Assembly (NCBI RefSeq): GCF_003002875.1
Contig: NZ_PVTH01000011.1
Coordinates: 1-64,000 of the forward strand
Origin: Arcticibacter pallidicorallinus
GTDB taxonomy: Bacteria; Bacteroidota; Bacteroidia; Sphingobacteriales; Sphingobacteriaceae
Length of the DNA stretch: 64,000 nucleotides
Direction: 5' to 3'
Shown here: positions 1 to 64,000 of the stretch, piece by piece
Layout of the letters: each line of letters starts with the position of its first letter
How positions within the stretch are numbered: position 1 is the first letter of the stretch
Program-made: the position numbers and the translations under genes
Notes under the pieces: generated by a model
The model's database searches: none
What the model was told of the DNA's origin: nothing
What the model saw: only the letters and a program-made list of their open reading frames with translations

Positions 1-401
1 GGGATAAGTCCCACTTACAGATACTGCAGTCGGACTTATCTCAGTAGGACGTCCCGTTCTTGTCCCCATCATTCCAAGCACGATTAAGGCAGGGACAGGC
101 TATTGAGAACTGCATAGTAAATAAGGCAATTCGATTCCAGCGCTTCGGACATGAGCGATTTATTTTTACTTTTTTTATTGTTAGGCAAGCGTATCAAGAA
201 TTTGACTCATATGAATACTTCTGTATTTGAAATCAGCTAGTTAACCCATTTTCAGTGGTCTCTCTAAGCGTATCACTACAAAGTCAAACCCATTGAAACT
301 CAAGTATTTATATCAAAATCTGTTGTTTTTTTCAATCCTCTCGCGTTATCTTTACTCTAATTATAAACCGATTTCCAATTAAAAATTTACAACCGAAAAT
401 T
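1..401. other. Non-coding left edge upstream of SusC
   Basis: No convincing gene is seen here. A minus-strand reading frame opens with an ATG near position 73 and runs off the left edge (about 24 codons), and a plus-strand frame enters from the left and stops at 47; neither is recognisable. The remainder is AT-rich and should hold the promoter and long leader of the SusC gene at 402. A TTTG at 201-204 followed 17 nt later by a sequence ending ATTTG (222-229) is a weak promoter candidate. The 10-mer AAGCGTATCA occurs at 187-196 and 266-275, probably by chance. Confidence 0.4.
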
Positions 402-3400
402 ATGGGAAGAAAAACTACTTTTCTTATCATCTCCCTGTGGCTGTGCTGTATGCAATTAGTCGCACAGGAAAGGGAGGTTAAAGGACTGGTCAAGGACCAG
501 CAGGGCATTGGGCTGGCGGGCGTATCCGTTAAAGTAAAGAACTCAGCGAAAGGAGTTTCGACGGATGTGAACGGGGCATTCACGATAACCGTATCTCCAA
601 ATGCCACTCTTGTATTCACAAGTATTGGCTTCATCACGAAAGAGCAGAGCGTTGGTTCTTCAAGAGAAATCAGTGTTACGATGAGTGATGACAATAAACA
701 GCTGGATGAAGTTGTTGTCATCGGTTATGGAACGGCGTCTAAGAAAGACGTGACGGGGGCCGTTTCCAGCGTTAAAGCCGCGCAACTGGAAAATGAGAAT
801 CCGCAGAATGTGACGGATATCCTGAGAGGTAACATCCCGGGACTGAATGTTGGTCTGAGCTCCAGCGCCAAAGGTGGAGGAGATTTACTTGTTCGTGGTA
901 AAACTACTCTCAGTGCCAGTACTTCACCATTGATCGTACTCGATGGGGTCATTTATTCGGGCCAGTTGTCCGATATCAATCCTAACGACATCGAATCAGT
1001 GGACGTATTGAAAGACGCCAGTTCTTTAGCCGTTTTCGGCGCTAAGGCCGCTACGGGTGTGGTTGCCATCACAACAAAGAAGGGCAAAAGCAGTACGCCA
1101 ACGATTACCGTAAACACCAATGTTGGCCTGGCGTCTCTGGCCCGGGACCAGAAAGTGTATGACGGGCCCGGATTTCTGAGATGGAGGTCCGACGTTATGA
1201 GAAGTGGCGCAGCCACGCCTGGGTACTTATATGACCATCCGGACAATCTCCCGGAAGGAATTACCATGCAGCAATGGCTCAATGGTCAAAGCGGTGATCC
1301 CCAGGACTTGTGGCTAAACAGGCTGGGTTTGGTAGCGAACGAGAAGAAAAACTTTCTGGAAGGAAAGTCTATAAACTGGTACGACGAAATATTCAGAACA
1401 GGCTTAAGGCAGGATCATACACTGAGTATGTCGGGCCGTAAAGATGAGATAACCTACTATATGTCTCTGGGCTATCTCAAAAATGAAAATCTTATTGAAG
1501 GCGGGGAATTCAGCACTGTCCGCGCACGTGTAAACCTGGAAGGCAAAGCCGCAAAGTTTCTGACTGTGGGAATGAATCTTCAGTTTGCAGACCGCGACGA
1601 GGGCTCTATTGAAGCTGCCTGGGGTGAATTGACTGCATTATCGCCTTATGGTGATATGTATAACGAAAATGGAACGCTTCGGAGAATCCCGACAGATGAC
1701 AACGGTCTCAATGCGAGGAACCCGTTTCTAAATCCGACTTACAATGATCGGATGGACAAGCAAAGTACTCTTTTCGGGAGCCTCTACGCTAAAGCAACGT
1801 TACCTTTTGGTATTACCTATCAACTAAACTTTAGTCCGGGGCTTGATAACTACAGAACTTTCAACCATCTTTCTTCCTTAAACCCGAACGTCACAACACC
1901 GGGAGGCTCCGTAACCCGCGCAAATGAAACGAGGTACAACTGGCAGGTTGACAATTTACTCAAGTGGAACAGAACCTTCAATAAGATCCATAGCGTGGAC
2001 GTTACGCTTTTAGCGAATGCTGAAAAGTACCAGACGTGGTGGACCCAGGGAGGAAACGAAGGATTTGTCCCCAACGATCAACTGGGTTACCACAATCTTT
2101 CAAGCGGAATTAAGCCAGTTGTAAATAGTGAAGACAAAATTTATACCGGCGACGCATTGATGGCACGCCTGAATTACGGCTTACTGCAACGGTACAACTT
2201 TACTGTGTCTGTAAGAAGGGACGGGTATTCTGTTTTTGGAAGTCAGAACAAAAGAGCGACTTTCCCGGCGGCGGCATTTGCCTGGACGTTCACAGAAGAG
2301 CCTTTCATGAAGTCGGCTTTAAGCTGGTTGGGCTATGGCAAGCTACGTTTATCATATGGAATTAATGGAAACAGAGACTTAAGAAACCCTGATAACAATA
2401 CCGTAGATCCCTATGCAGCGCTGACACAGCTAAACGTTGGAAAATATCAACTTGTTAACAATAGCGGATCTGCCTCAGAAGTCAACACCATCATTATTAA
2501 CAACCGCATGGGCAATGATAATCTGAAGTGGGAACAGACGAAGTCTTTCAATGCGGGTCTGGATTTTTCAGTGCTGAACGACAGACTGAGCGGTACTCTA
2601 GAGGTGTATGACAAAAAAACAAACGATCTTCTGATCAGACAAACCCTGTCGAACGTCTCAGGATATGTAAACGTGAACTCCAATCTTGCAAAGGTCACCA
2701 ACAGGGGCTTCGAGTTCAGCCTAAACAGCAAAAATGTAAGGAGCGAAAAGTTTAGCTGGAATACCAATGTGAATCTGTTCCTCAACCGTAACACTATTGA
2801 CGCTCTCGCCACTCCCAATGACGATATCGGGAATGGTTGGTTTATAGGCAGGGATATCGACGTGATCTGGGATTACAAAATCCTTGGAGTGTGGCAGGAA
2901 AACGAGGTAGAAGAAGCAAACAAATTCAATAAGGGAATCAAAGCCGGAGATTTTAAGTTACTGGACGTTGACGGAAATTACATCTACAATGATCAGGATA
3001 AACAATTCCTGGGTTATAAATCGCCAAGATTCATCTGGGCTATGAGGAATGAGTTCAACCTGTTCGGAAACATTGACTTCTCCTTTCAATTGTTGTCAAA
3101 CTGGGGACAAAAGAAGGAGTTTAATCAGGCCAGGAACCAGCCGGGAAGTGTCGGCTTCGGACGTACCAGCTCTTACGTGGTTCCGTACTGGACACCTGAA
3201 AATCCTCTGAATGATTATGCGCGCTTAAACTCAGGACTCAGCGGCACATCCTTTAATGTCTTCCGTGATAACTCGTTTATACGATTGAATACCGTAGCTC
3301 TGGCCTATTCTATTCCTCAGGGCATCTCCGATAGATTGAGATTCAAAAGCGCCAAGATCTATATGAACATTAACAACGCGGCACTGTATGCACCGACATG

Positions 3401-3473
3401 GGATTATTGGGATCCTCAGAATAACGGCCCCACACCGAGGTATTATACATTAGGTCTGAATGTCTCATTATAA
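402..3473 (+). CDS. SusC/RagA-family TonB-dependent outer-membrane transporter
   Basis: The 1023-aa protein starts with a signal peptide (about residues 1-21, ending VAQ), followed by a carboxypeptidase-regulatory-like beta-sandwich (about 25-95), a TonB-box-like segment DEVVVIGYGT at 102-111, a plug domain and a long beta-barrel reaching the C-terminus. These parts define the SusC family, which takes up oligosaccharides, peptides or other nutrients using TonB energy. It is followed after 10 nt by its SusD partner. No sensor, anti-sigma factor or glycosidase is visible nearby, so the substrate cannot be named. The start lacks a Shine-Dalgarno sequence but gives a good signal peptide. Confidence 0.95.
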   Translation: MGRKTTFLIISLWLCCMQLVAQEREVKGLVKDQQGIGLAGVSVKVKNSAKGVSTDVNGAFTITVSPNATLVFTSIGFITKEQSVGSSREISVTMSDDNKQLDEVVVIGYGTASKKDVTGAVSSVKAAQLENENPQNVTDILRGNIPGLNVGLSSSAKGGGDLLVRGKTTLSASTSPLIVLDGVIYSGQLSDINPNDIESVDVLKDASSLAVFGAKAATGVVAITTKKGKSSTPTITVNTNVGLASLARDQKVYDGPGFLRWRSDVMRSGAATPGYLYDHPDNLPEGITMQQWLNGQSGDPQDLWLNRLGLVANEKKNFLEGKSINWYDEIFRTGLRQDHTLSMSGRKDEITYYMSLGYLKNENLIEGGEFSTVRARVNLEGKAAKFLTVGMNLQFADRDEGSIEAAWGELTALSPYGDMYNENGTLRRIPTDDNGLNARNPFLNPTYNDRMDKQSTLFGSLYAKATLPFGITYQLNFSPGLDNYRTFNHLSSLNPNVTTPGGSVTRANETRYNWQVDNLLKWNRTFNKIHSVDVTLLANAEKYQTWWTQGGNEGFVPNDQLGYHNLSSGIKPVVNSEDKIYTGDALMARLNYGLLQRYNFTVSVRRDGYSVFGSQNKRATFPAAAFAWTFTEEPFMKSALSWLGYGKLRLSYGINGNRDLRNPDNNTVDPYAALTQLNVGKYQLVNNSGSASEVNTIIINNRMGNDNLKWEQTKSFNAGLDFSVLNDRLSGTLEVYDKKTNDLLIRQTLSNVSGYVNVNSNLAKVTNRGFEFSLNSKNVRSEKFSWNTNVNLFLNRNTIDALATPNDDIGNGWFIGRDIDVIWDYKILGVWQENEVEEANKFNKGIKAGDFKLLDVDGNYIYNDQDKQFLGYKSPRFIWAMRNEFNLFGNIDFSFQLLSNWGQKKEFNQARNQPGSVGFGRTSSYVVPYWTPENPLNDYARLNSGLSGTSFNVFRDNSFIRLNTVALAYSIPQGISDRLRFKSAKIYMNINNAALYAPTWDYWDPQNNGPTPRYYTLGLNVSL

Positions 3474-3483
3474 CCCAAGCAAG

Positions 3484-5367
3484 ATGAAAATTATAAATAA
3501 AAAAATTACCACTCTCGTGACCGCCGGTCTGCTTCTGCTGACTAACGGGTGCAAGGAAGATTATCTAACATCTGATCAACTATCCGTTTACTCACCGGAA
3601 ACGTCATTAACCAATGTGGCGGCTATGAAAGCCGCCCTGAACGCGCTGGGGGCAAACGTGAGACAGGAGTATTTCGGAGATTCAGCCCCCCTGTTAACGG
3701 AATCTCTTTTCTCTGATGTAGCAGTGGACGGAACCACCGATAAGAGTACTACAGCTCAGGATTTGGTTACACGCATCACTCCAGACGCTGAACTAAATAA
3801 TAACGACTATAATAAAGTAGGCTGGTACTGGATTGAAGAATTTAGAGGCATAAGGTATGCGAACACCGTCATTTCTTATATAGACAAAGTACAGTTCAGT
3901 TCTGAGGAAGAAAAGAATGCCATTCTCGGCTCTGCATACTTCTATCGCGCCTATCATTATTACCGTCTGGTGCATCAGTTTGGAGACGTTCCCTTACAAC
4001 TTAAGGATGAGGCCACTCCCCGAGACGACTTCTACTCAACAAAGAGAGAAGTTATTTTACAGAAAATGAAAGAGGACCTGGAGTTTGCTCAAACCTGGGT
4101 AAAAGACGACGTGAACAAGGGCGAGGTTACCAAAGGCGCGGTAAGTCACCTGCTTACGAAGATAAATTTATCACTGGGTAAGTTTGATGACGCTATTGCA
4201 TCAGCAAACAATGTGCTAAACGGCGGCAGGTACGGCCTGATGAAAACCCGCTTTGGAAGCACCTCAGGTGATGCTACCAGGAACGTGATCTGGGATCTGC
4301 ATCGAATGGATAATAAAGCGATATCTGCGAATAAGGAAGCTCTGTTCCTTGTAATAGACCGGGATAATCTGGCTAGCGGTTTTACTGCTAACGGATCACA
4401 GGTCATGCGTAATTGCGTACCCGCCTGGCATTTCGCGAATGTTAAAACACCGTCAGGAGCCACAGCGATTACCGACGCGATAACAGCGGAATTCCCTCTT
4501 ACACTATGGTACGGAAGAGGGATCGGAAGATACCGTGGAACACCCTACAGCACGAAGTACATCTGGACAGACAATACCGATTTAAGACATGCACCTGGTA
4601 TGTGGATGGATATGACCGACCTGGTTTACAACCATCCTGCATTGAAAAATTCGCAGAACGCTGCTGACAAAGCACTCTACGGCAAACCGCTTCAAGCATA
4701 CAACAGTACAAATGTAGCGGCAAGGTTTACCAACGGTTCTTTGGATACCATCCGCCACTGGTTCGGCTGGCCACATTATAAAGTATTTATCAGCTCAACG
4801 AACAGAGAAGCCAGAGATCCATATTGGACACCTCCAAGAGGAACAAATACCGACTGGTACGTATTCAGGGTTGCTGAAACCTATTTGCTCAGAGCCGAGG
4901 CGCATTACTGGAAAGGCAACCTTGCGGCAGCGATGGCAGACTTGAATGAAGTGCGGACGAGAGCTCAGGCTCAGCCCCTTACTAACGCTACTGAAATTAA
5001 CATAAGTACAATTCTGGATGAAAGAGCGAGGGAACTTTATTGGGAAGAACCACGAAAGACCGAACTTACACGCATCGCCTATATTTTTGCCCAGACCGGA
5101 AAACCCGCTTACAATGGTAAGGTATACGGCATGGCTAATTTTTCCGATGCCAATTTCTTCTATGACAGAATCATGGAGAAAAATGACTTTTACAGGAATG
5201 AGGTCCCCACAGTAATGGGCGTCAAGTTCCGCATTGCACCCTATCATGTGCTGTGGCCGATCCCGGCGAGTGCGCAAAGGTTCAATACGCGTGGCCGGAT
5301 AAATCAGAATAAGGGATATTCGGGCTATGAAGAGAATGTAGCGGCACTGGACAAAATTGTAGAATAA
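3484..5367 (+). CDS. SusD/RagB-family nutrient-binding outer-membrane lipoprotein
   Basis: This is the surface lipoprotein partner that caps the SusC barrel and binds substrate. I place the start at the ATG at 3484 rather than at the in-frame start at 3460 inside susC, because 3484 opens directly with a lysine-rich lipoprotein signal peptide whose lipobox ends at Cys23 (LTNGC). The mature part has the SusD arrangement: an N-terminal helical TPR-like region (around the AYFYRAYHYYRLVHQFGDVP segment) and a C-terminal RagB/SusD domain with the typical ETYLLRAEAHYWKG and REL.WE segments. About 627 aa is at the long end for the family. It is co-transcribed with susC; a hairpin follows at 5376-5407. 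Confidence 0.93.
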   Translation: MKIINKKITTLVTAGLLLLTNGCKEDYLTSDQLSVYSPETSLTNVAAMKAALNALGANVRQEYFGDSAPLLTESLFSDVAVDGTTDKSTTAQDLVTRITPDAELNNNDYNKVGWYWIEEFRGIRYANTVISYIDKVQFSSEEEKNAILGSAYFYRAYHYYRLVHQFGDVPLQLKDEATPRDDFYSTKREVILQKMKEDLEFAQTWVKDDVNKGEVTKGAVSHLLTKINLSLGKFDDAIASANNVLNGGRYGLMKTRFGSTSGDATRNVIWDLHRMDNKAISANKEALFLVIDRDNLASGFTANGSQVMRNCVPAWHFANVKTPSGATAITDAITAEFPLTLWYGRGIGRYRGTPYSTKYIWTDNTDLRHAPGMWMDMTDLVYNHPALKNSQNAADKALYGKPLQAYNSTNVAARFTNGSLDTIRHWFGWPHYKVFISSTNREARDPYWTPPRGTNTDWYVFRVAETYLLRAEAHYWKGNLAAAMADLNEVRTRAQAQPLTNATEINISTILDERARELYWEEPRKTELTRIAYIFAQTGKPAYNGKVYGMANFSDANFFYDRIMEKNDFYRNEVPTVMGVKFRIAPYHVLWPIPASAQRFNTRGRINQNKGYSGYEENVAALDKIVE

Positions 5368-5375
5368 AGTATAAA

Positions 5376-5407
5376 AAGCGGTTGTCATCATGGTATGGCA
5401 ACCGCTT
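5376..5407 (+). terminator. Probable terminator after the first SusCD pair
   Basis: Inverted repeat AAGCGGTTG / CAACCGCTT with a 14-nt loop begins 9 nt after the susD stop. The T-run after the stem is weak (CTTCTTA), so termination may be inefficient. Confidence 0.6.
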
Positions 5408-5504
5408 CTTAGCTATGAGGAAATGATTATGCGGAAGACGTGTCTTGGGAGAAATGACTATAATTGTTATTGATAATGCATAACACAGGAACTTTCTTCA
5501 ATAG

Positions 5505-6620
5505 ATGATCGTAGCAGACCAGACTAAATACCTTACCGATACCAAGCGACATTTCGAAATTCTTGACGGACTAAGAGGCGTTGCTGCTTTAGCAGTTGTC
5601 ATTTTCCACTTTATGGAATCCATCACTCCGGATTTGAAAGACAACTTTATAGCACACTCCTATCTAGCAGTCGATTTCTTCTTTTGCTTATCAGGGTTTG
5701 TAATTGCTTATGCATACGATGTGAAGTTTGCTAAAATCGGCATTGCGAACTTTTTAAAACTCCGCTTAATACGCTTACATCCGCTTGTAATCATCGGTGT
5801 TGTGTTGGGCTTGATATGCTTTATGTTAGATCCATTCAGCTCGTTGTTCGAAGAATATTCAGCGAAAACGGTGGTAATGTTTATCACGTCGTGCCTGATG
5901 ATCCCCTATCCGGCAGTTGAAGAGCGGTATTTCAACCTTTTTCATTTGAACCCACCAACCTGGTCGTTGTTCTGGGAGTATGTCGCGAATATCTTCTATG
6001 CGCTGTTTTTGGTCAAAATCAGGAATAAGGTATTGTGGGGCTTGGTCACAATTGCTGCCGTACTGTTGTGTTTTGAGGCAATCAGATCGAATAATCTGTT
6101 GGGCGGTTGGGGCAGTCCCAGCGTTGCGGCCGGAGGAATAAGGGTATTTTACTCGTTTTTAGCGGGTATGCTAATCTATAGAATGAACTGGATAATTAAG
6201 AATCCCCTTGGCTTCTTACCGCTAAGCCTATTGCTGTCTCTCGCCTTCCTTATGCCCTTTGTCGAGAAATTCAATTGGCTGAATGATTTGGTGACAGTGC
6301 TTTTTTATTTTCCGCTCCTGATAGCGCTGGGGGCGGGGTCGCTCCTTAAACCGGCGTACCTTAAGGTTTGCAGATTTTCAGGAGCGATCTCCTATCCACT
6401 TTATATGGTTCATTATCCTTTTTTGTGGGTTTTTCACAGCTATGTATTGCAGAATAATCCCCCGGTAAATGAAATGATTGCGATAACTGTTGTAGGGGTA
6501 CCGTTGTTGGTTGCCTTTGCGTATTGCATCATGGCGTTTGTGGATGTCCCGGTTCGGAAATATCTGAAGGAGAAATTTATTCCCAGACGAGAAGCGAATC
6601 AGTATAAGCAGGGCAGTTAA
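5505..6620 (+). CDS. Acyltransferase family 3 membrane protein (OafA/NodX type)
   Basis: The 371-aa protein has about ten hydrophobic segments and the family opening: FEILDGLRGVAALAVVIFHF at 17-36, where the conserved His of acyltransferase-3 proteins lies in the first membrane helix, followed by AVDFFFCLSGFVIAYAY. Members transfer acetyl or other acyl groups to surface polysaccharides, lipids or peptides at the cytoplasmic membrane. No O-antigen or capsule genes are nearby, so the acceptor is unknown. It stands alone, 137 bp after susD and about 80 bp before a small lipoprotein gene. Confidence 0.88.
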   Translation: MIVADQTKYLTDTKRHFEILDGLRGVAALAVVIFHFMESITPDLKDNFIAHSYLAVDFFFCLSGFVIAYAYDVKFAKIGIANFLKLRLIRLHPLVIIGVVLGLICFMLDPFSSLFEEYSAKTVVMFITSCLMIPYPAVEERYFNLFHLNPPTWSLFWEYVANIFYALFLVKIRNKVLWGLVTIAAVLLCFEAIRSNNLLGGWGSPSVAAGGIRVFYSFLAGMLIYRMNWIIKNPLGFLPLSLLLSLAFLMPFVEKFNWLNDLVTVLFYFPLLIALGAGSLLKPAYLKVCRFSGAISYPLYMVHYPFLWVFHSYVLQNNPPVNEMIAITVVGVPLLVAFAYCIMAFVDVPVRKYLKEKFIPRREANQYKQGS

Positions 6621-6702
6621 AAAGCGGCTGCGTTCTCCTATCACTTTTAGACTGTAGCTTTTGATGCCATTTCTTCGTAGTACATAATACAACAAGCTAC
6701 AT

Positions 6703-7011
6703 ATGAGAACGATATCTTTAACTTTATCGATACTTTTACTGATAGGAAGTGGTTGCAAAAAAGACAACTCAAACGCTATTCTAGCAGAGGCCGTCATCAG
6801 AGATGCCGGCTCTCCTGCTAGCGATGGTTGTGGATGGCTTATTGAGATCGGTGATACAACGTATTCCCCGGCTCATCTTGACGAAAATTACCAGATTAAC
6901 AATCAAGAGATCTCCATAGAATATGAACCAACGGGTGAAAAATATGGTTGTGGCTACCCTACTCTCAGATATTACGATGTGATCAAAATCAAACGTATAA
7001 AGGTCAAATAA
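6703..7011 (+). CDS. Small hypothetical lipoprotein
   Basis: A 102-aa protein with a clear lipoprotein signal peptide (MRTISLTLSILLLIGSGC, lipobox Cys18 followed by KKD). The mature part is about 85 residues with a CGW motif and a second cysteine in a YGCGYP segment, which could form a disulfide in the periplasm. I do not recognise a family. Similar short lipoproteins are common in Sphingobacteriaceae. The next confident gene starts 154 bp downstream. Confidence 0.6.
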   Translation: MRTISLTLSILLLIGSGCKKDNSNAILAEAVIRDAGSPASDGCGWLIEIGDTTYSPAHLDENYQINNQEISIEYEPTGEKYGCGYPTLRYYDVIKIKRIKVK

Positions 7012-7165
7012 TGAAGTGGAATTCGATATATGCAGATGGTGAAATAATAAAGCGAAGTCATGTTTTAAGGACCCAAAGCAATAACGATTGGGCAAAATTA
7101 AATACCTTTGGCTATCGGGGATATTTAAATGCTTAAGACTCCGTGCGGCCTTTATAGACTATGTT

Positions 7166-7651
7166 ATGAATGAACAAGACATCCGTTGGGAACAACGCTT
7201 CAGTAATTACAAAAAGGCATTAGGTAAATTGGAAGAAGCTGTCAATTTCATAGAGCACGACACCGTCCTTAAAGAGCAAATTGAAGAGCGAGAAAATATT
7301 ACCAAGATCCTGAACGATCTGATTAAACAAGGTTTGATACAGAGTTTCGAATATACTCACGAAATGGCTTGGAACGTGATGAAGGATTATGCCGCTTACC
7401 AGGGAAATGCGGAAGTACGTGGCTCCCGGGATGCTTCCAGAGAAGCCTTTGCTATGGGTTTAATTGCTGACGGGGAGGTATGGATGGAGATGATAAGGAG
7501 CCGCAATAAAACATCTCACACTTATAATGAAGAAATTGCCGATGAAATTTTTAACAATATATTAGGCGATTATTTTCACGCGTTTAAAGCCTTCAGGGAC
7601 AAAATGGAGGAGATAAAATCAGGAGAACAAGGAAGTCTATTTTATCAATAA
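7166..7651 (+). CDS. hepT: HEPN-domain protein of a HepT/MntA (HI0074-type) pair
   Basis: The 161-aa all-helical protein resembles the HI0074 family, long called nucleotidyltransferase substrate-binding protein and now grouped with HEPN RNase toxins. Residues 113-120 (RNKTSHTY) match the RX4HXY motif of HepT toxins exactly, with R113, H118 and Y120; in the characterised type VII system the partner modifies this Tyr. I use the ATG at 7166, which begins MNEQDIRWEQRF; the in-frame start at 7088 adds 26 residues unlike the family. The stop overlaps the next gene's ATG (TAATG), so the two are translationally coupled. Toxin activity is inferred from the motif and partner only. Confidence 0.8.
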   Translation: MNEQDIRWEQRFSNYKKALGKLEEAVNFIEHDTVLKEQIEERENITKILNDLIKQGLIQSFEYTHEMAWNVMKDYAAYQGNAEVRGSRDASREAFAMGLIADGEVWMEMIRSRNKTSHTYNEEIADEIFNNILGDYFHAFKAFRDKMEEIKSGEQGSLFYQ

Positions 7652-7974
7652 TGCGTTACGGACTAAAAGAAGACATTATTAACGTAATCCAAGGTGTTTT
7701 TTCTAAACACCCTCAGATAGAGAGAGTTATCTTGTATGGCTCGCGTGCCAAGGGTAACTATCGGAACAATTCCGATATAGATTTAGCACTTGTCGGGAAT
7801 AAACTTGACCTATCTACGCAATTTAAAATTGAAACAGACCTCGATAACTTACTGCTACCCTACAAAATTGATTTGTCTGTTCTTCATAAAATAGAAAATC
7901 CGGACCTGGTAGATCATATTGGCCGAAGAGGGGTTTGCTTTTATGAAGTTAAAGCTAAAAATATCACTTCATGA
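7651..7974 (+). CDS. mntA: MntA-type minimal nucleotidyltransferase (putative antitoxin)
   Basis: This 107-aa protein carries the minimal nucleotidyltransferase signature GSX10DXD: Gly30-Ser31, ten residues, then Asp42 and Asp44 (YGSRAKGNYRNNSDIDLAL). In HepT/MntA type VII toxin-antitoxin systems the MNT protein adds AMP units to the tyrosine of the HEPN toxin and so inactivates it. The start overlaps the stop of the HEPN gene by one base, and its own stop overlaps the ATG of the next gene (ATGA), so all three may share a transcript. Confidence 0.82.
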   Translation: MRYGLKEDIINVIQGVFSKHPQIERVILYGSRAKGNYRNNSDIDLALVGNKLDLSTQFKIETDLDNLLLPYKIDLSVLHKIENPDLVDHIGRRGVCFYEVKAKNITS

Positions 7975-9203
7975 CCTATCGTCTTTTCGTGTTTTTTTTT
8001 CTTGTGGTCGCTTCCTTAATTGTTCCGTTTAAGGCGGAATCACAAGTGGACACTCAAGATATAGTTGAAAGGCTTAATCACCATATTGTGCCGATTCAGA
8101 CGTTTAATCCAGATAGTAGTTTTAGTGATATCAGCTTTTTGGAGAGCTTGCTGAAAGAAAAGGAAATTATCGCTCTAGGTGAAGGGACGCATGGTACTCA
8201 TGAGTTTTTTCGGTACAAAGACAAGCTTATACGCTTTCTGGTTACAAAACTTCATTTTAAAGCGATCGCTTTTGAAAGTGACTTCGCCGCATTGATGAGT
8301 TTGGACGACTACATAAATGGAAGGCTGACAAAGCCAAGATTTTTTGGCGGGTTTCCCGCAGGGAAAGAAACCAGGGAGATACTCGAGTGGCTTCGAGCAT
8401 ATAACGGCAGCAAGCCGGAAAAAGAGAAAGTGCACATTTATGGATTAGAAGCCCGTGGTTTTGGAAACATCATACAGGTTGTCTTAGATTCGATAAGCAA
8501 CATATCAGCACCTTCGAAAGCAGTGCTTCAAAAGGTAGCAACCACCGTGCATAGCTCATTGACCAAAAAGGATATTGCTGCATTGGACTCTACAGTCTCA
8601 TCGCTCAAAATGTTGGTAACTCAGGAATACCGTCCAGCCGTTCACGTTCACTATGTTCAGTTGCTGGAACAAGAAATCGCTCGATATCTGAGGAGTGAAA
8701 AAGATCGCCTTGGAATGAGAGATAAAAACATGTTTGAAAACGCTTGCTGGATACAAAGTCAGACAGACAATAATAAGCTCATCATTTGGGCTCATAACGG
8801 TCATGTTTCGAAATCAAACATCTTCTGGCAAGACCCGCTGGGCAAACATTTGGACAAGAAATGTGGAAGCAAATATTATGTGATAGCTACTGACATGAAC
8901 CATGGTAAGGTCGGCGTTATGGCTAAGCGAAATAAGGAGCTGAAATACATGGATATTTATTATCCGCCGGTTTCATCTACTCGCAGCTACGAATATTACT
9001 TCAGTAAATGTTTCTCTAGCAACTTCCTGCTCGATCTTAGTGAAGCTTCGGGTGACAGTGTGCTAGAGACGTTCTTGAATGAGCCTAAGGAAATGCGTTT
9101 AATTGGCGGAACAGAGAAACCATCGGATCGAAAATTGTCGATGTCAAAATGCTTTGACCTAATAGCATTTTTTGACAAAACAACAGCTGCGGGGAGCCGC
9201 TGA
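7971..9203 (+). CDS. Erythromycin-esterase-family protein, secreted
   Basis: The 410-aa protein has an N-terminal signal peptide (hydrophobic 5-20, cleavage near AES/Q) and matches the EreA/EreB-like family: GEGTHGTHEFFRYKDKLIRF at about 70-89 with catalytic-type Glu71 and His74, then FESDF and WAHNGHVSK. Characterised members hydrolyse the macrolide lactone, but many relatives (succinoglycan-biosynthesis or TraB-like homologues) have unknown substrates, so resistance cannot be claimed. The start codon overlaps the mntA stop (ATGA), an odd pairing that may reflect random insertion in an accessory region. Its stop lies about 20 nt before the engB promoter element. Confidence 0.8.
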   Translation: MTYRLFVFFFLVVASLIVPFKAESQVDTQDIVERLNHHIVPIQTFNPDSSFSDISFLESLLKEKEIIALGEGTHGTHEFFRYKDKLIRFLVTKLHFKAIAFESDFAALMSLDDYINGRLTKPRFFGGFPAGKETREILEWLRAYNGSKPEKEKVHIYGLEARGFGNIIQVVLDSISNISAPSKAVLQKVATTVHSSLTKKDIAALDSTVSSLKMLVTQEYRPAVHVHYVQLLEQEIARYLRSEKDRLGMRDKNMFENACWIQSQTDNNKLIIWAHNGHVSKSNIFWQDPLGKHLDKKCGSKYYVIATDMNHGKVGVMAKRNKELKYMDIYYPPVSSTRSYEYYFSKCFSSNFLLDLSEASGDSVLETFLNEPKEMRLIGGTEKPSDRKLSMSKCFDLIAFFDKTTAAGSR

Positions 9204-9222
9204 CATTTCAATTTCATTTTCC

Positions 9223-9230
9223 TACCTTTG
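9223..9230 (+). promoter_or_regulatory. Putative -7 promoter element of engB
   Basis: TACCTTTG matches the Bacteroidota TAnnTTTG element. Only 5 nt separate it from the engB ATG, so the transcript would be nearly or fully leaderless. No TTG is seen at the expected upstream distance. Confidence 0.45.
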
Positions 9231-9235
9231 CCAGA

Positions 9236-9859
9236 ATGCAAATCCGCTCAGCTGAATTCAAATGCAGTAATACCAGGACCGAGAAGTTACCTCCTCCTAC
9301 ACTGCCCGAATATGCTTTCATTGGTCGTTCTAATGTTGGCAAGTCGTCCCTTATCAATATGCTTACAGGCAAAAAGGGACTGGCCAAAACATCACAAACG
9401 CCTGGAAAGACTCAGCTGATCAACCACTTTCTGATCAATGAAAACTGGTATGTGGTCGATCTTCCGGGATATGGCTATGCTAAAGTTTCGAGAAGTAGCC
9501 GCGAGGAATGGGAACGTTTTATACGTTATTACATTCGCAACCGGGAAAGCCTTCAGTGTGTTTTTGTTTTGATAGACAGTCGTTTGGAGCCTCAGAAACC
9601 CGACTTAAAGTTCTGTTCATGGTTAGGTGAAGAAGGAATTCCGTTTTTGCTGGTATTTACGAAAGCCGACAAGCAGTCGAAAGTAAAGACCATGGGCAAC
9701 GTAGCTAAATTCAACAAGGCTATGCTGGAATACTTTGAAGAAGTCCCTGCAATTTATATCACATCCTCAGAAACTCAGGAAGGACGTGAAGAGATTCTGG
9801 CAACCATCGACGATATTAATAAAGGCTTCAAAAGCACTTATAAAGAAGATACTGTTTAA
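9236..9859 (+). CDS. engB: Ribosome biogenesis GTPase EngB/YsxC
   Basis: This TRAFAC-class GTPase is needed for late assembly of the large ribosomal subunit. All G motifs are present: G1 GRSNVGKSSL near residues 31-40, G2 with the conserved TPGKTQ, G3 DLPGYGYA and G4 TKAD; 207 aa is the usual length. The ATG at 9236 gives the standard N-terminus with FKCSN before the G-domain. It is followed after 20 bp by a prenyltransferase gene in the same direction. Confidence 0.95.
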   Translation: MQIRSAEFKCSNTRTEKLPPPTLPEYAFIGRSNVGKSSLINMLTGKKGLAKTSQTPGKTQLINHFLINENWYVVDLPGYGYAKVSRSSREEWERFIRYYIRNRESLQCVFVLIDSRLEPQKPDLKFCSWLGEEGIPFLLVFTKADKQSKVKTMGNVAKFNKAMLEYFEEVPAIYITSSETQEGREEILATIDDINKGFKSTYKEDTV

Positions 9860-9879
9860 CACTGACCTGTGTTTGTTAA

Positions 9880-10737
9880 ATGAAGAAATATTTATCACTC
9901 GTCCTGTTTGCGCATTCGATTTTTGCGATGCCCTTTGCGTTTATAGGTTTTTTCCTTGCGCTATCTACTACGGAGCATACCTTCAGTGCTATGAACCTGG
10001 TATATATGGTGCTTTGTATGGTCTTTGCGCGTAATGCGGCGATGGCTTTCAACAGGTATCTGGACAGGCATTTTGATATTAAAAATCCACGTACCGCGGT
10101 GCGTGATATTCCTGCGGGAAGAATTTCAGCAAGGAGTGCCTTCTGGTTTACGCTGTCAAACTGTGTGCTTTTCATCTTCACCACCTGGTTTATCAATCCG
10201 GTTTGTTTTTATCTTTCTCCGGTAGCGCTGGCTGTTGTTCTGGGGTATAGTTATACCAAGCGCTTCACTCCGCTGTGCCATCTGGTGCTGGGTGTTGGTC
10301 TGGGATTGGCGCCACTTGGCTCCTACCTGCTGGTTACAGGTGAGTTTCATTTCCTCCCGGTCTTGTTCTCGATGGCTGTGGTATGCTGGGTGAGCGGATT
10401 CGATATTATCTATTCACTACAGGATGACGAATTTGACAAACAGGAGAACCTCTACTCTATTCCTGCATGGCTTGGTCGTCACAAGGCGCTGACGGTGTCT
10501 TCAATACTGCATGTATTCAGTGTGATTTTTGTCGTGTTACCATTCTTCTTTACGCCGCTGGGCTGGTTTTACGCCCTGGGTATTGTGGTATTTATCGCTT
10601 TGCTGATCTACCAGCATAGCCTTGTTAAGCCTGACGATCTGAGCAAAGTAACTTTGGCCTTTGGAACCACCAACGGGATTGCTTCCGTGGTTTTCGCTGT
10701 CTGTTTCCTCCTGGATGTGTATTTCCGGAATTCCTGA
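9880..10737 (+). CDS. UbiA-family polyprenyltransferase, possibly MqnP-like
   Basis: A 285-aa integral membrane protein with eight or nine helices and both Asp-rich motifs of aromatic prenyltransferases: NRYLDRHFDIKNPRT (about 59-73) and YSLQDDEFDKQENL (about 180-193). These bind Mg-diphosphate of the isoprenoid donor. The NPRTAVRDIPAGRIS stretch is typical of the 4-hydroxybenzoate-polyprenyltransferase-like branch. Bacteroidota use menaquinone rather than ubiquinone, so a role as the MqnP prenyltransferase of the futalosine route is plausible, but no other menaquinone gene lies in the window to support it. Confidence 0.85.
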   Translation: MKKYLSLVLFAHSIFAMPFAFIGFFLALSTTEHTFSAMNLVYMVLCMVFARNAAMAFNRYLDRHFDIKNPRTAVRDIPAGRISARSAFWFTLSNCVLFIFTTWFINPVCFYLSPVALAVVLGYSYTKRFTPLCHLVLGVGLGLAPLGSYLLVTGEFHFLPVLFSMAVVCWVSGFDIIYSLQDDEFDKQENLYSIPAWLGRHKALTVSSILHVFSVIFVVLPFFFTPLGWFYALGIVVFIALLIYQHSLVKPDDLSKVTLAFGTTNGIASVVFAVCFLLDVYFRNS

Positions 10738-10799
10738 ACCCTATAAACATCTTACTTTATTTTCCGTTAACTTCGTGTTTTTAAGCAAACCGACGAAAC

Positions 10800-12509
10800 A
10801 TGATAATCGAGAAAAAAAGAAGGGCCTATGTCCCCGAAAATCTTGAAATAAACTGGGAAAACCTCGAGCCTCTTTTTATAGAACTGAAAGACCGGGAGAT
10901 TAACTCGGTGACTGAACTGGAAGCCTGGATGAGAGACCGCAGTGAGCTGGAAGCCGTTGTGGAAGAAGATTTTGCGTGGCGTTATATCCGGATGACCTGC
11001 GATACGCTGAATGAAAACTTGCTGCAGGATTTTCAATATTTTGCTACAGAGGTCGAGCCGCGTATCGCGCCGATATCGAACGAGCTAAACAAGAAGCTTG
11101 TCGAAAGTACTTTCGTGAATGAGCTGGACGAAGATAAGTATATGATCTTCCTTCGGGGCGTGAGGAACTCACTTGAGCTCTTCAGAGAAGAGAACATCCC
11201 ACTTTTCACTCAAATACAGGTAACCGCACAGAAATACCAATCGATAACCGGTGCAATGAGCGTGACGCTCGATGGCAAGGAATATACGCTGGAACAGGCT
11301 TCGGTATTTTTGAAAGATCCTGAGCGTGAGGTTCGCCAGAAGGCATGGGAAGCGATTACAGAAAGAAGGTTGCTAGACCGGGATCAACTAGATAAACTTT
11401 TCAATGAGCTGTTAAAACTTCGTCATCAGGTTGCGCTGAACGCTGGCTTTGAAAACTTCAGAGATTATATGTTCCGCTCGCTTGGCCGCTTTGACTATAC
11501 TCCGCATGAGTGCTATAAATTCCATGAAGCTATTGAAAAGGAAATCGTTCCGATACTGCGGGAGCAATCGGATGCGAGATTGACTGCACTGAACCTGGAT
11601 ACGCTAAAGCCCTGGGATATGGACGTGGATATTTCGGGCAAGCCTGCATTAAAGCCTTTCGGGAGCGGCGCGGAACTGATCGACAAATCTATTGAGTGCT
11701 TCCATTCTATCGACACCTACATTGGTGAACGACTGGCCATTATGAAGGCTAACCAGCTTTTTGACGTGGAAAGCCGTAAGGGCAAAGCTCCCGGTGGTTA
11801 CAACTACCCGCTTGCGGAAACCGGCGCCCCTTTTATCTTTATGAATTCGGCCAATACCTTCCGTGATCTGACGACGATGATCCATGAAGGCGGACATGCG
11901 GTACATACGTTTATCTCATCAGACCTGGAGCTGAATGATTTCAAACATTTGCCTTCTGAAGTAGCAGAGCTGGCTTCTATGAGTATGGAGCTAATCTCTA
12001 TGGATAAATGGGATATTTTCTTTAAGGATGCAGATGACCTGAAGAGGGCTAAAAGAGACCAGTTAAAAGACGTGTTGAAAACCCTACCCTGGGTGGCTGT
12101 GGTTGATCAGTTTCAGCACTGGATCTATACCAATCCGGATCATACCAGCGAACAGCGGCGTGAAGCCTGGAAGCAAATCTTTACACCATTCGGTTTAAAC
12201 TTTGCGAACTGGGAAGGTTACGAGGAGGCATTGGAGAATCTTTGGCAGAAACAGCTACATATTTTTGAAGTTCCGTTCTACTACATCGAGTACGGTTTTG
12301 CGCAACTGGGAGCTATTGCCGTCTGGAAAAATTACAAGGAAGATCCGGAGAAGGGTCTGAAGTTATATAAAGAGGCACTTAAGCTGGGATACACGCGGAC
12401 GATCAAGGAGATCTATCAGACTGCGGGGATTGAGTTTAATTTTAGCGCGGATTACGTTCACGAGCTCGCTGCATTCCTTAAAGCGGAACTGGAGCTTTTA
12501 CAGGATTAG
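10800..12509 (+). CDS. pepF: M3-family oligoendopeptidase (PepF-like)
   Basis: A 569-aa cytosolic zinc metallopeptidase without a signal peptide. The catalytic HEXXH motif is HEGGH at 362-366 (His362, Glu363, His366), and the downstream Glu ligand lies in the LPSEVAELASMSMEL segment about 27 residues later, as in M3 enzymes. The family degrades short peptides released by other proteases. The C-terminal FEVPFYYIEYGFAQLGAIAVW stretch (about 488-508) is typical for M3B oligoendopeptidases. It is monocistronic, closed by a hairpin shared with the convergent usp gene. Confidence 0.93.
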   Translation: MIIEKKRRAYVPENLEINWENLEPLFIELKDREINSVTELEAWMRDRSELEAVVEEDFAWRYIRMTCDTLNENLLQDFQYFATEVEPRIAPISNELNKKLVESTFVNELDEDKYMIFLRGVRNSLELFREENIPLFTQIQVTAQKYQSITGAMSVTLDGKEYTLEQASVFLKDPEREVRQKAWEAITERRLLDRDQLDKLFNELLKLRHQVALNAGFENFRDYMFRSLGRFDYTPHECYKFHEAIEKEIVPILREQSDARLTALNLDTLKPWDMDVDISGKPALKPFGSGAELIDKSIECFHSIDTYIGERLAIMKANQLFDVESRKGKAPGGYNYPLAETGAPFIFMNSANTFRDLTTMIHEGGHAVHTFISSDLELNDFKHLPSEVAELASMSMELISMDKWDIFFKDADDLKRAKRDQLKDVLKTLPWVAVVDQFQHWIYTNPDHTSEQRREAWKQIFTPFGLNFANWEGYEEALENLWQKQLHIFEVPFYYIEYGFAQLGAIAVWKNYKEDPEKGLKLYKEALKLGYTRTIKEIYQTAGIEFNFSADYVHELAAFLKAELELLQD

Positions 12510-12533
12510 GGTATTTTCAGAAAAAAGATGAAG

Positions 12534-12560
12534 AGCTGACGGCATCTGGAGCCGTCAGCT
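12534..12560. terminator. Bidirectional terminator between pepF and the usp gene
   Basis: A 10-bp GC-rich stem AGCTGACGGC / GCCGTCAGCT with a 7-nt loop sits between two convergent stop codons. A-rich sequence on the left and T-rich on the right suggest function in both directions. Confidence 0.7.
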
Positions 12561-12570
12561 TTACTTCAAT

Positions 12571-13425
12571 TTATTCCTCTTTTCTGGAAGGAATTACCAG
12601 AAGCGGAATTTTGGTATGATAGCTCATCCGCCGGGTGTGACTGGGATTAAAGATGCGTTTAAGCAGATTCCGCTGATAAGTAATCATGACCAGGATATCC
12701 ACATCATGATGTTTTATATGATCACTCAGGGTTTCTTCGAAACTTTTTCCGGTGAGGTGAGTGGCGACCAATTCGGTTTGGCTGTATTCTTCTTTCAGGA
12801 ATTTCTCATAGGCGTTTATACCGTATGAGGTCTGAAGCAGTGTTGCTGCGTCATCGTAATCCTCATCTGAAAACACAGCGGTTTCGACAGTTGCCTGAAG
12901 CTGACTGGCCAGATTAAATACGCTATTCAGAAGATTCGGCTCCTTTTCGAAATTACTGGTAGCCAGGAGGATCTTCTTCGGTCTTTTCCATTCGTAATCC
13001 TCGGGAATAGCCAGAACCGGGATCTTACTGTGTCCGATTACACTTGCTGTCTGGCTGCCAATCAACAGCTCTTTGATTCCGCTGGCTCCCGAGGTTCCCA
13101 TAATGATCAGGTTAGATCCGAGTTTTGCTGCTTCGGCAATAATGGTTTCCTGAACCTCTCCCGTAACCAGGTGAGTCATTGCTACGACATGCTGAGACAG
13201 TCCAAGTGTCACCTGAAGCTTCTCCAGCTTTTTGCGGGCCTCAGCGATAAGAGATTGGTTAAATTCTTTATTTAATCCTACGTAATCTGAGTACAGACTA
13301 CCGGTACCTTCCTGTACATTCAGCAGATCAAGCTGAGTGGGAATGTACTGAGATAATTGGGCGGCGAAGCTGACTGCCTTGATGGAACATTCAGAGAAGT
13401 CAACGGGTATTAAAATCTTGATCAT
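12571..13425 (-). CDS. Universal stress protein with two UspA domains
   Basis: A 284-aa cytosolic protein made of two consecutive UspA folds (about 1-145 and 150-284). The first ends with the nucleotide-binding signature MGTSGASGIKELLIGSQTAS, i.e. GX2GX9G(S/T); the second domain has a degenerate version, as often seen in tandem USPs. Such proteins respond to starvation, hypoxia or oxidative stress. A palindrome 118 bp upstream resembles a Crp/Fnr-family operator (13543-13556), which would fit oxygen- or stress-linked control. Nothing else shares the transcript. Confidence 0.92.
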   Translation of the reverse strand: MIKILIPVDFSECSIKAVSFAAQLSQYIPTQLDLLNVQEGTGSLYSDYVGLNKEFNQSLIAEARKKLEKLQVTLGLSQHVVAMTHLVTGEVQETIIAEAAKLGSNLIIMGTSGASGIKELLIGSQTASVIGHSKIPVLAIPEDYEWKRPKKILLATSNFEKEPNLLNSVFNLASQLQATVETAVFSDEDYDDAATLLQTSYGINAYEKFLKEEYSQTELVATHLTGKSFEETLSDHIKHHDVDILVMITYQRNLLKRIFNPSHTRRMSYHTKIPLLVIPSRKEE

Positions 13426-13542
13426 AACTTATAATTTTAGGTTAGTAGCCCGGGTTAATTATGAGTAAACCTTGTGAAATCAATCCTAAGGAGTTGTCAA
13501 ATCCTCTTTGAGTAAACATAACATAAATCAGGATAATTAAAA

Positions 13543-13556
13543 ATGACATGGGTCAT
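13543..13556. promoter_or_regulatory. Crp/Fnr-like palindromic operator candidate
   Basis: ATGAC-ATGG-GTCAT is a perfect 5-4-5 inverted repeat in the 252-bp gap between the divergent usp gene (start 13425) and the gene at 13678. TGAC-N4-GTCA spacing is that of Fnr/HcpR-type sites. It lies about 118-122 bp from both starts, so either gene could be the target. Confidence 0.45.
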
Positions 13557-13677
13557 AATCAGATAATTATCAGGAACGAAAGCCCGGTCGGAAGGCCGCT
13601 TGCCGAAAGCTGTGCTTGTACTGCCTAAAACCTTTTTTAGAAAATGATGGTTAATATTTTTTATTCATCCATATTTT

Positions 13678-14340
13678 ATGAAAAATTTAATCATCATTTA
13701 TCTTCTGATATTTACGGCAGTCCCTCTATTTGCACAAAAATGGAAGCCGACTAAGTTAGACGATTCTGTTCAGGTATCGCTACCTGACGGTTTCACGAAA
13801 AAGGATACGCTTGGCCAGACACTTTTCAATGCAGACACACCTTTCGGCCAGATTCTGATAACGAAACAACCGGATGATCCCTCGACTACACCTGACATTG
13901 AAAAGGTGGATCAACTGAAAAAGTATTACGATAACTTTGTCAAACAAATCCAGACTTCATCGACGGGCAACGTTTCTGACGCACGCGATACCTTGATTGG
14001 AAAACTCAGAGTTAAGGACCTCAAATTAGTGACGGACACCGGCAGCGGCAAGCATTATCGAAATATCAGGGTTTTGCATGTGAACTCCGCCACATACACG
14101 TTCCAGTTTTTGTATAAAGACATCCATGAGTCGTACGCCAGGGAGGAGAGCGAGACTTTCTACAATTCGATCAAGATACCACCCGATGCAACAGTTGCGG
14201 CACAATTTACAGAACCGCAGAATACTACCGGAAAAAAGCCTGCAGGATCGACTAATTATATCCTCATAGGCGCTATAGCCGGTGTAATTTTGCTTATCGT
14301 GATTATTATCTTACTTCGGAAGCGGAAGAAGCATGAATAA
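13678..14340 (+). CDS. Secreted, C-terminally membrane-anchored protein of unknown function
   Basis: The 220-aa protein has a signal peptide (1-19, ending LFAQ), a 165-residue extracytoplasmic region with no motif I recognise, and a C-terminal hydrophobic helix (about 192-213) followed by a positively charged tail (RKRKKHE). It would therefore sit in the cytoplasmic membrane with its main domain in the periplasm and a short cytosolic tail. It precedes the amino-acid permease gene by about 60 bp on the same strand; a functional link is not shown. Confidence 0.65.
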   Translation: MKNLIIIYLLIFTAVPLFAQKWKPTKLDDSVQVSLPDGFTKKDTLGQTLFNADTPFGQILITKQPDDPSTTPDIEKVDQLKKYYDNFVKQIQTSSTGNVSDARDTLIGKLRVKDLKLVTDTGSGKHYRNIRVLHVNSATYTFQFLYKDIHESYAREESETFYNSIKIPPDATVAAQFTEPQNTTGKKPAGSTNYILIGAIAGVILLIVIIILLRKRKKHE

Positions 14341-14399
14341 GCGTTGTTAGCGTGAAATATTTTATATTTTTGGCGCCGATACGAAAAAAAGCACGCTAC

Positions 14400-16127
14400 A
14401 TGTCTAAAAGTTTCTTCAGAAAAAAATCGGTTGCACGCATCCTCTCGGATATTGAAGGGGGACAAGGAGATGAGGGTCATTCTGGAGGAACAGGGTCCGG
14501 CTTAAACAGGATTCTAGGAGTGCGCGACCTCACCTTTATGGGCATCGCAGCGGTCATTGGTGCGGGAATATTTTCCACGATCGGTGAAGCGGCGTTTCAT
14601 GGCGGGCCCGGTGTATCCTTTTTATTCATCATAACGGCGGTAACCTGCGGTTTTTCGGCCCTCTGTTATGCTGAATTCGCTTCGAGAATACCCGTTTCAG
14701 GCAGTGCCTATACATACGCTTATGCTTCCTTCGGAGAGCTGGTTGCCTGGATAATTGGTTGGGATCTCCTTATGGAGTATGCGATCGGCAATATCGCGGT
14801 TGCCATATCCTGGAGCAAATACTTTGTGAACCTGCTGGAAGGCTTCAATATTCATGTTCCGGCCTACCTGACGATGGACTACCTTTCTGCCTGGCGGGCG
14901 AGCGAAGCAATCGATAAACTGCAGGCTTCGGGAAGCACGGCAGGGATCACGAATCTGATGCAACATCAGGCACTGGCCTGGAACACAGCGCCACAGATTG
15001 GAAGCTTTCGTCTGATTGCGGATTTTCCGGCACTGCTGATTGTGTTTCTGATAACATGGCTCGTGTATATCGGCATCAAGGAAACCAAGCGAGCGACTAA
15101 CGCCATGGTCATGCTTAAGATCGGCGTCGTCATAGCCGTCATTGTACTTGGATGTTTCTATATCACTCCGGAAAACTGGAGTCCGTTTTTACCCAACGGA
15201 TTTTCGGGTGTGATGAAGGGTGTTTCGGGTGTATTCTTCGCATATATCGGCTTTGACGCGATCTCCACGACCGCGGAAGAATGTAAGAACCCACAGCGCG
15301 ATTTGCCGCGGGGGATGATCTATTCATTGATCATTTGTACGGTTTTATATATCCTTATAGCACTCGTTCTTACCGGCATGGTATCATACAAAGACCTTCA
15401 GGTAGCTGATCCGCTGGCGTTCGTCTTCGCTAAGGTAGGCCTGACTCAAATCAGTTATATTATATCTGTTAGTGCTGTTATTGCTACCGCAAGTGTGTTG
15501 CTGATCTTCCAGATGGGACAACCGAGGATCTGGATGAGTATGAGCAGGGACGGGCTTCTTCCCAAACGCTTTTCAAAAATTCACCCTAAGTATAATACAC
15601 CTGGATTTGCCACTATTGTGACGGGAATTGTCGTGGCTGTTCCAGCGTTGTTTATGAACCTGACTGAGGTAACCGACCTGACGAGTATAGGCACTCTATT
15701 TGCTTTCGTCCTGGTTTGTGCGGGAGTCCTGATCATGGAAGAGGACATTGAAAAAAGACCGGGCAAGTTCAAGATTCCGTATATCAACTCGCGTTATATC
15801 ATTCCAGGATTAATGATTGCTATACTAATTGTATTCCATGAGCCGATTTTTGGATTATTTAGGTATACAGGCGACTGGCATACTTACAAAGACAATATCC
15901 CTTATTTCCTCTTCTTTATTCTGGTCATAGTCATTTCCGTATTTTCCTTCCTGAAGCGGCTTTCCCTGATTCCGGTACTCGGACTTTTAAGTTGTTTCTA
16001 CCTGATGACTGAGCTGGGTTGGGTAAACTGGTTGAGGTTCCTGATTTGGCTGGGACTTGGTCTGATCATCTATTTCTCATACAGCTACAAGAATAGCAAA
16101 CTTCATAAGGAAGCAGAAGGTCTATAA
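14400..16127 (+). CDS. APC-superfamily amino-acid permease
   Basis: About 575 aa with 12-14 predicted transmembrane helices, in the cationic-amino-acid-transporter-like branch. The diagnostic first helix is GVRDLTFMGIAAVIGAGIFS, with the GAGIF substrate-binding loop, followed by PGVSFLFIITAVTCGFSALC. FFAYIGFDAISTTAEECKNP marks the conserved helix 6 region. I take ATG 14400 (MSKSFFRKK) as start; an in-frame start at 14352 would add a hydrophobic stretch not usual in the family. It likely imports or exchanges amino acids; specificity cannot be read. A strong terminator follows. Confidence 0.92.
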   Translation: MSKSFFRKKSVARILSDIEGGQGDEGHSGGTGSGLNRILGVRDLTFMGIAAVIGAGIFSTIGEAAFHGGPGVSFLFIITAVTCGFSALCYAEFASRIPVSGSAYTYAYASFGELVAWIIGWDLLMEYAIGNIAVAISWSKYFVNLLEGFNIHVPAYLTMDYLSAWRASEAIDKLQASGSTAGITNLMQHQALAWNTAPQIGSFRLIADFPALLIVFLITWLVYIGIKETKRATNAMVMLKIGVVIAVIVLGCFYITPENWSPFLPNGFSGVMKGVSGVFFAYIGFDAISTTAEECKNPQRDLPRGMIYSLIICTVLYILIALVLTGMVSYKDLQVADPLAFVFAKVGLTQISYIISVSAVIATASVLLIFQMGQPRIWMSMSRDGLLPKRFSKIHPKYNTPGFATIVTGIVVAVPALFMNLTEVTDLTSIGTLFAFVLVCAGVLIMEEDIEKRPGKFKIPYINSRYIIPGLMIAILIVFHEPIFGLFRYTGDWHTYKDNIPYFLFFILVIVISVFSFLKRLSLIPVLGLLSCFYLMTELGWVNWLRFLIWLGLGLIIYFSYSYKNSKLHKEAEGL

Positions 16128-16131
16128 CGTT

Positions 16132-16180
16132 AAAGCCGGTTTATTGCTTCCGTTGGAACCAATAAACCGGCTTTTTTTTT
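16132..16180. terminator. Strong intrinsic terminator
   Basis: Stem AAAGCCGGTTTATT / AATAAACCGGCTTT followed by a run of nine Ts on the plus strand, directly after the permease gene and 14 bp before the convergent kup stop. Confidence 0.85.
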
Positions 16181-16193
16181 GCGGAGGTGTTCC

Positions 16194-18134
16194 CTAGTCG
16201 ACCCGCGTCAGTTGTACCGTATCCGTTTTCGTAACAATCAGGGGCACCTGCTCTACTGTAACAAAGCTTAGATCCAGACCAAAACCTTTCTCCTCTGAAA
16301 GACCCAGACGCTTCAGTACAAAGTAGTAGGCCATGGTCAGCCGTTCAAGCAGATTGAGACGATTTGAGCGTGACAGGACCTTTTCCAGCACGACAAAGCG
16401 AAAATCTCCCACGATATGGTGTTTGTTAAGAGATGGATACTTACTGGTGATATCAATCTCCCCATTTCTAACTAAGTCTTCCACGACCAACCTGAACAGA
16501 ACGTTAATTCGCTGTTCCACTCTGAAGCCCAGACGGAAGTCAATGCGGATCAACTTTTCAGGAACGAGGAAATCGACCTTATATTCAAGTGTATATGGCT
16601 CATCGGTTACATCGACATGTACCAGCCAATAGACATCCGCCCGCTTGGGTTGCTTTTGAAGAATGGAATACATAATCTTCGCCTCTATCTCCGATTTAAA
16701 GTTCGCACTGGTGAGATAAACAAGTTGAGATGAGTATTTAGGGACACTTGAATCTTCGCTCAGGTCGCTGATGATCTGATAGTAATCTTCAATTTCTACA
16801 AACTTGACATAACGGTTCTTGATGCGGCGGGCGGCAGACCATGACCACATCACCGAAAAGATAATAAGCGAAAGTAAGATGGTAAACCAGCCGCCGTGGA
16901 AGAATTTTGCCATATTACCCACCAGGAAGACAAGCTCCAGAAGACCATAGATGAGAGCAAACAGCACAATGAAGTATCCGGGGAAACGCTTTCTCATGAG
17001 GTAAACGGACATGAGGATGGTCGTCATGATAAAGGTGATAGTAATCGCCAGACCGTAAGCTCCTTCCATGGCCGCTGACTTTTTGAAAAGCAGTATAACC
17101 ACGATACACCCCCCCCATAAGATCCAGTTCATAGACGGTACATATAATTGTCCTTTTTGTATAGAAGGATAGTTTATTTTAACTTTTGGCCAGAGATTGA
17201 GTCTGACGGCCTCAGAGATCAGTGTAAACGATCCCGTTATCATGGCCTGGCTGGCAATGACGGCAGCGAGGGTGGCTATCCCGATACCATAGGGAATAAA
17301 CCATTCGGGCATGATCAGATAGAAAGGATTATTGCCCTCTCCGAGCGTCGCTCCCTGATGCTGCCACAACCATACGCCCTGACCAAAGTAGTTTAAAAGC
17401 AGACAGATTTTAACGAAAATCCAACTGATGCGAATATTTGAACGACCACAATGGCCCAGGTCAGAGTAGAGGGCTTCGGCACCCGTCGTACATAGGAACA
17501 CCGCGCCAATAATCAGGAGTGCACTGGGGTTGTCATACAGAATATGCCATGCATAATAGGGATTCACCGCCTTCAGAATAAAAGGTGAATCGAGTACATA
17601 AGCACCTCCCAGAACAGCCATGGATGCGAACCAGACAAACATTATGGGCCCGAATGCCTTGCCCAGATGTGACGTTCCGAACTGCTGTATGATGAACAGA
17701 AAAGTAATGATCACCATTACAATCGGCACAGTAGGCAGGTCTTTGGAATAGATCTGCAAACCTTCAATAGCCGATGAGATCGTGATTGGTGGTGTGATCA
17801 TTCCGTCAGCCAGAAGAGAGGCCCCTCCTATCATGGCAGGGAAGACCAGCCATCGCGCCTTCCGCTTCACCAGTGAATAAAGCGAAAAAATCCCTCCCTC
17901 ACCCTTGTTATCGGCCCTCAAAGTGATGATGACGTACTTGATAGTCGTTTGAAGTGTAAGCGTCCAGAATATACATGACAGTCCGCCGAGGATCAAGTCT
18001 GTACTGATGATACGATCCCCGATAATCGCTTTAAAAACGTAGAGTGGAGAAGTTCCGATGTCGCCGTAAATGATTCCTAAACTGATGAGTAATCCGGCGG
18101 CGGACAGTTTGTGTAGATCTTTATGATTTGCCAC
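16194..18134 (-). CDS. kup: Kup-type potassium uptake protein
   Basis: A 646-aa K+ transporter of the KUP/HAK/KT family: about 12 membrane helices in the first 430 residues and a cytoplasmic C-terminal domain. The N-terminal signature ISLGIIYGDIGTSPLYVFKA lies at about 17-36, and the GEGGIFSLYSLVKR loop is conserved. The start is GTG at 18134, giving the standard N-terminus; no ATG offers a better one. An eight-G run in the coding strand (near 17108-17115) sits in the loop before a membrane helix. The gene is single, with its promoter in the AT-rich 180-bp gap shared with the divergent T9SS gene. Confidence 0.94.
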   Translation of the reverse strand: MANHKDLHKLSAAGLLISLGIIYGDIGTSPLYVFKAIIGDRIISTDLILGGLSCIFWTLTLQTTIKYVIITLRADNKGEGGIFSLYSLVKRKARWLVFPAMIGGASLLADGMITPPITISSAIEGLQIYSKDLPTVPIVMVIITFLFIIQQFGTSHLGKAFGPIMFVWFASMAVLGGAYVLDSPFILKAVNPYYAWHILYDNPSALLIIGAVFLCTTGAEALYSDLGHCGRSNIRISWIFVKICLLLNYFGQGVWLWQHQGATLGEGNNPFYLIMPEWFIPYGIGIATLAAVIASQAMITGSFTLISEAVRLNLWPKVKINYPSIQKGQLYVPSMNWILWGGCIVVILLFKKSAAMEGAYGLAITITFIMTTILMSVYLMRKRFPGYFIVLFALIYGLLELVFLVGNMAKFFHGGWFTILLSLIIFSVMWSWSAARRIKNRYVKFVEIEDYYQIISDLSEDSSVPKYSSQLVYLTSANFKSEIEAKIMYSILQKQPKRADVYWLVHVDVTDEPYTLEYKVDFLVPEKLIRIDFRLGFRVEQRINVLFRLVVEDLVRNGEIDITSKYPSLNKHHIVGDFRFVVLEKVLSRSNRLNLLERLTMAYYFVLKRLGLSEEKGFGLDLSFVTVEQVPLIVTKTDTVQLTRVD

Positions 18135-18270
18135 TTAAATGATTTAAAAATGGATGCAAAAGTACAAATGATATTGATTTAAACAATGTTGATTTATATT
18201 GGTTTATTTTATAATTCTAAACTGAAAATCAGGCTTTTGTTAAATAGTGTTAAAAAGTATTTTGTACTCC

Positions 18271-18298
18271 TTGCATTATATTTAAATTATTAGTTTTG
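18271..18298 (+). promoter_or_regulatory. Bacteroidota-type promoter of the T9SS-sorted small protein
   Basis: TTG at 18271-18273, a 17-nt spacer, then TAGTTTTG at 18291-18298 match the -33/-7 consensus (TTG, TAnnTTTG) closely. The predicted start of transcription is about 10 nt before the ATG at 18315. Confidence 0.65.
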
Positions 18299-18314
18299 TT
18301 TAAGGATATATCAT

Positions 18315-18833
18315 ATGAAAAAAATCTACCAAGTCTCTATACTTTTTTATTTTATGTTACTGGGGGCCAACGCCTTCGGCTCGCATAAACTATATATGAA
18401 CATAGTGGAACTCTCTGACTCGGTGAAACGCGCCCAGCAGAAAGCATCTTCGAAGATAACGGACACGCGCCCTAACCGACCATCTAAGGGCGATGTGAAG
18501 GTAAATATTACCCCATTTAAACCATTGGCCCGAGCATCAGCGTCATCCTCCAAACCATCAGCCGACTTTAAAGTTTTGAATAACGTTAAGGTATATCCTA
18601 ATCCGGCTGAGGATCAGATTACAATTTCTTACTCACTTACAAAGGAGACTAATGTAACCATTAAAATAATGGACGTACTGGGAAATGAGATCGCTACGTT
18701 GTTATCACAGAGGCTGCCCTCTGGTGATCAGAACAACAATTTCAATATTGCGTCGAGGCTGAACAGCGGTTATTATTTTATCCGCCTGATTGCGGGCAAC
18801 GAGACCATTATTAAGAGAATCTCCATTCTCTAG
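18315..18833 (+). CDS. Very short T9SS type A sorting-domain protein
   Basis: The 172-aa protein has a signal peptide (about 1-22) and, from about residue 93, a complete type A C-terminal sorting domain: VYPNPAEDQITISYSL, then IKIMDVLGNEI and the end GYYFIRLIAGNETIIKRISIL-like strand. This domain sends cargo through the type IX secretion system to the surface or medium. What is unusual is the near lack of cargo: only about 70 polar Ser/Lys/Pro-rich residues separate signal and sorting domain. It is preceded by a good promoter and stands alone. The function is unknown. Confidence 0.8.
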   Translation: MKKIYQVSILFYFMLLGANAFGSHKLYMNIVELSDSVKRAQQKASSKITDTRPNRPSKGDVKVNITPFKPLARASASSSKPSADFKVLNNVKVYPNPAEDQITISYSLTKETNVTIKIMDVLGNEIATLLSQRLPSGDQNNNFNIASRLNSGYYFIRLIAGNETIIKRISIL

Positions 18834-18988
18834 GTTTGATGCCGCAGGGCGACTCTCTTCTATAATTTTCTTAATTTCGGCCCATTGATACGATGAGCTG
18901 TCCCACTTTCTGCGACAGGTAGTTTCATCCACCATGTCCCCTGAAACCATCATGAGCAGGCCGTGGGAAACATAAAAACAATTGATTG

Positions 18989-19600
18989 ATGAAAATTATA
19001 GCTGTAGGTAGAAATTACGCGGAGCACGCGAAAGAACTTAACAATCCGGTTCCCGGTGTTCCTGTGATCTTCATGAAGCCGGAAACGGCAGTATTGAAAG
19101 ACAACAAGCCTTTTTATCATCCTGAATTTTCAAATGAGATCCATTACGAACTGGAGATCGTATTGAAGATTTGTAAGGAAGGCAAATACATTAGTGAGAA
19201 ATTCGCGTCAAATTACTATGACGAGATTGGACTTGGCGTGGACTTCACAGCCCGGGATATCCAATCTGCCCACAAGGAAAAGGGACTTCCCTGGGAGCTC
19301 GCCAAATCATTTGACCATTCGGCGCCGATCAGCCGTTTTTTTTCTAAAACTGCCTATGCTGATCTTTATGACTTGAACTTCCATTTAAACCTTAACGAAA
19401 AAACTGTGCAGAAGGGCAACACAAAAGACCTCCTATTTTCGTTTGAAAGGCTCATAGCGTTTATATCACAGTATATATCGCTAAAGAAGGGCGACCTCAT
19501 CTTTACCGGAACTCCGAAGGGAGTAGGCAAGATAAATGTGGGGGATCGCCTGACCGGGTATTTGGAAAACGAAAAGCTTCTAGATTTTGAAATTAAGTAA
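18989..19600 (+). CDS. Fumarylacetoacetate hydrolase (FAH) family protein
   Basis: About 203 aa, covering the compact FAH fold used by acylpyruvases, oxaloacetate decarboxylases and related hydrolases. Seen are the start KIIAVGRNYAEHAKELNNP, the metal-ligand region HYELEIVLKI (Glu residues), the GVDFTARDIQ segment with Asp and the LIFTGTPKGVG loop. These bind Mg2+ and a 2-oxo-acid substrate. I use ATG 18989; a TTG lies one codon upstream. The substrate cannot be stated. The stop overlaps the start of the M23 peptidase gene. Confidence 0.9.
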   Translation: MKIIAVGRNYAEHAKELNNPVPGVPVIFMKPETAVLKDNKPFYHPEFSNEIHYELEIVLKICKEGKYISEKFASNYYDEIGLGVDFTARDIQSAHKEKGLPWELAKSFDHSAPISRFFSKTAYADLYDLNFHLNLNEKTVQKGNTKDLLFSFERLIAFISQYISLKKGDLIFTGTPKGVGKINVGDRLTGYLENEKLLDFEIK

Positions 19601-21308
19601 CACACGCAGAGGAAAAATAGTATTTAGCTTTATTTTAATGGCACTAGCAGCCCGGGGTCTGGCACAAAGTCCCCTGGCTCTGTATCCGAAGACAGACTTC
19701 AGGATGCCACTCGACCTCCCTCCTTCTCTTTCCGGCTCATTTGGAGAGATAAGACCGGGCCATTTTCATTCGGGCTCTGACTTTCGCACGAATCAGCGGG
19801 AAGGATACCCTGTTTATGCGGTGTCAGATGGATATGTATCCCGATTGCGGGTTCAGATAGGGGGCTTCGGAAATGCCGTTTATCTGACTCATCCAAACGG
19901 ATATACGACCGTATATGCGCATTTGCAGCGTTTCAATACCCAAATTGAACGGACGCTGCTGGCACATCAGTACCGTACGAAATCTTACGGAGTAGACATT
20001 CCGATGCTTCCGATTGAGATACCGGTGAAGAAGGGCGACATCATCGCCTGGTCGGGTAACACGGGCGGCTCGGCAGGACCGCATCTACACTTTGAAGTGC
20101 GCGACAGTAAAACAGAGGAAACGGTCAATCCGGAGCTCTTCGGCATACATGTTAGCGATAACATCAGGCCGACCATCGCCGGACTGTATATGTACCGGTT
20201 GAACGGTAAACCATTCGATGAAAATACGGTGAGGCAATATTTCGCGCTGGTCAAAAGCGGTAGCCGATATACCTTGAATAAGATGCCGGTAATTAATTTT
20301 AGCGGCGACGTAGGTTTTGGTATCAACACTTACGATATCCAGGCGGCAGGGAACAAAAATGGAGTCTATTCGATTGAGCTTCAAATGGATGGAAAAACAA
20401 TATATCATTCTGAAATGGAGAGGTTCTCATTTGCTAACTCCAGAGCGGTGAACTCACATATGGACTATCCCTTCCGGATGAAATCAGGCACTGTGGTTAC
20501 AAAGAGTTTTGTAGAACCAGGTAATCCACTCAAAATCTACAAAACATTGGTGAACAATGGCCTGATCAATGTGTCGGATAACCAGATACATGACATGAAG
20601 TATATCGTGAAAGATGTTTCGGGGAACACCAGTACACTTGATTTCCGCATCCAGTACAATGCCAAATCTGTCATCAAGGGGGAAGAACCAAAATATGTGC
20701 AGCTGTTTAATTATAATAAAGAGAACACCTACTCTACTCCCAATATCAGCATCAAAATACCAAAAGGGGTATTATATAACGATCTGTATTTCAGATATTC
20801 AGAAGGAGATAAATCGGGCTATTCAGCGGTACACAGAGTGCATACACCCCTTATTCCGCTGCATAGCAACTATGAACTTTCGATCAGGGCGGATTCTACT
20901 TTGCCAGCTCATCTTCAGAAATACGCCGTTATCGTTGATGCGAGAGGCGTTTACCAGGGAGGGACATATGAGAATGGGTTTGTTAAAGCGAGGCCCCGGG
21001 TTTTTGGAAATTTCCGTGTAACAGTGGATACTGTAGCTCCGGTGATCACCTCCCTTAATTTGAAGGACGGTAGGTCTGTTGCAGGTTTGTCGAAGTTAAG
21101 TTTTAAGATCTCGGATAACTTGTCAGGAATCCGTAGCTTTAATGCAACGATTGACGGTCAATGGGTATTGATGGAATACGACCCCAAAAGGGCGCTTACC
21201 TGGCATACGCTTGATAAGGCTTTAGCAAAAGGGAAACACCATTTTCAATATGTGGTTATTGATATGAAAGGTAATTCAAAAACATTTAACGCAACATTCT
21301 ATAAATAA
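19587..21308 (+). CDS. M23-family metallopeptidase (LytM domain), exported
   Basis: A 573-aa exported protein with a LytM/M23 domain near the N-terminus (about 45-190): HFHSGSDFR carries the first His and Asp zinc ligands, and HLHFEVRD the last His. Residues 200-573 form beta-rich domains, perhaps for cell-wall binding. M23 enzymes cut peptidoglycan cross-links or act as amidase activators. The best start is TTG 19587, inside the end of the preceding FAH gene, since it gives a full signal peptide (to GLAQ at about residue 27); the first ATG, 19638, would leave a truncated one. Overlap suggests coupled translation. Confidence 0.88.
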   Translation: MKLSNTRRGKIVFSFILMALAARGLAQSPLALYPKTDFRMPLDLPPSLSGSFGEIRPGHFHSGSDFRTNQREGYPVYAVSDGYVSRLRVQIGGFGNAVYLTHPNGYTTVYAHLQRFNTQIERTLLAHQYRTKSYGVDIPMLPIEIPVKKGDIIAWSGNTGGSAGPHLHFEVRDSKTEETVNPELFGIHVSDNIRPTIAGLYMYRLNGKPFDENTVRQYFALVKSGSRYTLNKMPVINFSGDVGFGINTYDIQAAGNKNGVYSIELQMDGKTIYHSEMERFSFANSRAVNSHMDYPFRMKSGTVVTKSFVEPGNPLKIYKTLVNNGLINVSDNQIHDMKYIVKDVSGNTSTLDFRIQYNAKSVIKGEEPKYVQLFNYNKENTYSTPNISIKIPKGVLYNDLYFRYSEGDKSGYSAVHRVHTPLIPLHSNYELSIRADSTLPAHLQKYAVIVDARGVYQGGTYENGFVKARPRVFGNFRVTVDTVAPVITSLNLKDGRSVAGLSKLSFKISDNLSGIRSFNATIDGQWVLMEYDPKRALTWHTLDKALAKGKHHFQYVVIDMKGNSKTFNATFYK

Positions 21309-21313
21309 AGACT

Positions 21314-21781
21314 ATGGCAGAATTGAAAGAGGGTGACGCAGCTCCCCAGTTTGTAGCGAAAGATCAGCATGGTAATTCAGTGTCCTTAAGTGATTTTGAG
21401 GGGAAAACCGTGATCTTATATTTTTATCCGAAAGACGACACGCCGGGTTGTACAGCAGAGGCCTGTAATTTCAGGGATAATTACCACCGTCTGCAAGAGG
21501 AAGGCTATGTGGTATTAGGTGTCAGCACGGATGACGAGAAGTCGCATAAAAAGTTTTCGACAAAGTATGAACTACCGTTTACGCTGCTGGCAGATGAAGA
21601 CAAACAGATTGTTGAAGCCTACGGCGTATGGGTTGAGAAGAATATGTATGGAAAAAAGTCTATGGGAACTGCAAGGAAGACATTTGTTATATCTCCGGAT
21701 CAGACTATCAGCAAGATTATCAGCAAAGTAAACACTGCGGAATCGTCGCAACAGGTTCTGGATCTACTAAAAGAGGGTTAA
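21314..21781 (+). CDS. bcp: Thioredoxin-dependent thiol peroxidase (BCP/PrxQ)
   Basis: A 155-aa atypical 2-Cys peroxiredoxin that reduces hydrogen peroxide and alkyl hydroperoxides in the cytosol with thioredoxin. The motif FYPKDDTPGCTAEACNFRD contains peroxidatic Cys46 and resolving Cys51, the CX4C spacing of the BCP/PrxQ group. Length is normal. It begins 5 nt after the M23 peptidase stop, so it may share that transcript, and ends in a hairpin overlapping its stop. Confidence 0.96.
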   Translation: MAELKEGDAAPQFVAKDQHGNSVSLSDFEGKTVILYFYPKDDTPGCTAEACNFRDNYHRLQEEGYVVLGVSTDDEKSHKKFSTKYELPFTLLADEDKQIVEAYGVWVEKNMYGKKSMGTARKTFVISPDQTISKIISKVNTAESSQQVLDLLKEG

Positions 21782-21799
21782 CATTTAATCCTCTTTTTT
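21769..21799 (+). terminator. Terminator overlapping the bcp stop codon
   Basis: AAAAGAGG / CCTCTTTT stem with a 13-nt loop, followed by a T-run; the left arm lies in the last codons of bcp. Confidence 0.55.
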
Positions 21800-21859
21800 G
21801 ACGATCTGATATATGATATCTGACTGGTTATTCATATTTTAGGCGCTTTCAAAATAGAT

Positions 21860-22705
21860 ATGAAAGCAGATATTGAAAAACTAACCGGCATAGCTACTCA
21901 GGTCCGTCGGGATATTGTTAGAATGGTACATCAGTGCCAGTCAGGCCACCCTGGCGGTTCATTGGGTTGCACGGATTATTTCGTTGCTCTTTATTTCCAT
22001 GTATTGAAGCATAACCCGGACTTCAATATGGATGGCAAGGGAGAAGATCTTTTCTTCTTATCAAACGGACATATTTCACCAGTATGGTATAGTGTTCTTG
22101 CCCGTTCAGGCTACTTCGATCCTAAGGAGTTGGCTACCTTCCGTAAAATAAACTCCCGCGTTCAGGGCCACCCTGCAACACACGAACATCTTCCGGGAAT
22201 TCGCGTAGCTTCAGGTTCTCTGGGACAGGGTCTCTCTGTCGCAATTGGCGCGGCTCTTGCTAAAAAGCTTAACAATGATGACAGCCTGGTTTACACCTTG
22301 CATGGCGACGGCGAGCTTCAGGAAGGTCAGATCTGGGAAGCTGCATTATTTGCTCCTCATAACAAGGTTGATAACCTGATTTCTGCTATCGATGTTAACG
22401 GGCAGCAAATTGATGGTCCGACTGAGAAAGTCTTATCTCTTGGCAACCTGCGCGCTAAGTGGGAAGCATTCGGCTGGGATGTTCTGGAAACTAACGGTAA
22501 CGACCTTGCTGAGTTAATCTCTACACTGGAACTGGCGAAGAGCAGAGCGTTCAAAGGTAAACCGATCATGATCTTGATGCAGACCAATATGGGTCATGGT
22601 GTTGATTTCATGATGGGATCTCATAAATGGCATGGCGTTGCCCCTAATGATGAGCAGCTTGCTCAGGCACTTGCGCAACTTGGAGATTCTACCAACGACT
22701 ACTAG
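21860..22705 (+). CDS. Transketolase, N-terminal (thiamine-diphosphate) subunit, housekeeping copy
   Basis: A 281-aa protein equal to the N-terminal third of transketolase. It shows SGHPGGSLGCTDYFVALYF at the start and the ThDP/Mg binding motif GDGELQEGQIWEAALFAPH, with the following VDNLISAIDVNGQQIDGPT. Bacteroidota often carry transketolase as two genes, which assemble into the normal two-carbon transferase of the pentose phosphate pathway. Codon use is strongly biased, as expected for a highly expressed core gene. The C-terminal partner starts 21 nt later. A second, divergent split pair exists at 44248-46048. Confidence 0.95.
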   Translation: MKADIEKLTGIATQVRRDIVRMVHQCQSGHPGGSLGCTDYFVALYFHVLKHNPDFNMDGKGEDLFFLSNGHISPVWYSVLARSGYFDPKELATFRKINSRVQGHPATHEHLPGIRVASGSLGQGLSVAIGAALAKKLNNDDSLVYTLHGDGELQEGQIWEAALFAPHNKVDNLISAIDVNGQQIDGPTEKVLSLGNLRAKWEAFGWDVLETNGNDLAELISTLELAKSRAFKGKPIMILMQTNMGHGVDFMMGSHKWHGVAPNDEQLAQALAQLGDSTNDY

Positions 22706-22726
22706 TCATATATTAGAGAAACTGAA

Positions 22727-23683
22727 ATGAAGAAATATACTTTTACAGAAAAAAAAGATACACGTTCTGGTTTTGGTGCCGGACTATTAGCAGCTGGTAA
22801 GAAAAACCCTAATGTTGTTGCCTTATGTGCTGACCTTGTGGGCTCTTTGAAAATGGAAGCTTTCATCAAGGAATTCCCTGAAAGATTTGTTCAGGTTGGT
22901 ATTTCAGAAGCCAACATGATGGGTATGGCTGCAGGCCTTACCATTGGTGGGAAAGTTCCTTTTACCGGTACTTTTGCAAATTTTTCGACTGGCCGCGTTT
23001 ACGATCAGATCCGTCAGTCTATTGCGTACTCGGATAAGAATGTTAAAATATGCGCGTCTCATGCAGGTTTAACCCTGGGTGAGGATGGTGCTACTCACCA
23101 GATTCTGGAGGATATCGGTATGATGAAGATGCTTCCGGGTATGACTGTTATCAATCCTTGTGACTATAACCAGACTAAGGCTGCTACTGAAGCGATTGCG
23201 GAATTTGAAGGCCCGGTTTACCTGAGATTTGGCCGTCCGGTTATTCCCGTTTTTACTGATCCTGATCAGAAGTTCGAGATTGGCAAGGCATGGATGGTAA
23301 ATGAAGGTAAGGATGTTAGTATTTTTGCTACCGGCCATTTGGTTTGGGAAGCGATCCTTGCAGGTGAAAAACTTGCTGAACTTGGAATTGACGCCGAGAT
23401 CATCAACATCCATACGATTAAGCCGCTTGACGCGGAGGCTGTACTGAAGTCTGTTGAGAAAACAGGTTGTGTGGTAACAGCGGAAGAACATAACCGTTTG
23501 GGCGGATTGGGTGACAGCATTGCACAACTTTTGGCTCAGAACAACCCTACTCCACAGGAATATGTGGCCGTTAACGATTCTTTCGGTGAGAGTGGCAAGC
23601 CTGCTGAACTGATGGCAAAATACGGACTGGATGCAGATGCGATTGTAGCAGCTGTTCAGAAAGTTATTGCAAGGAAGAAATAG
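22727..23683 (+). CDS. Transketolase, C-terminal (pyrimidine-binding) subunit, housekeeping copy
   Basis: This 318-aa protein supplies the Pyr-binding and C-terminal domains missing from the upstream subunit. Visible features are the ISEANMMGMAAGL segment with the catalytic Glu, the FANFSTGRVYDQIRQSIAYS loop and the SHAGLTLGEDGATHQILED segment; the C-terminal transketolase domain follows from about residue 190. Together the two proteins form the active sites at their interface. The gene is followed by a strong bidirectional terminator. Confidence 0.95.
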   Translation: MKKYTFTEKKDTRSGFGAGLLAAGKKNPNVVALCADLVGSLKMEAFIKEFPERFVQVGISEANMMGMAAGLTIGGKVPFTGTFANFSTGRVYDQIRQSIAYSDKNVKICASHAGLTLGEDGATHQILEDIGMMKMLPGMTVINPCDYNQTKAATEAIAEFEGPVYLRFGRPVIPVFTDPDQKFEIGKAWMVNEGKDVSIFATGHLVWEAILAGEKLAELGIDAEIINIHTIKPLDAEAVLKSVEKTGCVVTAEEHNRLGGLGDSIAQLLAQNNPTPQEYVAVNDSFGESGKPAELMAKYGLDADAIVAAVQKVIARKK

Positions 23684-23710
23684 TTCTTCGGAGAAATTAT
23701 AGTATAAACA

Positions 23711-23746
23711 AAGAAAAGCTGCCAGAATAACCTGGCAGCTTTTCTT
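23711..23746. terminator. Bidirectional terminator between transketolase and ispG
   Basis: A 15-bp perfect stem (AAGAAAAGCTGCCAG / CTGGCAGCTTTTCTT) with a 6-nt loop lies between convergent genes; both strands end in T-rich sequence. Confidence 0.85.
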
Positions 23747-23783
23747 GTTATATATGCTGGATTGATTGACCGGGCTTTCCGGA

Positions 23784-25784
23784 TTATTCTGGCTGATCTA
23801 TCCAGATGCCATCTTCTTTGATGATTTCAATCAGTTCGTCCAATGCGTTTTCTTTGTTAACGCTCTTCTTAACTACCTCTTTACCTCTGTATAATGTGAT
23901 TTTGCCAGGTCCCATGCCTACATATCCGTAATCTGCATCAGCCATCTCCCCCGGCCCATTGACTATGCAGCCCATGATACCAATCTTGACTCCTTTCAGG
24001 TGGCTCGTCCTGCTTCGAATCATCTGGGTGGTTTCCTGAAGATCAAATAGAGTACGGCCGCAACTTGGGCAAGAGATATATTCCGTTTTTGAGATCCTTG
24101 AACGTGTTGCCTGAAGAATTCCGAAGGCGGTACTGACGATCACTTTGGCTGATACCTGATCCGATTCGAGCCATATACCGTCGCCAAAGCCGTCGATTAA
24201 CAGCGCTCCTGCATCTGTAGAGGCATACAGTTGAAAGTCAGACTCTAATGCATCTATCGTTTCATTCGCGCTGAAAGAAGTCGGGTAGGAACGCTTGATA
24301 ATTACCGGGGTCCTGATACCGAGATTCTCCATTCCGAAGAAAAACTGCCTTTGGTCTGCCATACCGTGTTCCTGGTCTGTGGTCAGAACGAACACAAGCG
24401 TCGGATCTGCGGAAATCAGTTTGAGAACTTCGGGACTGTCAGCTAAGTTTCTGTAACTGATGTAAACCAAGTTCAACGCCGTATCCTTTTCTGCTGCGGC
24501 CTGGTATTCTTCGAGCGTATAGAGGGGGTGACAGTTCTTTTTCTGCTCAAGCCTTAGCCAGGTGCCAAAATTATAGAGTTGTTTCAGGTTCCCGGGCATG
24601 GTGAATGAGGGAAGTCTGTCAGCCAGATAAACAAAGTCAACAGATTGCTCAGCCATATTATACTTGTCGAGCAGAGGGGAATACAGATAGCCCGCAGCTT
24701 GCAGAACCATCGGATCCATCAAACTCTCCCTGGAAAGATCAACAACAACGCGGGGAACCTGGTGTCCGCCGATGAATGTATTCAGTTCATCTGAGTTACG
24801 CTTGTTGTATTCGTAAGGACTGAAAGGGATGGGTGCAACAGACACAGGTAATGATGAGGAACTTTGAGCTGTACGTTTTTTATATCTGTTTGCAAGGGCA
24901 ATAGCTACAGGAGCTTCCAGCTCCGGATCTTCAGTGAGTGAAACCCTGATCGTATCTCCAAGACCATCCTCCAATAAAGTGCCTATACCAACGGATGATT
25001 TGATTCGTCCGTCTTCTCCGTCTCCTGCTTCCGTTACTCCGAGGTGCAACGGGTAGTTCATCCCCTCTTTGGCCATTGTTTCGACCAACAGACGGTAGGC
25101 CTGGACCATTACCTGCGGGTTGCTGGCCTTCATGGAAATGACGAGGTTGTAATAGTTAAGGCTCTCACACATGCGCATGAACTCCATAGCAGATTCTACC
25201 ATACCCCTCGGTGTGTCACCATAGTAACTCATGATACGGTCAGACAGCGAACCGTGATTTGTCCCGATCCGCATAGCGGTACCGTATTCTTTGCAAACTT
25301 TTACGAGTGGCGAGAACTTCTTGTAAATCCGGTCTAATTCTTCCTGATATTGTGAAGCCGTATATTCGAGCTGGTCAAAACGCTTTTTGTCGGCGTAATT
25401 TCCAGGATTGATCCTTACCTTTTCAACGATCCGGGCAGCGGCCTCCGCTGCGTTAGGCGTGAAATGGATATCTGCCACCAATGGAACGTTATACCCCCTT
25501 CTGCGGAGCTCCTTTTTAATCTCTGCAAGGTTGTTCGCCTCCTTGATACTTGGAGCTGTGATACGCACGTACTCACAACCTGCATCCACCATCCGAATTG
25601 TCTGTTCAACGGTACCGAGTGTATCCATCGTATCGGTGGTCGTCATACTTTGAATCCTGATAGGATTATCAGCCCCCATCGGTATATCTCCGATAGATAC
25701 TTCCCGTGTAACGAACCTGGAATATGAGGTTTGCGAATTGCAATAAAGGCCGTTAAGTAAAATCTTGCTGTCTGTAGAATTCAT
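23784..25784 (-). CDS. ispG: 4-hydroxy-3-methylbut-2-enyl diphosphate synthase, long form
   Basis: IspG converts 2-C-methylerythritol cyclodiphosphate to HMBPP in the MEP isoprenoid pathway using a [4Fe-4S] cluster. The N-terminal TIM barrel starts at about residue 20 (REVSIGDIPMGADNPIRIQS), and the C-terminal cluster domain has CPSCGRTLFD and GIMGCIVNGPGE, giving the three Cys ligands, plus the conserved Glu. About 666 aa instead of roughly 370 reflects the central extra domain found in Bacteroidota, Chlamydiae and plants. I prefer ATG 25784 (MNSTDSKIL); the in-frame TTG at 25802 adds six residues with no support. Confidence 0.95.
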   Translation of the reverse strand: MNSTDSKILLNGLYCNSQTSYSRFVTREVSIGDIPMGADNPIRIQSMTTTDTMDTLGTVEQTIRMVDAGCEYVRITAPSIKEANNLAEIKKELRRRGYNVPLVADIHFTPNAAEAAARIVEKVRINPGNYADKKRFDQLEYTASQYQEELDRIYKKFSPLVKVCKEYGTAMRIGTNHGSLSDRIMSYYGDTPRGMVESAMEFMRMCESLNYYNLVISMKASNPQVMVQAYRLLVETMAKEGMNYPLHLGVTEAGDGEDGRIKSSVGIGTLLEDGLGDTIRVSLTEDPELEAPVAIALANRYKKRTAQSSSSLPVSVAPIPFSPYEYNKRNSDELNTFIGGHQVPRVVVDLSRESLMDPMVLQAAGYLYSPLLDKYNMAEQSVDFVYLADRLPSFTMPGNLKQLYNFGTWLRLEQKKNCHPLYTLEEYQAAAEKDTALNLVYISYRNLADSPEVLKLISADPTLVFVLTTDQEHGMADQRQFFFGMENLGIRTPVIIKRSYPTSFSANETIDALESDFQLYASTDAGALLIDGFGDGIWLESDQVSAKVIVSTAFGILQATRSRISKTEYISCPSCGRTLFDLQETTQMIRSRTSHLKGVKIGIMGCIVNGPGEMADADYGYVGMGPGKITLYRGKEVVKKSVNKENALDELIEIIKEDGIWIDQPE

Positions 25785-25888
25785 AGTAGTCAAATCACAC
25801 AAAAGTAATGATTTATCTTCTTGTATCCGGTGTGATTGACATAGTGTGAGATAGCTTCAGAAAAGAATGGGCTATATTCAATAAACAC

Positions 25889-25928
25889 ATGCAACTTAAT
25901 TGCATTATCTATTTTGTTTCTACATTTG
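25889..25928 (+). promoter_or_regulatory. Promoter of the merC cluster with overlapping Fur-box-like palindrome
   Basis: ATGCAA-CTTAA-TTGCAT (25889-25905) is a palindrome that also fits the 7-1-7 layout of Fur-family boxes (TGCAACT-T-AATTGCA, one mismatch). Its right arm contains the TTG at 25900-25902 region, here acting as -33 element, 18 nt before TACATTTG (25921-25928), the -7 element. Binding would block the promoter. A Fur-family gene lies at 28434. The ATG at 25933 is only 4 nt after the -7 element. Confidence 0.55.
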
Positions 25929-25932
25929 TGTC

Positions 25933-26337
25933 ATGGAATCAGAAACGCTTACCAACAAGTTAGACAAAATCGGTATTACAGCCTCGACAATTTGTGCGAT
26001 CCATTGCGCTGTCGTTCCTTTTATTGTTTCATTATTGCCTCTCTGGAGTCTGGGCTTTTTAGCTGAGGAATGGATGGAGATTTCTATGATCGTTTTATCT
26101 CTGGTAATCGGAAGCTGGGCTCTGGGCGTCTCCTGGACGAAGCATAGAAGAACAAAAGCGTTGCGGATCTTCATATGCGGCTTTGTTTTTATCGCGGCAG
26201 GACATTGGTTCGGACATGGGTCGACAGAGCATCTTCTTCTTCCGGCAGGTGGGCTAACGATTGCTTTAGCACATTATACAAACTGGAAGCAGAATTTAAC
26301 ATCTTTAAAAACTTCCGAAATAAACCCTGAGCTCTAA
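25933..26337 (+). CDS. MerC-domain membrane protein
   Basis: A 134-aa protein with about four transmembrane helices and the MerC-type motif ICAIHCAVVPF, whose two cysteines in the first helix could carry a metal ion. MerC was defined as a mercury importer, but homologues in Bacteroidota are common outside mer operons and often stand near Fur/Zur-type genes. No merA, merP or merR is present here, so mercury is unlikely. I use ATG 25933; a TTG at 25900 lies in the promoter palindrome. It heads a cluster with an ABC transporter and a Fur regulator, pointing to zinc or another divalent metal (inference). Confidence 0.82.
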   Translation: MESETLTNKLDKIGITASTICAIHCAVVPFIVSLLPLWSLGFLAEEWMEISMIVLSLVIGSWALGVSWTKHRRTKALRIFICGFVFIAAGHWFGHGSTEHLLLPAGGLTIALAHYTNWKQNLTSLKTSEINPEL

Positions 26338-26430
26338 ATTATTCAACCAGCGAGCCAAGCTGTACATTTGTTGCTATATTGAACCACTCAACGCATTTGC
26401 CTGTTTTTGGGCGCAAATAACAAGTATATA

Positions 26431-27057
26431 ATGATTATAGCTGAATCTCTTTCTCATTATTATTCTAAAGATCATACCCTATCATTTGAAGACTGGCATA
26501 TTGCGGAGTCGGAGCAGTGGTTATTGCTGGGTGACTCGGGAAGCGGCAAGACCACGCTGATCAACATCTTATCAGGCCTGCTAAAACCAGCAAGTGGAAG
26601 AGTAACTATCAAAAACACGGACATTTATCAGCTGAAGGGAAAAGACAGAGATCATTTTCGCGGTCAGCATATCGGTATCATCTTTCAAAAGCCTCATATC
26701 ATTAAAAGCCTCACCATCATGGAGAACTTATTGATAGCGCAGAGTTTCGCGCTACTGAAAGAAGACAAGCTGAGGGTTGAAGAAGTACTCGAATCTTTGG
26801 GAATAGCGTCTAAGATGCACGCTTATCCTGCTGAGCTGAGCTATGGTCAGCTGCAGCGTGTTTCGATTGCCCGGGCAGTGATCAACAAGCCAACCTTGCT
26901 GATAGCCGATGAGCCTACATCCAGCCTGGACGACCGGAATGCTGAGGTGGTCATCACGCTGTTGGCTGAACAATCGCGCATCAACGGTTCTACTCTGGTT
27001 GTTTCCACACACGACCAGCGAGTGAAAAATAGTTTCGACAAAAAGTACATATTATAA
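26431..27057 (+). CDS. ABC transporter ATP-binding protein (LolD/MacB type)
   Basis: A 208-aa nucleotide-binding subunit with Walker A GDSGSGKTT, Q-loop IGIIFQKPH, signature LSYGQLQRVSIARA (a Tyr replaces the usual second Ser/Gly position of LSGGQ), Walker B LLIADEPTSSLD and the H-loop VVSTHDQ. It belongs to the LolD/MacB/FtsE group that works with FtsX-fold permeases. ATG 26431 is chosen over an upstream TTG at 26407. A TACATTTG at 26363-26370 could give it a promoter of its own. The stop overlaps the permease start (TAATG). Confidence 0.93.
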   Translation: MIIAESLSHYYSKDHTLSFEDWHIAESEQWLLLGDSGSGKTTLINILSGLLKPASGRVTIKNTDIYQLKGKDRDHFRGQHIGIIFQKPHIIKSLTIMENLLIAQSFALLKEDKLRVEEVLESLGIASKMHAYPAELSYGQLQRVSIARAVINKPTLLIADEPTSSLDDRNAEVVITLLAEQSRINGSTLVVSTHDQRVKNSFDKKYIL

Positions 27058-28343
27058 TGAGTCCTTTAAAGATTAGCCTCAAGAGTCTGGCAGCAAATCC
27101 ACTTACCTCTTTGCTCAATGTGCTACTGATCGCATTTGGGACGGGAATCCTGACTATTCTGGTACTTGCATCTACTCAGATCAGCGACAAGTTGGAAAGT
27201 AATTCGAAGGATATTGATCTGGTAGTGGGCGCCAAAGGGAGTCCGTTACAGTTAATTCTCAGCAGCATATTCTATATCGATTTCCCTACAGGAAATATAC
27301 CTCTCAAGGATGCCAATGCGCTTTCCCGTCATCGGATGGTTAAGCGGGCGGTACCCCTGGCACTGGGAGACAGCTATCAGGGTTTTCGGATTGTGGGGAC
27401 AGACACCAGCTTCATCAATCTTTATAGTCTGCAACTCGAAAAAGGCAAGTTCTGGGACGGCAATTTTGATGTAACTGTTGGCTCAGAAGTTGCGAAAGTC
27501 TTGAATTTAAAACCGGGAGACACCTTTCATGGTGCTCACGGACTTACTTCAGGAGGCGATACACATATGGATCATGCTTATGTAGTAGCGGGAATTCTGA
27601 AGCAACAAAACAATGTATCTGATAATCTTATATTGACTGACATACCGAGCATCTGGAACATGCATGCTCCGGGTAAGACACATGACGCGGGACGGGGACA
27701 CGCTGAAGCAGAACCGGGAGACACGCATCATCAGGAACATCAGCATTCGGACGAAACTCATGGTGCGACGCATGAGCACGCCGAAGAAGGGGATGATGAA
27801 GATCGGGAGATAACTTCGCTACTCATACAATACCACTCTCCTATGGCAGTGGTGATGTTTCCACGTTTGGTAAACCAGTCTACCAATATGCAGGCTGCTT
27901 CTCCGGCACTTGAAACAGCCCGCCTTTTTTCTCTTATCGGAGTGGGAGTGGATACGCTTCAGTGGTTTGCTATTCTCATCATGGTGATTGCAGCCATAAG
28001 CGTATTTGTAAGTCTGTTTAATTCGCTTAAGGAAAGAAAATACGACATTGCCGTCATGCGCGTTATGGGTGCCTCCAGATCCAGGATATTTATTATAGTA
28101 ATTTTGGAGGGCGTACTTTTAAGTTTAGTTGGTGCGCTGATTGGCATCGCGCTCGGGCATGGTATACTCCAAATGATCGGCAGCTTCCAGGATTCAAGTC
28201 AGGCAAAGCTCAGCGGACTTGTTTTTAATTTAAAGGAGCTATATATTCTGACTGCGGGACTGGCTATCGGGATAATTGCTTCTATCCTTCCGGCTATTCA
28301 GGCATACCGATCGGATATCGCTTCCATATTATCTAAAGGTTGA
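27057..28343 (+). CDS. FtsX-fold ABC permease with His-rich periplasmic loop
   Basis: A 428-aa permease of the MacB/LolC type: an N-terminal helix (about 20-40), a large periplasmic domain, and three C-terminal helices (about 300-322, 345-370, 395-420). Within the periplasmic domain, residues 202-256 form a loop with about ten His and many Asp/Glu (for example GDTHHQEHQHSDETHGATHE), and four more His lie shortly before it (about residues 163-177). Such loops bind Zn2+, Ni2+ or Cu2+. Family members move lipoproteins, peptides or drugs, or act as mechanotransducers rather than metal channels. The metal-linked neighbours suggest zinc-dependent control or metal-related export; this is inference. 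Confidence 0.88.
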   Translation: MSPLKISLKSLAANPLTSLLNVLLIAFGTGILTILVLASTQISDKLESNSKDIDLVVGAKGSPLQLILSSIFYIDFPTGNIPLKDANALSRHRMVKRAVPLALGDSYQGFRIVGTDTSFINLYSLQLEKGKFWDGNFDVTVGSEVAKVLNLKPGDTFHGAHGLTSGGDTHMDHAYVVAGILKQQNNVSDNLILTDIPSIWNMHAPGKTHDAGRGHAEAEPGDTHHQEHQHSDETHGATHEHAEEGDDEDREITSLLIQYHSPMAVVMFPRLVNQSTNMQAASPALETARLFSLIGVGVDTLQWFAILIMVIAAISVFVSLFNSLKERKYDIAVMRVMGASRSRIFIIVILEGVLLSLVGALIGIALGHGILQMIGSFQDSSQAKLSGLVFNLKELYILTAGLAIGIIASILPAIQAYRSDIASILSKG

Positions 28344-28400
28344 AGATTGAAAAAGGGCCGGTTAGAATAGCCTGTCGAGGTTATGAGGTGATACTTGGAA

Positions 28401-28408
28401 TATATTTG
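28401..28408 (+). promoter_or_regulatory. Putative -7 element of the Fur-family gene
   Basis: TATATTTG matches TAnnTTTG and lies 25 nt before the ATG at 28434. No clear TTG is found at the -33 position, so the regulator may be weakly expressed from here or read through from the permease gene. Confidence 0.35.
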
Positions 28409-28433
28409 GTAATTTTACGACTAGAAGAGTCAA

Positions 28434-28865
28434 ATGATGCAGGGAAAATTCGACGAATTACTGGAGAAACATAGCTTAAAGAAGACAGCACCACGATTCC
28501 GCGTGCTTGAAGTATTGTCGAACAGGAATGTGGCTACTTCACAACCTAACCTGGAGAACATCTTAGGGAAGGAAGTTGACCGCGTTACCCTCTATCGAAT
28601 TCTTAAAACTTTCGAGGAAAAAGGAATTATTCATAAGATCATTGACTCGAATGGAACGGCCAATTATGCAGTGTGTCATTCGTCGTGTACCGAACATCAG
28701 CACCGTGATGAGCATCTGCATTTTAACTGTACCGTTTGCAAGAATGTTTATTGCCTGAATGATGTGCACATTCCAAACGTCATCTTGCCCGGTGGTTTTG
28801 AGGCTAGTACGATCAACCTTATAGCAACCGGAATATGCCCCGGCTGCAAAGCAGCATCAGAGTAA
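28434..28865 (+). CDS. Fur-family metal-responsive repressor (Fur/Zur type)
   Basis: A 143-aa regulator: winged-helix DNA-binding domain (about 1-80, with VTLYRILKTFEEKGIIHKI as recognition and wing region) and a metal-binding dimerisation domain rich in His and Cys (CHSSCTEHQHRDEHLHFNCTVC-region; C-X2-C at NCTVC and again at CPGC near the C-terminus). The two CX2C pairs build the structural zinc site of Fur/Zur proteins. Fur, Zur and PerR cannot be told apart safely by eye; the His-rich transporter next door favours Zur. It probably binds the palindrome at 25889-25905. Its 3' end overlaps the convergent RDD gene by 9 nt. Confidence 0.9.
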   Translation: MMQGKFDELLEKHSLKKTAPRFRVLEVLSNRNVATSQPNLENILGKEVDRVTLYRILKTFEEKGIIHKIIDSNGTANYAVCHSSCTEHQHRDEHLHFNCTVCKNVYCLNDVHIPNVILPGGFEASTINLIATGICPGCKAASE

Positions 28866-29465
28866 ACGGTCTTTTACGACAAGTGTTCTCGCCAACCGGT
28901 CATGCCAGCACTGTTGCCTTTTATCAAAAAACCCCGCTAAATATCCTACTCCGAGGCTCAGGGTAGACACCAGTTTGTATAAGTTACGTGCAAAGCTTTG
29001 AGTAAGTGTCATCTTTTCAGCGTCTACGCGAATCACTTTGATCCCCAGGAGTGCTTTTCCAAAAGTACCTTTTCGGCTCGAAGCTTCCATGAAAACGTTC
29101 ATCACGAACTTCACTACAGGAATTACTGGCAGGAAACTAAGGGTTACAGCCACTTTAAGATACTGCGCATCTATAAACGAGACCACAATAAGGACGATGA
29201 CAAGGTAGAACGTAAGAATTATTCCGTAATCGATAAGGGCCGCTAGCATACGTATATCTGGCGACGCGAAATACTGCGCTTCCGCTCTGGTAAGCCTAAA
29301 ACCCAATAGCTCACATAGCTCCGGAATCTCATGTGCCTCCTTATAGTCGCTCATCCCCTCTCTTTTAACAAAGGTGCCTTCCATGAGATTCATGCTCTTC
29401 ATTTCCGTAAGGCTAAAAGGGCCCTGAGGCTTACCCTCAATCACCACTATGTAAGCATCTTCCAT
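28857..29465 (-). CDS. RDD-family membrane protein with N-terminal GYF-like domain
   Basis: The 202-aa protein begins with a GYF_2-like domain of about 50 residues (AYIVVIEGKPQGPFSLTEMK), a fold that binds proline-rich peptides, followed by an RDD domain with three membrane helices (about 70-185); the characteristic RDD-type Arg/Asp positions are seen in IRMLAALIDYG and in GTFGKALLGIKVI. Function of RDD proteins is mostly unknown; some act in ion or osmotic homeostasis. It is the last gene of an operon with a LiaF-like and a PspC-like protein, with a 1-nt gap to the former. Confidence 0.82.
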   Translation of the reverse strand: MEDAYIVVIEGKPQGPFSLTEMKSMNLMEGTFVKREGMSDYKEAHEIPELCELLGFRLTRAEAQYFASPDIRMLAALIDYGIILTFYLVIVLIVVSFIDAQYLKVAVTLSFLPVIPVVKFVMNVFMEASSRKGTFGKALLGIKVIRVDAEKMTLTQSFARNLYKLVSTLSLGVGYLAGFFDKRQQCWHDRLARTLVVKDRLL

Positions 29466-29466
29466 G

Positions 29467-30399
29467 CTAATATCTTTCGACCTTAAATTTCGACAATCCG
29501 CCTTCCATATTTATAGTGATCTTTTGCTGGGCAGAACTAAAATTCGGTGTCTGAAAAGAATTGTCAGAGAGCTTGGTAAATCCCTTGAAGTCCATTGAAG
29601 ACAGGCCGGATTCTGTCCTGATCTCACATCCCGCAGACTTTGGGATGGCGATATTGATCTTCGAAACACCTGACTCTACATCTATCACTGTTGTTTTACT
29701 CAGAGTTCCCAATTTGATATCAAACTTTGCCACGCCTCCCTCCAGCTTCATTTTACGTATTTTGTACTTCGTCAGGTCGAAATCTGTTTTGCCAGCTCCG
29801 GTCTCCAGATTGATATCCCAAACAGGTTCTGGATTCAGCGTGATAATGACCTGGTTGGAAGAAGATTTTTTCATATCCCACTTCGCCTCCCCTGTCATCT
29901 TAAAATCTACCGTTTCAGTACTATCTGTCGAAAACTTAAACATGGAGTAATTACCAATATGCTTTTTTACATGAGCATTGAATAGCTCCGAAGCAGTGTC
30001 GCGCAGGATAAAGCTCGTTGCACCACCTTCAATATTAAGAATTGCATTGCGAGTACCTGCGATATAGGGTTCGCTGAAAATAGTGGTTTTCGACTTATTA
30101 GGCTGATCCCTGGAAGGACTCTCGTCAGTGATCCAGCTATCCCTTCCCGTTTCGTCGTGAGAAACACCCTTGTAACCGATAAATCCAAGAACGACGACGG
30201 TGATCAGCACAGTGACCACCCCTCCAGCAGTTGAATTCGAGTTGGAGAAGAGCATATTTGCACCGATGAGTATCAGGATAACCGGCCAGAACCTCCATAT
30301 AACCGACCACTCGAAGTCGATGACATTGAAGTTTTGCAAGAGAAGAATTCCCCCCAGAAAGAGTAATACGATACCCCAAATAATTCGTTCCGTTTTCAT
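29467..30399 (-). CDS. LiaF-like envelope-stress protein
   Basis: A 310-aa protein with three or four N-terminal helices (about 7-85; LiaI/LiaF-like opening RIIWGIVLLFLGGILLLQNF) and a C-terminal beta-helical domain from about 120 onward. The latter repeats a G-(G/A)-x-x-x-F-D/K unit every 20-25 residues (GGATSF, GAGKTDF, GGVAKFD, GVSKINI, GLSSMDF, GGLSKFK). In Firmicutes LiaF senses cell-wall damage and restrains a two-component system. Here no kinase is adjacent; its partner is the PspC gene 6 nt upstream. A role in envelope-stress response is inferred. Confidence 0.78.
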   Translation of the reverse strand: MKTERIIWGIVLLFLGGILLLQNFNVIDFEWSVIWRFWPVILILIGANMLFSNSNSTAGGVVTVLITVVVLGFIGYKGVSHDETGRDSWITDESPSRDQPNKSKTTIFSEPYIAGTRNAILNIEGGATSFILRDTASELFNAHVKKHIGNYSMFKFSTDSTETVDFKMTGEAKWDMKKSSSNQVIITLNPEPVWDINLETGAGKTDFDLTKYKIRKMKLEGGVAKFDIKLGTLSKTTVIDVESGVSKINIAIPKSAGCEIRTESGLSSMDFKGFTKLSDNSFQTPNFSSAQQKITINMEGGLSKFKVERY

Positions 30400-30405
30400 A
30401 TTTAA

Positions 30406-30897
30406 TTAAGCTAAAGGCTGATCACCAGACTGATCACTTGATTCATATTCCTTGTTTTTAACCTTATTGCGCCGACGGGGATTGAAGAGAAATACCAGCC
30501 CCAGAACAATTAGTATTATCGGCCATAATTTGCTAATATCAAACCAGTCGGGCACATAGCCAAATTCCTCAAATAAAAAATATAAGCCAAGCGCTATGAA
30601 GAAGCCCCCCAGGATAGGCATGGAATTAGATTTGCGCTTATTTATGGGCATGGGCGCTGTGAACTCCAGGGGTGCTTGCTCGTCCACTCTGTAGTCTGTA
30701 TTGAATGGGACGTACGGCTTCGCTGGAACTACAATCCATAATATCAGGTATACTAATACCCCCGAAAATCCCATAATGACCATCAGAAGAAAGATTAGCC
30801 TCACCCAGATAACATCCAGATCGAAGTACTCTGCCAAACCAGCGGCCACCCCGGCTAATACTTTATTGCTTTCATCACGCTGCAACTTCTTATCCAT
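30406..30897 (-). CDS. PspC-domain membrane protein
   Basis: The 163-aa protein starts with a classical PspC domain (KLQRDESNKVLAGVAAGLAE, then helices at about 30-60) and has two further helices (about 103-150, LiaI/LiaF-like) before a charged tail. PspC senses or anchors the phage-shock response at the cytoplasmic membrane. It is the first gene of a three-gene minus-strand operon (PspC, LiaF-like, RDD). No pspA is in the window. Confidence 0.88.
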   Translation of the reverse strand: MDKKLQRDESNKVLAGVAAGLAEYFDLDVIWVRLIFLLMVIMGFSGVLVYLILWIVVPAKPYVPFNTDYRVDEQAPLEFTAPMPINKRKSNSMPILGGFFIALGLYFLFEEFGYVPDWFDISKLWPIILIVLGLVFLFNPRRRNKVKNKEYESSDQSGDQPLA

Positions 30898-31131
30898 AAT
30901 CGTAATCCTTTAAGGTTGACATTAACAATATTTATTAGAGCAGGAACCAGTGAACTTGTTACAAACATGCAGATTATTGGAAAGCCTGAGGCCTGGTAGA
31001 CCGTCAGATAATTATTTAAAACATCAATTGGAAGTGAGTGTTGTAGCATAAGCTGAAAATGCATCACGCGCAACCTTGCAAATTGATTACATTAGCTACC
31101 ACATTTGAAAAAATAAATACACTGACTATAT

Positions 31132-31863
31132 ATGTTCACAGACTTCGGAAGATACATCCTTCTCCTTAAAGCAGTATTCAAACGCCCAGAACAATGGAAG
31201 ATCTACTGGAAAAACATTGCGCATGAGATGGTTTATATAGGTGTCAATTCGATTTACCTGATTGGAATTATTTCCATCTTTGTTGGTGCCGTTATGACTC
31301 TGCAAATTGCTTTTCAGCTTCAGAGCGACCTTATTCCTAAAACAATTATTGGTTCTGTAAACAGGGATTCTGCCATTCTTGAACTGAGTCCAACCATCAG
31401 TGCATTGGTACTTGCGGGTAAAATCGGCTCCTCCATCTCCTCGGAGATCGGCACCATGAGGGTGACCGAGCAGATCGATGCACTCGAGATAATGGGAATA
31501 AACACGCCCGGCTATCTGATTCTTCCTAAGATTATTGCGGGCGTATCCATGATTCCTTTACTTGTAATTATCTCAATTGCACTAAACATAATCGGTGGCT
31601 ATATAGGAGGAACCTTCTCAGGGGCGATAACCGGTGCTGATTACTATAGAGGTATCACCGAAGGATTCAACCCATACACCATTGTTGTGTCGCTAACCAA
31701 AGCGTTTGTTTTTGGTTTTATTATCACTTCGGTGGCGGCGTATCAGGGATTTTATGTTAAGGGAAGTGCTCTGGAAGTTGGGCGCGCCAGCACCAGCACA
31801 GTTGTAATCAGCTGTATCTCTATCTTATTTGCCGATTATATCATTACTGATCTCTTATTATGA
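31132..31863 (+). CDS. mlaE: MlaE-family lipid ABC transporter permease
   Basis: A 243-aa integral membrane permease of the MlaE/YrbE family with five or six helices and the family signature ELSPTISALVLAGKIGSSIS followed by EIGTMRVTEQIDALEIMGIN. MlaE with MlaF and an MCE protein moves phospholipids between the membranes to keep outer-membrane asymmetry. Its stop overlaps the mlaF start (ATGA). No mlaD (MCE) gene follows here, so the substrate-binding subunit must be elsewhere. Confidence 0.93.
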   Translation: MFTDFGRYILLLKAVFKRPEQWKIYWKNIAHEMVYIGVNSIYLIGIISIFVGAVMTLQIAFQLQSDLIPKTIIGSVNRDSAILELSPTISALVLAGKIGSSISSEIGTMRVTEQIDALEIMGINTPGYLILPKIIAGVSMIPLLVIISIALNIIGGYIGGTFSGAITGADYYRGITEGFNPYTIVVSLTKAFVFGFIITSVAAYQGFYVKGSALEVGRASTSTVVISCISILFADYIITDLLL

Positions 31864-32612
31864 TTGAAATAAAAGACATCCACAAGTCATTCGGCGAAAA
31901 TTATGTACTTAAGGGAATCTCAGGATTATTCCAGGACGGACGGAATAACTTAATTATCGGAGGTTCTGGTTCGGGAAAAACAACCCTTCTGAAGTGTATG
32001 GTAGGCTTGCACGAGCCGGATGATGGCTCTGTACTCTATGATGGGCGCGACTTTACACGTCTTTCCAATCAGGAGCGTATTGAAATACGAAAAGAAATCG
32101 GCATGCTTTTCCAGAACTCGGCACTGTTCGATTCGATGACTGTCGAAGACAATATCATGTTCCCTCTTAACATGTTTACTACTCAAAGCAGGGAAGAGAA
32201 GCTGGAGCGGGCTAATTTCTGTCTCAGCCGGGTGAATCTGGAGGGCAAGAACAAGCTATTTCCGTCTGAACTATCGGGAGGAATGAAAAAGCGTGTAGGT
32301 ATTGCCCGCGCGATCTCGATGCAGCCAAAGTATCTGTTCGTTGATGAGCCGAATTCGGGCCTTGATCCGCTGACGTCTATCGTTATCGATGAACTTATCA
32401 ATGAGTTAACCGACGAATATAACATGACCACTGTCGTTGTCACTCACGACATGAATTCGGTAATGGGCATTGGTGAAAATATCCTCTTTCTTGCTGATGG
32501 ACGTAAAGAATGGGAAGGCTCCAACAAGGAAATTGCTCATACTAACAATCCGAAGGTTAATGATTTCGTATTTGCAAGTAAGTTTGCCCAGGCCGCAAGG
32601 GAGAAGTTGTAG
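31860..32612 (+). CDS. mlaF: MlaF-type lipid ABC transporter ATPase
   Basis: A 250-aa ATPase with Walker A GGSGSGKTT, Q-loop IGMLFQNSALFDSM, signature LSGGMKKRVGIAR, Walker B LFVDEPNSGLD and H-loop VVTHDM. The SGGMKKR form of the signature and the Q-loop are typical of MlaF/Ttg2A. It partners with the permease encoded directly upstream (ATGA overlap). The methyltransferase gene starts 77 bp downstream and is probably separate. Confidence 0.94.
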   Translation: MIEIKDIHKSFGENYVLKGISGLFQDGRNNLIIGGSGSGKTTLLKCMVGLHEPDDGSVLYDGRDFTRLSNQERIEIRKEIGMLFQNSALFDSMTVEDNIMFPLNMFTTQSREEKLERANFCLSRVNLEGKNKLFPSELSGGMKKRVGIARAISMQPKYLFVDEPNSGLDPLTSIVIDELINELTDEYNMTTVVVTHDMNSVMGIGENILFLADGRKEWEGSNKEIAHTNNPKVNDFVFASKFAQAAREKL

Positions 32613-32689
32613 CTCTTCAGGTCATTATAAGTTTAAGTATGACGGCGATATTTAGTAATTTCGCGAAATAAATATCCCCACACATTAGC

Positions 32690-33577
32690 ATGATTTCATT
32701 ACTTACGCCTGCGCACTGGAAAGACTACGAACTTATTGACTGCGGAAATTTCGAAAAACTAGAAAGATTCGGAAACATAGTTCTTATCCGTCCCGAGCCT
32801 CAGGCAGTATGGTCAAAGCAGCTCCCCGAGTCTGAGTGGCAAAAGAGGCACGACATCAAATTTAAGGGACGCTCTGCCACTTCGGGTGAATGGGTAAGAA
32901 AGAATACCAAGGCTCCTGATCGCTGGCATATTACTTATAAGAATACGGACATCGAAATTAAGTTCCGTCTGGGTCTGACATCCTTCAAGCATGTCGGCAT
33001 CTTTCCTGAACAGGCGGTAAATTGGGATTATATCTCGGAGACCATCAAAAAATTCGAAACACCACAACCCAAGGTATTGAATCTTTTTGCCTATACAGGG
33101 GGGGCTTCCCTTGCGGCAAAAGCGGCAGGTGCAGACATCACACACGTAGACTCTATCAAACAAGTAGTTACCTGGGCTAATGAGAACCAGGAAATTTCGG
33201 GCCTTAAGGATATCCGCTGGGTGGTTGAAGACGCATTAAAGTTCGTCAAGAGAGAGATTAAAAGAGGGAGAAAATATAACGGTATCATACTAGATCCACC
33301 TGCATACGGGCATGGTCCGAATGGTGAGAAATGGAAGCTGGAGGATCATATTCTGGAAATGATGAATGACGTTTCGAATCTTTTGGATGAGGAAGAGCAT
33401 TTCATGATCTTGAATACTTATTCATTGGGCTTTTCGTCTGTCATTGTTGAAAATCTGATAAAGGACGTGATTAAAAAACCGACAAATCTCGAAAGCGGCG
33501 AATTATATCTGCAGGCTACTGCCGGCAGTAAGTTGCCCCTGGGCGTCTTCGGGAAACTTAGAAGATTCAAAGCGTAA
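32690..33577 (+). CDS. Class I SAM-dependent rRNA methyltransferase-like protein
   Basis: A 295-aa protein of the RlmI/RlmK-like group (COG1092) without the N-terminal PUA domain. SAM-binding motif I is NLFAYTGGASLAAKAAGAD, motif II is the acidic HVDSIKQVVTWANEN, and motif IV is LDPPAYGHGPNGEKW. These enzymes methylate cytosine C5 or related positions in 23S rRNA. The exact nucleotide target is not deducible. It is monocistronic, ending before a strong terminator. Confidence 0.86.
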   Translation: MISLLTPAHWKDYELIDCGNFEKLERFGNIVLIRPEPQAVWSKQLPESEWQKRHDIKFKGRSATSGEWVRKNTKAPDRWHITYKNTDIEIKFRLGLTSFKHVGIFPEQAVNWDYISETIKKFETPQPKVLNLFAYTGGASLAAKAAGADITHVDSIKQVVTWANENQEISGLKDIRWVVEDALKFVKREIKRGRKYNGIILDPPAYGHGPNGEKWKLEDHILEMMNDVSNLLDEEEHFMILNTYSLGFSSVIVENLIKDVIKKPTNLESGELYLQATAGSKLPLGVFGKLRRFKA

Positions 33578-33685
33578 CAACAGATTCTTCGAGACGTCGG
33601 GAGATTGAGAGAAGTGAGCTATCTATAGCAGAATGCAGCAAGTCTGAAGCGCCAGCAACCAGGAAGAATTTATTTCCTATAGAAC

Positions 33686-33720
33686 AAACCCCCAAAGTCT
33701 ACAGTAACTTTGGGGGTTTT
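33686..33720. terminator. Bidirectional terminator between methyltransferase and SusD
   Basis: AAACCCCCAAAGT / ACTTTGGGGGTTT stem with an 8-nt loop, T-rich on both strands, between the convergent genes ending at 33577 and 33781. It closes the large minus-strand sugar locus. Confidence 0.85.
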
Positions 33721-33780
33721 ACGTTGAAGATATCCTGATAGGATGGAAGGCATTTTAAGAAAAGTCCGAGCCCTACAAGA

Positions 33781-35208
33781 TTACAATCCGGTATAGGCTG
33801 AATTCTGGGTAATCTTTGGATTCTGTTGTATCACGTTTTGAGGTATAGGCAATATCAACTGCCCTTCGTTCTGTATTGGCTTTGTCTTTTTCACCACGTC
33901 TAAAGCCCTATTTGTTCTTTTAAGATCAAATAGCCTATGAAATTCAAGCGCCAATTCAACCCTTCTCTCATGTTCGAGAGCGAGCGCTAAAGTTGGATAC
34001 TTCGCCGTTGGATAACCTGCAGAGCCAAATGCCGGCAGCCCTACCCTGCTACGCACCTCATTTAAATACTTGGGATCATTCGTTGCCTCTGATAACATGA
34101 GCAGAACATCTGCATATCGTAGCACCACAAAGTTGTTATTGCTGAGTTCTCTGCCGCTAGGGGCAGGTGCCGTTTTATCTACCCATTTATTCTGAAACTT
34201 GATCGGAATGAATGTTCCGTTCTTGTTTGTGTATCCAGTTGAGATCGACACATCTCTTCGAATATCGCCCTCCTCATACTCATTATACAGGTCATCTGTA
34301 ACTTGATTCATTCCACCGCCAAATAACGTCAGCACGAAGTTTTCCGTTGGAGCAAACTCTGTCCAATAGTTACTGTAAGGGTTTCCTGCACCTCCTTTAA
34401 ACTGAATTTCGAATATTGATTCGCTGGTGTTCTTTATCGTCGCCCCCCAAAGCTGAGCGTATTGAGGCACCAACGTGTATTTTCCGTAAACTTCAGTCAA
34501 CACCTGGGTTGCTTCTGTCTTTCTGTCCAACGTCAGATATACCTTACCGAGCAGTGCCTGTGCGGCGTACTTAGTTGCCTTTCCCGGAGTTGATGCAACA
34601 GCAGCCGGCAAGGGCAGATACTGAGAAGCGTAATTTAGGTCTGCAATTATCTGAGCGTAAACATCCGCTACCGGCGAACGAACGACATCATAGCTTTCAG
34701 TAGCCGACAGCGCCTTCGTCACCAATGGAATATCTCCCCACATCTGAACCATATTGAAATAATACAATCCTCTCAAGAACATCATTTGCGCTTTTACCGA
34801 CTCTTTATACGCATTGTCAAGAGATGCGCCCTCTATTTTATCCAGAACGATATTAACATTATACAAGGCTCTGTAGCTTTCCTGCCAAAACCGGTAAACT
34901 TCAGTATTGGATGGCGCAAGACTAAAGTTCTTAAATGCGACTCGGTCTGCCTGGATTCCAGCCACGTTATAAAGCGTAGCATTGTCAGACATTTGCTCAG
35001 CAAAGTAAGATACACCGCTGGCAGGAGCATAAAAAGTATACAGCGTTGCATAGGCCGCATTTACCGCAAGTTCGAAGTCTTGGGTAGTCTTATAGAAATT
35101 GGCTGCATTAGAATTTGATATAGGTGCCATATCTAATGATTTCTGGCAGCTTGACGTGATAGTTCCTAAGAACATCAATACAAGTAATTTGCTTATGTTG
35201 AGTTTCAT
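33781..35208 (-). CDS. SusD/RagB-family lipoprotein of the sugar locus
   Basis: A 475-aa SusD-like protein with lipoprotein signal peptide (lipobox SSC, Cys21, followed by QKS) and the family segments: AEQMSDNATL, QMMFLRGLYYFNMVQMWGDI (TPR-like helices) and the C-terminal RYADVLLMLSEA and LEHERRVELALEFHRLFDLK. It is the surface substrate-binding partner of the SusC gene immediately upstream (18 nt apart). It is the last gene of the minus-strand sugar locus and ends before a terminator. Confidence 0.94.
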   Translation of the reverse strand: MKLNISKLLVLMFLGTITSSCQKSLDMAPISNSNAANFYKTTQDFELAVNAAYATLYTFYAPASGVSYFAEQMSDNATLYNVAGIQADRVAFKNFSLAPSNTEVYRFWQESYRALYNVNIVLDKIEGASLDNAYKESVKAQMMFLRGLYYFNMVQMWGDIPLVTKALSATESYDVVRSPVADVYAQIIADLNYASQYLPLPAAVASTPGKATKYAAQALLGKVYLTLDRKTEATQVLTEVYGKYTLVPQYAQLWGATIKNTSESIFEIQFKGGAGNPYSNYWTEFAPTENFVLTLFGGGMNQVTDDLYNEYEEGDIRRDVSISTGYTNKNGTFIPIKFQNKWVDKTAPAPSGRELSNNNFVVLRYADVLLMLSEATNDPKYLNEVRSRVGLPAFGSAGYPTAKYPTLALALEHERRVELALEFHRLFDLKRTNRALDVVKKTKPIQNEGQLILPIPQNVIQQNPKITQNSAYTGL

Positions 35209-35226
35209 TTTCTTCTGTGTTATAAT

Positions 35227-38200
35227 TTAAAAATCAAACTTAGCTCCGAAGGTTATGATTCGGGGGTTGGGATAAGAACCGTAATCTACACCTAGAAACG
35301 CACCTGAAGGTACACTCACGGAAGAGCTGGCCGAAGGCACCGCATTGGAGTAGATATTGGAATAGGATGTTGAGCTATACGTTGTATTTTCCGGATCATA
35401 ATTTAAATAATTACTCCATAAGTAAACATTCTCAGCATTCATGAAAACACGTATTCCTTTTACGGGCGACTTAACGAACAGCTTCGAAGGCAAAGCATAA
35501 GAAATGCGGATGTTTCTTAACCTCACAAAAGTGGCATCTTCCACCCAGTAGGATGAAAACTTTTCCTGGTACCCCTTCGGTGCGATTGTTGGCTTGAAAT
35601 GTCTTCCATCGCCTGGGTCAGCTTCAGATTTCCAGTAATTAGCGACCTCTGCATAAGCATTTCTGCCACCATTCCAAATACCATTATAACGAATTAGCTG
35701 ATTGGTAATTTCACCTCCAAATGAACCCTGAAGCATGAATGACATCTCAATACCTTTGTATGAAAAAGAGTTCGTTAGTCCGGCTATGAAATCCGGTTGA
35801 ATATTCCCGATGGTAGTTCTGTCGGCCTCGGTGATTTTTCCGTCTCCGTCTACGTCTCTTACCCGCGGATCACCAGGAGTAGTAATTCCATCCCCTCTTG
35901 CAGGCCCTGCATCGATCTCTGCCTGATTCATATAAACACCGTCGAAGATGTATCCGTAGAAATTAGAAATAGGTTGACCGACTTCAGTTTTGACTTGAAC
36001 TACAAAATCAGTGTAAATTAAAGGTGCATTTCCGGGTCCCAATTGCAACACCTTGTTTCTGTTGAGAGAAACGTTAAAGTCAGTTGTCCAGTTGAATTTT
36101 CCGACTATATTCTTTGTGCTCAAGCTTCCTTCAAAACCTTTGTTTCTAAGTTTCCCGATATTTGTGAGCTGTGTCGAAAAGCCTGTAATATCCGGAACGG
36201 GAACATTAAGCAGTAAATCGTTGGTAGTGGAGTTGTAATATTCGGCACTTACATTGACACGATTTTTAAACAGGCCGAGTTCAAAACCTGTATTAAACAT
36301 ATTGGTTTTCTCCCATTTCAAATCCGCATTCTCAATGTTAGTCACGTTTAGTCCATTCGCCAGGTTATTACCGTAGACATAGTTCGAAGATCCCAGAAGT
36401 CCAATCGAACCATAATTAGGAATTTGATTATTACCCGAGACACCGTAGCTGGCTTTAAGCTTAAGACTGCTCACCGCTGCAACGTTACTCATAAATCCTT
36501 CATCAGATACAAGCCAACCGGCAGAGATTGAGGGGAAATAACCGAACTGATTATTCTTACCGAATCTTGAACTGCCATCTCGCCGAATTACTCCCGAAAG
36601 GAAGTATTTGTCCTTGAAATTATAGTTCAACCTTCCCAGATACGACAAGAGTCCCCACTCATAAGCTAATGTAGTACCTGAGTTTACGGTTCCGGCATTT
36701 AATGTGGGTACCAAATCATTTGGAAAATTACCGGCACCTAGCGCCATATACTCATCTCTCTGCTGCTGGTAGGTAAAACCCAGTAAGGCACTCAAATTAT
36801 GATCCCCAAACTTCTTGTCATAATTCAGCGTATTTTCCGTCAACCAGTTGAACATGAATCTCGAGTTCGCACTACCTTGTGCAGGCAAGGCGGAAGAATA
36901 TCCGAATTTCTGATCTTTATTCCAGAAAAAGTTGAAGCGTGTGTTCAGTAAATTGGCATTTATGCTGGTTCTAAACTTCAAACCGTCCGTGATTTTGTAG
37001 TCGGCAAAAGCAGTTCCCAGCGTTGTAAACGACTTGTTCTGCTTGTCCGCCTCCCTAGTCAGCGAGTATGGATGCCATAATTGTAGATCCGTGTACTGGG
37101 CAAACCTGTACCATTCGGAATTGGGATCTTTGAAACCGAGGTTACCGTTTTCATTATAAATCGGAAAGATAGGGTCGCTCTGTAATCCCAGACTCACTGC
37201 ATCACTTTTTCCTTCTATACCGTCGGTCCGGTCATATAAAGCTGTCAATCCAAGGTTAAGACCTACAGAGATCTTCTCGGAAATCTTTTGTTTAATATTT
37301 GATCGAACAGTAAGTCGTTTGTAGTAGTTATTGTCCATAACCGCTTCCTGATCGAGGTAAGCACCCGAAAATAAGAACTGCGTCTTCTCCGAGCCTCCCG
37401 AAACCGATACCTGCGCATTATGAGAACCTGCCTTTCTAAACATAACGTCCTGCCAGTCTGTACCTTTCCCCAGGCGAGCCCTTAAAGCTGGATCTGTAAA
37501 ATCAACCGGAATCCTGTAAATGGTTGGTCTTACTTCATTGGGACTGCTAATATCTCCTCCCGCTGCCAGATAAGCGTTATTATGAGCATCTATATAATAT
37601 TGGACGAACTGCTGAGCATCCATCATGTCAACCTTTCGGGTTAACTCCTGTGTCCCGTATTCATAGTTGGCATTAACCTGTGTTTCTCCCACTTTGCCGA
37701 GTTTAGTCGTTACGAGTACGACACCATTAGATCCGCGGGATCCATAAATAGCCGCAGACGAAGCATCTTTCAAGACTTCGACGGACTGGATATCCTGCGG
37801 ATTTATGTTATTAAGATTAAAGTTTTCAATCGGCAAGCCGTCTACAACATACAAGGGGCTCGTTCCCGCCGTAATAGAACTGGTACCCCTGATACGTATA
37901 TTCGGACTTTGCCCGGGTGCTCCCTGAGACTGCGTAATATTGACACCCGGCAACTGGCCTGCGAGCGCTTGCGTAACGTTGGTTACCGAGCGGTCCTTGA
38001 AGTTATCGTAGTTCACCGATGCAACCGAACCTGTTACCGCTCTTCTGCTCTGTGTACCATAACCAACTACGACTACCTCGTTCAAACTCTTCGACTCTGG
38101 TACAAGTCGAATTTCTAAAGCAGAACGATTGCCTGCGTTGATCTCCTGCGGTTTATATCCGATATAAGATATCAGGAGAATGACGTTTTCCTCCTGTTGA

Positions 38201-38388
38201 ACATTCAGAACAAAGCGACCCTGAGCATCGGAACTCACTCCTCTGTTAGATCCCTTTACTTTCAGACTCACGCCAATCAGAGATTCTCCATCCTCGGCAC
38301 TTAATACCCTTCCTGTGATCTGCCGAGTCTGAGCCTGCACAGTAATCGTAAGGAGAATTACATAGAACAGTAATGCAATTTGTTTCAT
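35227..38388 (-). CDS. SusC-type TonB-dependent transporter of the sugar locus
   Basis: A 1053-aa transporter with signal peptide (1-19, ending VQAQ), carboxypeptidase-regulatory-like domain (about 23-95), TonB-box-like ESKSLNEVVVVGYGTQSRR (about 99-117), plug with YVVDGLPIENFNLNNINPQD and a beta-barrel to the C-terminal Phe. It should pass substrate into the periplasm for the lipoprotein sugar-binding protein at 43251. The 249-bp gap to the kinase gene holds inverted repeats that may regulate this part separately. No glycoside hydrolase accompanies it, so the substrate is probably a free sugar or small glycoside. Confidence 0.95.
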   Translation of the reverse strand: MKQIALLFYVILLTITVQAQTRQITGRVLSAEDGESLIGVSLKVKGSNRGVSSDAQGRFVLNVQQEENVILLISYIGYKPQEINAGNRSALEIRLVPESKSLNEVVVVGYGTQSRRAVTGSVASVNYDNFKDRSVTNVTQALAGQLPGVNITQSQGAPGQSPNIRIRGTSSITAGTSPLYVVDGLPIENFNLNNINPQDIQSVEVLKDASSAAIYGSRGSNGVVLVTTKLGKVGETQVNANYEYGTQELTRKVDMMDAQQFVQYYIDAHNNAYLAAGGDISSPNEVRPTIYRIPVDFTDPALRARLGKGTDWQDVMFRKAGSHNAQVSVSGGSEKTQFLFSGAYLDQEAVMDNNYYKRLTVRSNIKQKISEKISVGLNLGLTALYDRTDGIEGKSDAVSLGLQSDPIFPIYNENGNLGFKDPNSEWYRFAQYTDLQLWHPYSLTREADKQNKSFTTLGTAFADYKITDGLKFRTSINANLLNTRFNFFWNKDQKFGYSSALPAQGSANSRFMFNWLTENTLNYDKKFGDHNLSALLGFTYQQQRDEYMALGAGNFPNDLVPTLNAGTVNSGTTLAYEWGLLSYLGRLNYNFKDKYFLSGVIRRDGSSRFGKNNQFGYFPSISAGWLVSDEGFMSNVAAVSSLKLKASYGVSGNNQIPNYGSIGLLGSSNYVYGNNLANGLNVTNIENADLKWEKTNMFNTGFELGLFKNRVNVSAEYYNSTTNDLLLNVPVPDITGFSTQLTNIGKLRNKGFEGSLSTKNIVGKFNWTTDFNVSLNRNKVLQLGPGNAPLIYTDFVVQVKTEVGQPISNFYGYIFDGVYMNQAEIDAGPARGDGITTPGDPRVRDVDGDGKITEADRTTIGNIQPDFIAGLTNSFSYKGIEMSFMLQGSFGGEITNQLIRYNGIWNGGRNAYAEVANYWKSEADPGDGRHFKPTIAPKGYQEKFSSYWVEDATFVRLRNIRISYALPSKLFVKSPVKGIRVFMNAENVYLWSNYLNYDPENTTYSSTSYSNIYSNAVPSASSSVSVPSGAFLGVDYGSYPNPRIITFGAKFDF

Positions 38389-38404
38389 ATTGATGTTGGT
38401 TAGC

Positions 38405-38418
38405 GCATGTAGACATGC
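38405..38418. promoter_or_regulatory. Short perfect palindrome in the SusC leader
   Basis: GCATGT-AG-ACATGC lies 17-30 nt upstream of the SusC start codon (minus strand). A 2-nt gap is too short for a good RNA hairpin loop, so a protein operator is more likely than an RNA element; the binding factor is unknown. Confidence 0.35.
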
Positions 38419-38513
38419 AATGGAAAATTGGTTAGCTTCTTTGATAGGTAAACGAAGGTAGAATCAAAGAATAAACTAAAATATAAAAAGTAAATGAAAA
38501 TTAATGACGAAAA

Positions 38514-38554
38514 TGATAAGTATTTTTCACCGGAATCGATAAAAATACTTATCA
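38514..38554. promoter_or_regulatory. 14-bp perfect inverted repeat between kinase and SusC
   Basis: TGATAAGTATTTTT and AAAAATACTTATCA flank a 13-nt centre. In the minus-strand transcript it forms a hairpin followed by TTTTCGTC, so it could be a weak terminator after the kinase gene; equally it could be an operator for SusCD. An ACGAAAA at 38507-38513 beside it resembles the direct repeats upstream of the DeoR gene. Confidence 0.5.
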
Positions 38555-38637
38555 ATGAAAAATAAACATAGAACGGACTTCATGATTGCTATAGCGGTAG
38601 ATACTCACGACCACAGTAAGTTCTGTAGTATAAATTT

Positions 38638-40122
38638 TTAGCAGCCGGCAATAGCCGCCTTCCAGCCAGCATATGCATGAGTCACCGCTGCTAGGTCTTC
38701 TGAGGGGTAGTGGGCTGCCGATTTTGCATTCAGAGATCCTAACTGGTCAAGATCGCGGTATACTCCACACTGCAGTCCGGCAAGATAGGCCGCACCCAGG
38801 GCAGAAACATCCGGCAATCCTCTATTCGCTACTTCTTTATCTAGCAGATCAGCCAGGAACTGAAGAACGAAACCGTTAGCGGTAATTCCTCCATTCACCA
38901 TAAGTTCTTGAAGCTCTATTCCCGTATCTTCTTCCATCGCCGTGATCACATCCTTGATCTGGTATGGAATAGATTCCAATGCAGCTCTGATGATATGACT
39001 TTTAGCCGCACCAAACGTGAGGCCATTTATTGATGCTTTTCGGTTCATCTGCCAGTATGGAGCGCCCAGGCCACTAAACGCCGGAATAACATAAACGCCG
39101 TTTGTATCTGCTACAGAATTTGCGAGACTTTCCGTTTGACGTAGGTCATCGAACAAGCACAGCTCATTCTTAAGCCATTCCAAAGTTGCGCCGCAGGATA
39201 CGATAACCCCCTCAAGTGCATAGTCAACCTGACTAGCAGTACTCCAGCAGATCGTTGTGATCATTCCATTGCCGGAAATCCTGGGCTCTGAACCAATATT
39301 CATCAGTATCGAACATCCGGTGCCAAGTGTAGCTTTTGCGGATCCGGGAAGAAAACAGCCTTCACCAAATGCCGCGGCATGAGAATCCCCGATCATTGAG
39401 CTAATAGGTATCTTTCTTCCAATTAACCCTTCAAAGTCAGTTTCTCCGAATAAGTAAGATGATGGATTCGGTTCCGGAAGATTTAACTTGGAAAGTCCAA
39501 AAGCCTCAAGCAGCTCTTTATCCCATGCCAGAGTGTGCAGATTGAAGAACATCGTCCTTGATGCGTTGGTGTAATCTGTTTGATACTTCAGGCCTTTCGT
39601 CAGACAGAATAACAGCCAGGTATCAACAGTACCAAAGTAAGCTTGTCCTTCGTCCACGGCTCTCCTTACCGTCTGAACATTTTCATACAGCCATATCAGC
39701 TTGGTGCCAGAAAAATAAGGATCAATAATAAGTCCCGTTTTTTTATTGATTGCCTCTCCCAGCCCTTCTTCGCTCAGCCGGGCACAAACCCCTATTGATC
39801 GTTTACACTGCCAAACTACAGCATTGTGTAATGGAGTTCCTGCAGCGTCCCAAATCACAAAGGTCTCCCGCTGATTGGATATACCGCATGCTTCTATGTC
39901 TTCGACACGTCCGCCCCCGGCAACAAAACTATCGACACAGTTCCTTACCGATGTTAGTACGTTCTCATAAATACCTCTCGGATCCTGTTCTACGAAGCCC
40001 TCACCGGAAAATATGCTTTTCAACGACTCAGTAGATTTACATACCGCCTTCCCTTGTTCGTCAAACAGAAGAACCTTAGTACTACTGGTGCCTTGATCAA
40101 TTGAAAGAATATACTTACTCAT
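38638..40122 (-). CDS. FGGY-family carbohydrate kinase, glycerol-kinase-like
   Basis: A 494-aa kinase with the two FGGY domains. Glycerol-kinase-like landmarks: SIDQGTSSTKVLLFDEQG at about 7-24 (phosphate-binding loop), GISNQRETFVIWD, the GTVDTWLLF and TDYTNASRTMFFNLHTL segments, GDSHAAAFGEG with the general base Asp and the C-terminal PAFSGLGAPYW and LMVNGGITANGFV. A glycerol role is possible, but the neighbours (isomerase, dedicated transketolase, sugar importer) suggest a ketose substrate, e.g. apulose in the D-apiose pathway. The start overlaps the permease stop (TAATG). Confidence 0.9.
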   Translation of the reverse strand: MSKYILSIDQGTSSTKVLLFDEQGKAVCKSTESLKSIFSGEGFVEQDPRGIYENVLTSVRNCVDSFVAGGGRVEDIEACGISNQRETFVIWDAAGTPLHNAVVWQCKRSIGVCARLSEEGLGEAINKKTGLIIDPYFSGTKLIWLYENVQTVRRAVDEGQAYFGTVDTWLLFCLTKGLKYQTDYTNASRTMFFNLHTLAWDKELLEAFGLSKLNLPEPNPSSYLFGETDFEGLIGRKIPISSMIGDSHAAAFGEGCFLPGSAKATLGTGCSILMNIGSEPRISGNGMITTICWSTASQVDYALEGVIVSCGATLEWLKNELCLFDDLRQTESLANSVADTNGVYVIPAFSGLGAPYWQMNRKASINGLTFGAAKSHIIRAALESIPYQIKDVITAMEEDTGIELQELMVNGGITANGFVLQFLADLLDKEVANRGLPDVSALGAAYLAGLQCGVYRDLDQLGSLNAKSAAHYPSEDLAAVTHAYAGWKAAIAGC

Positions 40123-41096
40123 TATCTCGATTTAGCGTTTGATTTGTCAATTATAACGGCCAAAAGAATAACCATACCCTTAACCACCTGCTGCCAGAAA
40201 GGAGAAACATTCAGCAAAACAAGACCATTATTCAGCACTCCTATGATAATAGCTCCGAGTACGGTCCCCAATATTGTTCCTTTACCCCCCGAGAGTGATG
40301 CTCCTCCTATAACCACAGCTGCAATGGAGTCTAGCTCATAACTAACACCCGCGTTAGGTTGAGCCGAGTCCAACCGCGAGGTGACCATTAAACCGCCTAT
40401 AGCTGCCAACCCACCTGCAATGGCGTAAACAATAATCTTCACTCTCCCGATATTAATGCCGGACAGCCTCGACGCACTCTCATTCCCGCCAATTGCATAG
40501 ATATACCTCCCAAGTCGCGTCTTATTCGTAATGATAACGGCAGCAACGACAACAAGTGCCGAGATCCAGACTGGCACAGGTACGCCTAAGAGCCAACCGG
40601 TGCCTATATATGCAAAATTCTCGCCCAGACCTGATATAGGGTGGCCTTCCGTGTATAGCAAGGTAAGTCCCCTCGCTATAGTTAGCATCGCCAAAGTAGC
40701 CACAAAAGGCGGCACATTGAACCGTGTAATCACCCAGCCGTTAAAGCCGCCTATGAACGTGCCGCAAAACAGACCTACCAGGATAGCGCCAAGCAGCGTA
40801 AAGCCGATATAAAGATCGACAGGCATTATTCCTATCCCATCACTCAGCAAACCTGCGGTTATGGCCCCGCATAAAGCCAGCACCGATCCTACCGAAAGAT
40901 CTATACCGGCCGTCAGCACAATAAGCGTCATACCTACCGAAATGCAGACATTAACAGAAATCTGCCTCATCACATTCCAGCCGTTCGAAACGGTAAGGAA
41001 TTTGTCAGACAACAAACTGATTAATAAGCAAATCACGAATAGTGCGATCAGCGACTGAAATTTAATAAAATACGTTTTATACAATTTTAAGTTCAT
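40122..41096 (-). CDS. RbsC-like sugar ABC transporter permease
   Basis: A 324-aa inner-membrane permease with about ten helices of the ribose/xylose/galactose (CUT2) type. The motif NVCISVGMTLIVLTAGIDLS and the EAA-like GGNESASRLSGINIGRVK loop that contacts the ATPase are seen. It follows the RbsA-like gene by 8 nt and overlaps the kinase start. ABC sugar importers of this class are uncommon in Bacteroidota, which mostly use proton or sodium symporters after SusCD. Confidence 0.94.
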   Translation of the reverse strand: MNLKLYKTYFIKFQSLIALFVICLLISLLSDKFLTVSNGWNVMRQISVNVCISVGMTLIVLTAGIDLSVGSVLALCGAITAGLLSDGIGIMPVDLYIGFTLLGAILVGLFCGTFIGGFNGWVITRFNVPPFVATLAMLTIARGLTLLYTEGHPISGLGENFAYIGTGWLLGVPVPVWISALVVVAAVIITNKTRLGRYIYAIGGNESASRLSGINIGRVKIIVYAIAGGLAAIGGLMVTSRLDSAQPNAGVSYELDSIAAVVIGGASLSGGKGTILGTVLGAIIIGVLNNGLVLLNVSPFWQQVVKGMVILLAVIIDKSNAKSR

Positions 41097-41104
41097 CGGC
41101 TCAG

Positions 41105-42607
41105 TTAAATTGATTTCGGAATAGCTGCTTTAAGAATATTTTCTTCTGTAGCTTCTTCAATGGCGATTTGGGCGGTCACATTTCCTTCGGAAAGCACCAT
41201 GACACGATCTGAGACAGCCAGTATCTCAGGCAACTCAGAAGATACCATTATTATCCCTAATCCCTGACCAGTAAGATCAAGCATGAGTTTATAGATTTCA
41301 TTCTTCGCATTGATATCAATACCTCGCGTAGGTTCATCCAGAAGCAAAATCTTAGGATGAGTAGCCAGCCATTTGGCAATTACGATCTTCTGCTGATTGC
41401 CCCCGCTTAAAGAACCAGCGGTCTGCTTACTCGAAGAAGACTTGATATTCAGATCACTGCGGTACTTCTCACAAAGTTCAGTCTCCATTCCCATATGTAA
41501 GAGGCCTAATACTTCTCTTTCCTTCAGAGTCGTAATAGCAATGTTTTTCTGAACGTCCAGCCCTAATACCAGGCCGTCTTTTTTGCGATCTTCAGGTACG
41601 AGTGCCAGTCCGGCCTTAATTGCTTCTATGGAAGAACTGTACGTATACTCCTTTCCTCCAATACGAATAGCTCCGCTGGTATACTTGGGGTGCTGCCCAA
41701 ATATAGCCTCCAGCAACTCTGTTCTTCCGGCTCCCATAAGGCCGAAGACGCCTAATATCTCGCCCTTATTCAGACAAAATGATATATCATTTAATAGATA
41801 TTCCCCGCTGCGCTCCGGATTTTTGAGGTATAATTTCTCAACTTCAAGAAGCTCACAATTCTGTGCCTTACTACTTCGGTTGCGAACTAGCCGAACTTCT
41901 CTTCCGACCATTTTCCGGATGATGTCGTTGGTTTGTACATCTTTCATCCTCCCGGATTCAATCAACTTCCCATCCCGCAGAACGACATACCTGTCAGCGA
42001 TTTTAAAGAGCTCATCAAGCTTATGAGAGATATAAACCACCGCCTTATTTTCCTTCCGGAGATCGTTGATAATTTCAAAAAGCACCTTGACCTCATTGTC
42101 GCTAATCGCTGATGTAGGTTCATCCATGATGATCACTTCGGATTCTGTCAATAGAGCCTTAGCGATCTCAACAACCTGCTGCTGTCCAACTTTCAGATCG
42201 ACTACCAGGGTATCAGGATCGAGGTTCAATTTTAGCCTTTTCAGCAGCTCCAGCGTTTTCAGGCGCATAGCTTTCTTGTCCAAACCACCCCAGGCGGTAA
42301 GTTCCCGACCTAAAAAAATATTTTCTGTAATACTTAGATATGGAATCAGGTTCAGCTCCTGGTGGATAATAGCAATTCCGCATTCCTGAGCATGCTTCGG
42401 ACTGCTGAAAGTTACCAATTTGCCCCTTAGCAGGACGCGTCCCTCATAGTCGGCATAGACCCCCGAGAGGATCTTCATCAACGTAGATTTTCCAGCACCG
42501 TTCTCGCCTACAATTGCCGTCACCTCGCCGGCATGAATCTCAAGATTGATATTATCAAGCGCAGCGACGCCAGAGAAGTGTTTACTTATATTTTCGACTA
42601 CTAGCAT
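41105..42607 (-). CDS. RbsA-like sugar ABC transporter ATPase (two ATPase domains)
   Basis: About 500 aa with two nucleotide-binding domains, as in CUT2 importers. Domain 1 has GENGAGKSTLMKIL, DLKVGQQQVVEIAKAL as signature and VIIMDEPTSAISD. Domain 2 has a degenerate P-loop, FGLMGAGRTELLEAIFG, with LSGGNQQKIVIAKWL and LLLDEPTRGID, normal for RbsA-type proteins. I take ATG 42607, which is preceded by AGGA at suitable distance; a TTG at 42628 inside the preceding gene is the alternative. Specificity lies in the binding protein. Confidence 0.94.
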   Translation of the reverse strand: MLVVENISKHFSGVAALDNINLEIHAGEVTAIVGENGAGKSTLMKILSGVYADYEGRVLLRGKLVTFSSPKHAQECGIAIIHQELNLIPYLSITENIFLGRELTAWGGLDKKAMRLKTLELLKRLKLNLDPDTLVVDLKVGQQQVVEIAKALLTESEVIIMDEPTSAISDNEVKVLFEIINDLRKENKAVVYISHKLDELFKIADRYVVLRDGKLIESGRMKDVQTNDIIRKMVGREVRLVRNRSSKAQNCELLEVEKLYLKNPERSGEYLLNDISFCLNKGEILGVFGLMGAGRTELLEAIFGQHPKYTSGAIRIGGKEYTYSSSIEAIKAGLALVPEDRKKDGLVLGLDVQKNIAITTLKEREVLGLLHMGMETELCEKYRSDLNIKSSSSKQTAGSLSGGNQQKIVIAKWLATHPKILLLDEPTRGIDINAKNEIYKLMLDLTGQGLGIIMVSSELPEILAVSDRVMVLSEGNVTAQIAIEEATEENILKAAIPKSI

Positions 42608-42617
42608 AAGATCCTGA

Positions 42618-43247
42618 TTATTTGACAATTTCCAGCTGAACTGGCGTTACCTCAAGGTCATCGAGCTTCAGAAATCTCCTGTTCAGCTCCACTGCTCCTA
42701 TAAAACGAACCACATCCCCCTCCTTTACTTCTTTCCTGAAAGGCGGCAGGATCTCTTTACGGATGATCTTATTTAAGCCTGCAGATACTTCGTTAAACTC
42801 AGAGGTATTTTTGAAGGCATTCATATTAAGTAGTCCGGAAGCATCTCTGACAGAGTTGCCATACACCAGCTCCGTCTCAATACGCAGCTTAAAATTGCCA
42901 TCTCTTCCCAGGATAAGCAGCTCGACCTGATTATCAGCAATCATAGTAGTCTGTCCTTCCCCCTTCACCATAAAATACTGTAGATCGCCAATACCCAATG
43001 CATGTGCATAGGCGGCGAAGGTCTCCTCGGGATCTGCTTTGACACGAGTTACAAGATCCTTAATATCTATAGCTTTATCCATGGAAAGGGGCAATTTATT
43101 CTCCCAAAAATCTCTGGTATAGGCTTCCATATCTGTATTATCCCCCGACTCTGCTCTTCTTACATCACTCAGCTTCTCAAAGTACACCGAATGATAGCTG
43201 ATAAATAAAAGAGCCGCAGCCGCTATAATATATTTCAATATTTTCAT
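42618..43247 (-). CDS. DUF2291-type exported protein
   Basis: The 209-aa protein has an N-terminal hydrophobic segment (about 5-20) without lipobox, so it is a membrane-anchored or secreted periplasmic protein. It resembles the DUF2291 family, usually found beside RbsABC-type sugar importers in Proteobacteria, with unknown function. Sequence features: AYAHALGIGDLQYFMVKGEG and a C-terminal GDVVRFIGAVELNRRFLKLD beta-rich part. It is placed between the binding-protein and ATPase genes with gaps of 3 nt and 10 nt, so it is likely an accessory part of the same importer. Confidence 0.75.
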   Translation of the reverse strand: MKILKYIIAAAALLFISYHSVYFEKLSDVRRAESGDNTDMEAYTRDFWENKLPLSMDKAIDIKDLVTRVKADPEETFAAYAHALGIGDLQYFMVKGEGQTTMIADNQVELLILGRDGNFKLRIETELVYGNSVRDASGLLNMNAFKNTSEFNEVSAGLNKIIRKEILPPFRKEVKEGDVVRFIGAVELNRRFLKLDDLEVTPVQLEIVK

Positions 43248-43250
43248 AGC

Positions 43251-44186
43251 CTACTCGGAAAGGTAATTGTTAATATTAGCTGAAGTAACCAACTCCACTG
43301 CCACAGGAACCTTCTGCGGAAAGTCTCGCTTGCCACTGAAATACTCCTGAGCATAAAGGGCTGCGGTTTCTGCCATGATTTTTGGATACTGCATTCCGGT
43401 AGCTTTTATCTTTCCAGCCTTAACAGATTGGAGTACATCATCTGCACCATCAAAGCCGAACACCTGAACATGATCCGATTTACCCGCAGCCACCAGGGCC
43501 TGGTAGGCGCCCATTGCCATTGCATCATTGCCACAAAACACTCCATCTATGTCCGGATTCGCCTGTAAAACAGACTCCATAACCTCCATAGCCTTATTTC
43601 TGTCGAAATCTGCACTATGCTGGGCAACCATCTTTAACTCCGGAAAATCATCTACCACACTATGAAAGCCCTTTGACCTCGCCCAGGTATTGTTGTCGCC
43701 AACGAGCCCCAATATTTCTACATACTTCCCCTTCTTGTTTAACTGCTTCACAAAATACTTACCCATTGCAATACACCCGGAGTAACTGTCTGACAAGATC
43801 TGCGATGTAGCCACCGTAGTAGAATTCACCTCTCTGTCCATACAAAATACAGGCACATCTGCGGCTTTAGCCTTTGATATATTGGTTATAGAACCATCGG
43901 CGTCAGTTGGATTGAACAGAATAGCATCAAAGCCAGACGTAATGGCATTTTCAAAATGATCTGCTTCGAGCGCTGTATTATTTTGGGAATCAAAAATCTT
44001 CGCCTCATAACCTAAGTCCGCTGCTTTTTTCGCCGCTGTTTCAGCCAGCACCACAAACCATGGGTTATTTAGTGTAGAAACGATTATCGCTATCTTTTTA
44101 GGTTGTTCTGTTGCCCCGCGATTGGTGCAGGCGTTAATGGTCATGCAACAGAGCAGCAGAAAGAAAATGCAAGTTTTCCTCGTCAT
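43251..44186 (-). CDS. RbsB-like periplasmic sugar-binding lipoprotein
   Basis: A 311-aa type I periplasmic binding protein for the CUT2 importer. The mature domain starts KKIAIIVSTLNNPWFVVLAE, with DAILFNPTDADGS, VFCMDREV, VFCGNDAMAMGAYQAL and VQVFGFDGADDVLQSV, all typical of the ribose/galactofuranose-binding group. Unlike most Gram-negative binding proteins it carries a lipoprotein signal (lipobox NAC, Cys20). Conserved Asp and Arg in MDREV and GFDGAD suggest a pentose-size ligand, though the exact sugar is not readable. Confidence 0.93.
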   Translation of the reverse strand: MTRKTCIFFLLLCCMTINACTNRGATEQPKKIAIIVSTLNNPWFVVLAETAAKKAADLGYEAKIFDSQNNTALEADHFENAITSGFDAILFNPTDADGSITNISKAKAADVPVFCMDREVNSTTVATSQILSDSYSGCIAMGKYFVKQLNKKGKYVEILGLVGDNNTWARSKGFHSVVDDFPELKMVAQHSADFDRNKAMEVMESVLQANPDIDGVFCGNDAMAMGAYQALVAAGKSDHVQVFGFDGADDVLQSVKAGKIKATGMQYPKIMAETAALYAQEYFSGKRDFPQKVPVAVELVTSANINNYLSE

Positions 44187-44247
44187 ATTATAATTGGTTA
44201 AATAGGTCAGTTGCTTAAGGCATTTCTCTCGAAATCAACAAATCAGG

Positions 44248-45222
44248 TCATTTCAATAGAGTTAGCGCCACCTGCGTAATGCCCTCGCCGGAGATTCCAT
44301 AGTGATTAAAAATATCGTTTTGCGAACCTGTTACCGTGTATTCATCCGGAATACCTATGATCTTGAATTTGTTGTTGAATCCATTTTCCATTAAAAATGA
44401 AGCGCAGGCTTCTCCCAGTCCACCATAAATACTGTGCTCTTCAACGGTGATAATAGGCACACCTTTTTGAGCCACTTTAGCGAGAAGATCATAATCCAAT
44501 GGCTTAATAGTATGCATGCTAACAACGGATGATTGGAGCTGATACCCTGAGTGCAGCCTTTCAGCCGCCTCCAGCGCGGGATAAACGGCTTCTCCTGTTG
44601 CTATAATTACCAGATCTTCTCCCCTTAGCACCTCTCTCCCCTTTCCAAACTCGAAAGTGCGTTCAGCCGTCGAGGGGAGATGTGGCATATTCTTCTTTCC
44701 AAACCGTAAATAAACCGGCTTATCCAGGGCAGCTGCTTGTTTTATAGCCTGCTCGGTCTCAAAGTTATCGGCAGGCGCCGCTATTATCAAATTATTGACA
44801 GCCCGCAGCGCCGCAAAGTCGTGCAGACTATGATGGGTAGAACCCAGGGCGCCATAACTTACTCCTGCACTGATACCGATCAAATTGACAGGGTTGTCTG
44901 AGTACGCTACATCATTTTTGATCTGCTCGAAGGACCTTGCGGTAAGAAAGCAGGCAGGTGAAACGGCAAATACTTTTTTGCCCGTCGACGCAATCCCTGC
45001 TGCAACGCCAACCAGGTTTTGCTCGGCTATGCCAATCTCGATCAGCTGTTCAGGAAACTTTGCCCCAAAGGGAACCAGTTTACCCGACCCCCTCGAGTCG
45101 CTCGTTACTACAATGATGTGCTTATCATTTTCAGCCAGTGCTTGCAGTGTATTAGAGAAGGTCTCCAAGTTTGCCAGCCCGACAACCTGAGTCTCACTTT
45201 TAATTTCTTCCAATGCTCCCAT
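44248..45222 (-). CDS. Transketolase C-terminal subunit, pathway-specific copy
   Basis: A 324-aa transketolase C-terminal subunit (Pyr and C domains): LIEIGIAEQNLVGVAAGIAS with the catalytic Glu, SPACFLTARSFEQIKNDVAY and AGVSYGALGSTHHSLHDFA. It differs from the housekeeping copy at 22727 (for example GALGSTHH in place of GEDGATHQ), suggesting a different acceptor or donor. It follows the N-terminal subunit with a 1-nt gap. In the described D-apiose route such a pair cleaves apulose-4-phosphate with glyceraldehyde-3-phosphate; that role is inference here. Confidence 0.92.
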   Translation of the reverse strand: MGALEEIKSETQVVGLANLETFSNTLQALAENDKHIIVVTSDSRGSGKLVPFGAKFPEQLIEIGIAEQNLVGVAAGIASTGKKVFAVSPACFLTARSFEQIKNDVAYSDNPVNLIGISAGVSYGALGSTHHSLHDFAALRAVNNLIIAAPADNFETEQAIKQAAALDKPVYLRFGKKNMPHLPSTAERTFEFGKGREVLRGEDLVIIATGEAVYPALEAAERLHSGYQLQSSVVSMHTIKPLDYDLLAKVAQKGVPIITVEEHSIYGGLGEACASFLMENGFNNKFKIIGIPDEYTVTGSQNDIFNHYGISGEGITQVALTLLK

Positions 45223-45223
45223 A

Positions 45224-46048
45224 TTATATTGTTTCCATTACCTCATCCAGCTCAAGCTGTGCTGCGCGGTACTGATCTTCTCCCGGCACTCCATGGTGCC
45301 ACTTGAGCTGACCCTCCATATAACTAATCCCTTTACCTTTCACTGTATGTGCGATGATTAAACTTGGCTTATCCGGTTCAAAAGGCAAACTGTCGAAAGC
45401 CTCCCGTAGCTGACGATGGTCATGACCATCTACCTCGCGCACGGCCCAGCCGAAGCTTTCGAACTTCTTGTCTATCGGATCCGTATTGCAGACATCTATA
45501 GTCCGGCCAGAAATCTGAAGCTTGTTATGGTCTATAATTGCACAAAGATTGTCCAACTTGTAGTGTGATGCCGTCAAGGCGGCCTCCCAGTTAGAACCTT
45601 CCGGAAGTTCACCATCACCTAACAACGTAAAAACGCGATAGGATTTCCGATCCAGGCGTGCAGCTATGGCGTTCCCTACACTGAGGGAAAGTCCATGACC
45701 GAGCGCTCCTGTGTTTTGTTCAACGCCATGAACTTTTCTGGTAGGATGGCCTATATAATGCGACTGATACTTACATAACGTTTCCAGATCTGCTTCAGGA
45801 AAGAAACCTTTGTCCGCCAGAACAACATACAGCGCTTCCACGCAGTGCCCCTTACTCTGAATATATCTGTCACGATCCGGTGAATCAAAATCCTCCGGTG
45901 AAACATTTAAAACGGAGTTATAAAGCACGTTAAGAATATCAATACACGACAAACTCCCTCCTGTATGTCCCGCCTTCGCTCCATAAATATATTTCAGGAT
46001 CTTCTTTCTATATTCAACCGACTTCCTTTTGAGTTCTCGCTCTGTCAT
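45224..46048 (-). CDS. Transketolase N-terminal subunit, pathway-specific copy
   Basis: A 274-aa thiamine-diphosphate-binding subunit: KAGHTGGSLSCIDILNVLYN at the start, GDGELPEGSNWEAALTASHY as ThDP/Mg motif, LDNLCAIIDHNKLQISGRT after it, and the C-terminal KGKGISYMEGQLKWHHGVP loop. It is clearly diverged from the housekeeping subunit at 21860 (TGGSLS for PGGSLG). Its gene lies 19 nt downstream of the isomerase gene and directly before the C-terminal subunit. Confidence 0.92.
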   Translation of the reverse strand: MTERELKRKSVEYRKKILKYIYGAKAGHTGGSLSCIDILNVLYNSVLNVSPEDFDSPDRDRYIQSKGHCVEALYVVLADKGFFPEADLETLCKYQSHYIGHPTRKVHGVEQNTGALGHGLSLSVGNAIAARLDRKSYRVFTLLGDGELPEGSNWEAALTASHYKLDNLCAIIDHNKLQISGRTIDVCNTDPIDKKFESFGWAVREVDGHDHRQLREAFDSLPFEPDKPSLIIAHTVKGKGISYMEGQLKWHHGVPGEDQYRAAQLELDEVMETI

Positions 46049-46067
46049 AATATCGAGTTAAAGTTTC

Positions 46068-47474
46068 CTAATGCTCGTAAATTTCCCAACCGAGGTAATT
46101 CCCGAACGCTTCTTTTAAAATTCCTGCGGTCTTGGAGGCATTCATCACCACATGGTGTTCAAAACCGTTTCTACATACATATTGCATCAGACCCTGCATA
46201 TTGTCGATCTGAGCTACTGCCCTGTTTCCGAAAGTATTCAGTGCATCATCTGTAAGCCGGCCTTCCCCAAAATAAGCCTTAATGACACCTCGGGTGTCAT
46301 CTGTGCTGATCCGTCCGAAAGTAAGGGGCATAGCTGGAGTACGGCCTGAAAGTGCGCCATATGTATTCTCCACTCCTACCGTTGTTCCGAGAATGGGTGC
46401 AGTGCTTATCTCTATATCAGGTAAGAAGGATTTCGCCCAGTTACCACAGTGAAACAGTACACATTTATCTTCATCGGAAGCATAGTTATTGTTCCAGTCG
46501 ACAAGCGCACTCGGTGAGCCCGAAGCCAGCTGCATCGCATACATGGTAAGCGTACCCGTCACATCAACCTCGCATGCACTAGGCAGCATATTTTCGCTCA
46601 TCATGCTCATACTGGTGCAGACATTGCAACCGTAATTTTTTTGCAAGGATGTCCAGCATTGAATAGCGGAAGCATCGAGAGCGTTATCATTCATAAACCT
46701 GTTCAGAACAACATCCAACTTTGCTATCTGAATCAATGCTTCCGAAGGAGCAGATCCCGTCGGCGTATAGCTGGCAATGCGCTCAAGATGATCTTTTACT
46801 ATCTGATCGTCTTTCGTTAGTTTGTTGGCATCTCCCAAAATTTCCGACAGATCCACCGTCACTACGGAAATCCCCTGACGTTGCAAGATTTTCTCGCTAT
46901 ACCTTACCGTATTAAAACCTCCCGGCCTTGCACCTACCGCACCAATTCGGGCATTGCGGAGTCCTTTCACCACCCGGCATACACCTAAGAAATCACTGAG
47001 ATCCTGTGTAAAAGAAGGATCCGAAGGACTTACCACATGTTTGGCTGTAAGCGTATACTTGATTCCAAATTGGTACAGGTTGTTGCATACGGATATCTTT
47101 CCGCACCACGAGTCCCTGCGTCTCGCCAGATCCAGCTTATCTAAATCGTCCGGATAGGCCTGAATGAGTACCGGCACATTAAGTCCCGATAACTTAAGAG
47201 TCTCTGCTACTCCCCGTTCATCTCCAAAATTTGGAAGCACTACCAGCACTCCCATTATTTCCTCTTTATGCTTTTTAAATAGGTCTGCACACTTCCGGGC
47301 ATCGTTAAACGTCTCTACTCCGCCCAGCTTGGTTTCCCAGTCTTCCAATAAGATGGGTTTGATGTTCAATTTCTCCAGTACTTCGAGAATTTCAATGCGT
47401 GCATCGGCAACCAGTCTGTCTGGAAAAAAGTCCCTGTTGCCTATTATTACTCCTAAACTAATTCGTTCTTTCAT
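46068..47474 (-). CDS. L-fucose-isomerase-like sugar isomerase
   Basis: A 468-aa protein of the L-fucose/L-arabinose isomerase-like family (COG2407). Candidate metal ligands are Glu302 (SACEVDVTG) and Asp326 (VDWNNN), with the same 24-residue spacing as in E. coli FucI (337/361), plus His342 (FHCGNW) or His440/His441 (GFEHHVV). The family interconverts aldoses and ketoses with Mn2+; some COG2407 proteins act on branched or unusual sugars. It would make the ketose for the kinase at 38638. No fucose aldolase is present, so fucose itself is unlikely. The start lies 6 nt after the regulator stop. Confidence 0.86.
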   Translation of the reverse strand: MKERISLGVIIGNRDFFPDRLVADARIEILEVLEKLNIKPILLEDWETKLGGVETFNDARKCADLFKKHKEEIMGVLVVLPNFGDERGVAETLKLSGLNVPVLIQAYPDDLDKLDLARRRDSWCGKISVCNNLYQFGIKYTLTAKHVVSPSDPSFTQDLSDFLGVCRVVKGLRNARIGAVGARPGGFNTVRYSEKILQRQGISVVTVDLSEILGDANKLTKDDQIVKDHLERIASYTPTGSAPSEALIQIAKLDVVLNRFMNDNALDASAIQCWTSLQKNYGCNVCTSMSMMSENMLPSACEVDVTGTLTMYAMQLASGSPSALVDWNNNYASDEDKCVLFHCGNWAKSFLPDIEISTAPILGTTVGVENTYGALSGRTPAMPLTFGRISTDDTRGVIKAYFGEGRLTDDALNTFGNRAVAQIDNMQGLMQYVCRNGFEHHVVMNASKTAGILKEAFGNYLGWEIYEH

Positions 47475-47480
47475 TATTGG

Positions 47481-48245
47481 CTAGCTTGCTATAATTAATT
47501 CGATATCGTTATCACTAAATAGATTCTTGTATTTTTCTTCAATTCCACCGTCAGTGATTATGTAGTTGATCAGGGAAAGTGCCCCCAAACTGGCGAAAGA
47601 GCTTTTCCCGATCTTGGTAGAATCTGCTACCAGATAAGTAGTGTCCGCAGCATTGATCATTGCCTTCTTTACAACCAAATCGCTGATACTCGGATAGGTA
47701 AGCCCAGCTTTCAAAGAGAGTCCTGCAGTTGCTAGAAAAAGCTTTTGAACATTCAGCCCCGTAAAAAAGTCCGCCGCCTTCTGTCCTGTCAGCGACAGCG
47801 TAGGTGGCTTAAACTCTCCGCCAGTCATAATGACCTCAATGCCCGGTTCGGCGCCAAGCATTAATGCGATATTGAGAGCATTGGTAATAACCGTTAAGTT
47901 TTTTATACCCTTCAGTTTCTTTGCTATCTCCGTAGTGGTCGATCCGGAGTCCAGAATAATGGTATCACCACTTTCTATATATTCGAGGCACTTATTAGCG
48001 ATAAGCTCTTTCTTGTCCAGATTGTCTTGATTGCTCAGCGAAAAAGTCTTTACCTGATCTTCAACATTCTTTAAAAATGCCCCACCATGCTCTCGCAACA
48101 CCAGGCCATCTTTCTCCAGCTTTTCAAGATCCTGACGAATCGTTACTTCTGTTACCTTAAAAAGCCTGGCAAGATTGATCACCTTTGCGGAGCCATCTTC
48201 CTTCAATAGCTCAAGAATCTTATCCCTTCGTTGGTTAGCGAGCAT
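47481..48245 (-). CDS. DeoR-family transcriptional regulator of the sugar locus
   Basis: About 254 aa: an N-terminal DeoR winged helix-turn-helix (MLANQRRDKILELLKEDGSA, then LARLFKVTEVTIRQDLEKLE) and a C-terminal sensor domain of the ribose-phosphate-isomerase-like fold (DTIILDSGSTTTEIAKKL; the Asp and Ser/Thr bind a phosphosugar). I choose ATG 48245 as it opens the domain exactly; the in-frame ATG 48290 or TTG 48320 give unusual extensions. It is the first gene of the locus, so it probably represses its own operon until a phosphorylated intermediate accumulates. Confidence 0.92.
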   Translation of the reverse strand: MLANQRRDKILELLKEDGSAKVINLARLFKVTEVTIRQDLEKLEKDGLVLREHGGAFLKNVEDQVKTFSLSNQDNLDKKELIANKCLEYIESGDTIILDSGSTTTEIAKKLKGIKNLTVITNALNIALMLGAEPGIEVIMTGGEFKPPTLSLTGQKAADFFTGLNVQKLFLATAGLSLKAGLTYPSISDLVVKKAMINAADTTYLVADSTKIGKSSFASLGALSLINYIITDGGIEEKYKNLFSDNDIELIIAS

Positions 48246-48552
48246 AGTTGTCAAATTGTTAGTATGCTCAAAAACGATAATGGTCCTCATCGCTGAGCTG
48301 GAATCAAAAATAAAAAACAATAATTAAAAAACGAAACAAATCGAAAGTATTAAAAGAAAACAAGCTTCGTTTCCTTTGCCTATATTTCTATTTAGCGGCA
48401 GCTAATGCTCAGCTGTAATATTTCGTCCGCCGGGTTAAATGGTTTTTATCTTCCATCTTTGGTCTCGTTTCAATAGACATCCCCCATGATAAGCAGAAGG
48501 GATAGGCTTTATGAAATCTTTTGACTAATTTGCTCGAAATATTATTTATCTA
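48246..48552. other. Divergent intergenic region between DeoR operon and lipoprotein gene
   Basis: About 307 bp without a gene, holding the operon control region described for 48328-48373. On the minus strand TATTTTTG (48312 down to 48305) fits the -7 consensus, giving a predicted start of transcription near 48298; no TTG is found at the usual distance. On the plus strand TTTTGAC near 48518-48525 could serve the lipoprotein gene at 48553. Confidence 0.4.
48328..48373. promoter_or_regulatory. Candidate DeoR operator with GAAA direct repeats
   Basis: ACGAAA (48331) and TCGAAA (48341) repeat with exact 10-bp spacing, AAGAAA follows at 48354, and TTCGTTTC (48366-48373) is the opposite orientation. 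Clusters of TTTCG/CGAAA-type repeats are the usual targets of DeoR-family repressors such as GlpR and AgaR. They lie just upstream of the putative -7 element of the operon. Confidence 0.5.
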
Positions 48553-49593
48553 ATGATTAAAAAGTACTCCATCTTACTATTACTTACTGCAGGGATTTTC
48601 ACACTTGGATGTAGTGAAACAAAAAGCAACGGCAATAACCAGAAAACGCCTTCCGCCGAGTCTGCTAAGGCCCCTCAAGAGACTGAAGAACAAGAAGCAG
48701 TCGCTTCAACGTTAGACACAGCTGCCTATAATCTTAAAAACCGGGATTTAGCAAATGGAGACACCTCTGGATACTGGCCTGTTAAGAACCAACCGTACCC
48801 ACTGAGCGGAGCGATCCTACCATTTAAACGTGTAATTGCCTACTACGGCAATTTATACTCCAAACGCATGGGAATTCTTGGTGAGTACGCGCCAAAAGAG
48901 ATGCTATCACGCCTTAATGTGGAGGTAAAAAAATGGGAAAAAGCCGATCCGAAGACTCCCGTACAACCAGCGCTGCATTATATTGCAGTCGTGGCACAGG
49001 GTGATGGAGGAAAAGACGGTAAATACCGCTTTAGAATGCCTGAGAAACATATCGATTCTGTGATCAATATGGCCAAGACCATCAATGCTATAGTATTCCT
49101 TGATATCCAGGTATCACTCAGCACGATTCAGGACGAACTTCCCCTGTTGGAAAAATACTTAAAGCTTCCTAATGTTCATCTGGGGATCGATCCGGAGTTC
49201 TCTATGAAAACCGGTGCAAAGCCTGGATCCAGAATCGGAACCTATGATGCTGCCGACATAAATTACTGTTCTCAATATCTTGCCAGGCTGGTAAAAGAAA
49301 ACAACCTTCCCCCGAAGATTTTTGTCATACATCGTTTTACACGTAAAATGGTAACTAACACCAAGAACATCAAACTTCGTCCGGAAGTACAGGTGGTCAT
49401 GCATATGGATGGATGGGGAGAGCCGGAGCTCAAAAAGGGCACATACCGTCACTTCATTTTCCCGGAACCGGTACAGTTTGCAGGATTCAAGATATTCTAC
49501 AAGAATGACCTTAAAAAGGCTCCCAACAGACTTATGACGCCTGAAGAACTGCTTAAGCTTAAACCACAACCCATATACATTCAGTACCAATAA
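48553..49593 (+). CDS. Lipoprotein of unknown function, possible TIM-barrel
   Basis: The 346-aa protein has a lipoprotein signal peptide (lipobox LGC, Cys20), a 60-residue low-complexity linker rich in Glu/Ala/Thr, and a globular domain from about residue 80. Repeated strand-like segments ending in acidic residues (HYIAVVAQGDGG, NAIVFLDIQVS, VHLGIDPEFS, KIFVIHRFT, VQVVMHMDGWGEPE) look like the beta-strands of a TIM barrel, as in glycoside hydrolases; IDPEF and MHMDGW carry candidate catalytic acids. I know no named family. It is divergent from the sugar operon and could be co-regulated, but this is not shown. Confidence 0.6.
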   Translation: MIKKYSILLLLTAGIFTLGCSETKSNGNNQKTPSAESAKAPQETEEQEAVASTLDTAAYNLKNRDLANGDTSGYWPVKNQPYPLSGAILPFKRVIAYYGNLYSKRMGILGEYAPKEMLSRLNVEVKKWEKADPKTPVQPALHYIAVVAQGDGGKDGKYRFRMPEKHIDSVINMAKTINAIVFLDIQVSLSTIQDELPLLEKYLKLPNVHLGIDPEFSMKTGAKPGSRIGTYDAADINYCSQYLARLVKENNLPPKIFVIHRFTRKMVTNTKNIKLRPEVQVVMHMDGWGEPELKKGTYRHFIFPEPVQFAGFKIFYKNDLKKAPNRLMTPEELLKLKPQPIYIQYQ

Positions 49594-49641
49594 AAATACA
49601 AAGGTTTTTAAACCATGTAACCGCATATCTGTTTACAAATT

Positions 49642-50175
49642 ATGGCACTAGAACAAGCAACATTTGGCGCAGGGTGTTTTTGGTGTACTGAGGCGGTCTT
49701 TCAAAACTTAAAAGGGGTCTCAGCATGCACATCAGGCTATATGGGTGGTGAGGTGATCAACCCCACCTATGACGAGGTGTGTGGTGGCGATACAGGACAT
49801 GCGGAGGTGATTCAAGTAGATTTTGACCCTGAAGTCATCACTTATGACGAATTACTCCTGGTCTTCTTCAAAACCCATTCCCCTACCACATTGAACCGTC
49901 AGGGAAATGACGTCGGAACACAATATCGCTCAGTGATATTCTACCATTCTCAGGAGCAGAAGAAGTCTGCAGAAAACATGATAGATCAGCTTACGAAGCA
50001 GAATGTGTTTGACAAGCCAATAGTAACTGAAATCACACCGGTATCGGAGTTTTACAAAGCGGAAGATTATCATCAGAACTTTTTCTCCACTAATCCTAAC
50101 AAAGCATATTGCGTCTTTGTTATACAGCCAAAGCTCGACAAGTTCAGCAAGGACTTCCAGGATAAGCTCAAATAA
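49642..50175 (+). CDS. msrA: Peptide-methionine (S)-S-oxide reductase MsrA
   Basis: A 177-aa cytosolic repair enzyme that reduces methionine-S-sulfoxide with thioredoxin. The active-site motif GCFWCTEAVF has catalytic Cys12 and a second Cys15; SGYMGGEVINPTYDEVCGGDTGHAEVIQ follows in separate conserved pieces (SGYMGG, YDEVCGGDTGHAE). Length and order are standard. It is monocistronic, 48 bp after the lipoprotein gene and before a strong terminator. Confidence 0.96.
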   Translation: MALEQATFGAGCFWCTEAVFQNLKGVSACTSGYMGGEVINPTYDEVCGGDTGHAEVIQVDFDPEVITYDELLLVFFKTHSPTTLNRQGNDVGTQYRSVIFYHSQEQKKSAENMIDQLTKQNVFDKPIVTEITPVSEFYKAEDYHQNFFSTNPNKAYCVFVIQPKLDKFSKDFQDKLK

Positions 50176-50190
50176 AAAAACTTAACAACA

Positions 50191-50224
50191 AAAAAGCCGT
50201 CTGCAGATCTGCAGACGGCTTTTT
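50191..50224. terminator. Bidirectional terminator between msrA and parC
   Basis: A 34-nt perfect palindrome (its reverse complement is identical) with 5 As on one side and 5 Ts on the other, between convergent stop codons; each strand yields a stable hairpin followed by Us. Confidence 0.85.
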
Positions 50225-50227
50225 CTG

Positions 50228-52963
50228 TTAAAAGAGACCTAACTGACCCTTATCATCTATATCGTCAGGATTGGTTATTTCGAGCCTGACATCCTTTGAT
50301 TTCTTTTTTGTCTCCTTTTGCTCGGGTAAAACTTCCGGCAACGAAGTATCTTCTAAATCAAGCTGAGCAACTTCCTTCTCCGCCTCGTCATCTATCTTCT
50401 CAGCCTCCACAACTTCCTCCAGAGAGGTGTCTGGAACAGGATCTGGCACATCTTCCTCATCATCGTGTTCGGCAATCAGCTGAATATCTTTGATGTCGTA
50501 TTGCGAAAGCTTGTTTCCCTGAGCCTTCATTCCCTTCACATCGATAACATCCGCAAGATTAAGCTCTATGTGTTCAGCGGTTTGGTTCTTGCCTTTCAAA
50601 ATCTCAACCGTCACAACAGGCTGCGCGGCTCCGGATATAAGCCGAAGCTTAGAACCCGGTTCTTCACTGATGATACTTACCGTTTTACCAATTGAAATAT
50701 CGTCAAATGTGAACCGCTTAACATAATAATTTTTCGACTTACCATCGTAATGAACCACCGTATACACTTTATCTGCATCGTACTTCTCAATAAGAAGCAT
50801 CTTATCATCAAAGTGATTGGTCAGATCAAAGGAGCTCAGTTCATAAATACCTGAGGCCATCACGGTCAGGATCTTATCGGGCCCATCGAATTCACCCAGG
50901 TATAGACCCCTGCCGTCTACGTTCAGACGCTTCAAAATACCATCGTACCAGATCTTACGGCCCGATAAGGTAGAAATCCCTTTATTCTTTAATAAGATCT
51001 TACGAATCGGATAACGCGTTACAATGTTACCCATAGAGCTCCGGCCCTTAATCGCTATATCGGCAAAGTTTACTTCCAGCTGCAATTTCTTCAGCTTAGA
51101 ATGGGGTTTCAACTGTATAGTTACCACCTCCGCCTCTCCATTTGGGTTTGCTGTGAAGTATAGCAACTTAGACCCTTTAGTACCTTTGGTCAGGTCATAC
51201 TCTTTATCACGTGTGACGCCGAGAACTGCAAACCGCTTAATATAAGACGTTCCGCTTTCTCCGTCCTTGTAAATCATGTTATATATCGTACGCTCATCCC
51301 CTTTCTTGAAGACCGCAACGTGTTCAATATCCTTACCAACAAATACCTTCTCCTGCACCTTCGTTACCAGGAAGGCTCCAGACTTACGAAAAACAATGAT
51401 TTCATCCAGGTCGGAACAGTCGCATACGAATTCATCCTTTTTAAGACCCGAACCGATAAAACCATCCTCCCTGTTAACATACAACTTCACATTTGCTAAA
51501 GCCACTTGCGCCGCCTCGACGCGGTCAAATGTTCGCAGTTCAGTCTTCCGTTCTCTGCCCTTACCATACTTCTCCCTGATGCGTTCGAACCAGGCGATAG
51601 CGTAATCCGTAAGATGCTTCAAGTGATGACTTACTTCCTTAATGCCCGCATTAAGAGCCTTCAACTGGTCATCCGCCTTTTTCACATCAAACCGGGTGAT
51701 ACTACTCATTGGCTTGTCAATAAGCTTTTTATAATCTTCCGGAAGAATTTCGCGGTAGAACTGCGGGAAGAAGGGCTCAAAAAGGTCGTTCAATACCTGA
51801 ACTACCCCTTCAAACGTCCCTGAATTTTCATATTTCGGATGTTTATACATCCCTTCCTGTATGAAGATTTTGAGTAGTAATCCGAAGAATATCTTTTCCT
51901 TAAGTTCAAGCAAACGTATTTCAAGCTCACGCTCAAGCAAGTTCTTGGTGTTCTGAGTATTCTCGATCAGAATATCGTTTACGCTTAGAAAATGCGGTTT
52001 GTCGTCGCGTATCACACATGTATTGGGTGATATCGATACCTCACAGTCTGTAAACGCGTAAAGCGCATCAATTGTAACGTCGGGCGATATTCCCGGAGCT
52101 AACTGTACAATGATCTCGACGTTTTGAGCTGTGTTATCCTCAATGCGCTTGATTTTGATTTTACCCTTATCGTTTGCCGATATGATACTGTCAATCAAAC
52201 TGCCTGTAGTAGTGGAAAAGGGAATCTCCGTAATAGCGAGCGTTTTCTTATCCCTCTCCTCTATTTTAGCTCGAACACGCACTCTTCCCCCTCGCTGCCC
52301 CTCATTGTAATTGGAACAGTCTGCCATTCCCGCTGTTGGAAAATCGGGAAGCAGATCAGGCCTCTGCCCCTGCAATACGCCTATAGACGCATCAATAAGC
52401 TCAATGAAGTTGTGGGGCAGGATCTTGGTTGCCAGTCCCACCGCAATTCCTTCGGCACCTTGCGCCAGAAGCAAAGGAAATTTGACAGGTAGCGTAATCG
52501 GCTCCTGATTCCTGCCATCATAGCTTGCCTGCCATTCAGTGGTATCGGGATTGAAGACTACATCGTTCGCAAACTTGGACAGCCGTCCCTCTATGTAACG
52601 AGGAGCAGCGGCCGAGTCTCCCGTCATGGGATCGCCCCAGTTACCCTGCATATCGATCAGCAAATTCTTCTGGCCTATTTGTACCATCGCATCACCGATC
52701 GACGCATCACCGTGGGGGTGATATTTCATCGTATTTCCAATGACATTCGCCGCTTTATTGAAGCGACCGTCATCCATCTCCTTCAGAGAATGAAGTATGC
52801 GCCTTTGAACAGGCTTGAAACCGTCATTGATATGTGGAACGGCCCTGTCGAGAATTACATAGGATGCGTAGTCAAGAAACCAATTTTCATATAAGCCGTT
52901 AATGAGTGTGGCATTTTGTAATTTATCTTCCTGCTCATTCGTGTTATTTGATTCGTCGCTCAT
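50228..52963 (-). CDS. parC: DNA topoisomerase IV subunit A (ParC/GyrA family)
   Basis: A 911-aa type IIA topoisomerase A subunit. The winged-helix domain has DGFKPVQRRILHSL at 47-60, the quinolone-determining region YHPHGDASIGDAM at 81-93 and catalytic Tyr123 in AAAPRYIEGRLS. Residues 500-830 form the C-terminal beta-pinwheel, and an acidic tail (about 835-900) follows. GyrA-box features are absent, supporting ParC rather than gyrase. At the position equal to E. coli GyrA Ser83 stands Ala87, normal in this branch. No parE gene adjoins. Confidence 0.9.
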   Translation of the reverse strand: MSDESNNTNEQEDKLQNATLINGLYENWFLDYASYVILDRAVPHINDGFKPVQRRILHSLKEMDDGRFNKAANVIGNTMKYHPHGDASIGDAMVQIGQKNLLIDMQGNWGDPMTGDSAAAPRYIEGRLSKFANDVVFNPDTTEWQASYDGRNQEPITLPVKFPLLLAQGAEGIAVGLATKILPHNFIELIDASIGVLQGQRPDLLPDFPTAGMADCSNYNEGQRGGRVRVRAKIEERDKKTLAITEIPFSTTTGSLIDSIISANDKGKIKIKRIEDNTAQNVEIIVQLAPGISPDVTIDALYAFTDCEVSISPNTCVIRDDKPHFLSVNDILIENTQNTKNLLERELEIRLLELKEKIFFGLLLKIFIQEGMYKHPKYENSGTFEGVVQVLNDLFEPFFPQFYREILPEDYKKLIDKPMSSITRFDVKKADDQLKALNAGIKEVSHHLKHLTDYAIAWFERIREKYGKGRERKTELRTFDRVEAAQVALANVKLYVNREDGFIGSGLKKDEFVCDCSDLDEIIVFRKSGAFLVTKVQEKVFVGKDIEHVAVFKKGDERTIYNMIYKDGESGTSYIKRFAVLGVTRDKEYDLTKGTKGSKLLYFTANPNGEAEVVTIQLKPHSKLKKLQLEVNFADIAIKGRSSMGNIVTRYPIRKILLKNKGISTLSGRKIWYDGILKRLNVDGRGLYLGEFDGPDKILTVMASGIYELSSFDLTNHFDDKMLLIEKYDADKVYTVVHYDGKSKNYYVKRFTFDDISIGKTVSIISEEPGSKLRLISGAAQPVVTVEILKGKNQTAEHIELNLADVIDVKGMKAQGNKLSQYDIKDIQLIAEHDDEEDVPDPVPDTSLEEVVEAEKIDDEAEKEVAQLDLEDTSLPEVLPEQKETKKKSKDVRLEITNPDDIDDKGQLGLF

Positions 52964-53060
52964 TCTATTAGTAAAGATCTCTGGAATGCTGTAAAGATAA
53001 CAGTTTTAATTTAAACAGCTTCCGAAGCAAGGCCCCCATAGGCTTGCCCGAAAATAAAAA

Positions 53061-53082
53061 AACCCGGTGCAGGCACCGGGTT
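53061..53082 (-). terminator. Terminator of clpC
   Basis: AACCCGGTGC / GCACCGGGTT stem with a 2-nt gap, followed on the minus strand by a T-rich run (TTTTTTATTTTC), 18 nt after the clpC stop. Confidence 0.75.
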
Positions 53083-53100
53083 CATCACTTCTTATAAAGA

Positions 53101-55662
53101 CTACTCTTTAGTAGAATCCTTGTCACCTTCAGGCAACTGAGGCTCTTTCTTCTTCTTGGAAGGAGTTGCTTTCGGAGCTATTGTAATAGCGTCCGTTTCC
53201 TTGTTATAATCCACTTCCATCACCTGACCTTCTGCCAGCTCGCCCTTAAGAATCTCCTCGGCGATAGGGTCTTCCAGGTACTTCTGGATAGCTCTCTTAA
53301 GCGGACGGGCACCAAATTGTGAGTCGTAACCCTTTTCAGAGATAAACTCCTTAGCTCCGTCAGTAAGAGAGATTTCATAACCAAGCGCATTGATCCTGGA
53401 GAACAGAGAAGTAAGCTCAATATCGATAATCTTGAAGATGTTTTCTTTAGACAACGAATTGAACACGATCACGTCATCAATACGGTTCAGAAACTCAGGC
53501 GCAAAGGCTCGCTTCAAAGCATTTTCAATAACACCTCGGGAGTGTGTATCCGCCTGTGATGATTTTGCAGTTGTCGTAAAACCAACTCCCTGACCAAAGT
53601 CCTTCAACTGTCTGGCACCGATGTTCGATGTCATGATGATGATGGTATTACGGAAATCCACCTTGCGACCCAAGCTATCTGTAAGCTGACCTTCGTCCAA
53701 CACCTGCAAAAGGATATTGAACACATCAGGGTGAGCTTTCTCAATCTCATCAAGGAGTACAACCGAGTATGGCTTGCGACGAACTTTCTCAGTCAGTTGA
53801 CCTCCTTCTTCGTATCCCACATATCCCGGAGGCGCTCCCACCAATCGGGATACCGCGAATTTCTCCATATACTCACTCATGTCTATCTGAATCAGTGAAT
53901 CCTCACTGTCAAACATAAACCTCGCGAGTTCCTTCGCTAACTCCGTCTTACCTACTCCTGTAGGACCAAGGAAAATGAATGAGCCGATAGGTTTCTTAGG
54001 ATCTTTCAATCCTGCCCTTGTCCGCTGAATAGCTTTCGTTAACTTCTTAATCGCATCGTCCTGTCCGATGATCCTTCCGGCCATCAGTTCAGGCATAGAT
54101 AGTAACTTCTGACTGTCTGTTTGCCCCACACGCTGTACAGGAATGCCGGTCATCATAGAAACTACCTCGGCTACGTTATCTTCAGAAACAGTATACCTCT
54201 TGGTTTTGGTTTCCGCTTCCCAGGCACCTTTGGCCCGTTCCAGTTCTTCAAGCAGATGTTTCTCGGTATCTCGTAGCTTCGCCGCTTCTTCGTATTTCTG
54301 ACTGCGTACCACCCTATTTTTTTCAACCTTGATCTCTTCGATCTTCTGCTCAATATCGATAATCTCCTGAGGGACGTGAATATTGGTCAGGTGAACCCTC
54401 GATCCAGCCTCATCCAGAGCGTCAATCGCCTTGTCAGGCAAGAAGCGGTCAGTAATATATCTCGATGTTAAACTAACACAAGCATTGATTGCCTCTGGGG
54501 TATAAGTCACACCGTGGTGTTCTTCATACTTCTCTTTAATTCTGTTCAAAATCTCAATGGTTTCGTCCGGAGTTGCCGGCTCCACCATCACTTTCTGGAA
54601 ACGGCGGTCTAAAGCTCCATCCTTCTCGATGTACTGACGGTACTCATCCAGTGTCGTGGCACCCACGCATTGAATTTCGCCACGTGCCAGCGCTGGCTTG
54701 AACATATTAGACGCATCCAGTGAGCCTGAAGCTCCGCCTGCGCCCACTATCGTATGAATCTCATCAATGAACAGAATCACGTCCGGAGACTTTTCCAGTT
54801 CATTCATAACGGCTTTCATACGCTCTTCAAACTGACCGCGATATTTGGTTCCCGCTACCAGAGAAGCAAGATCCAGAGTAACCACACGCTTGTTAAACAA
54901 CACACGTGAGACCTTACGCTGTACAATCCTCAGTGCAAGACCCTCTGCTATTGCAGATTTACCAACCCCGGGTTCCCCTATCAGAATAGGGTTATTTTTC
55001 TTTCTCCGGGATAAAATTTGCGATACCCTTTCGATTTCCTTGTCTCTCCCAACAATAGGATCGAGTTTACCTTCCTCCGCGGCCTTGGTAAGATCACGGC
55101 CAAAGTTGTCCAGAACAGGAGTCTTTGATTTAATGTCCGATACTTTCTTTGGCTGACTGAACGAAGATTCTTCCTCACGAAAGTCATCGTCTCCCGCAGC
55201 AGAGCCTGATGCCTCATCTCTGAAACCGTCTCTGTTCTGTTCTACCTCTGCCTTGAATATATCGTAGTTGATGTTGTATTGCATCAGTATCTGAGATGCG
55301 ATATTATCATCATCCCTCAAAATTGATAACAACAAGTGTTCTGTACCAATCACATCACTCTTGAAGATTTTCGCCTCCAGGTAAGTGATCTTTAAAACTT
55401 TTTCAGCCTGCTTGGTTAAGGGAATATTTCCCAGATTTGCAGTAGTGCCAGAAGTTCCTTTAACCGCGTCTTCAATAGTCCTGCGCAAACGCGCGGTGTC
55501 TACCGTGAGTGATTTCAAAACCTTTATAGCCATACCATCTCCCTCACGGATTAAACCAAGCAACAAATGCTCTGTACCGATGTAATCGTGCCCTAAGCGA
55601 AGAGCTTCCTCTCTGCTATATGAAATAACGTCTTTGACACGGGGTGAAAATTTAGCTTCCAT
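53101..55662 (-). CDS. clpC: ATP-dependent Clp protease ATPase subunit ClpC
   Basis: An 853-aa AAA+ unfoldase feeding ClpP. N-terminal Clp-N repeats (about 1-145: KFSPRVKDVISYSREEALRL), first AAA+ module with GEPGVGKS and VILFIDEIHTIVGAG, a UvrB/UvrC-like UVR motif inside the middle domain (KYEEAAKLRDTEKHLLEELE), second AAA+ module with GPTGVGKTELAKEL, and an acidic/Lys-rich C-terminus. The UVR motif and length fit ClpC rather than ClpA or ClpB. It acts in protein quality control; no ctsR or mcsB is found nearby. Confidence 0.94.
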   Translation of the reverse strand: MEAKFSPRVKDVISYSREEALRLGHDYIGTEHLLLGLIREGDGMAIKVLKSLTVDTARLRRTIEDAVKGTSGTTANLGNIPLTKQAEKVLKITYLEAKIFKSDVIGTEHLLLSILRDDDNIASQILMQYNINYDIFKAEVEQNRDGFRDEASGSAAGDDDFREEESSFSQPKKVSDIKSKTPVLDNFGRDLTKAAEEGKLDPIVGRDKEIERVSQILSRRKKNNPILIGEPGVGKSAIAEGLALRIVQRKVSRVLFNKRVVTLDLASLVAGTKYRGQFEERMKAVMNELEKSPDVILFIDEIHTIVGAGGASGSLDASNMFKPALARGEIQCVGATTLDEYRQYIEKDGALDRRFQKVMVEPATPDETIEILNRIKEKYEEHHGVTYTPEAINACVSLTSRYITDRFLPDKAIDALDEAGSRVHLTNIHVPQEIIDIEQKIEEIKVEKNRVVRSQKYEEAAKLRDTEKHLLEELERAKGAWEAETKTKRYTVSEDNVAEVVSMMTGIPVQRVGQTDSQKLLSMPELMAGRIIGQDDAIKKLTKAIQRTRAGLKDPKKPIGSFIFLGPTGVGKTELAKELARFMFDSEDSLIQIDMSEYMEKFAVSRLVGAPPGYVGYEEGGQLTEKVRRKPYSVVLLDEIEKAHPDVFNILLQVLDEGQLTDSLGRKVDFRNTIIIMTSNIGARQLKDFGQGVGFTTTAKSSQADTHSRGVIENALKRAFAPEFLNRIDDVIVFNSLSKENIFKIIDIELTSLFSRINALGYEISLTDGAKEFISEKGYDSQFGARPLKRAIQKYLEDPIAEEILKGELAEGQVMEVDYNKETDAITIAPKATPSKKKKEPQLPEGDKDSTKE

Positions 55663-55848
55663 TTAATAACCTTTCTACGTGTTGAACGTCCTAATGTATC
55701 AATTTGTTTCATCAATACCTTCGGCGCCTTTGTAATAATTTAATCAACAATTACGCCAACTTTTATAAATCAGCACCTTTATCACAAGATAATAAAAAAT
55801 TAGTCCAAAAGACCCGGATTAACGATATTCGCAGATTATTAAGCAATA

Positions 55849-57531
55849 ATGGCAGACGAAAAAATTATCTTTTCAATGGCTGGGGTAAGTAAGATTTACC
55901 CGCCCCAGAAACAGGTCCTCAAGAATATCTACTTGTCTTTTTTCTATGGCGCAAAAATCGGTGTTATCGGCCTCAATGGGTCCGGTAAATCTTCGCTTCT
56001 GAAGATTATCGCCGGACTGGATAAATCCAATCAGGGCGAGGTCGTATTTTCCCCGGGATATAGCGTCGGGTATCTTGCTCAGGAGCCTCAGCTTGATGCT
56101 GAAAAGACTGTAAAAGAAGTCGTGATGGAAGGCGTTGCTGAGATCACCGCTATACTGAACGAGTACGAAGAAATAAACGAAAAATTTGGTCTTCCGGAAG
56201 TCTATGAAGATGCAGACGCTATGGACAAGCTGATGGCCAGGCAGGGTGAGCTTCAGGATCAGATCGATGCCGTTGGCGCATGGGAGCTCGACTCCAAACT
56301 TGAAAGAGCAATGGACGCGCTTAGAACCCCAGACCCCGAGGCGAAAATAGCCACTTTGTCAGGTGGTGAGCGCAGAAGGGTAGCACTTTGTCGCCTTTTA
56401 CTCCAAGAACCGGATGTTTTGCTCCTTGATGAGCCTACCAACCACCTGGACGCCGAGTCGATCGACTGGTTGGAGCAGCACTTGAAGAATTATAAAGGAA
56501 CCGTTATTGCCGTTACCCACGACCGTTATTTCCTGGACAATGTTGCAGGCTGGATCCTTGAACTTGACCGCGGGGAGGGTATTCCATGGAAGGGTAATTA
56601 CTCTTCGTGGCTGGAGCAGAAATCAAAGAGACTTGCCCAGGAAGAGAAAACAGAAAGCAAGCGGCAAAAGACATTAGAAAGAGAGCTGGAATGGGCACGC
56701 ATGGCTCCGAAAGCACGTCATGCCAAATCGAAAGCGCGTTTGGCTAATTACGAAAAAATGGCTTCTGAGGAAACGAAGGAAAGAGAAGAAAAGCTGGAAC
56801 TTTTCATCCCTCCCGGACCACGTCTAGGTAACATCGTAATCGAAGCTCAAAATGTGAGTAAGGCATACGGTGATAAGATACTGTTCGATAACCTGAGCTT
56901 TTCCCTCCCACCGGCGGGTATCGTGGGGATTATCGGCCCAAATGGTGCGGGAAAAACTACCCTGTTCCGACTTATCACCGGACAGGAAACGCCCGATAGC
57001 GGCACTTTCCGCGTAGGTGAAACGGTAGCATTGGGCTATGTAGACCAGATGCACAATGACCTTGATCCCGAAAAATCAGTTTGGGAGAATATTACAGACG
57101 GACAAGAAACCATTCTCCTTGGTAACCGACCGGTAAATTCCAGAGCCTATGTTTCCAAATTCAACTTCAATGGTGCAGACCAGCAAAAGAAGATAGGAGT
57201 AATTTCCGGGGGAGAGCGCAACCGTGTCCATCTGGCCATTACGCTGAAAAAGGACTCAAACGTCCTGCTACTCGATGAGCCAACGAATGATATTGATGTC
57301 AACACCCTCCGTGCGTTAGAAGAAGGCCTCGAAGGCTTTGCCGGCTGTGCGGTGATCATTTCCCACGACAGGTGGTTCCTAGACAGGATCTGTACACACA
57401 TTCTTGCCTTTGAGGGCGATTCACAGGTATATTTCTTTGAAGGAAACTACAGCGATTACGAAGAGAACAGAAAGAAGAGATTAGGGGATACCGGACCTAA
57501 GCGAATTAAATATAAAAAACTAACGTCTTAA
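55849..57531 (+). CDS. ettA: Energy-dependent translational throttle protein EttA (ABC-F)
   Basis: A 560-aa soluble ABC-F ATPase with two nucleotide-binding domains: GLNGSGKSSLLKIIAGLD and LSGGERRRVALCRLL with DEPTNHLDAESIDWLE in the first, GPNGAGKTTLFRLITG and SGGERNRVHLA with DEPTNDIDVNTLR in the second. The arm and the linker (about 240-320, rich in Lys/Glu) are present. EttA binds the ribosomal E site and gates elongation according to ATP/ADP ratio. It ends in a terminator shared with the convergent gene. Confidence 0.94.
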   Translation: MADEKIIFSMAGVSKIYPPQKQVLKNIYLSFFYGAKIGVIGLNGSGKSSLLKIIAGLDKSNQGEVVFSPGYSVGYLAQEPQLDAEKTVKEVVMEGVAEITAILNEYEEINEKFGLPEVYEDADAMDKLMARQGELQDQIDAVGAWELDSKLERAMDALRTPDPEAKIATLSGGERRRVALCRLLLQEPDVLLLDEPTNHLDAESIDWLEQHLKNYKGTVIAVTHDRYFLDNVAGWILELDRGEGIPWKGNYSSWLEQKSKRLAQEEKTESKRQKTLERELEWARMAPKARHAKSKARLANYEKMASEETKEREEKLELFIPPGPRLGNIVIEAQNVSKAYGDKILFDNLSFSLPPAGIVGIIGPNGAGKTTLFRLITGQETPDSGTFRVGETVALGYVDQMHNDLDPEKSVWENITDGQETILLGNRPVNSRAYVSKFNFNGADQQKKIGVISGGERNRVHLAITLKKDSNVLLLDEPTNDIDVNTLRALEEGLEGFAGCAVIISHDRWFLDRICTHILAFEGDSQVYFFEGNYSDYEENRKKRLGDTGPKRIKYKKLTS

Positions 57532-57570
57532 AAAAACAAAGGCGGGCAAAATAAGCCCGCCTTTGTTTTT
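57532..57570. terminator. Bidirectional terminator after ettA
   Basis: AAAAACAAAGGCGGGC / GCCCGCCTTTGTTTTT with a 7-nt loop between ettA and the convergent phosphoesterase gene; the right arm ends within the latter's stop codon. Confidence 0.85.
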
Positions 57571-58630
57571 ATATGATCTGACTTTCGTAAATCAACTTTC
57601 CTTTTTCCAGCTTACCACTGGTATCGAGTGCCCATGCGGACAAATACACCGACCCATCTGTCTCAAACCGCATCTTGAAGAAACCTTTGCTCTTCTGACC
57701 AAACTTCAGATGTTTACCCGATTGCACCACATACTTCACTTTAGACCCCGATCCACTCACTACAAAATGGTTGTTGTCTTTCCGAATATATTGAAGGTTA
57801 TGTTCATGGCCGGCAGCATAGATCAGATTACTATATCTCGCCAAAATCTCTTTCAATTTGGCACGAAGTTTCCGGTACCTGGGATGAGCGACATCTTCAC
57901 GTGCACCCAAAAAGCGGCGGTACAGGGGTATGAGTGAACCAAGACCAGGCAACGGGATCCATGCATCCTGGTCGTAAATGGTCAGTGGAAAGATATGGTG
58001 CTTCAACTTAAACTTGCCACCATGAATTGCATAGCTATAGACGGGATGATGACCGATCACTAAAAGATGCTTCCGGATATTCGCATCCAGAATCCCAACC
58101 AGTCTCTCGAAAAAATCCTCCTCTGACTCGATACCGTCGTAACATTCCGAATTTAACGAACGTACTCCTCTCTGCATCCACCACTGGGTATCAATAGCTA
58201 CCACGGTAATGTTATCGTTGAGATCGAATGTTTCAGGACCGGGACAACCGCCTTTGGGAAACATAACTTTTTTTCCAAATAATTTCTTTAAATATTCATC
58301 TTGCCTCACGATGTACTCGTGACCGTTGTCTCTCCCCTTGTTCCAATCGTGGTTACCCGCAATGAACGCAACCTCTCCATGATAGTCTTTCAGAACTTCA
58401 TAATGCCGATTTAAGATCGCCTCCGAATTTTTACGAAGAATGTTACCGACCGGAGGCAAGCCCCGCGGGTAAACGTTGTCCCCTAAAAACAGTACTGCAG
58501 ACGGCTGCTCCTTGCACAGATGACAGTTCAGCATCCGGAACACCGGGTCGGGTCTGGAGACCGATATGTCACCGGTATCACCGATCAGGAATATTTCATA
58601 AGGCGTATTGGAAGAGGTTTTAAGCGACAT
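57569..58630 (-). CDS. Calcineurin-like metallophosphoesterase
   Basis: A 353-aa protein with the five metallophosphoesterase motifs: GDTGD near 17-21, FLGDNVYPRG, AGNHDWNKG, VIGHHPVYSY and AAGHEHNLQ. They bind two metal ions (Fe/Zn/Mn). The arrangement resembles purple-acid-phosphatase-like enzymes. No signal peptide is seen at the ATG at 58630, so cytosolic location is likely. The natural substrate is not known. It stands alone. Confidence 0.88.
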   Translation of the reverse strand: MSLKTSSNTPYEIFLIGDTGDISVSRPDPVFRMLNCHLCKEQPSAVLFLGDNVYPRGLPPVGNILRKNSEAILNRHYEVLKDYHGEVAFIAGNHDWNKGRDNGHEYIVRQDEYLKKLFGKKVMFPKGGCPGPETFDLNDNITVVAIDTQWWMQRGVRSLNSECYDGIESEEDFFERLVGILDANIRKHLLVIGHHPVYSYAIHGGKFKLKHHIFPLTIYDQDAWIPLPGLGSLIPLYRRFLGAREDVAHPRYRKLRAKLKEILARYSNLIYAAGHEHNLQYIRKDNNHFVVSGSGSKVKYVVQSGKHLKFGQKSKGFFKMRFETDGSVYLSAWALDTSGKLEKGKLIYESQII

Positions 58631-58854
58631 ACCAGGATAACACTCGTAAATAGCCTATTGTTGACGCTAAATAAGAATAGAAGACTTCCCTTTACCGGAT
58701 AAACTCATTTCAGCGCTTGCCGCAATGGAAAAAGGGATTAGATTTGAAAAAAATACAAACTATCCCTCACAAGTGAAGTTTACATACATACACGGGTTCG
58801 AAACAAAACAGTTACGAGCGAAAAGCTTATCAAGTAGAGGATTCTAGAAACACC

Positions 58855-59232
58855 ATGCTGAACTTATACCGCCAGATAATAAGTAATAATCTTAACAACA
58901 CCATCTTTGAGGAACTTCCCGAAGAATGGCTTGAAAAGGTTTCTCCAGAGATAAAAAGCGAATTGATTCACGGCTTTTATAACGCCGGCATACTAACAAT
59001 CAATCTGGCTGATTTTAATCGAAATGGCTTCTACCAGAAAACGGTCAGGCCTCAATTTCGCCACTATTGCGAAAGCCTCTATCTTCAGCTGGGGCCGATT
59101 ATACAGCGCTGTCTCCGACGTATGTTTCTCGGATTCAATGAAAATCTAACCGAATATAAAGTTGTGTTATTTATGGAAGGACATGAAGAAGATCAGTTCG
59201 AACCCATAAAGTTTAATCTCGATATCTTTTAG
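58855..59232 (+). CDS. Small hypothetical protein
   Basis: A 125-aa protein without signal peptide or membrane helix. Helix-rich N-terminus (WLEKVSPEIKSELIHGFYNA) and a C-terminus EGHEEDQFEPIKFNLDIF. I do not recognise a family. It overlaps the convergent histidine kinase gene by four bases at its stop. A 224-bp AT-rich gap precedes it; it may hold a promoter but no consensus was found. Confidence 0.6.
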   Translation: MLNLYRQIISNNLNNTIFEELPEEWLEKVSPEIKSELIHGFYNAGILTINLADFNRNGFYQKTVRPQFRHYCESLYLQLGPIIQRCLRRMFLGFNENLTEYKVVLFMEGHEEDQFEPIKFNLDIF

Positions 59233-61175
59233 ATCCCTTTTAAGGTAAAACAGAATTCTGCACCCTTACCAGACCCAGCGTTGACCCAAATACGGCCACC
59301 GTTTGCTGAAACGAACTCCTTACATAACATCAGGCCAATTCCTGTCCCCTGCTCACCGTTGGTGCCTTCTGCCTTTAAACTAAAGGTCTCAAATAACTGT
59401 GCGGCATCCAACTCTTCCATTCCCTTCCCATAATCCCTTACTGAAAAGCAAACAAACCCATCGCGGTGTGTTGCACTGATCTCAATGGCGCTATTGGGGT
59501 ACGAAAATTTTATAGCATTGCTCAAAAGATTTCTTAACAAGAAATTAAAGTGATCTATGTCCGCAGATATTTTAAGGTCCGGCGGGATATTACTATCTAT
59601 CCGAATATTTTTCACTGTGCAGGCGGCGAAAAAGAAGTCGCGGGCAATATCAACAGCAGTGGCCACCTCAACAATCTGTTCCTTAACACTAACACCCTGA
59701 ATCTGCGTTCTTCCCCATTCAAGTAACGAGTCCAAAGTAGATAAAGACGCTTCCGTATGTTTTTTTAAGATGTGAGCGACCTCCTTTAATTCCCCGGGCT
59801 TCAATAAATCGTCCTCCATTAACGTCAACATTTGAACTACAGAACCCATTGGACCTCTCAAATCGTGACCGATAATGGAGAAAAGCTTATCTTTAATATG
59901 ATTGGAGACTTTAAGTCGCCTGTTAAATTTTTGCACATTACGCAAAGAGAAAAAGACCACTAACAACAGGACAATCACAAGCACTGCAATCGCAATGCCC
60001 ACATTCCGCTGAAAGGTGGTCTTCCCGCTCAAGGTTTCGAGCGTCTTGATCTGAGCCTCACTTTTTTCCTGGTAGTACTCTGCCTGCATGACTTCTGCAG
60101 CCCGTTTCTTATCCTTACTGAATAAAGAATCGGTTAACGTCCTTAGTTTCTGCGATGCCGTAAAAGCATCCTTATACCTTCCCTGAGCCTGAAATATTTC
60201 GATGTACCCTTCGTATAGTTCTGACACCAGCAGGGAGTGCCCTATATTATTCGCTATGGAAAAAGACTGATCTAACAGTTTAATTGCCTTCTCATAATCC
60301 TTCTTCTCAACATATAATGCGGCAATATTAATCAGTGCCCGTGATTCCTTTTCTGGAAGACGGAGGCTTCTCGCCTTCTCAAGCGACTTCTTGTGAAAAG
60401 CATAGGCTGAATCCCGATAACCCAGGTGCTGGTAAGCATTACCTGCATTCGTCAAGGAGGAAATATAAAGATCCGCATGTTCCGTACTGTCTGCCTCTTG
60501 CAGGCCGATCATAAAATACTTCAGCGCTTCCTTCATATTGCCTTTCTTAGCATGGACCACACCCACGTTATTCCGGAGAGCTACAGATGACTTCTTAGAA
60601 AAATCTTTCGTTATCAGGGCTTGTGCCTTATTATAATACACCAGTGCCTGGTCGAGGTTATCGCTTTTCTCATTTATCAGTCCAAGCTTAATATACGAGT
60701 CAAAAACGCCCTTACTATGATGGATTTTCTCGTAGATCTTTAATCCTTTCAAAACAGAAGCTGTAGCTTCAGGAAATCGACCGCCTTTGCCAGCTATCGT
60801 TCCGAGAGTCAGATAACAAGCTGCAATACCCCGACTATCGTTTATCCGTTCAAATCCCCGGAGCGCGTCTTCCGCGTATTTCTTGGATAATATCAGATCT
60901 CCATGCTCATGATGAACATTCGCCACTTTATTCAGTAAGCCGTATTGTGAAGGTCTGTCTTTAATCGCACGAGCCAGCTCTATCCCCTTTCCGGCATAAA
61001 AAAGAGAAGAATCGTAATCAGAGGAGGAGTGATATTCGGCCAGCCTGGCGTAAATGTTTAGTCTGGCTGAATCAGAGTTCGCTTGACTCAGCTCCCGAAG
61101 TAGGTTGGCGGGCAGCTTGTTCGCATACGCGTAAGCACTTAAAAGTGAAAAACAAACCAGAAGAAACAGCCTCAT
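59229..61175 (-). CDS. TPR-containing sensor histidine kinase
   Basis: A 648-aa membrane kinase: signal peptide (1-18), periplasmic tetratricopeptide repeats (about 25-370; e.g. ALVYYNKAQALI and AYAFHKKSLEKARSLRLPEK), one transmembrane helix (about 393-413), HisKA with phospho-accepting His437 (IIGHDLRGPMGS), and HATPase_c with the N box (NLLSNAIKFS), G1 DYGKGMEE and G2 GTGIGLMLCKEF. No response regulator or target lies nearby, so it is an orphan kinase. TPR-type kinases of this kind are common in Bacteroidota and their signals are mostly unknown. Confidence 0.9.
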   Translation of the reverse strand: MRLFLLVCFSLLSAYAYANKLPANLLRELSQANSDSARLNIYARLAEYHSSSDYDSSLFYAGKGIELARAIKDRPSQYGLLNKVANVHHEHGDLILSKKYAEDALRGFERINDSRGIAACYLTLGTIAGKGGRFPEATASVLKGLKIYEKIHHSKGVFDSYIKLGLINEKSDNLDQALVYYNKAQALITKDFSKKSSVALRNNVGVVHAKKGNMKEALKYFMIGLQEADSTEHADLYISSLTNAGNAYQHLGYRDSAYAFHKKSLEKARSLRLPEKESRALINIAALYVEKKDYEKAIKLLDQSFSIANNIGHSLLVSELYEGYIEIFQAQGRYKDAFTASQKLRTLTDSLFSKDKKRAAEVMQAEYYQEKSEAQIKTLETLSGKTTFQRNVGIAIAVLVIVLLLVVFFSLRNVQKFNRRLKVSNHIKDKLFSIIGHDLRGPMGSVVQMLTLMEDDLLKPGELKEVAHILKKHTEASLSTLDSLLEWGRTQIQGVSVKEQIVEVATAVDIARDFFFAACTVKNIRIDSNIPPDLKISADIDHFNFLLRNLLSNAIKFSYPNSAIEISATHRDGFVCFSVRDYGKGMEELDAAQLFETFSLKAEGTNGEQGTGIGLMLCKEFVSANGGRIWVNAGSGKGAEFCFTLKGI

Positions 61176-61382
61176 TACGCTAAATTCAAGTACACTCTGA
61201 TAGCTTTGCTACCGCGCTACCGGACACCAAGTATAATAGTTTAAGATACAATATCCTACAAAAAATGTAACTTGAATGATAATATTTAACACTACGGATA
61301 AATAATGACGCCTATCATACAAAAACCCGGCTCCTTGTCATTTTTTTTACCCCCCTAACAGGCGATGTTTGTATCAATGATT

Positions 61383-61406
61383 GTTGCTACCCCAAGCAAC
61401 TTTTTT
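61383..61406 (+). terminator. First terminator-like hairpin upstream of mnmA
   Basis: GTTGC / GCAAC stem with an 8-nt loop, followed by six Ts. The stem is short (5 bp), so alone it would be weak. Confidence 0.4.
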
Positions 61407-61422
61407 CATAGGTAGATGTAGG

Positions 61423-61454
61423 GTCAGGCGATTTCATATTGCCTGACTTTTTTT
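61423..61454 (+). terminator. Second terminator hairpin upstream of mnmA
   Basis: GTCAGGC / GCCTGAC stem (extended by G-U and A-U pairs) followed by seven Ts. It would stop plus-strand transcription before the mnmA promoter element at 61503. Confidence 0.65.
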
Positions 61455-61502
61455 ATGCCCATATTTTACAAGCGATTGACCTGCATCAACACATCTTTAA
61501 TT

Positions 61503-61510
61503 TATCTTTG
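61503..61510 (+). promoter_or_regulatory. Putative -7 element of mnmA
   Basis: TATCTTTG matches TAnnTTTG and lies 8 nt before the ATG at 61519. TTGAC at 61476-61480 is 24 nt upstream, longer than the usual spacing. Confidence 0.45.
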
Positions 61511-61518
61511 CCCATATT

Positions 61519-62607
61519 ATGAGTAAGCACGGAAGAATATTAGTGGCAATGAGTGGCGGAGTGGATAGTTCCGTAGCTGCCGTCATGCTGCATGAGCAGG
61601 GATACGAGGTTATAGGTCTTACAATGAAAACCTGGGATTATGCTTCCTCGGGCTCTTCGTCCAAAGAAACCGGATGCTGCAGTCTGGATTCTATCAACGA
61701 TGCCCGGTCATTGGCCGTTGGTTATGGATTCCCTCACTATATCCTGGATATCCGAAGCGAATTCGGTGATTTCGTCATCGACAACTTCGTGGATGAATAC
61801 CTTGCCGGCAGAACCCCTAACCCATGCGTTCTCTGCAATACTCATATTAAATGGGAAGCCCTGCTCAAACGTGCAGATAAACTCGACTGCGAGTTTATCG
61901 CAACGGGCCACTATGCCAATATTCGCTTACAGGATAACGGTCGGCATGTCATATCTAAAGGCCGGGACGAAAACAAGGATCAATCTTATGTTCTTTGGGG
62001 TGTTTCACAAAAGAATCTTGCCCGTACTCAGTTTCCTTTAGGCAGCTTTACCAAAGCCGAGATCAGACAAATGGCGTTGGACATGGGACAAACTGAACTC
62101 GCCAAAAAAGGAGAAAGTTATGAAATCTGCTTTGTGCCCGACAACGATTACCGGTCCTTCTTAAGACATCGTGTAGATGGTCTGGAAGAGAAAGTAGCGG
62201 GCGGAAACTTCGCGCTGAGTGATGGCACCATCGTGGGCCGGCATCAGGGATACCCTTTCTATACTATCGGCCAGCGTAAGGGACTTGGCATAGCGTTCGG
62301 CCATCCTATGTTTGTAACTGAAATACTTCCTGAAAGCAATACCGTGGTTCTGGGTACACAAGAAGAGCTTAAAAAGACCGTAGCCCTGGTGCGCGGCGTC
62401 AATTTGATTAAGTATGAAAGTATACAGGAGCCTATGGAAGCAATCACCAAAATCCGATACAAAGATGCGGGCGCGAACAGTACAATCGTACAGGAAGACG
62501 GCCTGATGAAGGTGGAGTTTCACCATGCGGTATCGGGTATAGCGCCCGGACAGTCGGCTGTGTTCTACGAAGGCAATGACCTTTTGGGTGGAGGTTTTTT
62601 ACTGTAA
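61519..62607 (+). CDS. mnmA: tRNA-specific 2-thiouridylase MnmA
   Basis: A 362-aa enzyme that thiolates U34 of Lys, Glu and Gln tRNAs using ATP and a relayed sulfur. PP-loop SGGVDSS at 12-18, catalytic Cys103 in TPNPCVLCN (with Cys106), and the second active Cys204 in GESYEICFVPDND, all in standard spacing. Length is normal. It is monocistronic; the following gene is topA about 107 bp downstream. Confidence 0.96.
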   Translation: MSKHGRILVAMSGGVDSSVAAVMLHEQGYEVIGLTMKTWDYASSGSSSKETGCCSLDSINDARSLAVGYGFPHYILDIRSEFGDFVIDNFVDEYLAGRTPNPCVLCNTHIKWEALLKRADKLDCEFIATGHYANIRLQDNGRHVISKGRDENKDQSYVLWGVSQKNLARTQFPLGSFTKAEIRQMALDMGQTELAKKGESYEICFVPDNDYRSFLRHRVDGLEEKVAGGNFALSDGTIVGRHQGYPFYTIGQRKGLGIAFGHPMFVTEILPESNTVVLGTQEELKKTVALVRGVNLIKYESIQEPMEAITKIRYKDAGANSTIVQEDGLMKVEFHHAVSGIAPGQSAVFYEGNDLLGGGFLL

Positions 62608-62714
62608 CAGCCTCACTTTACGATCAAAACCCTGTTTTAGATATGGCCAAAACACAATTCAATTTTGCATTGGGGTGATTAATGTCTTTCTTTGCAGAAA
62701 AACCAATCTGCTGA

Positions 62715-64000
62715 ATGGCTAAAAATTTACTAATCGTTGAGTCCCCTGCTAAGGCAAAAACCATTGAAGGTTATTTGGGTAGCGACTTCATGGTAAAATC
62801 AAGTTACGGACATATCCGTGATCTGGTTAAAACTGATGACGCAATTGATACCGAAAATAACTTTACCCAAAAATATGAAGTGCCGGCAGATAAAAAAGCC
62901 GTTGTAAGTGAATTAAAGAAACTTGCAAAGGAAGCCGAAATGGTCTGGCTCGCGTCCGATGAGGACCGCGAGGGAGAAGCCATCTCATGGCATTTATTTG
63001 AGACTCTCGGTCTCAAGGACGAGAAAACGAAAAGAATTGTATTTCATGAGATCACTAAGCCCGCTATATTAAAAGCGATAGAGTCCCCACGCAATATCGA
63101 TTACAACCTTGTTCATGCACAGCAGGCAAGACGAGTACTCGACAGGTTAGTTGGTTTTGAGCTTTCACCCGTTTTATGGAAAAAAGTCAAACCCTCCTTA
63201 TCCGCAGGCCGGGTACAATCTGTTGCCGTACGCCTGATCGTGGATCGTGAAAGAGAGGTCAACAAATTCACGCCTACCGCTGCATACAAGATTACTGCTA
63301 TCTTTAACACCGGCAAAGCGAGAGAATTTTTCAAAGCTGAACTCCCCGAACGTTTCGAAACAGAGCAGGAAGCTACCTCGTTTCTGAACGCATGTAAGGA
63401 TGCCGACTTCAAAGTCAACAGCGTAGAAAGCAGGCCGACCAAAAGAAACCCTGCCCCGCCATTTACAACCTCAACCCTTCAACAGGAAGCAAGCAGGAAG
63501 CTGGGTTTTTCGGTTTCACGAACAATGTCTATTGCACAGCGCCTCTACGAGTCGGGAAAGATCACCTACATGAGAACGGACTCCGTTAACTTGTCAGACA
63601 CAGCACTCGAAGCCGCAACCAACGAAATCAACACTGCTTATGGTGAAAGATACCATCAGCATAGAAAGTATAAAACGAAGGCCGCCGGAGCACAAGAAGC
63701 ACACGAGGCGATCAGGCCTACGTATTTCGATCAGCATACGATCGACGGAGATCTCTCTGAGAAACGCCTCTATGAACTTATCTGGAAGCGCGCGATTGCT
63801 TCTCAAATGAGCGAAGCGCAGTTTGAAAAAACTACTGCAAAAATTACTATATCCAACCGCAAAGAGAATTTCGTTGCCAATGGAGAAGTCATGAAGTTTG
63901 ACGGATTTCTGAAAGTCTATATGGAATCCCAGGATGATGATCAGGAGGTGAATCTGGATGAAGAAGCAGGAAATGCTATCCTCCCTCCCCTATCCAAAGA
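62715..64000 (+). CDS. topA: DNA topoisomerase I, 5' part (cut by window end)
   Basis: An open frame from ATG 62715 with no stop to the window end (about 428 codons visible; usual length is 780-850 aa). The Toprim domain starts KNLLIVESPAKAKTIEGYL, with the metal-binding ASDEDREGEAISWHL; the catalytic Tyr lies in the motif ITYMRTDSVNLSD at about 285-298. HEAIRP near the end is also typical. It relaxes negative supercoils and is essential. The C-terminal zinc or basic domains are outside the window. Confidence 0.95.
   Translation, partial: MAKNLLIVESPAKAKTIEGYLGSDFMVKSSYGHIRDLVKTDDAIDTENNFTQKYEVPADKKAVVSELKKLAKEAEMVWLASDEDREGEAISWHLFETLGLKDEKTKRIVFHEITKPAILKAIESPRNIDYNLVHAQQARRVLDRLVGFELSPVLWKKVKPSLSAGRVQSVAVRLIVDREREVNKFTPTAAYKITAIFNTGKAREFFKAELPERFETEQEATSFLNACKDADFKVNSVESRPTKRNPAPPFTTSTLQQEASRKLGFSVSRTMSIAQRLYESGKITYMRTDSVNLSDTALEAATNEINTAYGERYHQHRKYKTKAAGAQEAHEAIRPTYFDQHTIDGDLSEKRLYELIWKRAIASQMSEAQFEKTTAKITISNRKENFVANGEVMKFDGFLKVYMESQDDDQEVNLDEEAGNAILPPLSK

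Follow-up and report, generated by a model that had tools for sequence, protein, structure and literature searches.

The reaction steps of the D-apiose transketolase pathway (MetaCyc PWY-8089), namely isomerization, phosphorylation and transketolase transfer, are established. Apiose carries the side chains of rhamnogalacturonan II (RG-II), of which aceric acid is a mark. In the available text of PMC13001218, E. coli STc131/STc14 and E. fergusonii with an aplK-aptA-aptB cluster grow on D-apiose, whereas K-12 does not, the Escherichia cluster is without the apsI of Pectobacterium, and apiose degradation by Bacteroides and Clostridia is credited to Carter et al. The query cluster given in that text, from E. 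coli SE15, comprises two SDRs, RbsC, RbsA, DUF2291, a solute-binding protein, an FGGY kinase, a regulator and a transketolase pair. Clusters of Klebsiella (CP110761), Rahnella (CP042359) and Sodalis (NZ_CP006570) encode the binding protein, DUF2291, RbsA and RbsC, a regulator, both transketolase halves (N and C), an isomerase and an FGGY kinase; here the isomerase gene directly follows the transketolase pair, the N half shares 78-79% identity with E. coli AptA, and the isomerase, from its position, is presumably ApsI. Another branch starting from the same parent sugar, the D-apionate/oxo-isoapionate route (OiaK, OiaX), is oxidative and uses a RuBisCO-like decarboxylase, and a Rhodobacteraceae strain with apionate genes grows on D-apiose according to the available part of PMC11747546.

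Here, we analyzed 64,000 nucleotides (the window) of the 4.1-Mb genome of Arcticibacter pallidicorallinus, in which 11 contiguous genes lie on the minus strand (Table 1). The block thus has a counterpart in the enterobacterial apiose set for every gene except the regulator and SusCD: it shares the binding protein, DUF2291, RbsA, RbsC, the FGGY kinase and the split transketolase, together with the isomerase that is not found in E. coli, and also the kinase Ser at the site of GlpK Phe270 and Ser43/His131 of the transketolase C half. In contrast, the enterobacterial clusters are without SusCD, the E. coli regulator has a PF04198 domain where the window has a DeoR protein, and the binding protein and kinase are only 33-43% and 38-41% identical, respectively. 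We consider it very likely that this operon encodes a Bacteroidota form of the D-apiose transketolase pathway, a reading that is supported rather than proven.

Table 1. Features of the gene block (positions in the window)
Feature	Position	Strand	Remarks
DeoR-family repressor gene	47481..48245	-	AgaR model 208.6 bits, under cut-off 260
L-arabinose/L-fucose isomerase-fold aldose isomerase; proposed D-apiose isomerase (ApsI-like)	46068..47474	-	
Transketolase N half; proposed apulose-4-phosphate transketolase (AptA-like)	45224..46048	-	PF00456; 47% to E. coli AptA
Transketolase C half (AptB-like)	44248..45222	-	PF02779 + PF02780
CUT2 solute-binding lipoprotein (RbsB type)	43251..44186	-	PF13407; lipobox read by eye
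DUF2291 protein	42618..43247	-	PF10054, 175.5 bits
CUT2 ATPase (RbsA/XylG type), TTG start	41105..42628	-	ABC_tran in two stretches
CUT2 permease (RbsC type)	40122..41096	-	PF02653 154.5 bits; NF007067 356 bits, under cut-off 398
FGGY kinase, proposed apulose kinase	38638..40122	-	PF00370 + PF02782
AT-rich inverted repeat, kinase-SusC gap	38515..38553	-	Read by eye; absent from terminator-scan output
SusC/RagA TonB-dependent transporter	35227..38388	-	TIGR04056 897 bits vs cut-off 368
SusD-like surface lipoprotein	33781..35208	-	PF07980 + PF14322

The initial annotation had counted ten genes on one strand; the single strand and all the genes that it named were found, but the count is 11. Its description of gaps mostly under 25 nt or overlapping agrees with the junctions, which in gene order measure 6, 19, 1, 61, 3, -11, 8, -1, 249 and 18 nt, so that eight of ten overlap or span at most 19 nt, the exceptions being those between the transketolase C half and the binding protein (61) and between kinase and SusC (249). 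The first nine genes are one block. Since an AT-rich inverted repeat, possibly a terminator or operator, lies within the 249-nt gap, SusCD perhaps has its own transcript, although it may instead be transcribed together with the nine upstream genes. Computed transcription signals were no more frequent than expected by chance: the sigma-70 scan gave 20 sites versus 27.6 in shuffled sequences, the terminator scan 11 versus 12.6, and a Bacteroidetes-type promoter pattern two matches versus 2.2 expected, one of them upstream of the DeoR gene. The leaders of the DeoR and SusC genes had a single 9-mer in common.

To see the block among its relatives, we compared 84 loci, consisting of the best 80 of 583 confirmed relatives, in which close relatives are therefore over-represented, and four further genomes; genes were counted by tblastn, as ORF-based counts miss genes in GC-rich loci. 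By record title the bearers are mainly Bacteroidota, together with Verrucomicrobiota, a Planctomycete and Alphaproteobacteria. All four enzymes occur in 65 of the 84 loci and in 58 of the 69 loci that span 19.5 kb or more, and the four enzymes with the binding protein, RbsA and RbsC in 47 and 44, respectively, so the block is more than a chance grouping. Homologous clusters lacking the association of isomerase and transketolase, which the initial annotation had held out as evidence against its reading, are thus not what the long loci present. A DeoR relative lies at most 2.5 kb from the isomerase in 49/84 loci. Twelve loci (L060, L067, L076, L090, L111, L114-L118, L124 and L125) keep the four enzymes without the binding protein, RbsA and RbsC, and the kinase alone is missing next to the block in seven long loci, six of them from Dyadobacter.

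Judged from sequence, three components of PWY-8089 are encoded together: an isomerase homologous to that of the apiose clusters, a neighboring FGGY kinase of the apulose-kinase type, the substrate being a prediction, and a split transketolase of its own that is distinct from the housekeeping one. For the isomerase, the closest named relative among the matches listed, which may leave out records very near the genome of the window, is from Desertivirga arenae (Sphingobacteriaceae, 87%). Of 15 matching records in the plasmid collection, the three at 53-54% are the Klebsiella, Rahnella and Sodalis clusters above, and the other 12 are at 23-28%. A sequence search of the PDB with the isomerase gave no match. 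In the isomerase tree, the operon, enterobacterial and other types each form one clade, and the sister grouping of the operon and enterobacterial isomerases is weak and depends on a very long outgroup branch.

The transketolase pair also resembles the apiose enzymes more than its counterparts in the same genome, the N half being 38% identical to the housekeeping N half (versus the AptA value in Table 1) and the C half 39% identical to AptB and 32% to the housekeeping partner. Ser43 and His131 of the C half occur in 80/80 distinct rows, E. coli AptB among them, and the same sites are Leu and Gln in the split transketolase 6yaj and in the housekeeping enzyme. His131 is also present in DXS and hence not private to apiose enzymes. 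"Dedicated", as the initial annotation had called the pair, is an apt term, as the window encodes another split transketolase, of canonical type, at 21860-23683. That the block might hold the only transketolase of the genome is ruled out by this housekeeping pair; the six places with a Transket_pyr match are the block itself, the housekeeping pair (22751) and four others, which were read by eye as OGDH, DXS, E1-beta and a fused E1.

The kinase carries the signature R-E-Y-D-S versus R-E-Y-D-F in GlpK, the five-residue GlpK signature being that given in the available text of PMC3245297. The replaced Phe contacts glycerol in GlpK, and the F270S change is common to the window kinase and E. coli AplK; at this site Ser is found in 64 of 70 distinct rows, including all five enterobacterial ones, and Asn in six. 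The kinase passes the NCBI GlpK subfamily model NF000756 (560.5 vs 498) but not the GlpK equivalog TIGR01311 (550.6 vs 590.35), and a plain glycerol kinase was rejected on this score and on the fifth signature residue. A kinase acting only on glycerol, which the initial annotation had offered as grounds for abandoning its reading, becomes less likely with F270S, despite the pass of NF000756. From their N-terminal parts, the four other FGGY kinases encoded in the genome resemble xylulo-, glucono-, rhamnulo- and ribulokinase, so the block kinase could be the only glycerol kinase of the genome, which would count against apiose.

Glycosidases, stated by the initial annotation to be missing, are indeed absent from the 11 genes of the window by family models, but several relatives' loci have them. 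The block thus contains SusCD and no glycosidase family among its 11 genes, where a classical polysaccharide utilization locus (PUL) combines the two; it differs in the same way from the RG-II loci of Bacteroidota (GH140, aceric acid hydrolase, BT_1020-like). In neighbor-gene clusters of the 84 loci, built on ORF calls that miss genes in GC-rich loci, a cluster with a GH140 apiosidase as tested representative was found in nine loci and one with GH127 in 14; of 11 GH127 genes tested singly, seven score above the equivalog cut-off for aceric acid hydrolase, the other four reaching 885-899 versus 950. Other neighbors are BT_1020-like, GH43, GH2, GH28 and rhamnosidase genes. OiaX-like (RuBisCO-like) genes occur in six loci and OiaK-like (DUF1537-type) genes in five; the three and two members tested have OiaX and OiaK as their best match, at scores under the NCBI cut-offs (about 500 and 364-405, respectively, vs 700).

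Across whole genomes, the apiosidase family (PF13204, at least 350 bits, a line chosen after the scores were known) was found in 34/42 operon genomes versus 5/35 without the operon (Fisher 3e-9), and at the E 0.001 limit of the search itself in 40/42 versus 8/35 (2e-11); OiaX-like genes were found in 29/42 versus 1/35 (6e-10). These Fisher tests ignore relatedness among genomes, 37 of the operon genomes include some picked for loci holding apiosidase or OiaX-type genes (L070 and L080 were left out), and the 35 comprise 20 genomes without an isomerase match at E 1e-30 and 15 with a divergent isomerase. Among 22 consecutive loci chosen without regard to such genes (L046-L058 and L060-L068, with L059, a 3.5-kb contig, left out), apiosidase was found in 20 and OiaX in 15. 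In a subset of 25 genomes, operon-type versus isomerase-less, the values were 4/5 versus 4/20 for apiosidase and 3/5 versus 1/20 for OiaX (p 0.02 each). The window genome itself has a GH140 gene in a pectin-type PUL (L132) with SusCD, GH43, BT_1020-like, SASA, GH2 and rhamnosidase genes, whose SusCD is only about 28-38% like that of the window, and an OiaX/OiaK-like pair (L144) that lies outside the window block; two apiose branches may therefore run in one cell. In several relatives, such genes lie near the operon. One genome with the operon (G158) yielded neither apiosidase nor OiaX.

The most frequent extra partner of the operon is a nucleoside-hydrolase-like secreted protein (PF07632, assigned from tested members of the cluster in L113 and L123). 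This cluster occurs in 33/84 loci, in 20 of them at most 300 nt away from a core gene and in 13 between the transketolase C half and the binding protein; in 12 consecutive genomes (L046-L057), a copy was found in the 21-kb locus of five, and whole genomes gave 0 to 5 matched pieces each. Near the N terminus, T-D-I-E-N-E-P-D-D is present in 18 of 49 members and a related form in 25; the pattern was not found in six. The solved homologue of these proteins is 2yhg, which we take to be Sde_0182. According to the available text of PMC8910321, Sde_0182 is inactive on nucleosides and likely a furanose-interacting module. The PF07632-type protein is a candidate apiosidase, possibly an apiofuranosidase. 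A bolder proposal, which we regard as rather unlikely, is that PF07632-type (Sde182 nucleoside-hydrolase-like) proteins form a new apiofuranosidase class feeding apiose to an importer whose ribose-type pocket takes apiose too, and that by extension the "ribose operon" of T. maritima (transketolase, "D-arabinose" enzymes) also serves apiose. Part of this is disfavored by T. maritima, which as a control genome matches PF13204 and neither PF07632 nor OiaX. If the proposal were true, a nucleoside-hydrolase fold would have been turned to apiofuranosides.

The binding protein, by its predicted fold and pocket, raises the question of ribose. Its best solved relative is the T. maritima ribose-binding protein (TmRBP; 2fn8, E 5.7e-104), with which it shares 10/10 pocket residues, versus 8/10 with the R. 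etli/Rahnella/Sodalis type, and TmRBP binds ribose (available text of PMC2630998). The window protein may therefore prefer ribose, which the initial annotation had named as a further finding that would speak against its reading. In a ribose (or D-arabinose) operon, ribose-binding import would be followed by conversion to D-ribulose and, by the FGGY kinase, to D-ribulose 5-phosphate, with the second transketolase aiding the pentose phosphate pathway. Besides the pocket, this is favored by the contents of the T. maritima ribose operon (RbsR) and its induction by ribose and xylose, both given in the available part of PMC3750489, by the frequent adjoining of PF07632 nucleoside-hydrolase-like genes, and by the finding of no clear ribokinase among four PfkB proteins tested (of eight; partial sequences). 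However, a PfkB-type kinase is found in none of the 11 genes, whereas the T. maritima operon (with the ribose-binding protein TM0958) has a ribokinase and a LacI-type RbsR (PMC3750489, same part); a private transketolase is needless for ribose, the enzyme set is that of apiose clusters, and ribose leaves unexplained the RG-II and D-apionate genes near relatives and across genomes. We therefore hold a ribose operon to be improbable.

The same enzyme logic might serve a different sugar, branched or rare, from RG-II or plant glycosides (hamamelose, for instance), and 14 further Bacteroidota isomerases of ~50% identity in other contexts (among 395 genomes) suggest that the family may have mixed specificity; however, the co-occurring genes are the apiosidase and OiaX of apiose catabolism, which makes this very unlikely. 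A sulfoquinovose sulfo-transketolase operon would likewise combine an isomerase with a split transketolase, and sulfoquinovose isomerase is the one NCBIfam model that the isomerase matches at E 1e-5 or better. That identity was rejected at 89.5 bits versus a cut-off of 700 (NF048012), a sulfoquinovosidase was found in none of the neighbors put through family models, and a kinase and an RbsB-type binding protein fit the sulfoquinovose pathway poorly, so that we give it almost no credence. The apiose pathway proposed by the initial annotation is instead borne out by the homology with enterobacterial clusters, the kinase and transketolase signatures, and the RG-II and D-apionate genes near relatives and in the genome. 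Counted against apiose are (i) the ribose-type pocket, (ii) the NF000756 pass, (iii) the loci without a kinase, (iv) the OiaX and OiaK scores below cut-off and (v) the genome G158.

For the apiose reading, we infer the substrates, reactions and inducer as follows. The sugar would come from RG-II or apiosides and be released by apiosidases encoded elsewhere in the genome; SusCD would carry the sugar, either as such or in an apiose-containing fragment, through the outer membrane, and the RbsB-type lipoprotein with RbsAC would import the free sugar with ATP hydrolysis. The isomerase would then convert D-apiose to D-apulose, the FGGY kinase would yield D-apulose 4-phosphate, and the dedicated split transketolase would transfer two carbons to glyceraldehyde 3-phosphate, with dihydroxyacetone phosphate and xylulose 5-phosphate as products. 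The DeoR repressor would control the operon, probably by sensing a phosphorylated intermediate.

Concerning import, the top NCBIfam match of RbsA is a xylose ABC ATPase (578.9 bits, under the cut-off of 699). The "mixed import architecture" of the initial annotation stands only in part: the ABC importer with the four enzymes is the common state in the sample (the 44 of 69 long loci above), but SusC or SusD matches occur in 16/84 loci (tblastn) and close SusCD homologues (SusC at ~49% or higher, or SusD at 55% or higher) in 10/84. SusCD is an optional add-on to the operon. In four Dyadobacter loci (L063, L072, L095 and L096), a SusCD 56-62% like that of the window lies upstream of the operon and is followed by members of the GH140 and BT_1020-like clusters and by a gene for aceric acid hydrolase.

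The pathway is already known; as far as our searches show, the Bacteroidota block with DeoR, a ribose-type binding protein and optional SusCD is a new architecture. Judged by title, none of the papers retrieved by full-text searches, which leave out most subscription papers, deals with such a block, and part of it may already appear in Carter 2018. The operon would extend a plant-sugar pathway with growth evidence in Enterobacterales to many Bacteroidota and to some Verrucomicrobiota, Planctomycetota and Alphaproteobacteria, and annotation of its genes could drop "fucose isomerase", "glycerol kinase" and "ribose transporter". It would also show a CUT2 ABC importer working behind SusCD, give PF07632 a testable role and tie RG-II breakdown to the transketolase and apionate branches in one genome.

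The genome's second transketolase, a split housekeeping enzyme, is encoded within the same window as the proposed D-apiose operon (table). Elsewhere in this genome, a pectin/RG-II-type polysaccharide utilization locus (PUL) was found, as well as a locus in which an OiaX- and OiaK-like pair is accompanied by an SBF-type transporter, a FucP-type symporter, and a gene that resembles a racemase on visual inspection, a gene set that is likely a D-apionate branch.

Loci and features related to the proposed operon
Feature	Location	Strand	Remarks
Housekeeping split transketolase	window 21860-23683	+	ADL and THQ motifs
OiaX- and OiaK-like pair	L144 (G000:C5:17000-36900), 6182-12140		window's genome
Pectin/RG-II-type PUL	L132 (G000:C1:674000-693900)		GH140 apiosidase, GH43, BT_1020-like, SASA, GH2, rhamnosidase, DUF6298 genes
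PF07632-type gene	L052:13320-14747		
PF07632-type gene	L051:13380-14786		

Among relatives, secreted PF07632-type (nucleoside-hydrolase-like) genes lie inside or adjoin the proposed apiose operon in L051, L052, and 18 further loci. The FGGY kinase is absent beside RbsC from the otherwise same block in Dyadobacter (L052, L054, L063, L072, L095, and L096) and also in L073; these seven genomes must either encode it at another site or use a substitute. Fourteen Bacteroidota isomerases (L029-L042; about 50% identity) occur in gene contexts that differ from the operon. In uncultured Alphaproteobacteria (L105-L110), the isomerase is 70% identical, but the CUT2 importer genes are only distantly related, and the divergent kinase carries Asn at the Phe270 site and Phe for Tyr135; perhaps a related sugar is the substrate in these loci.
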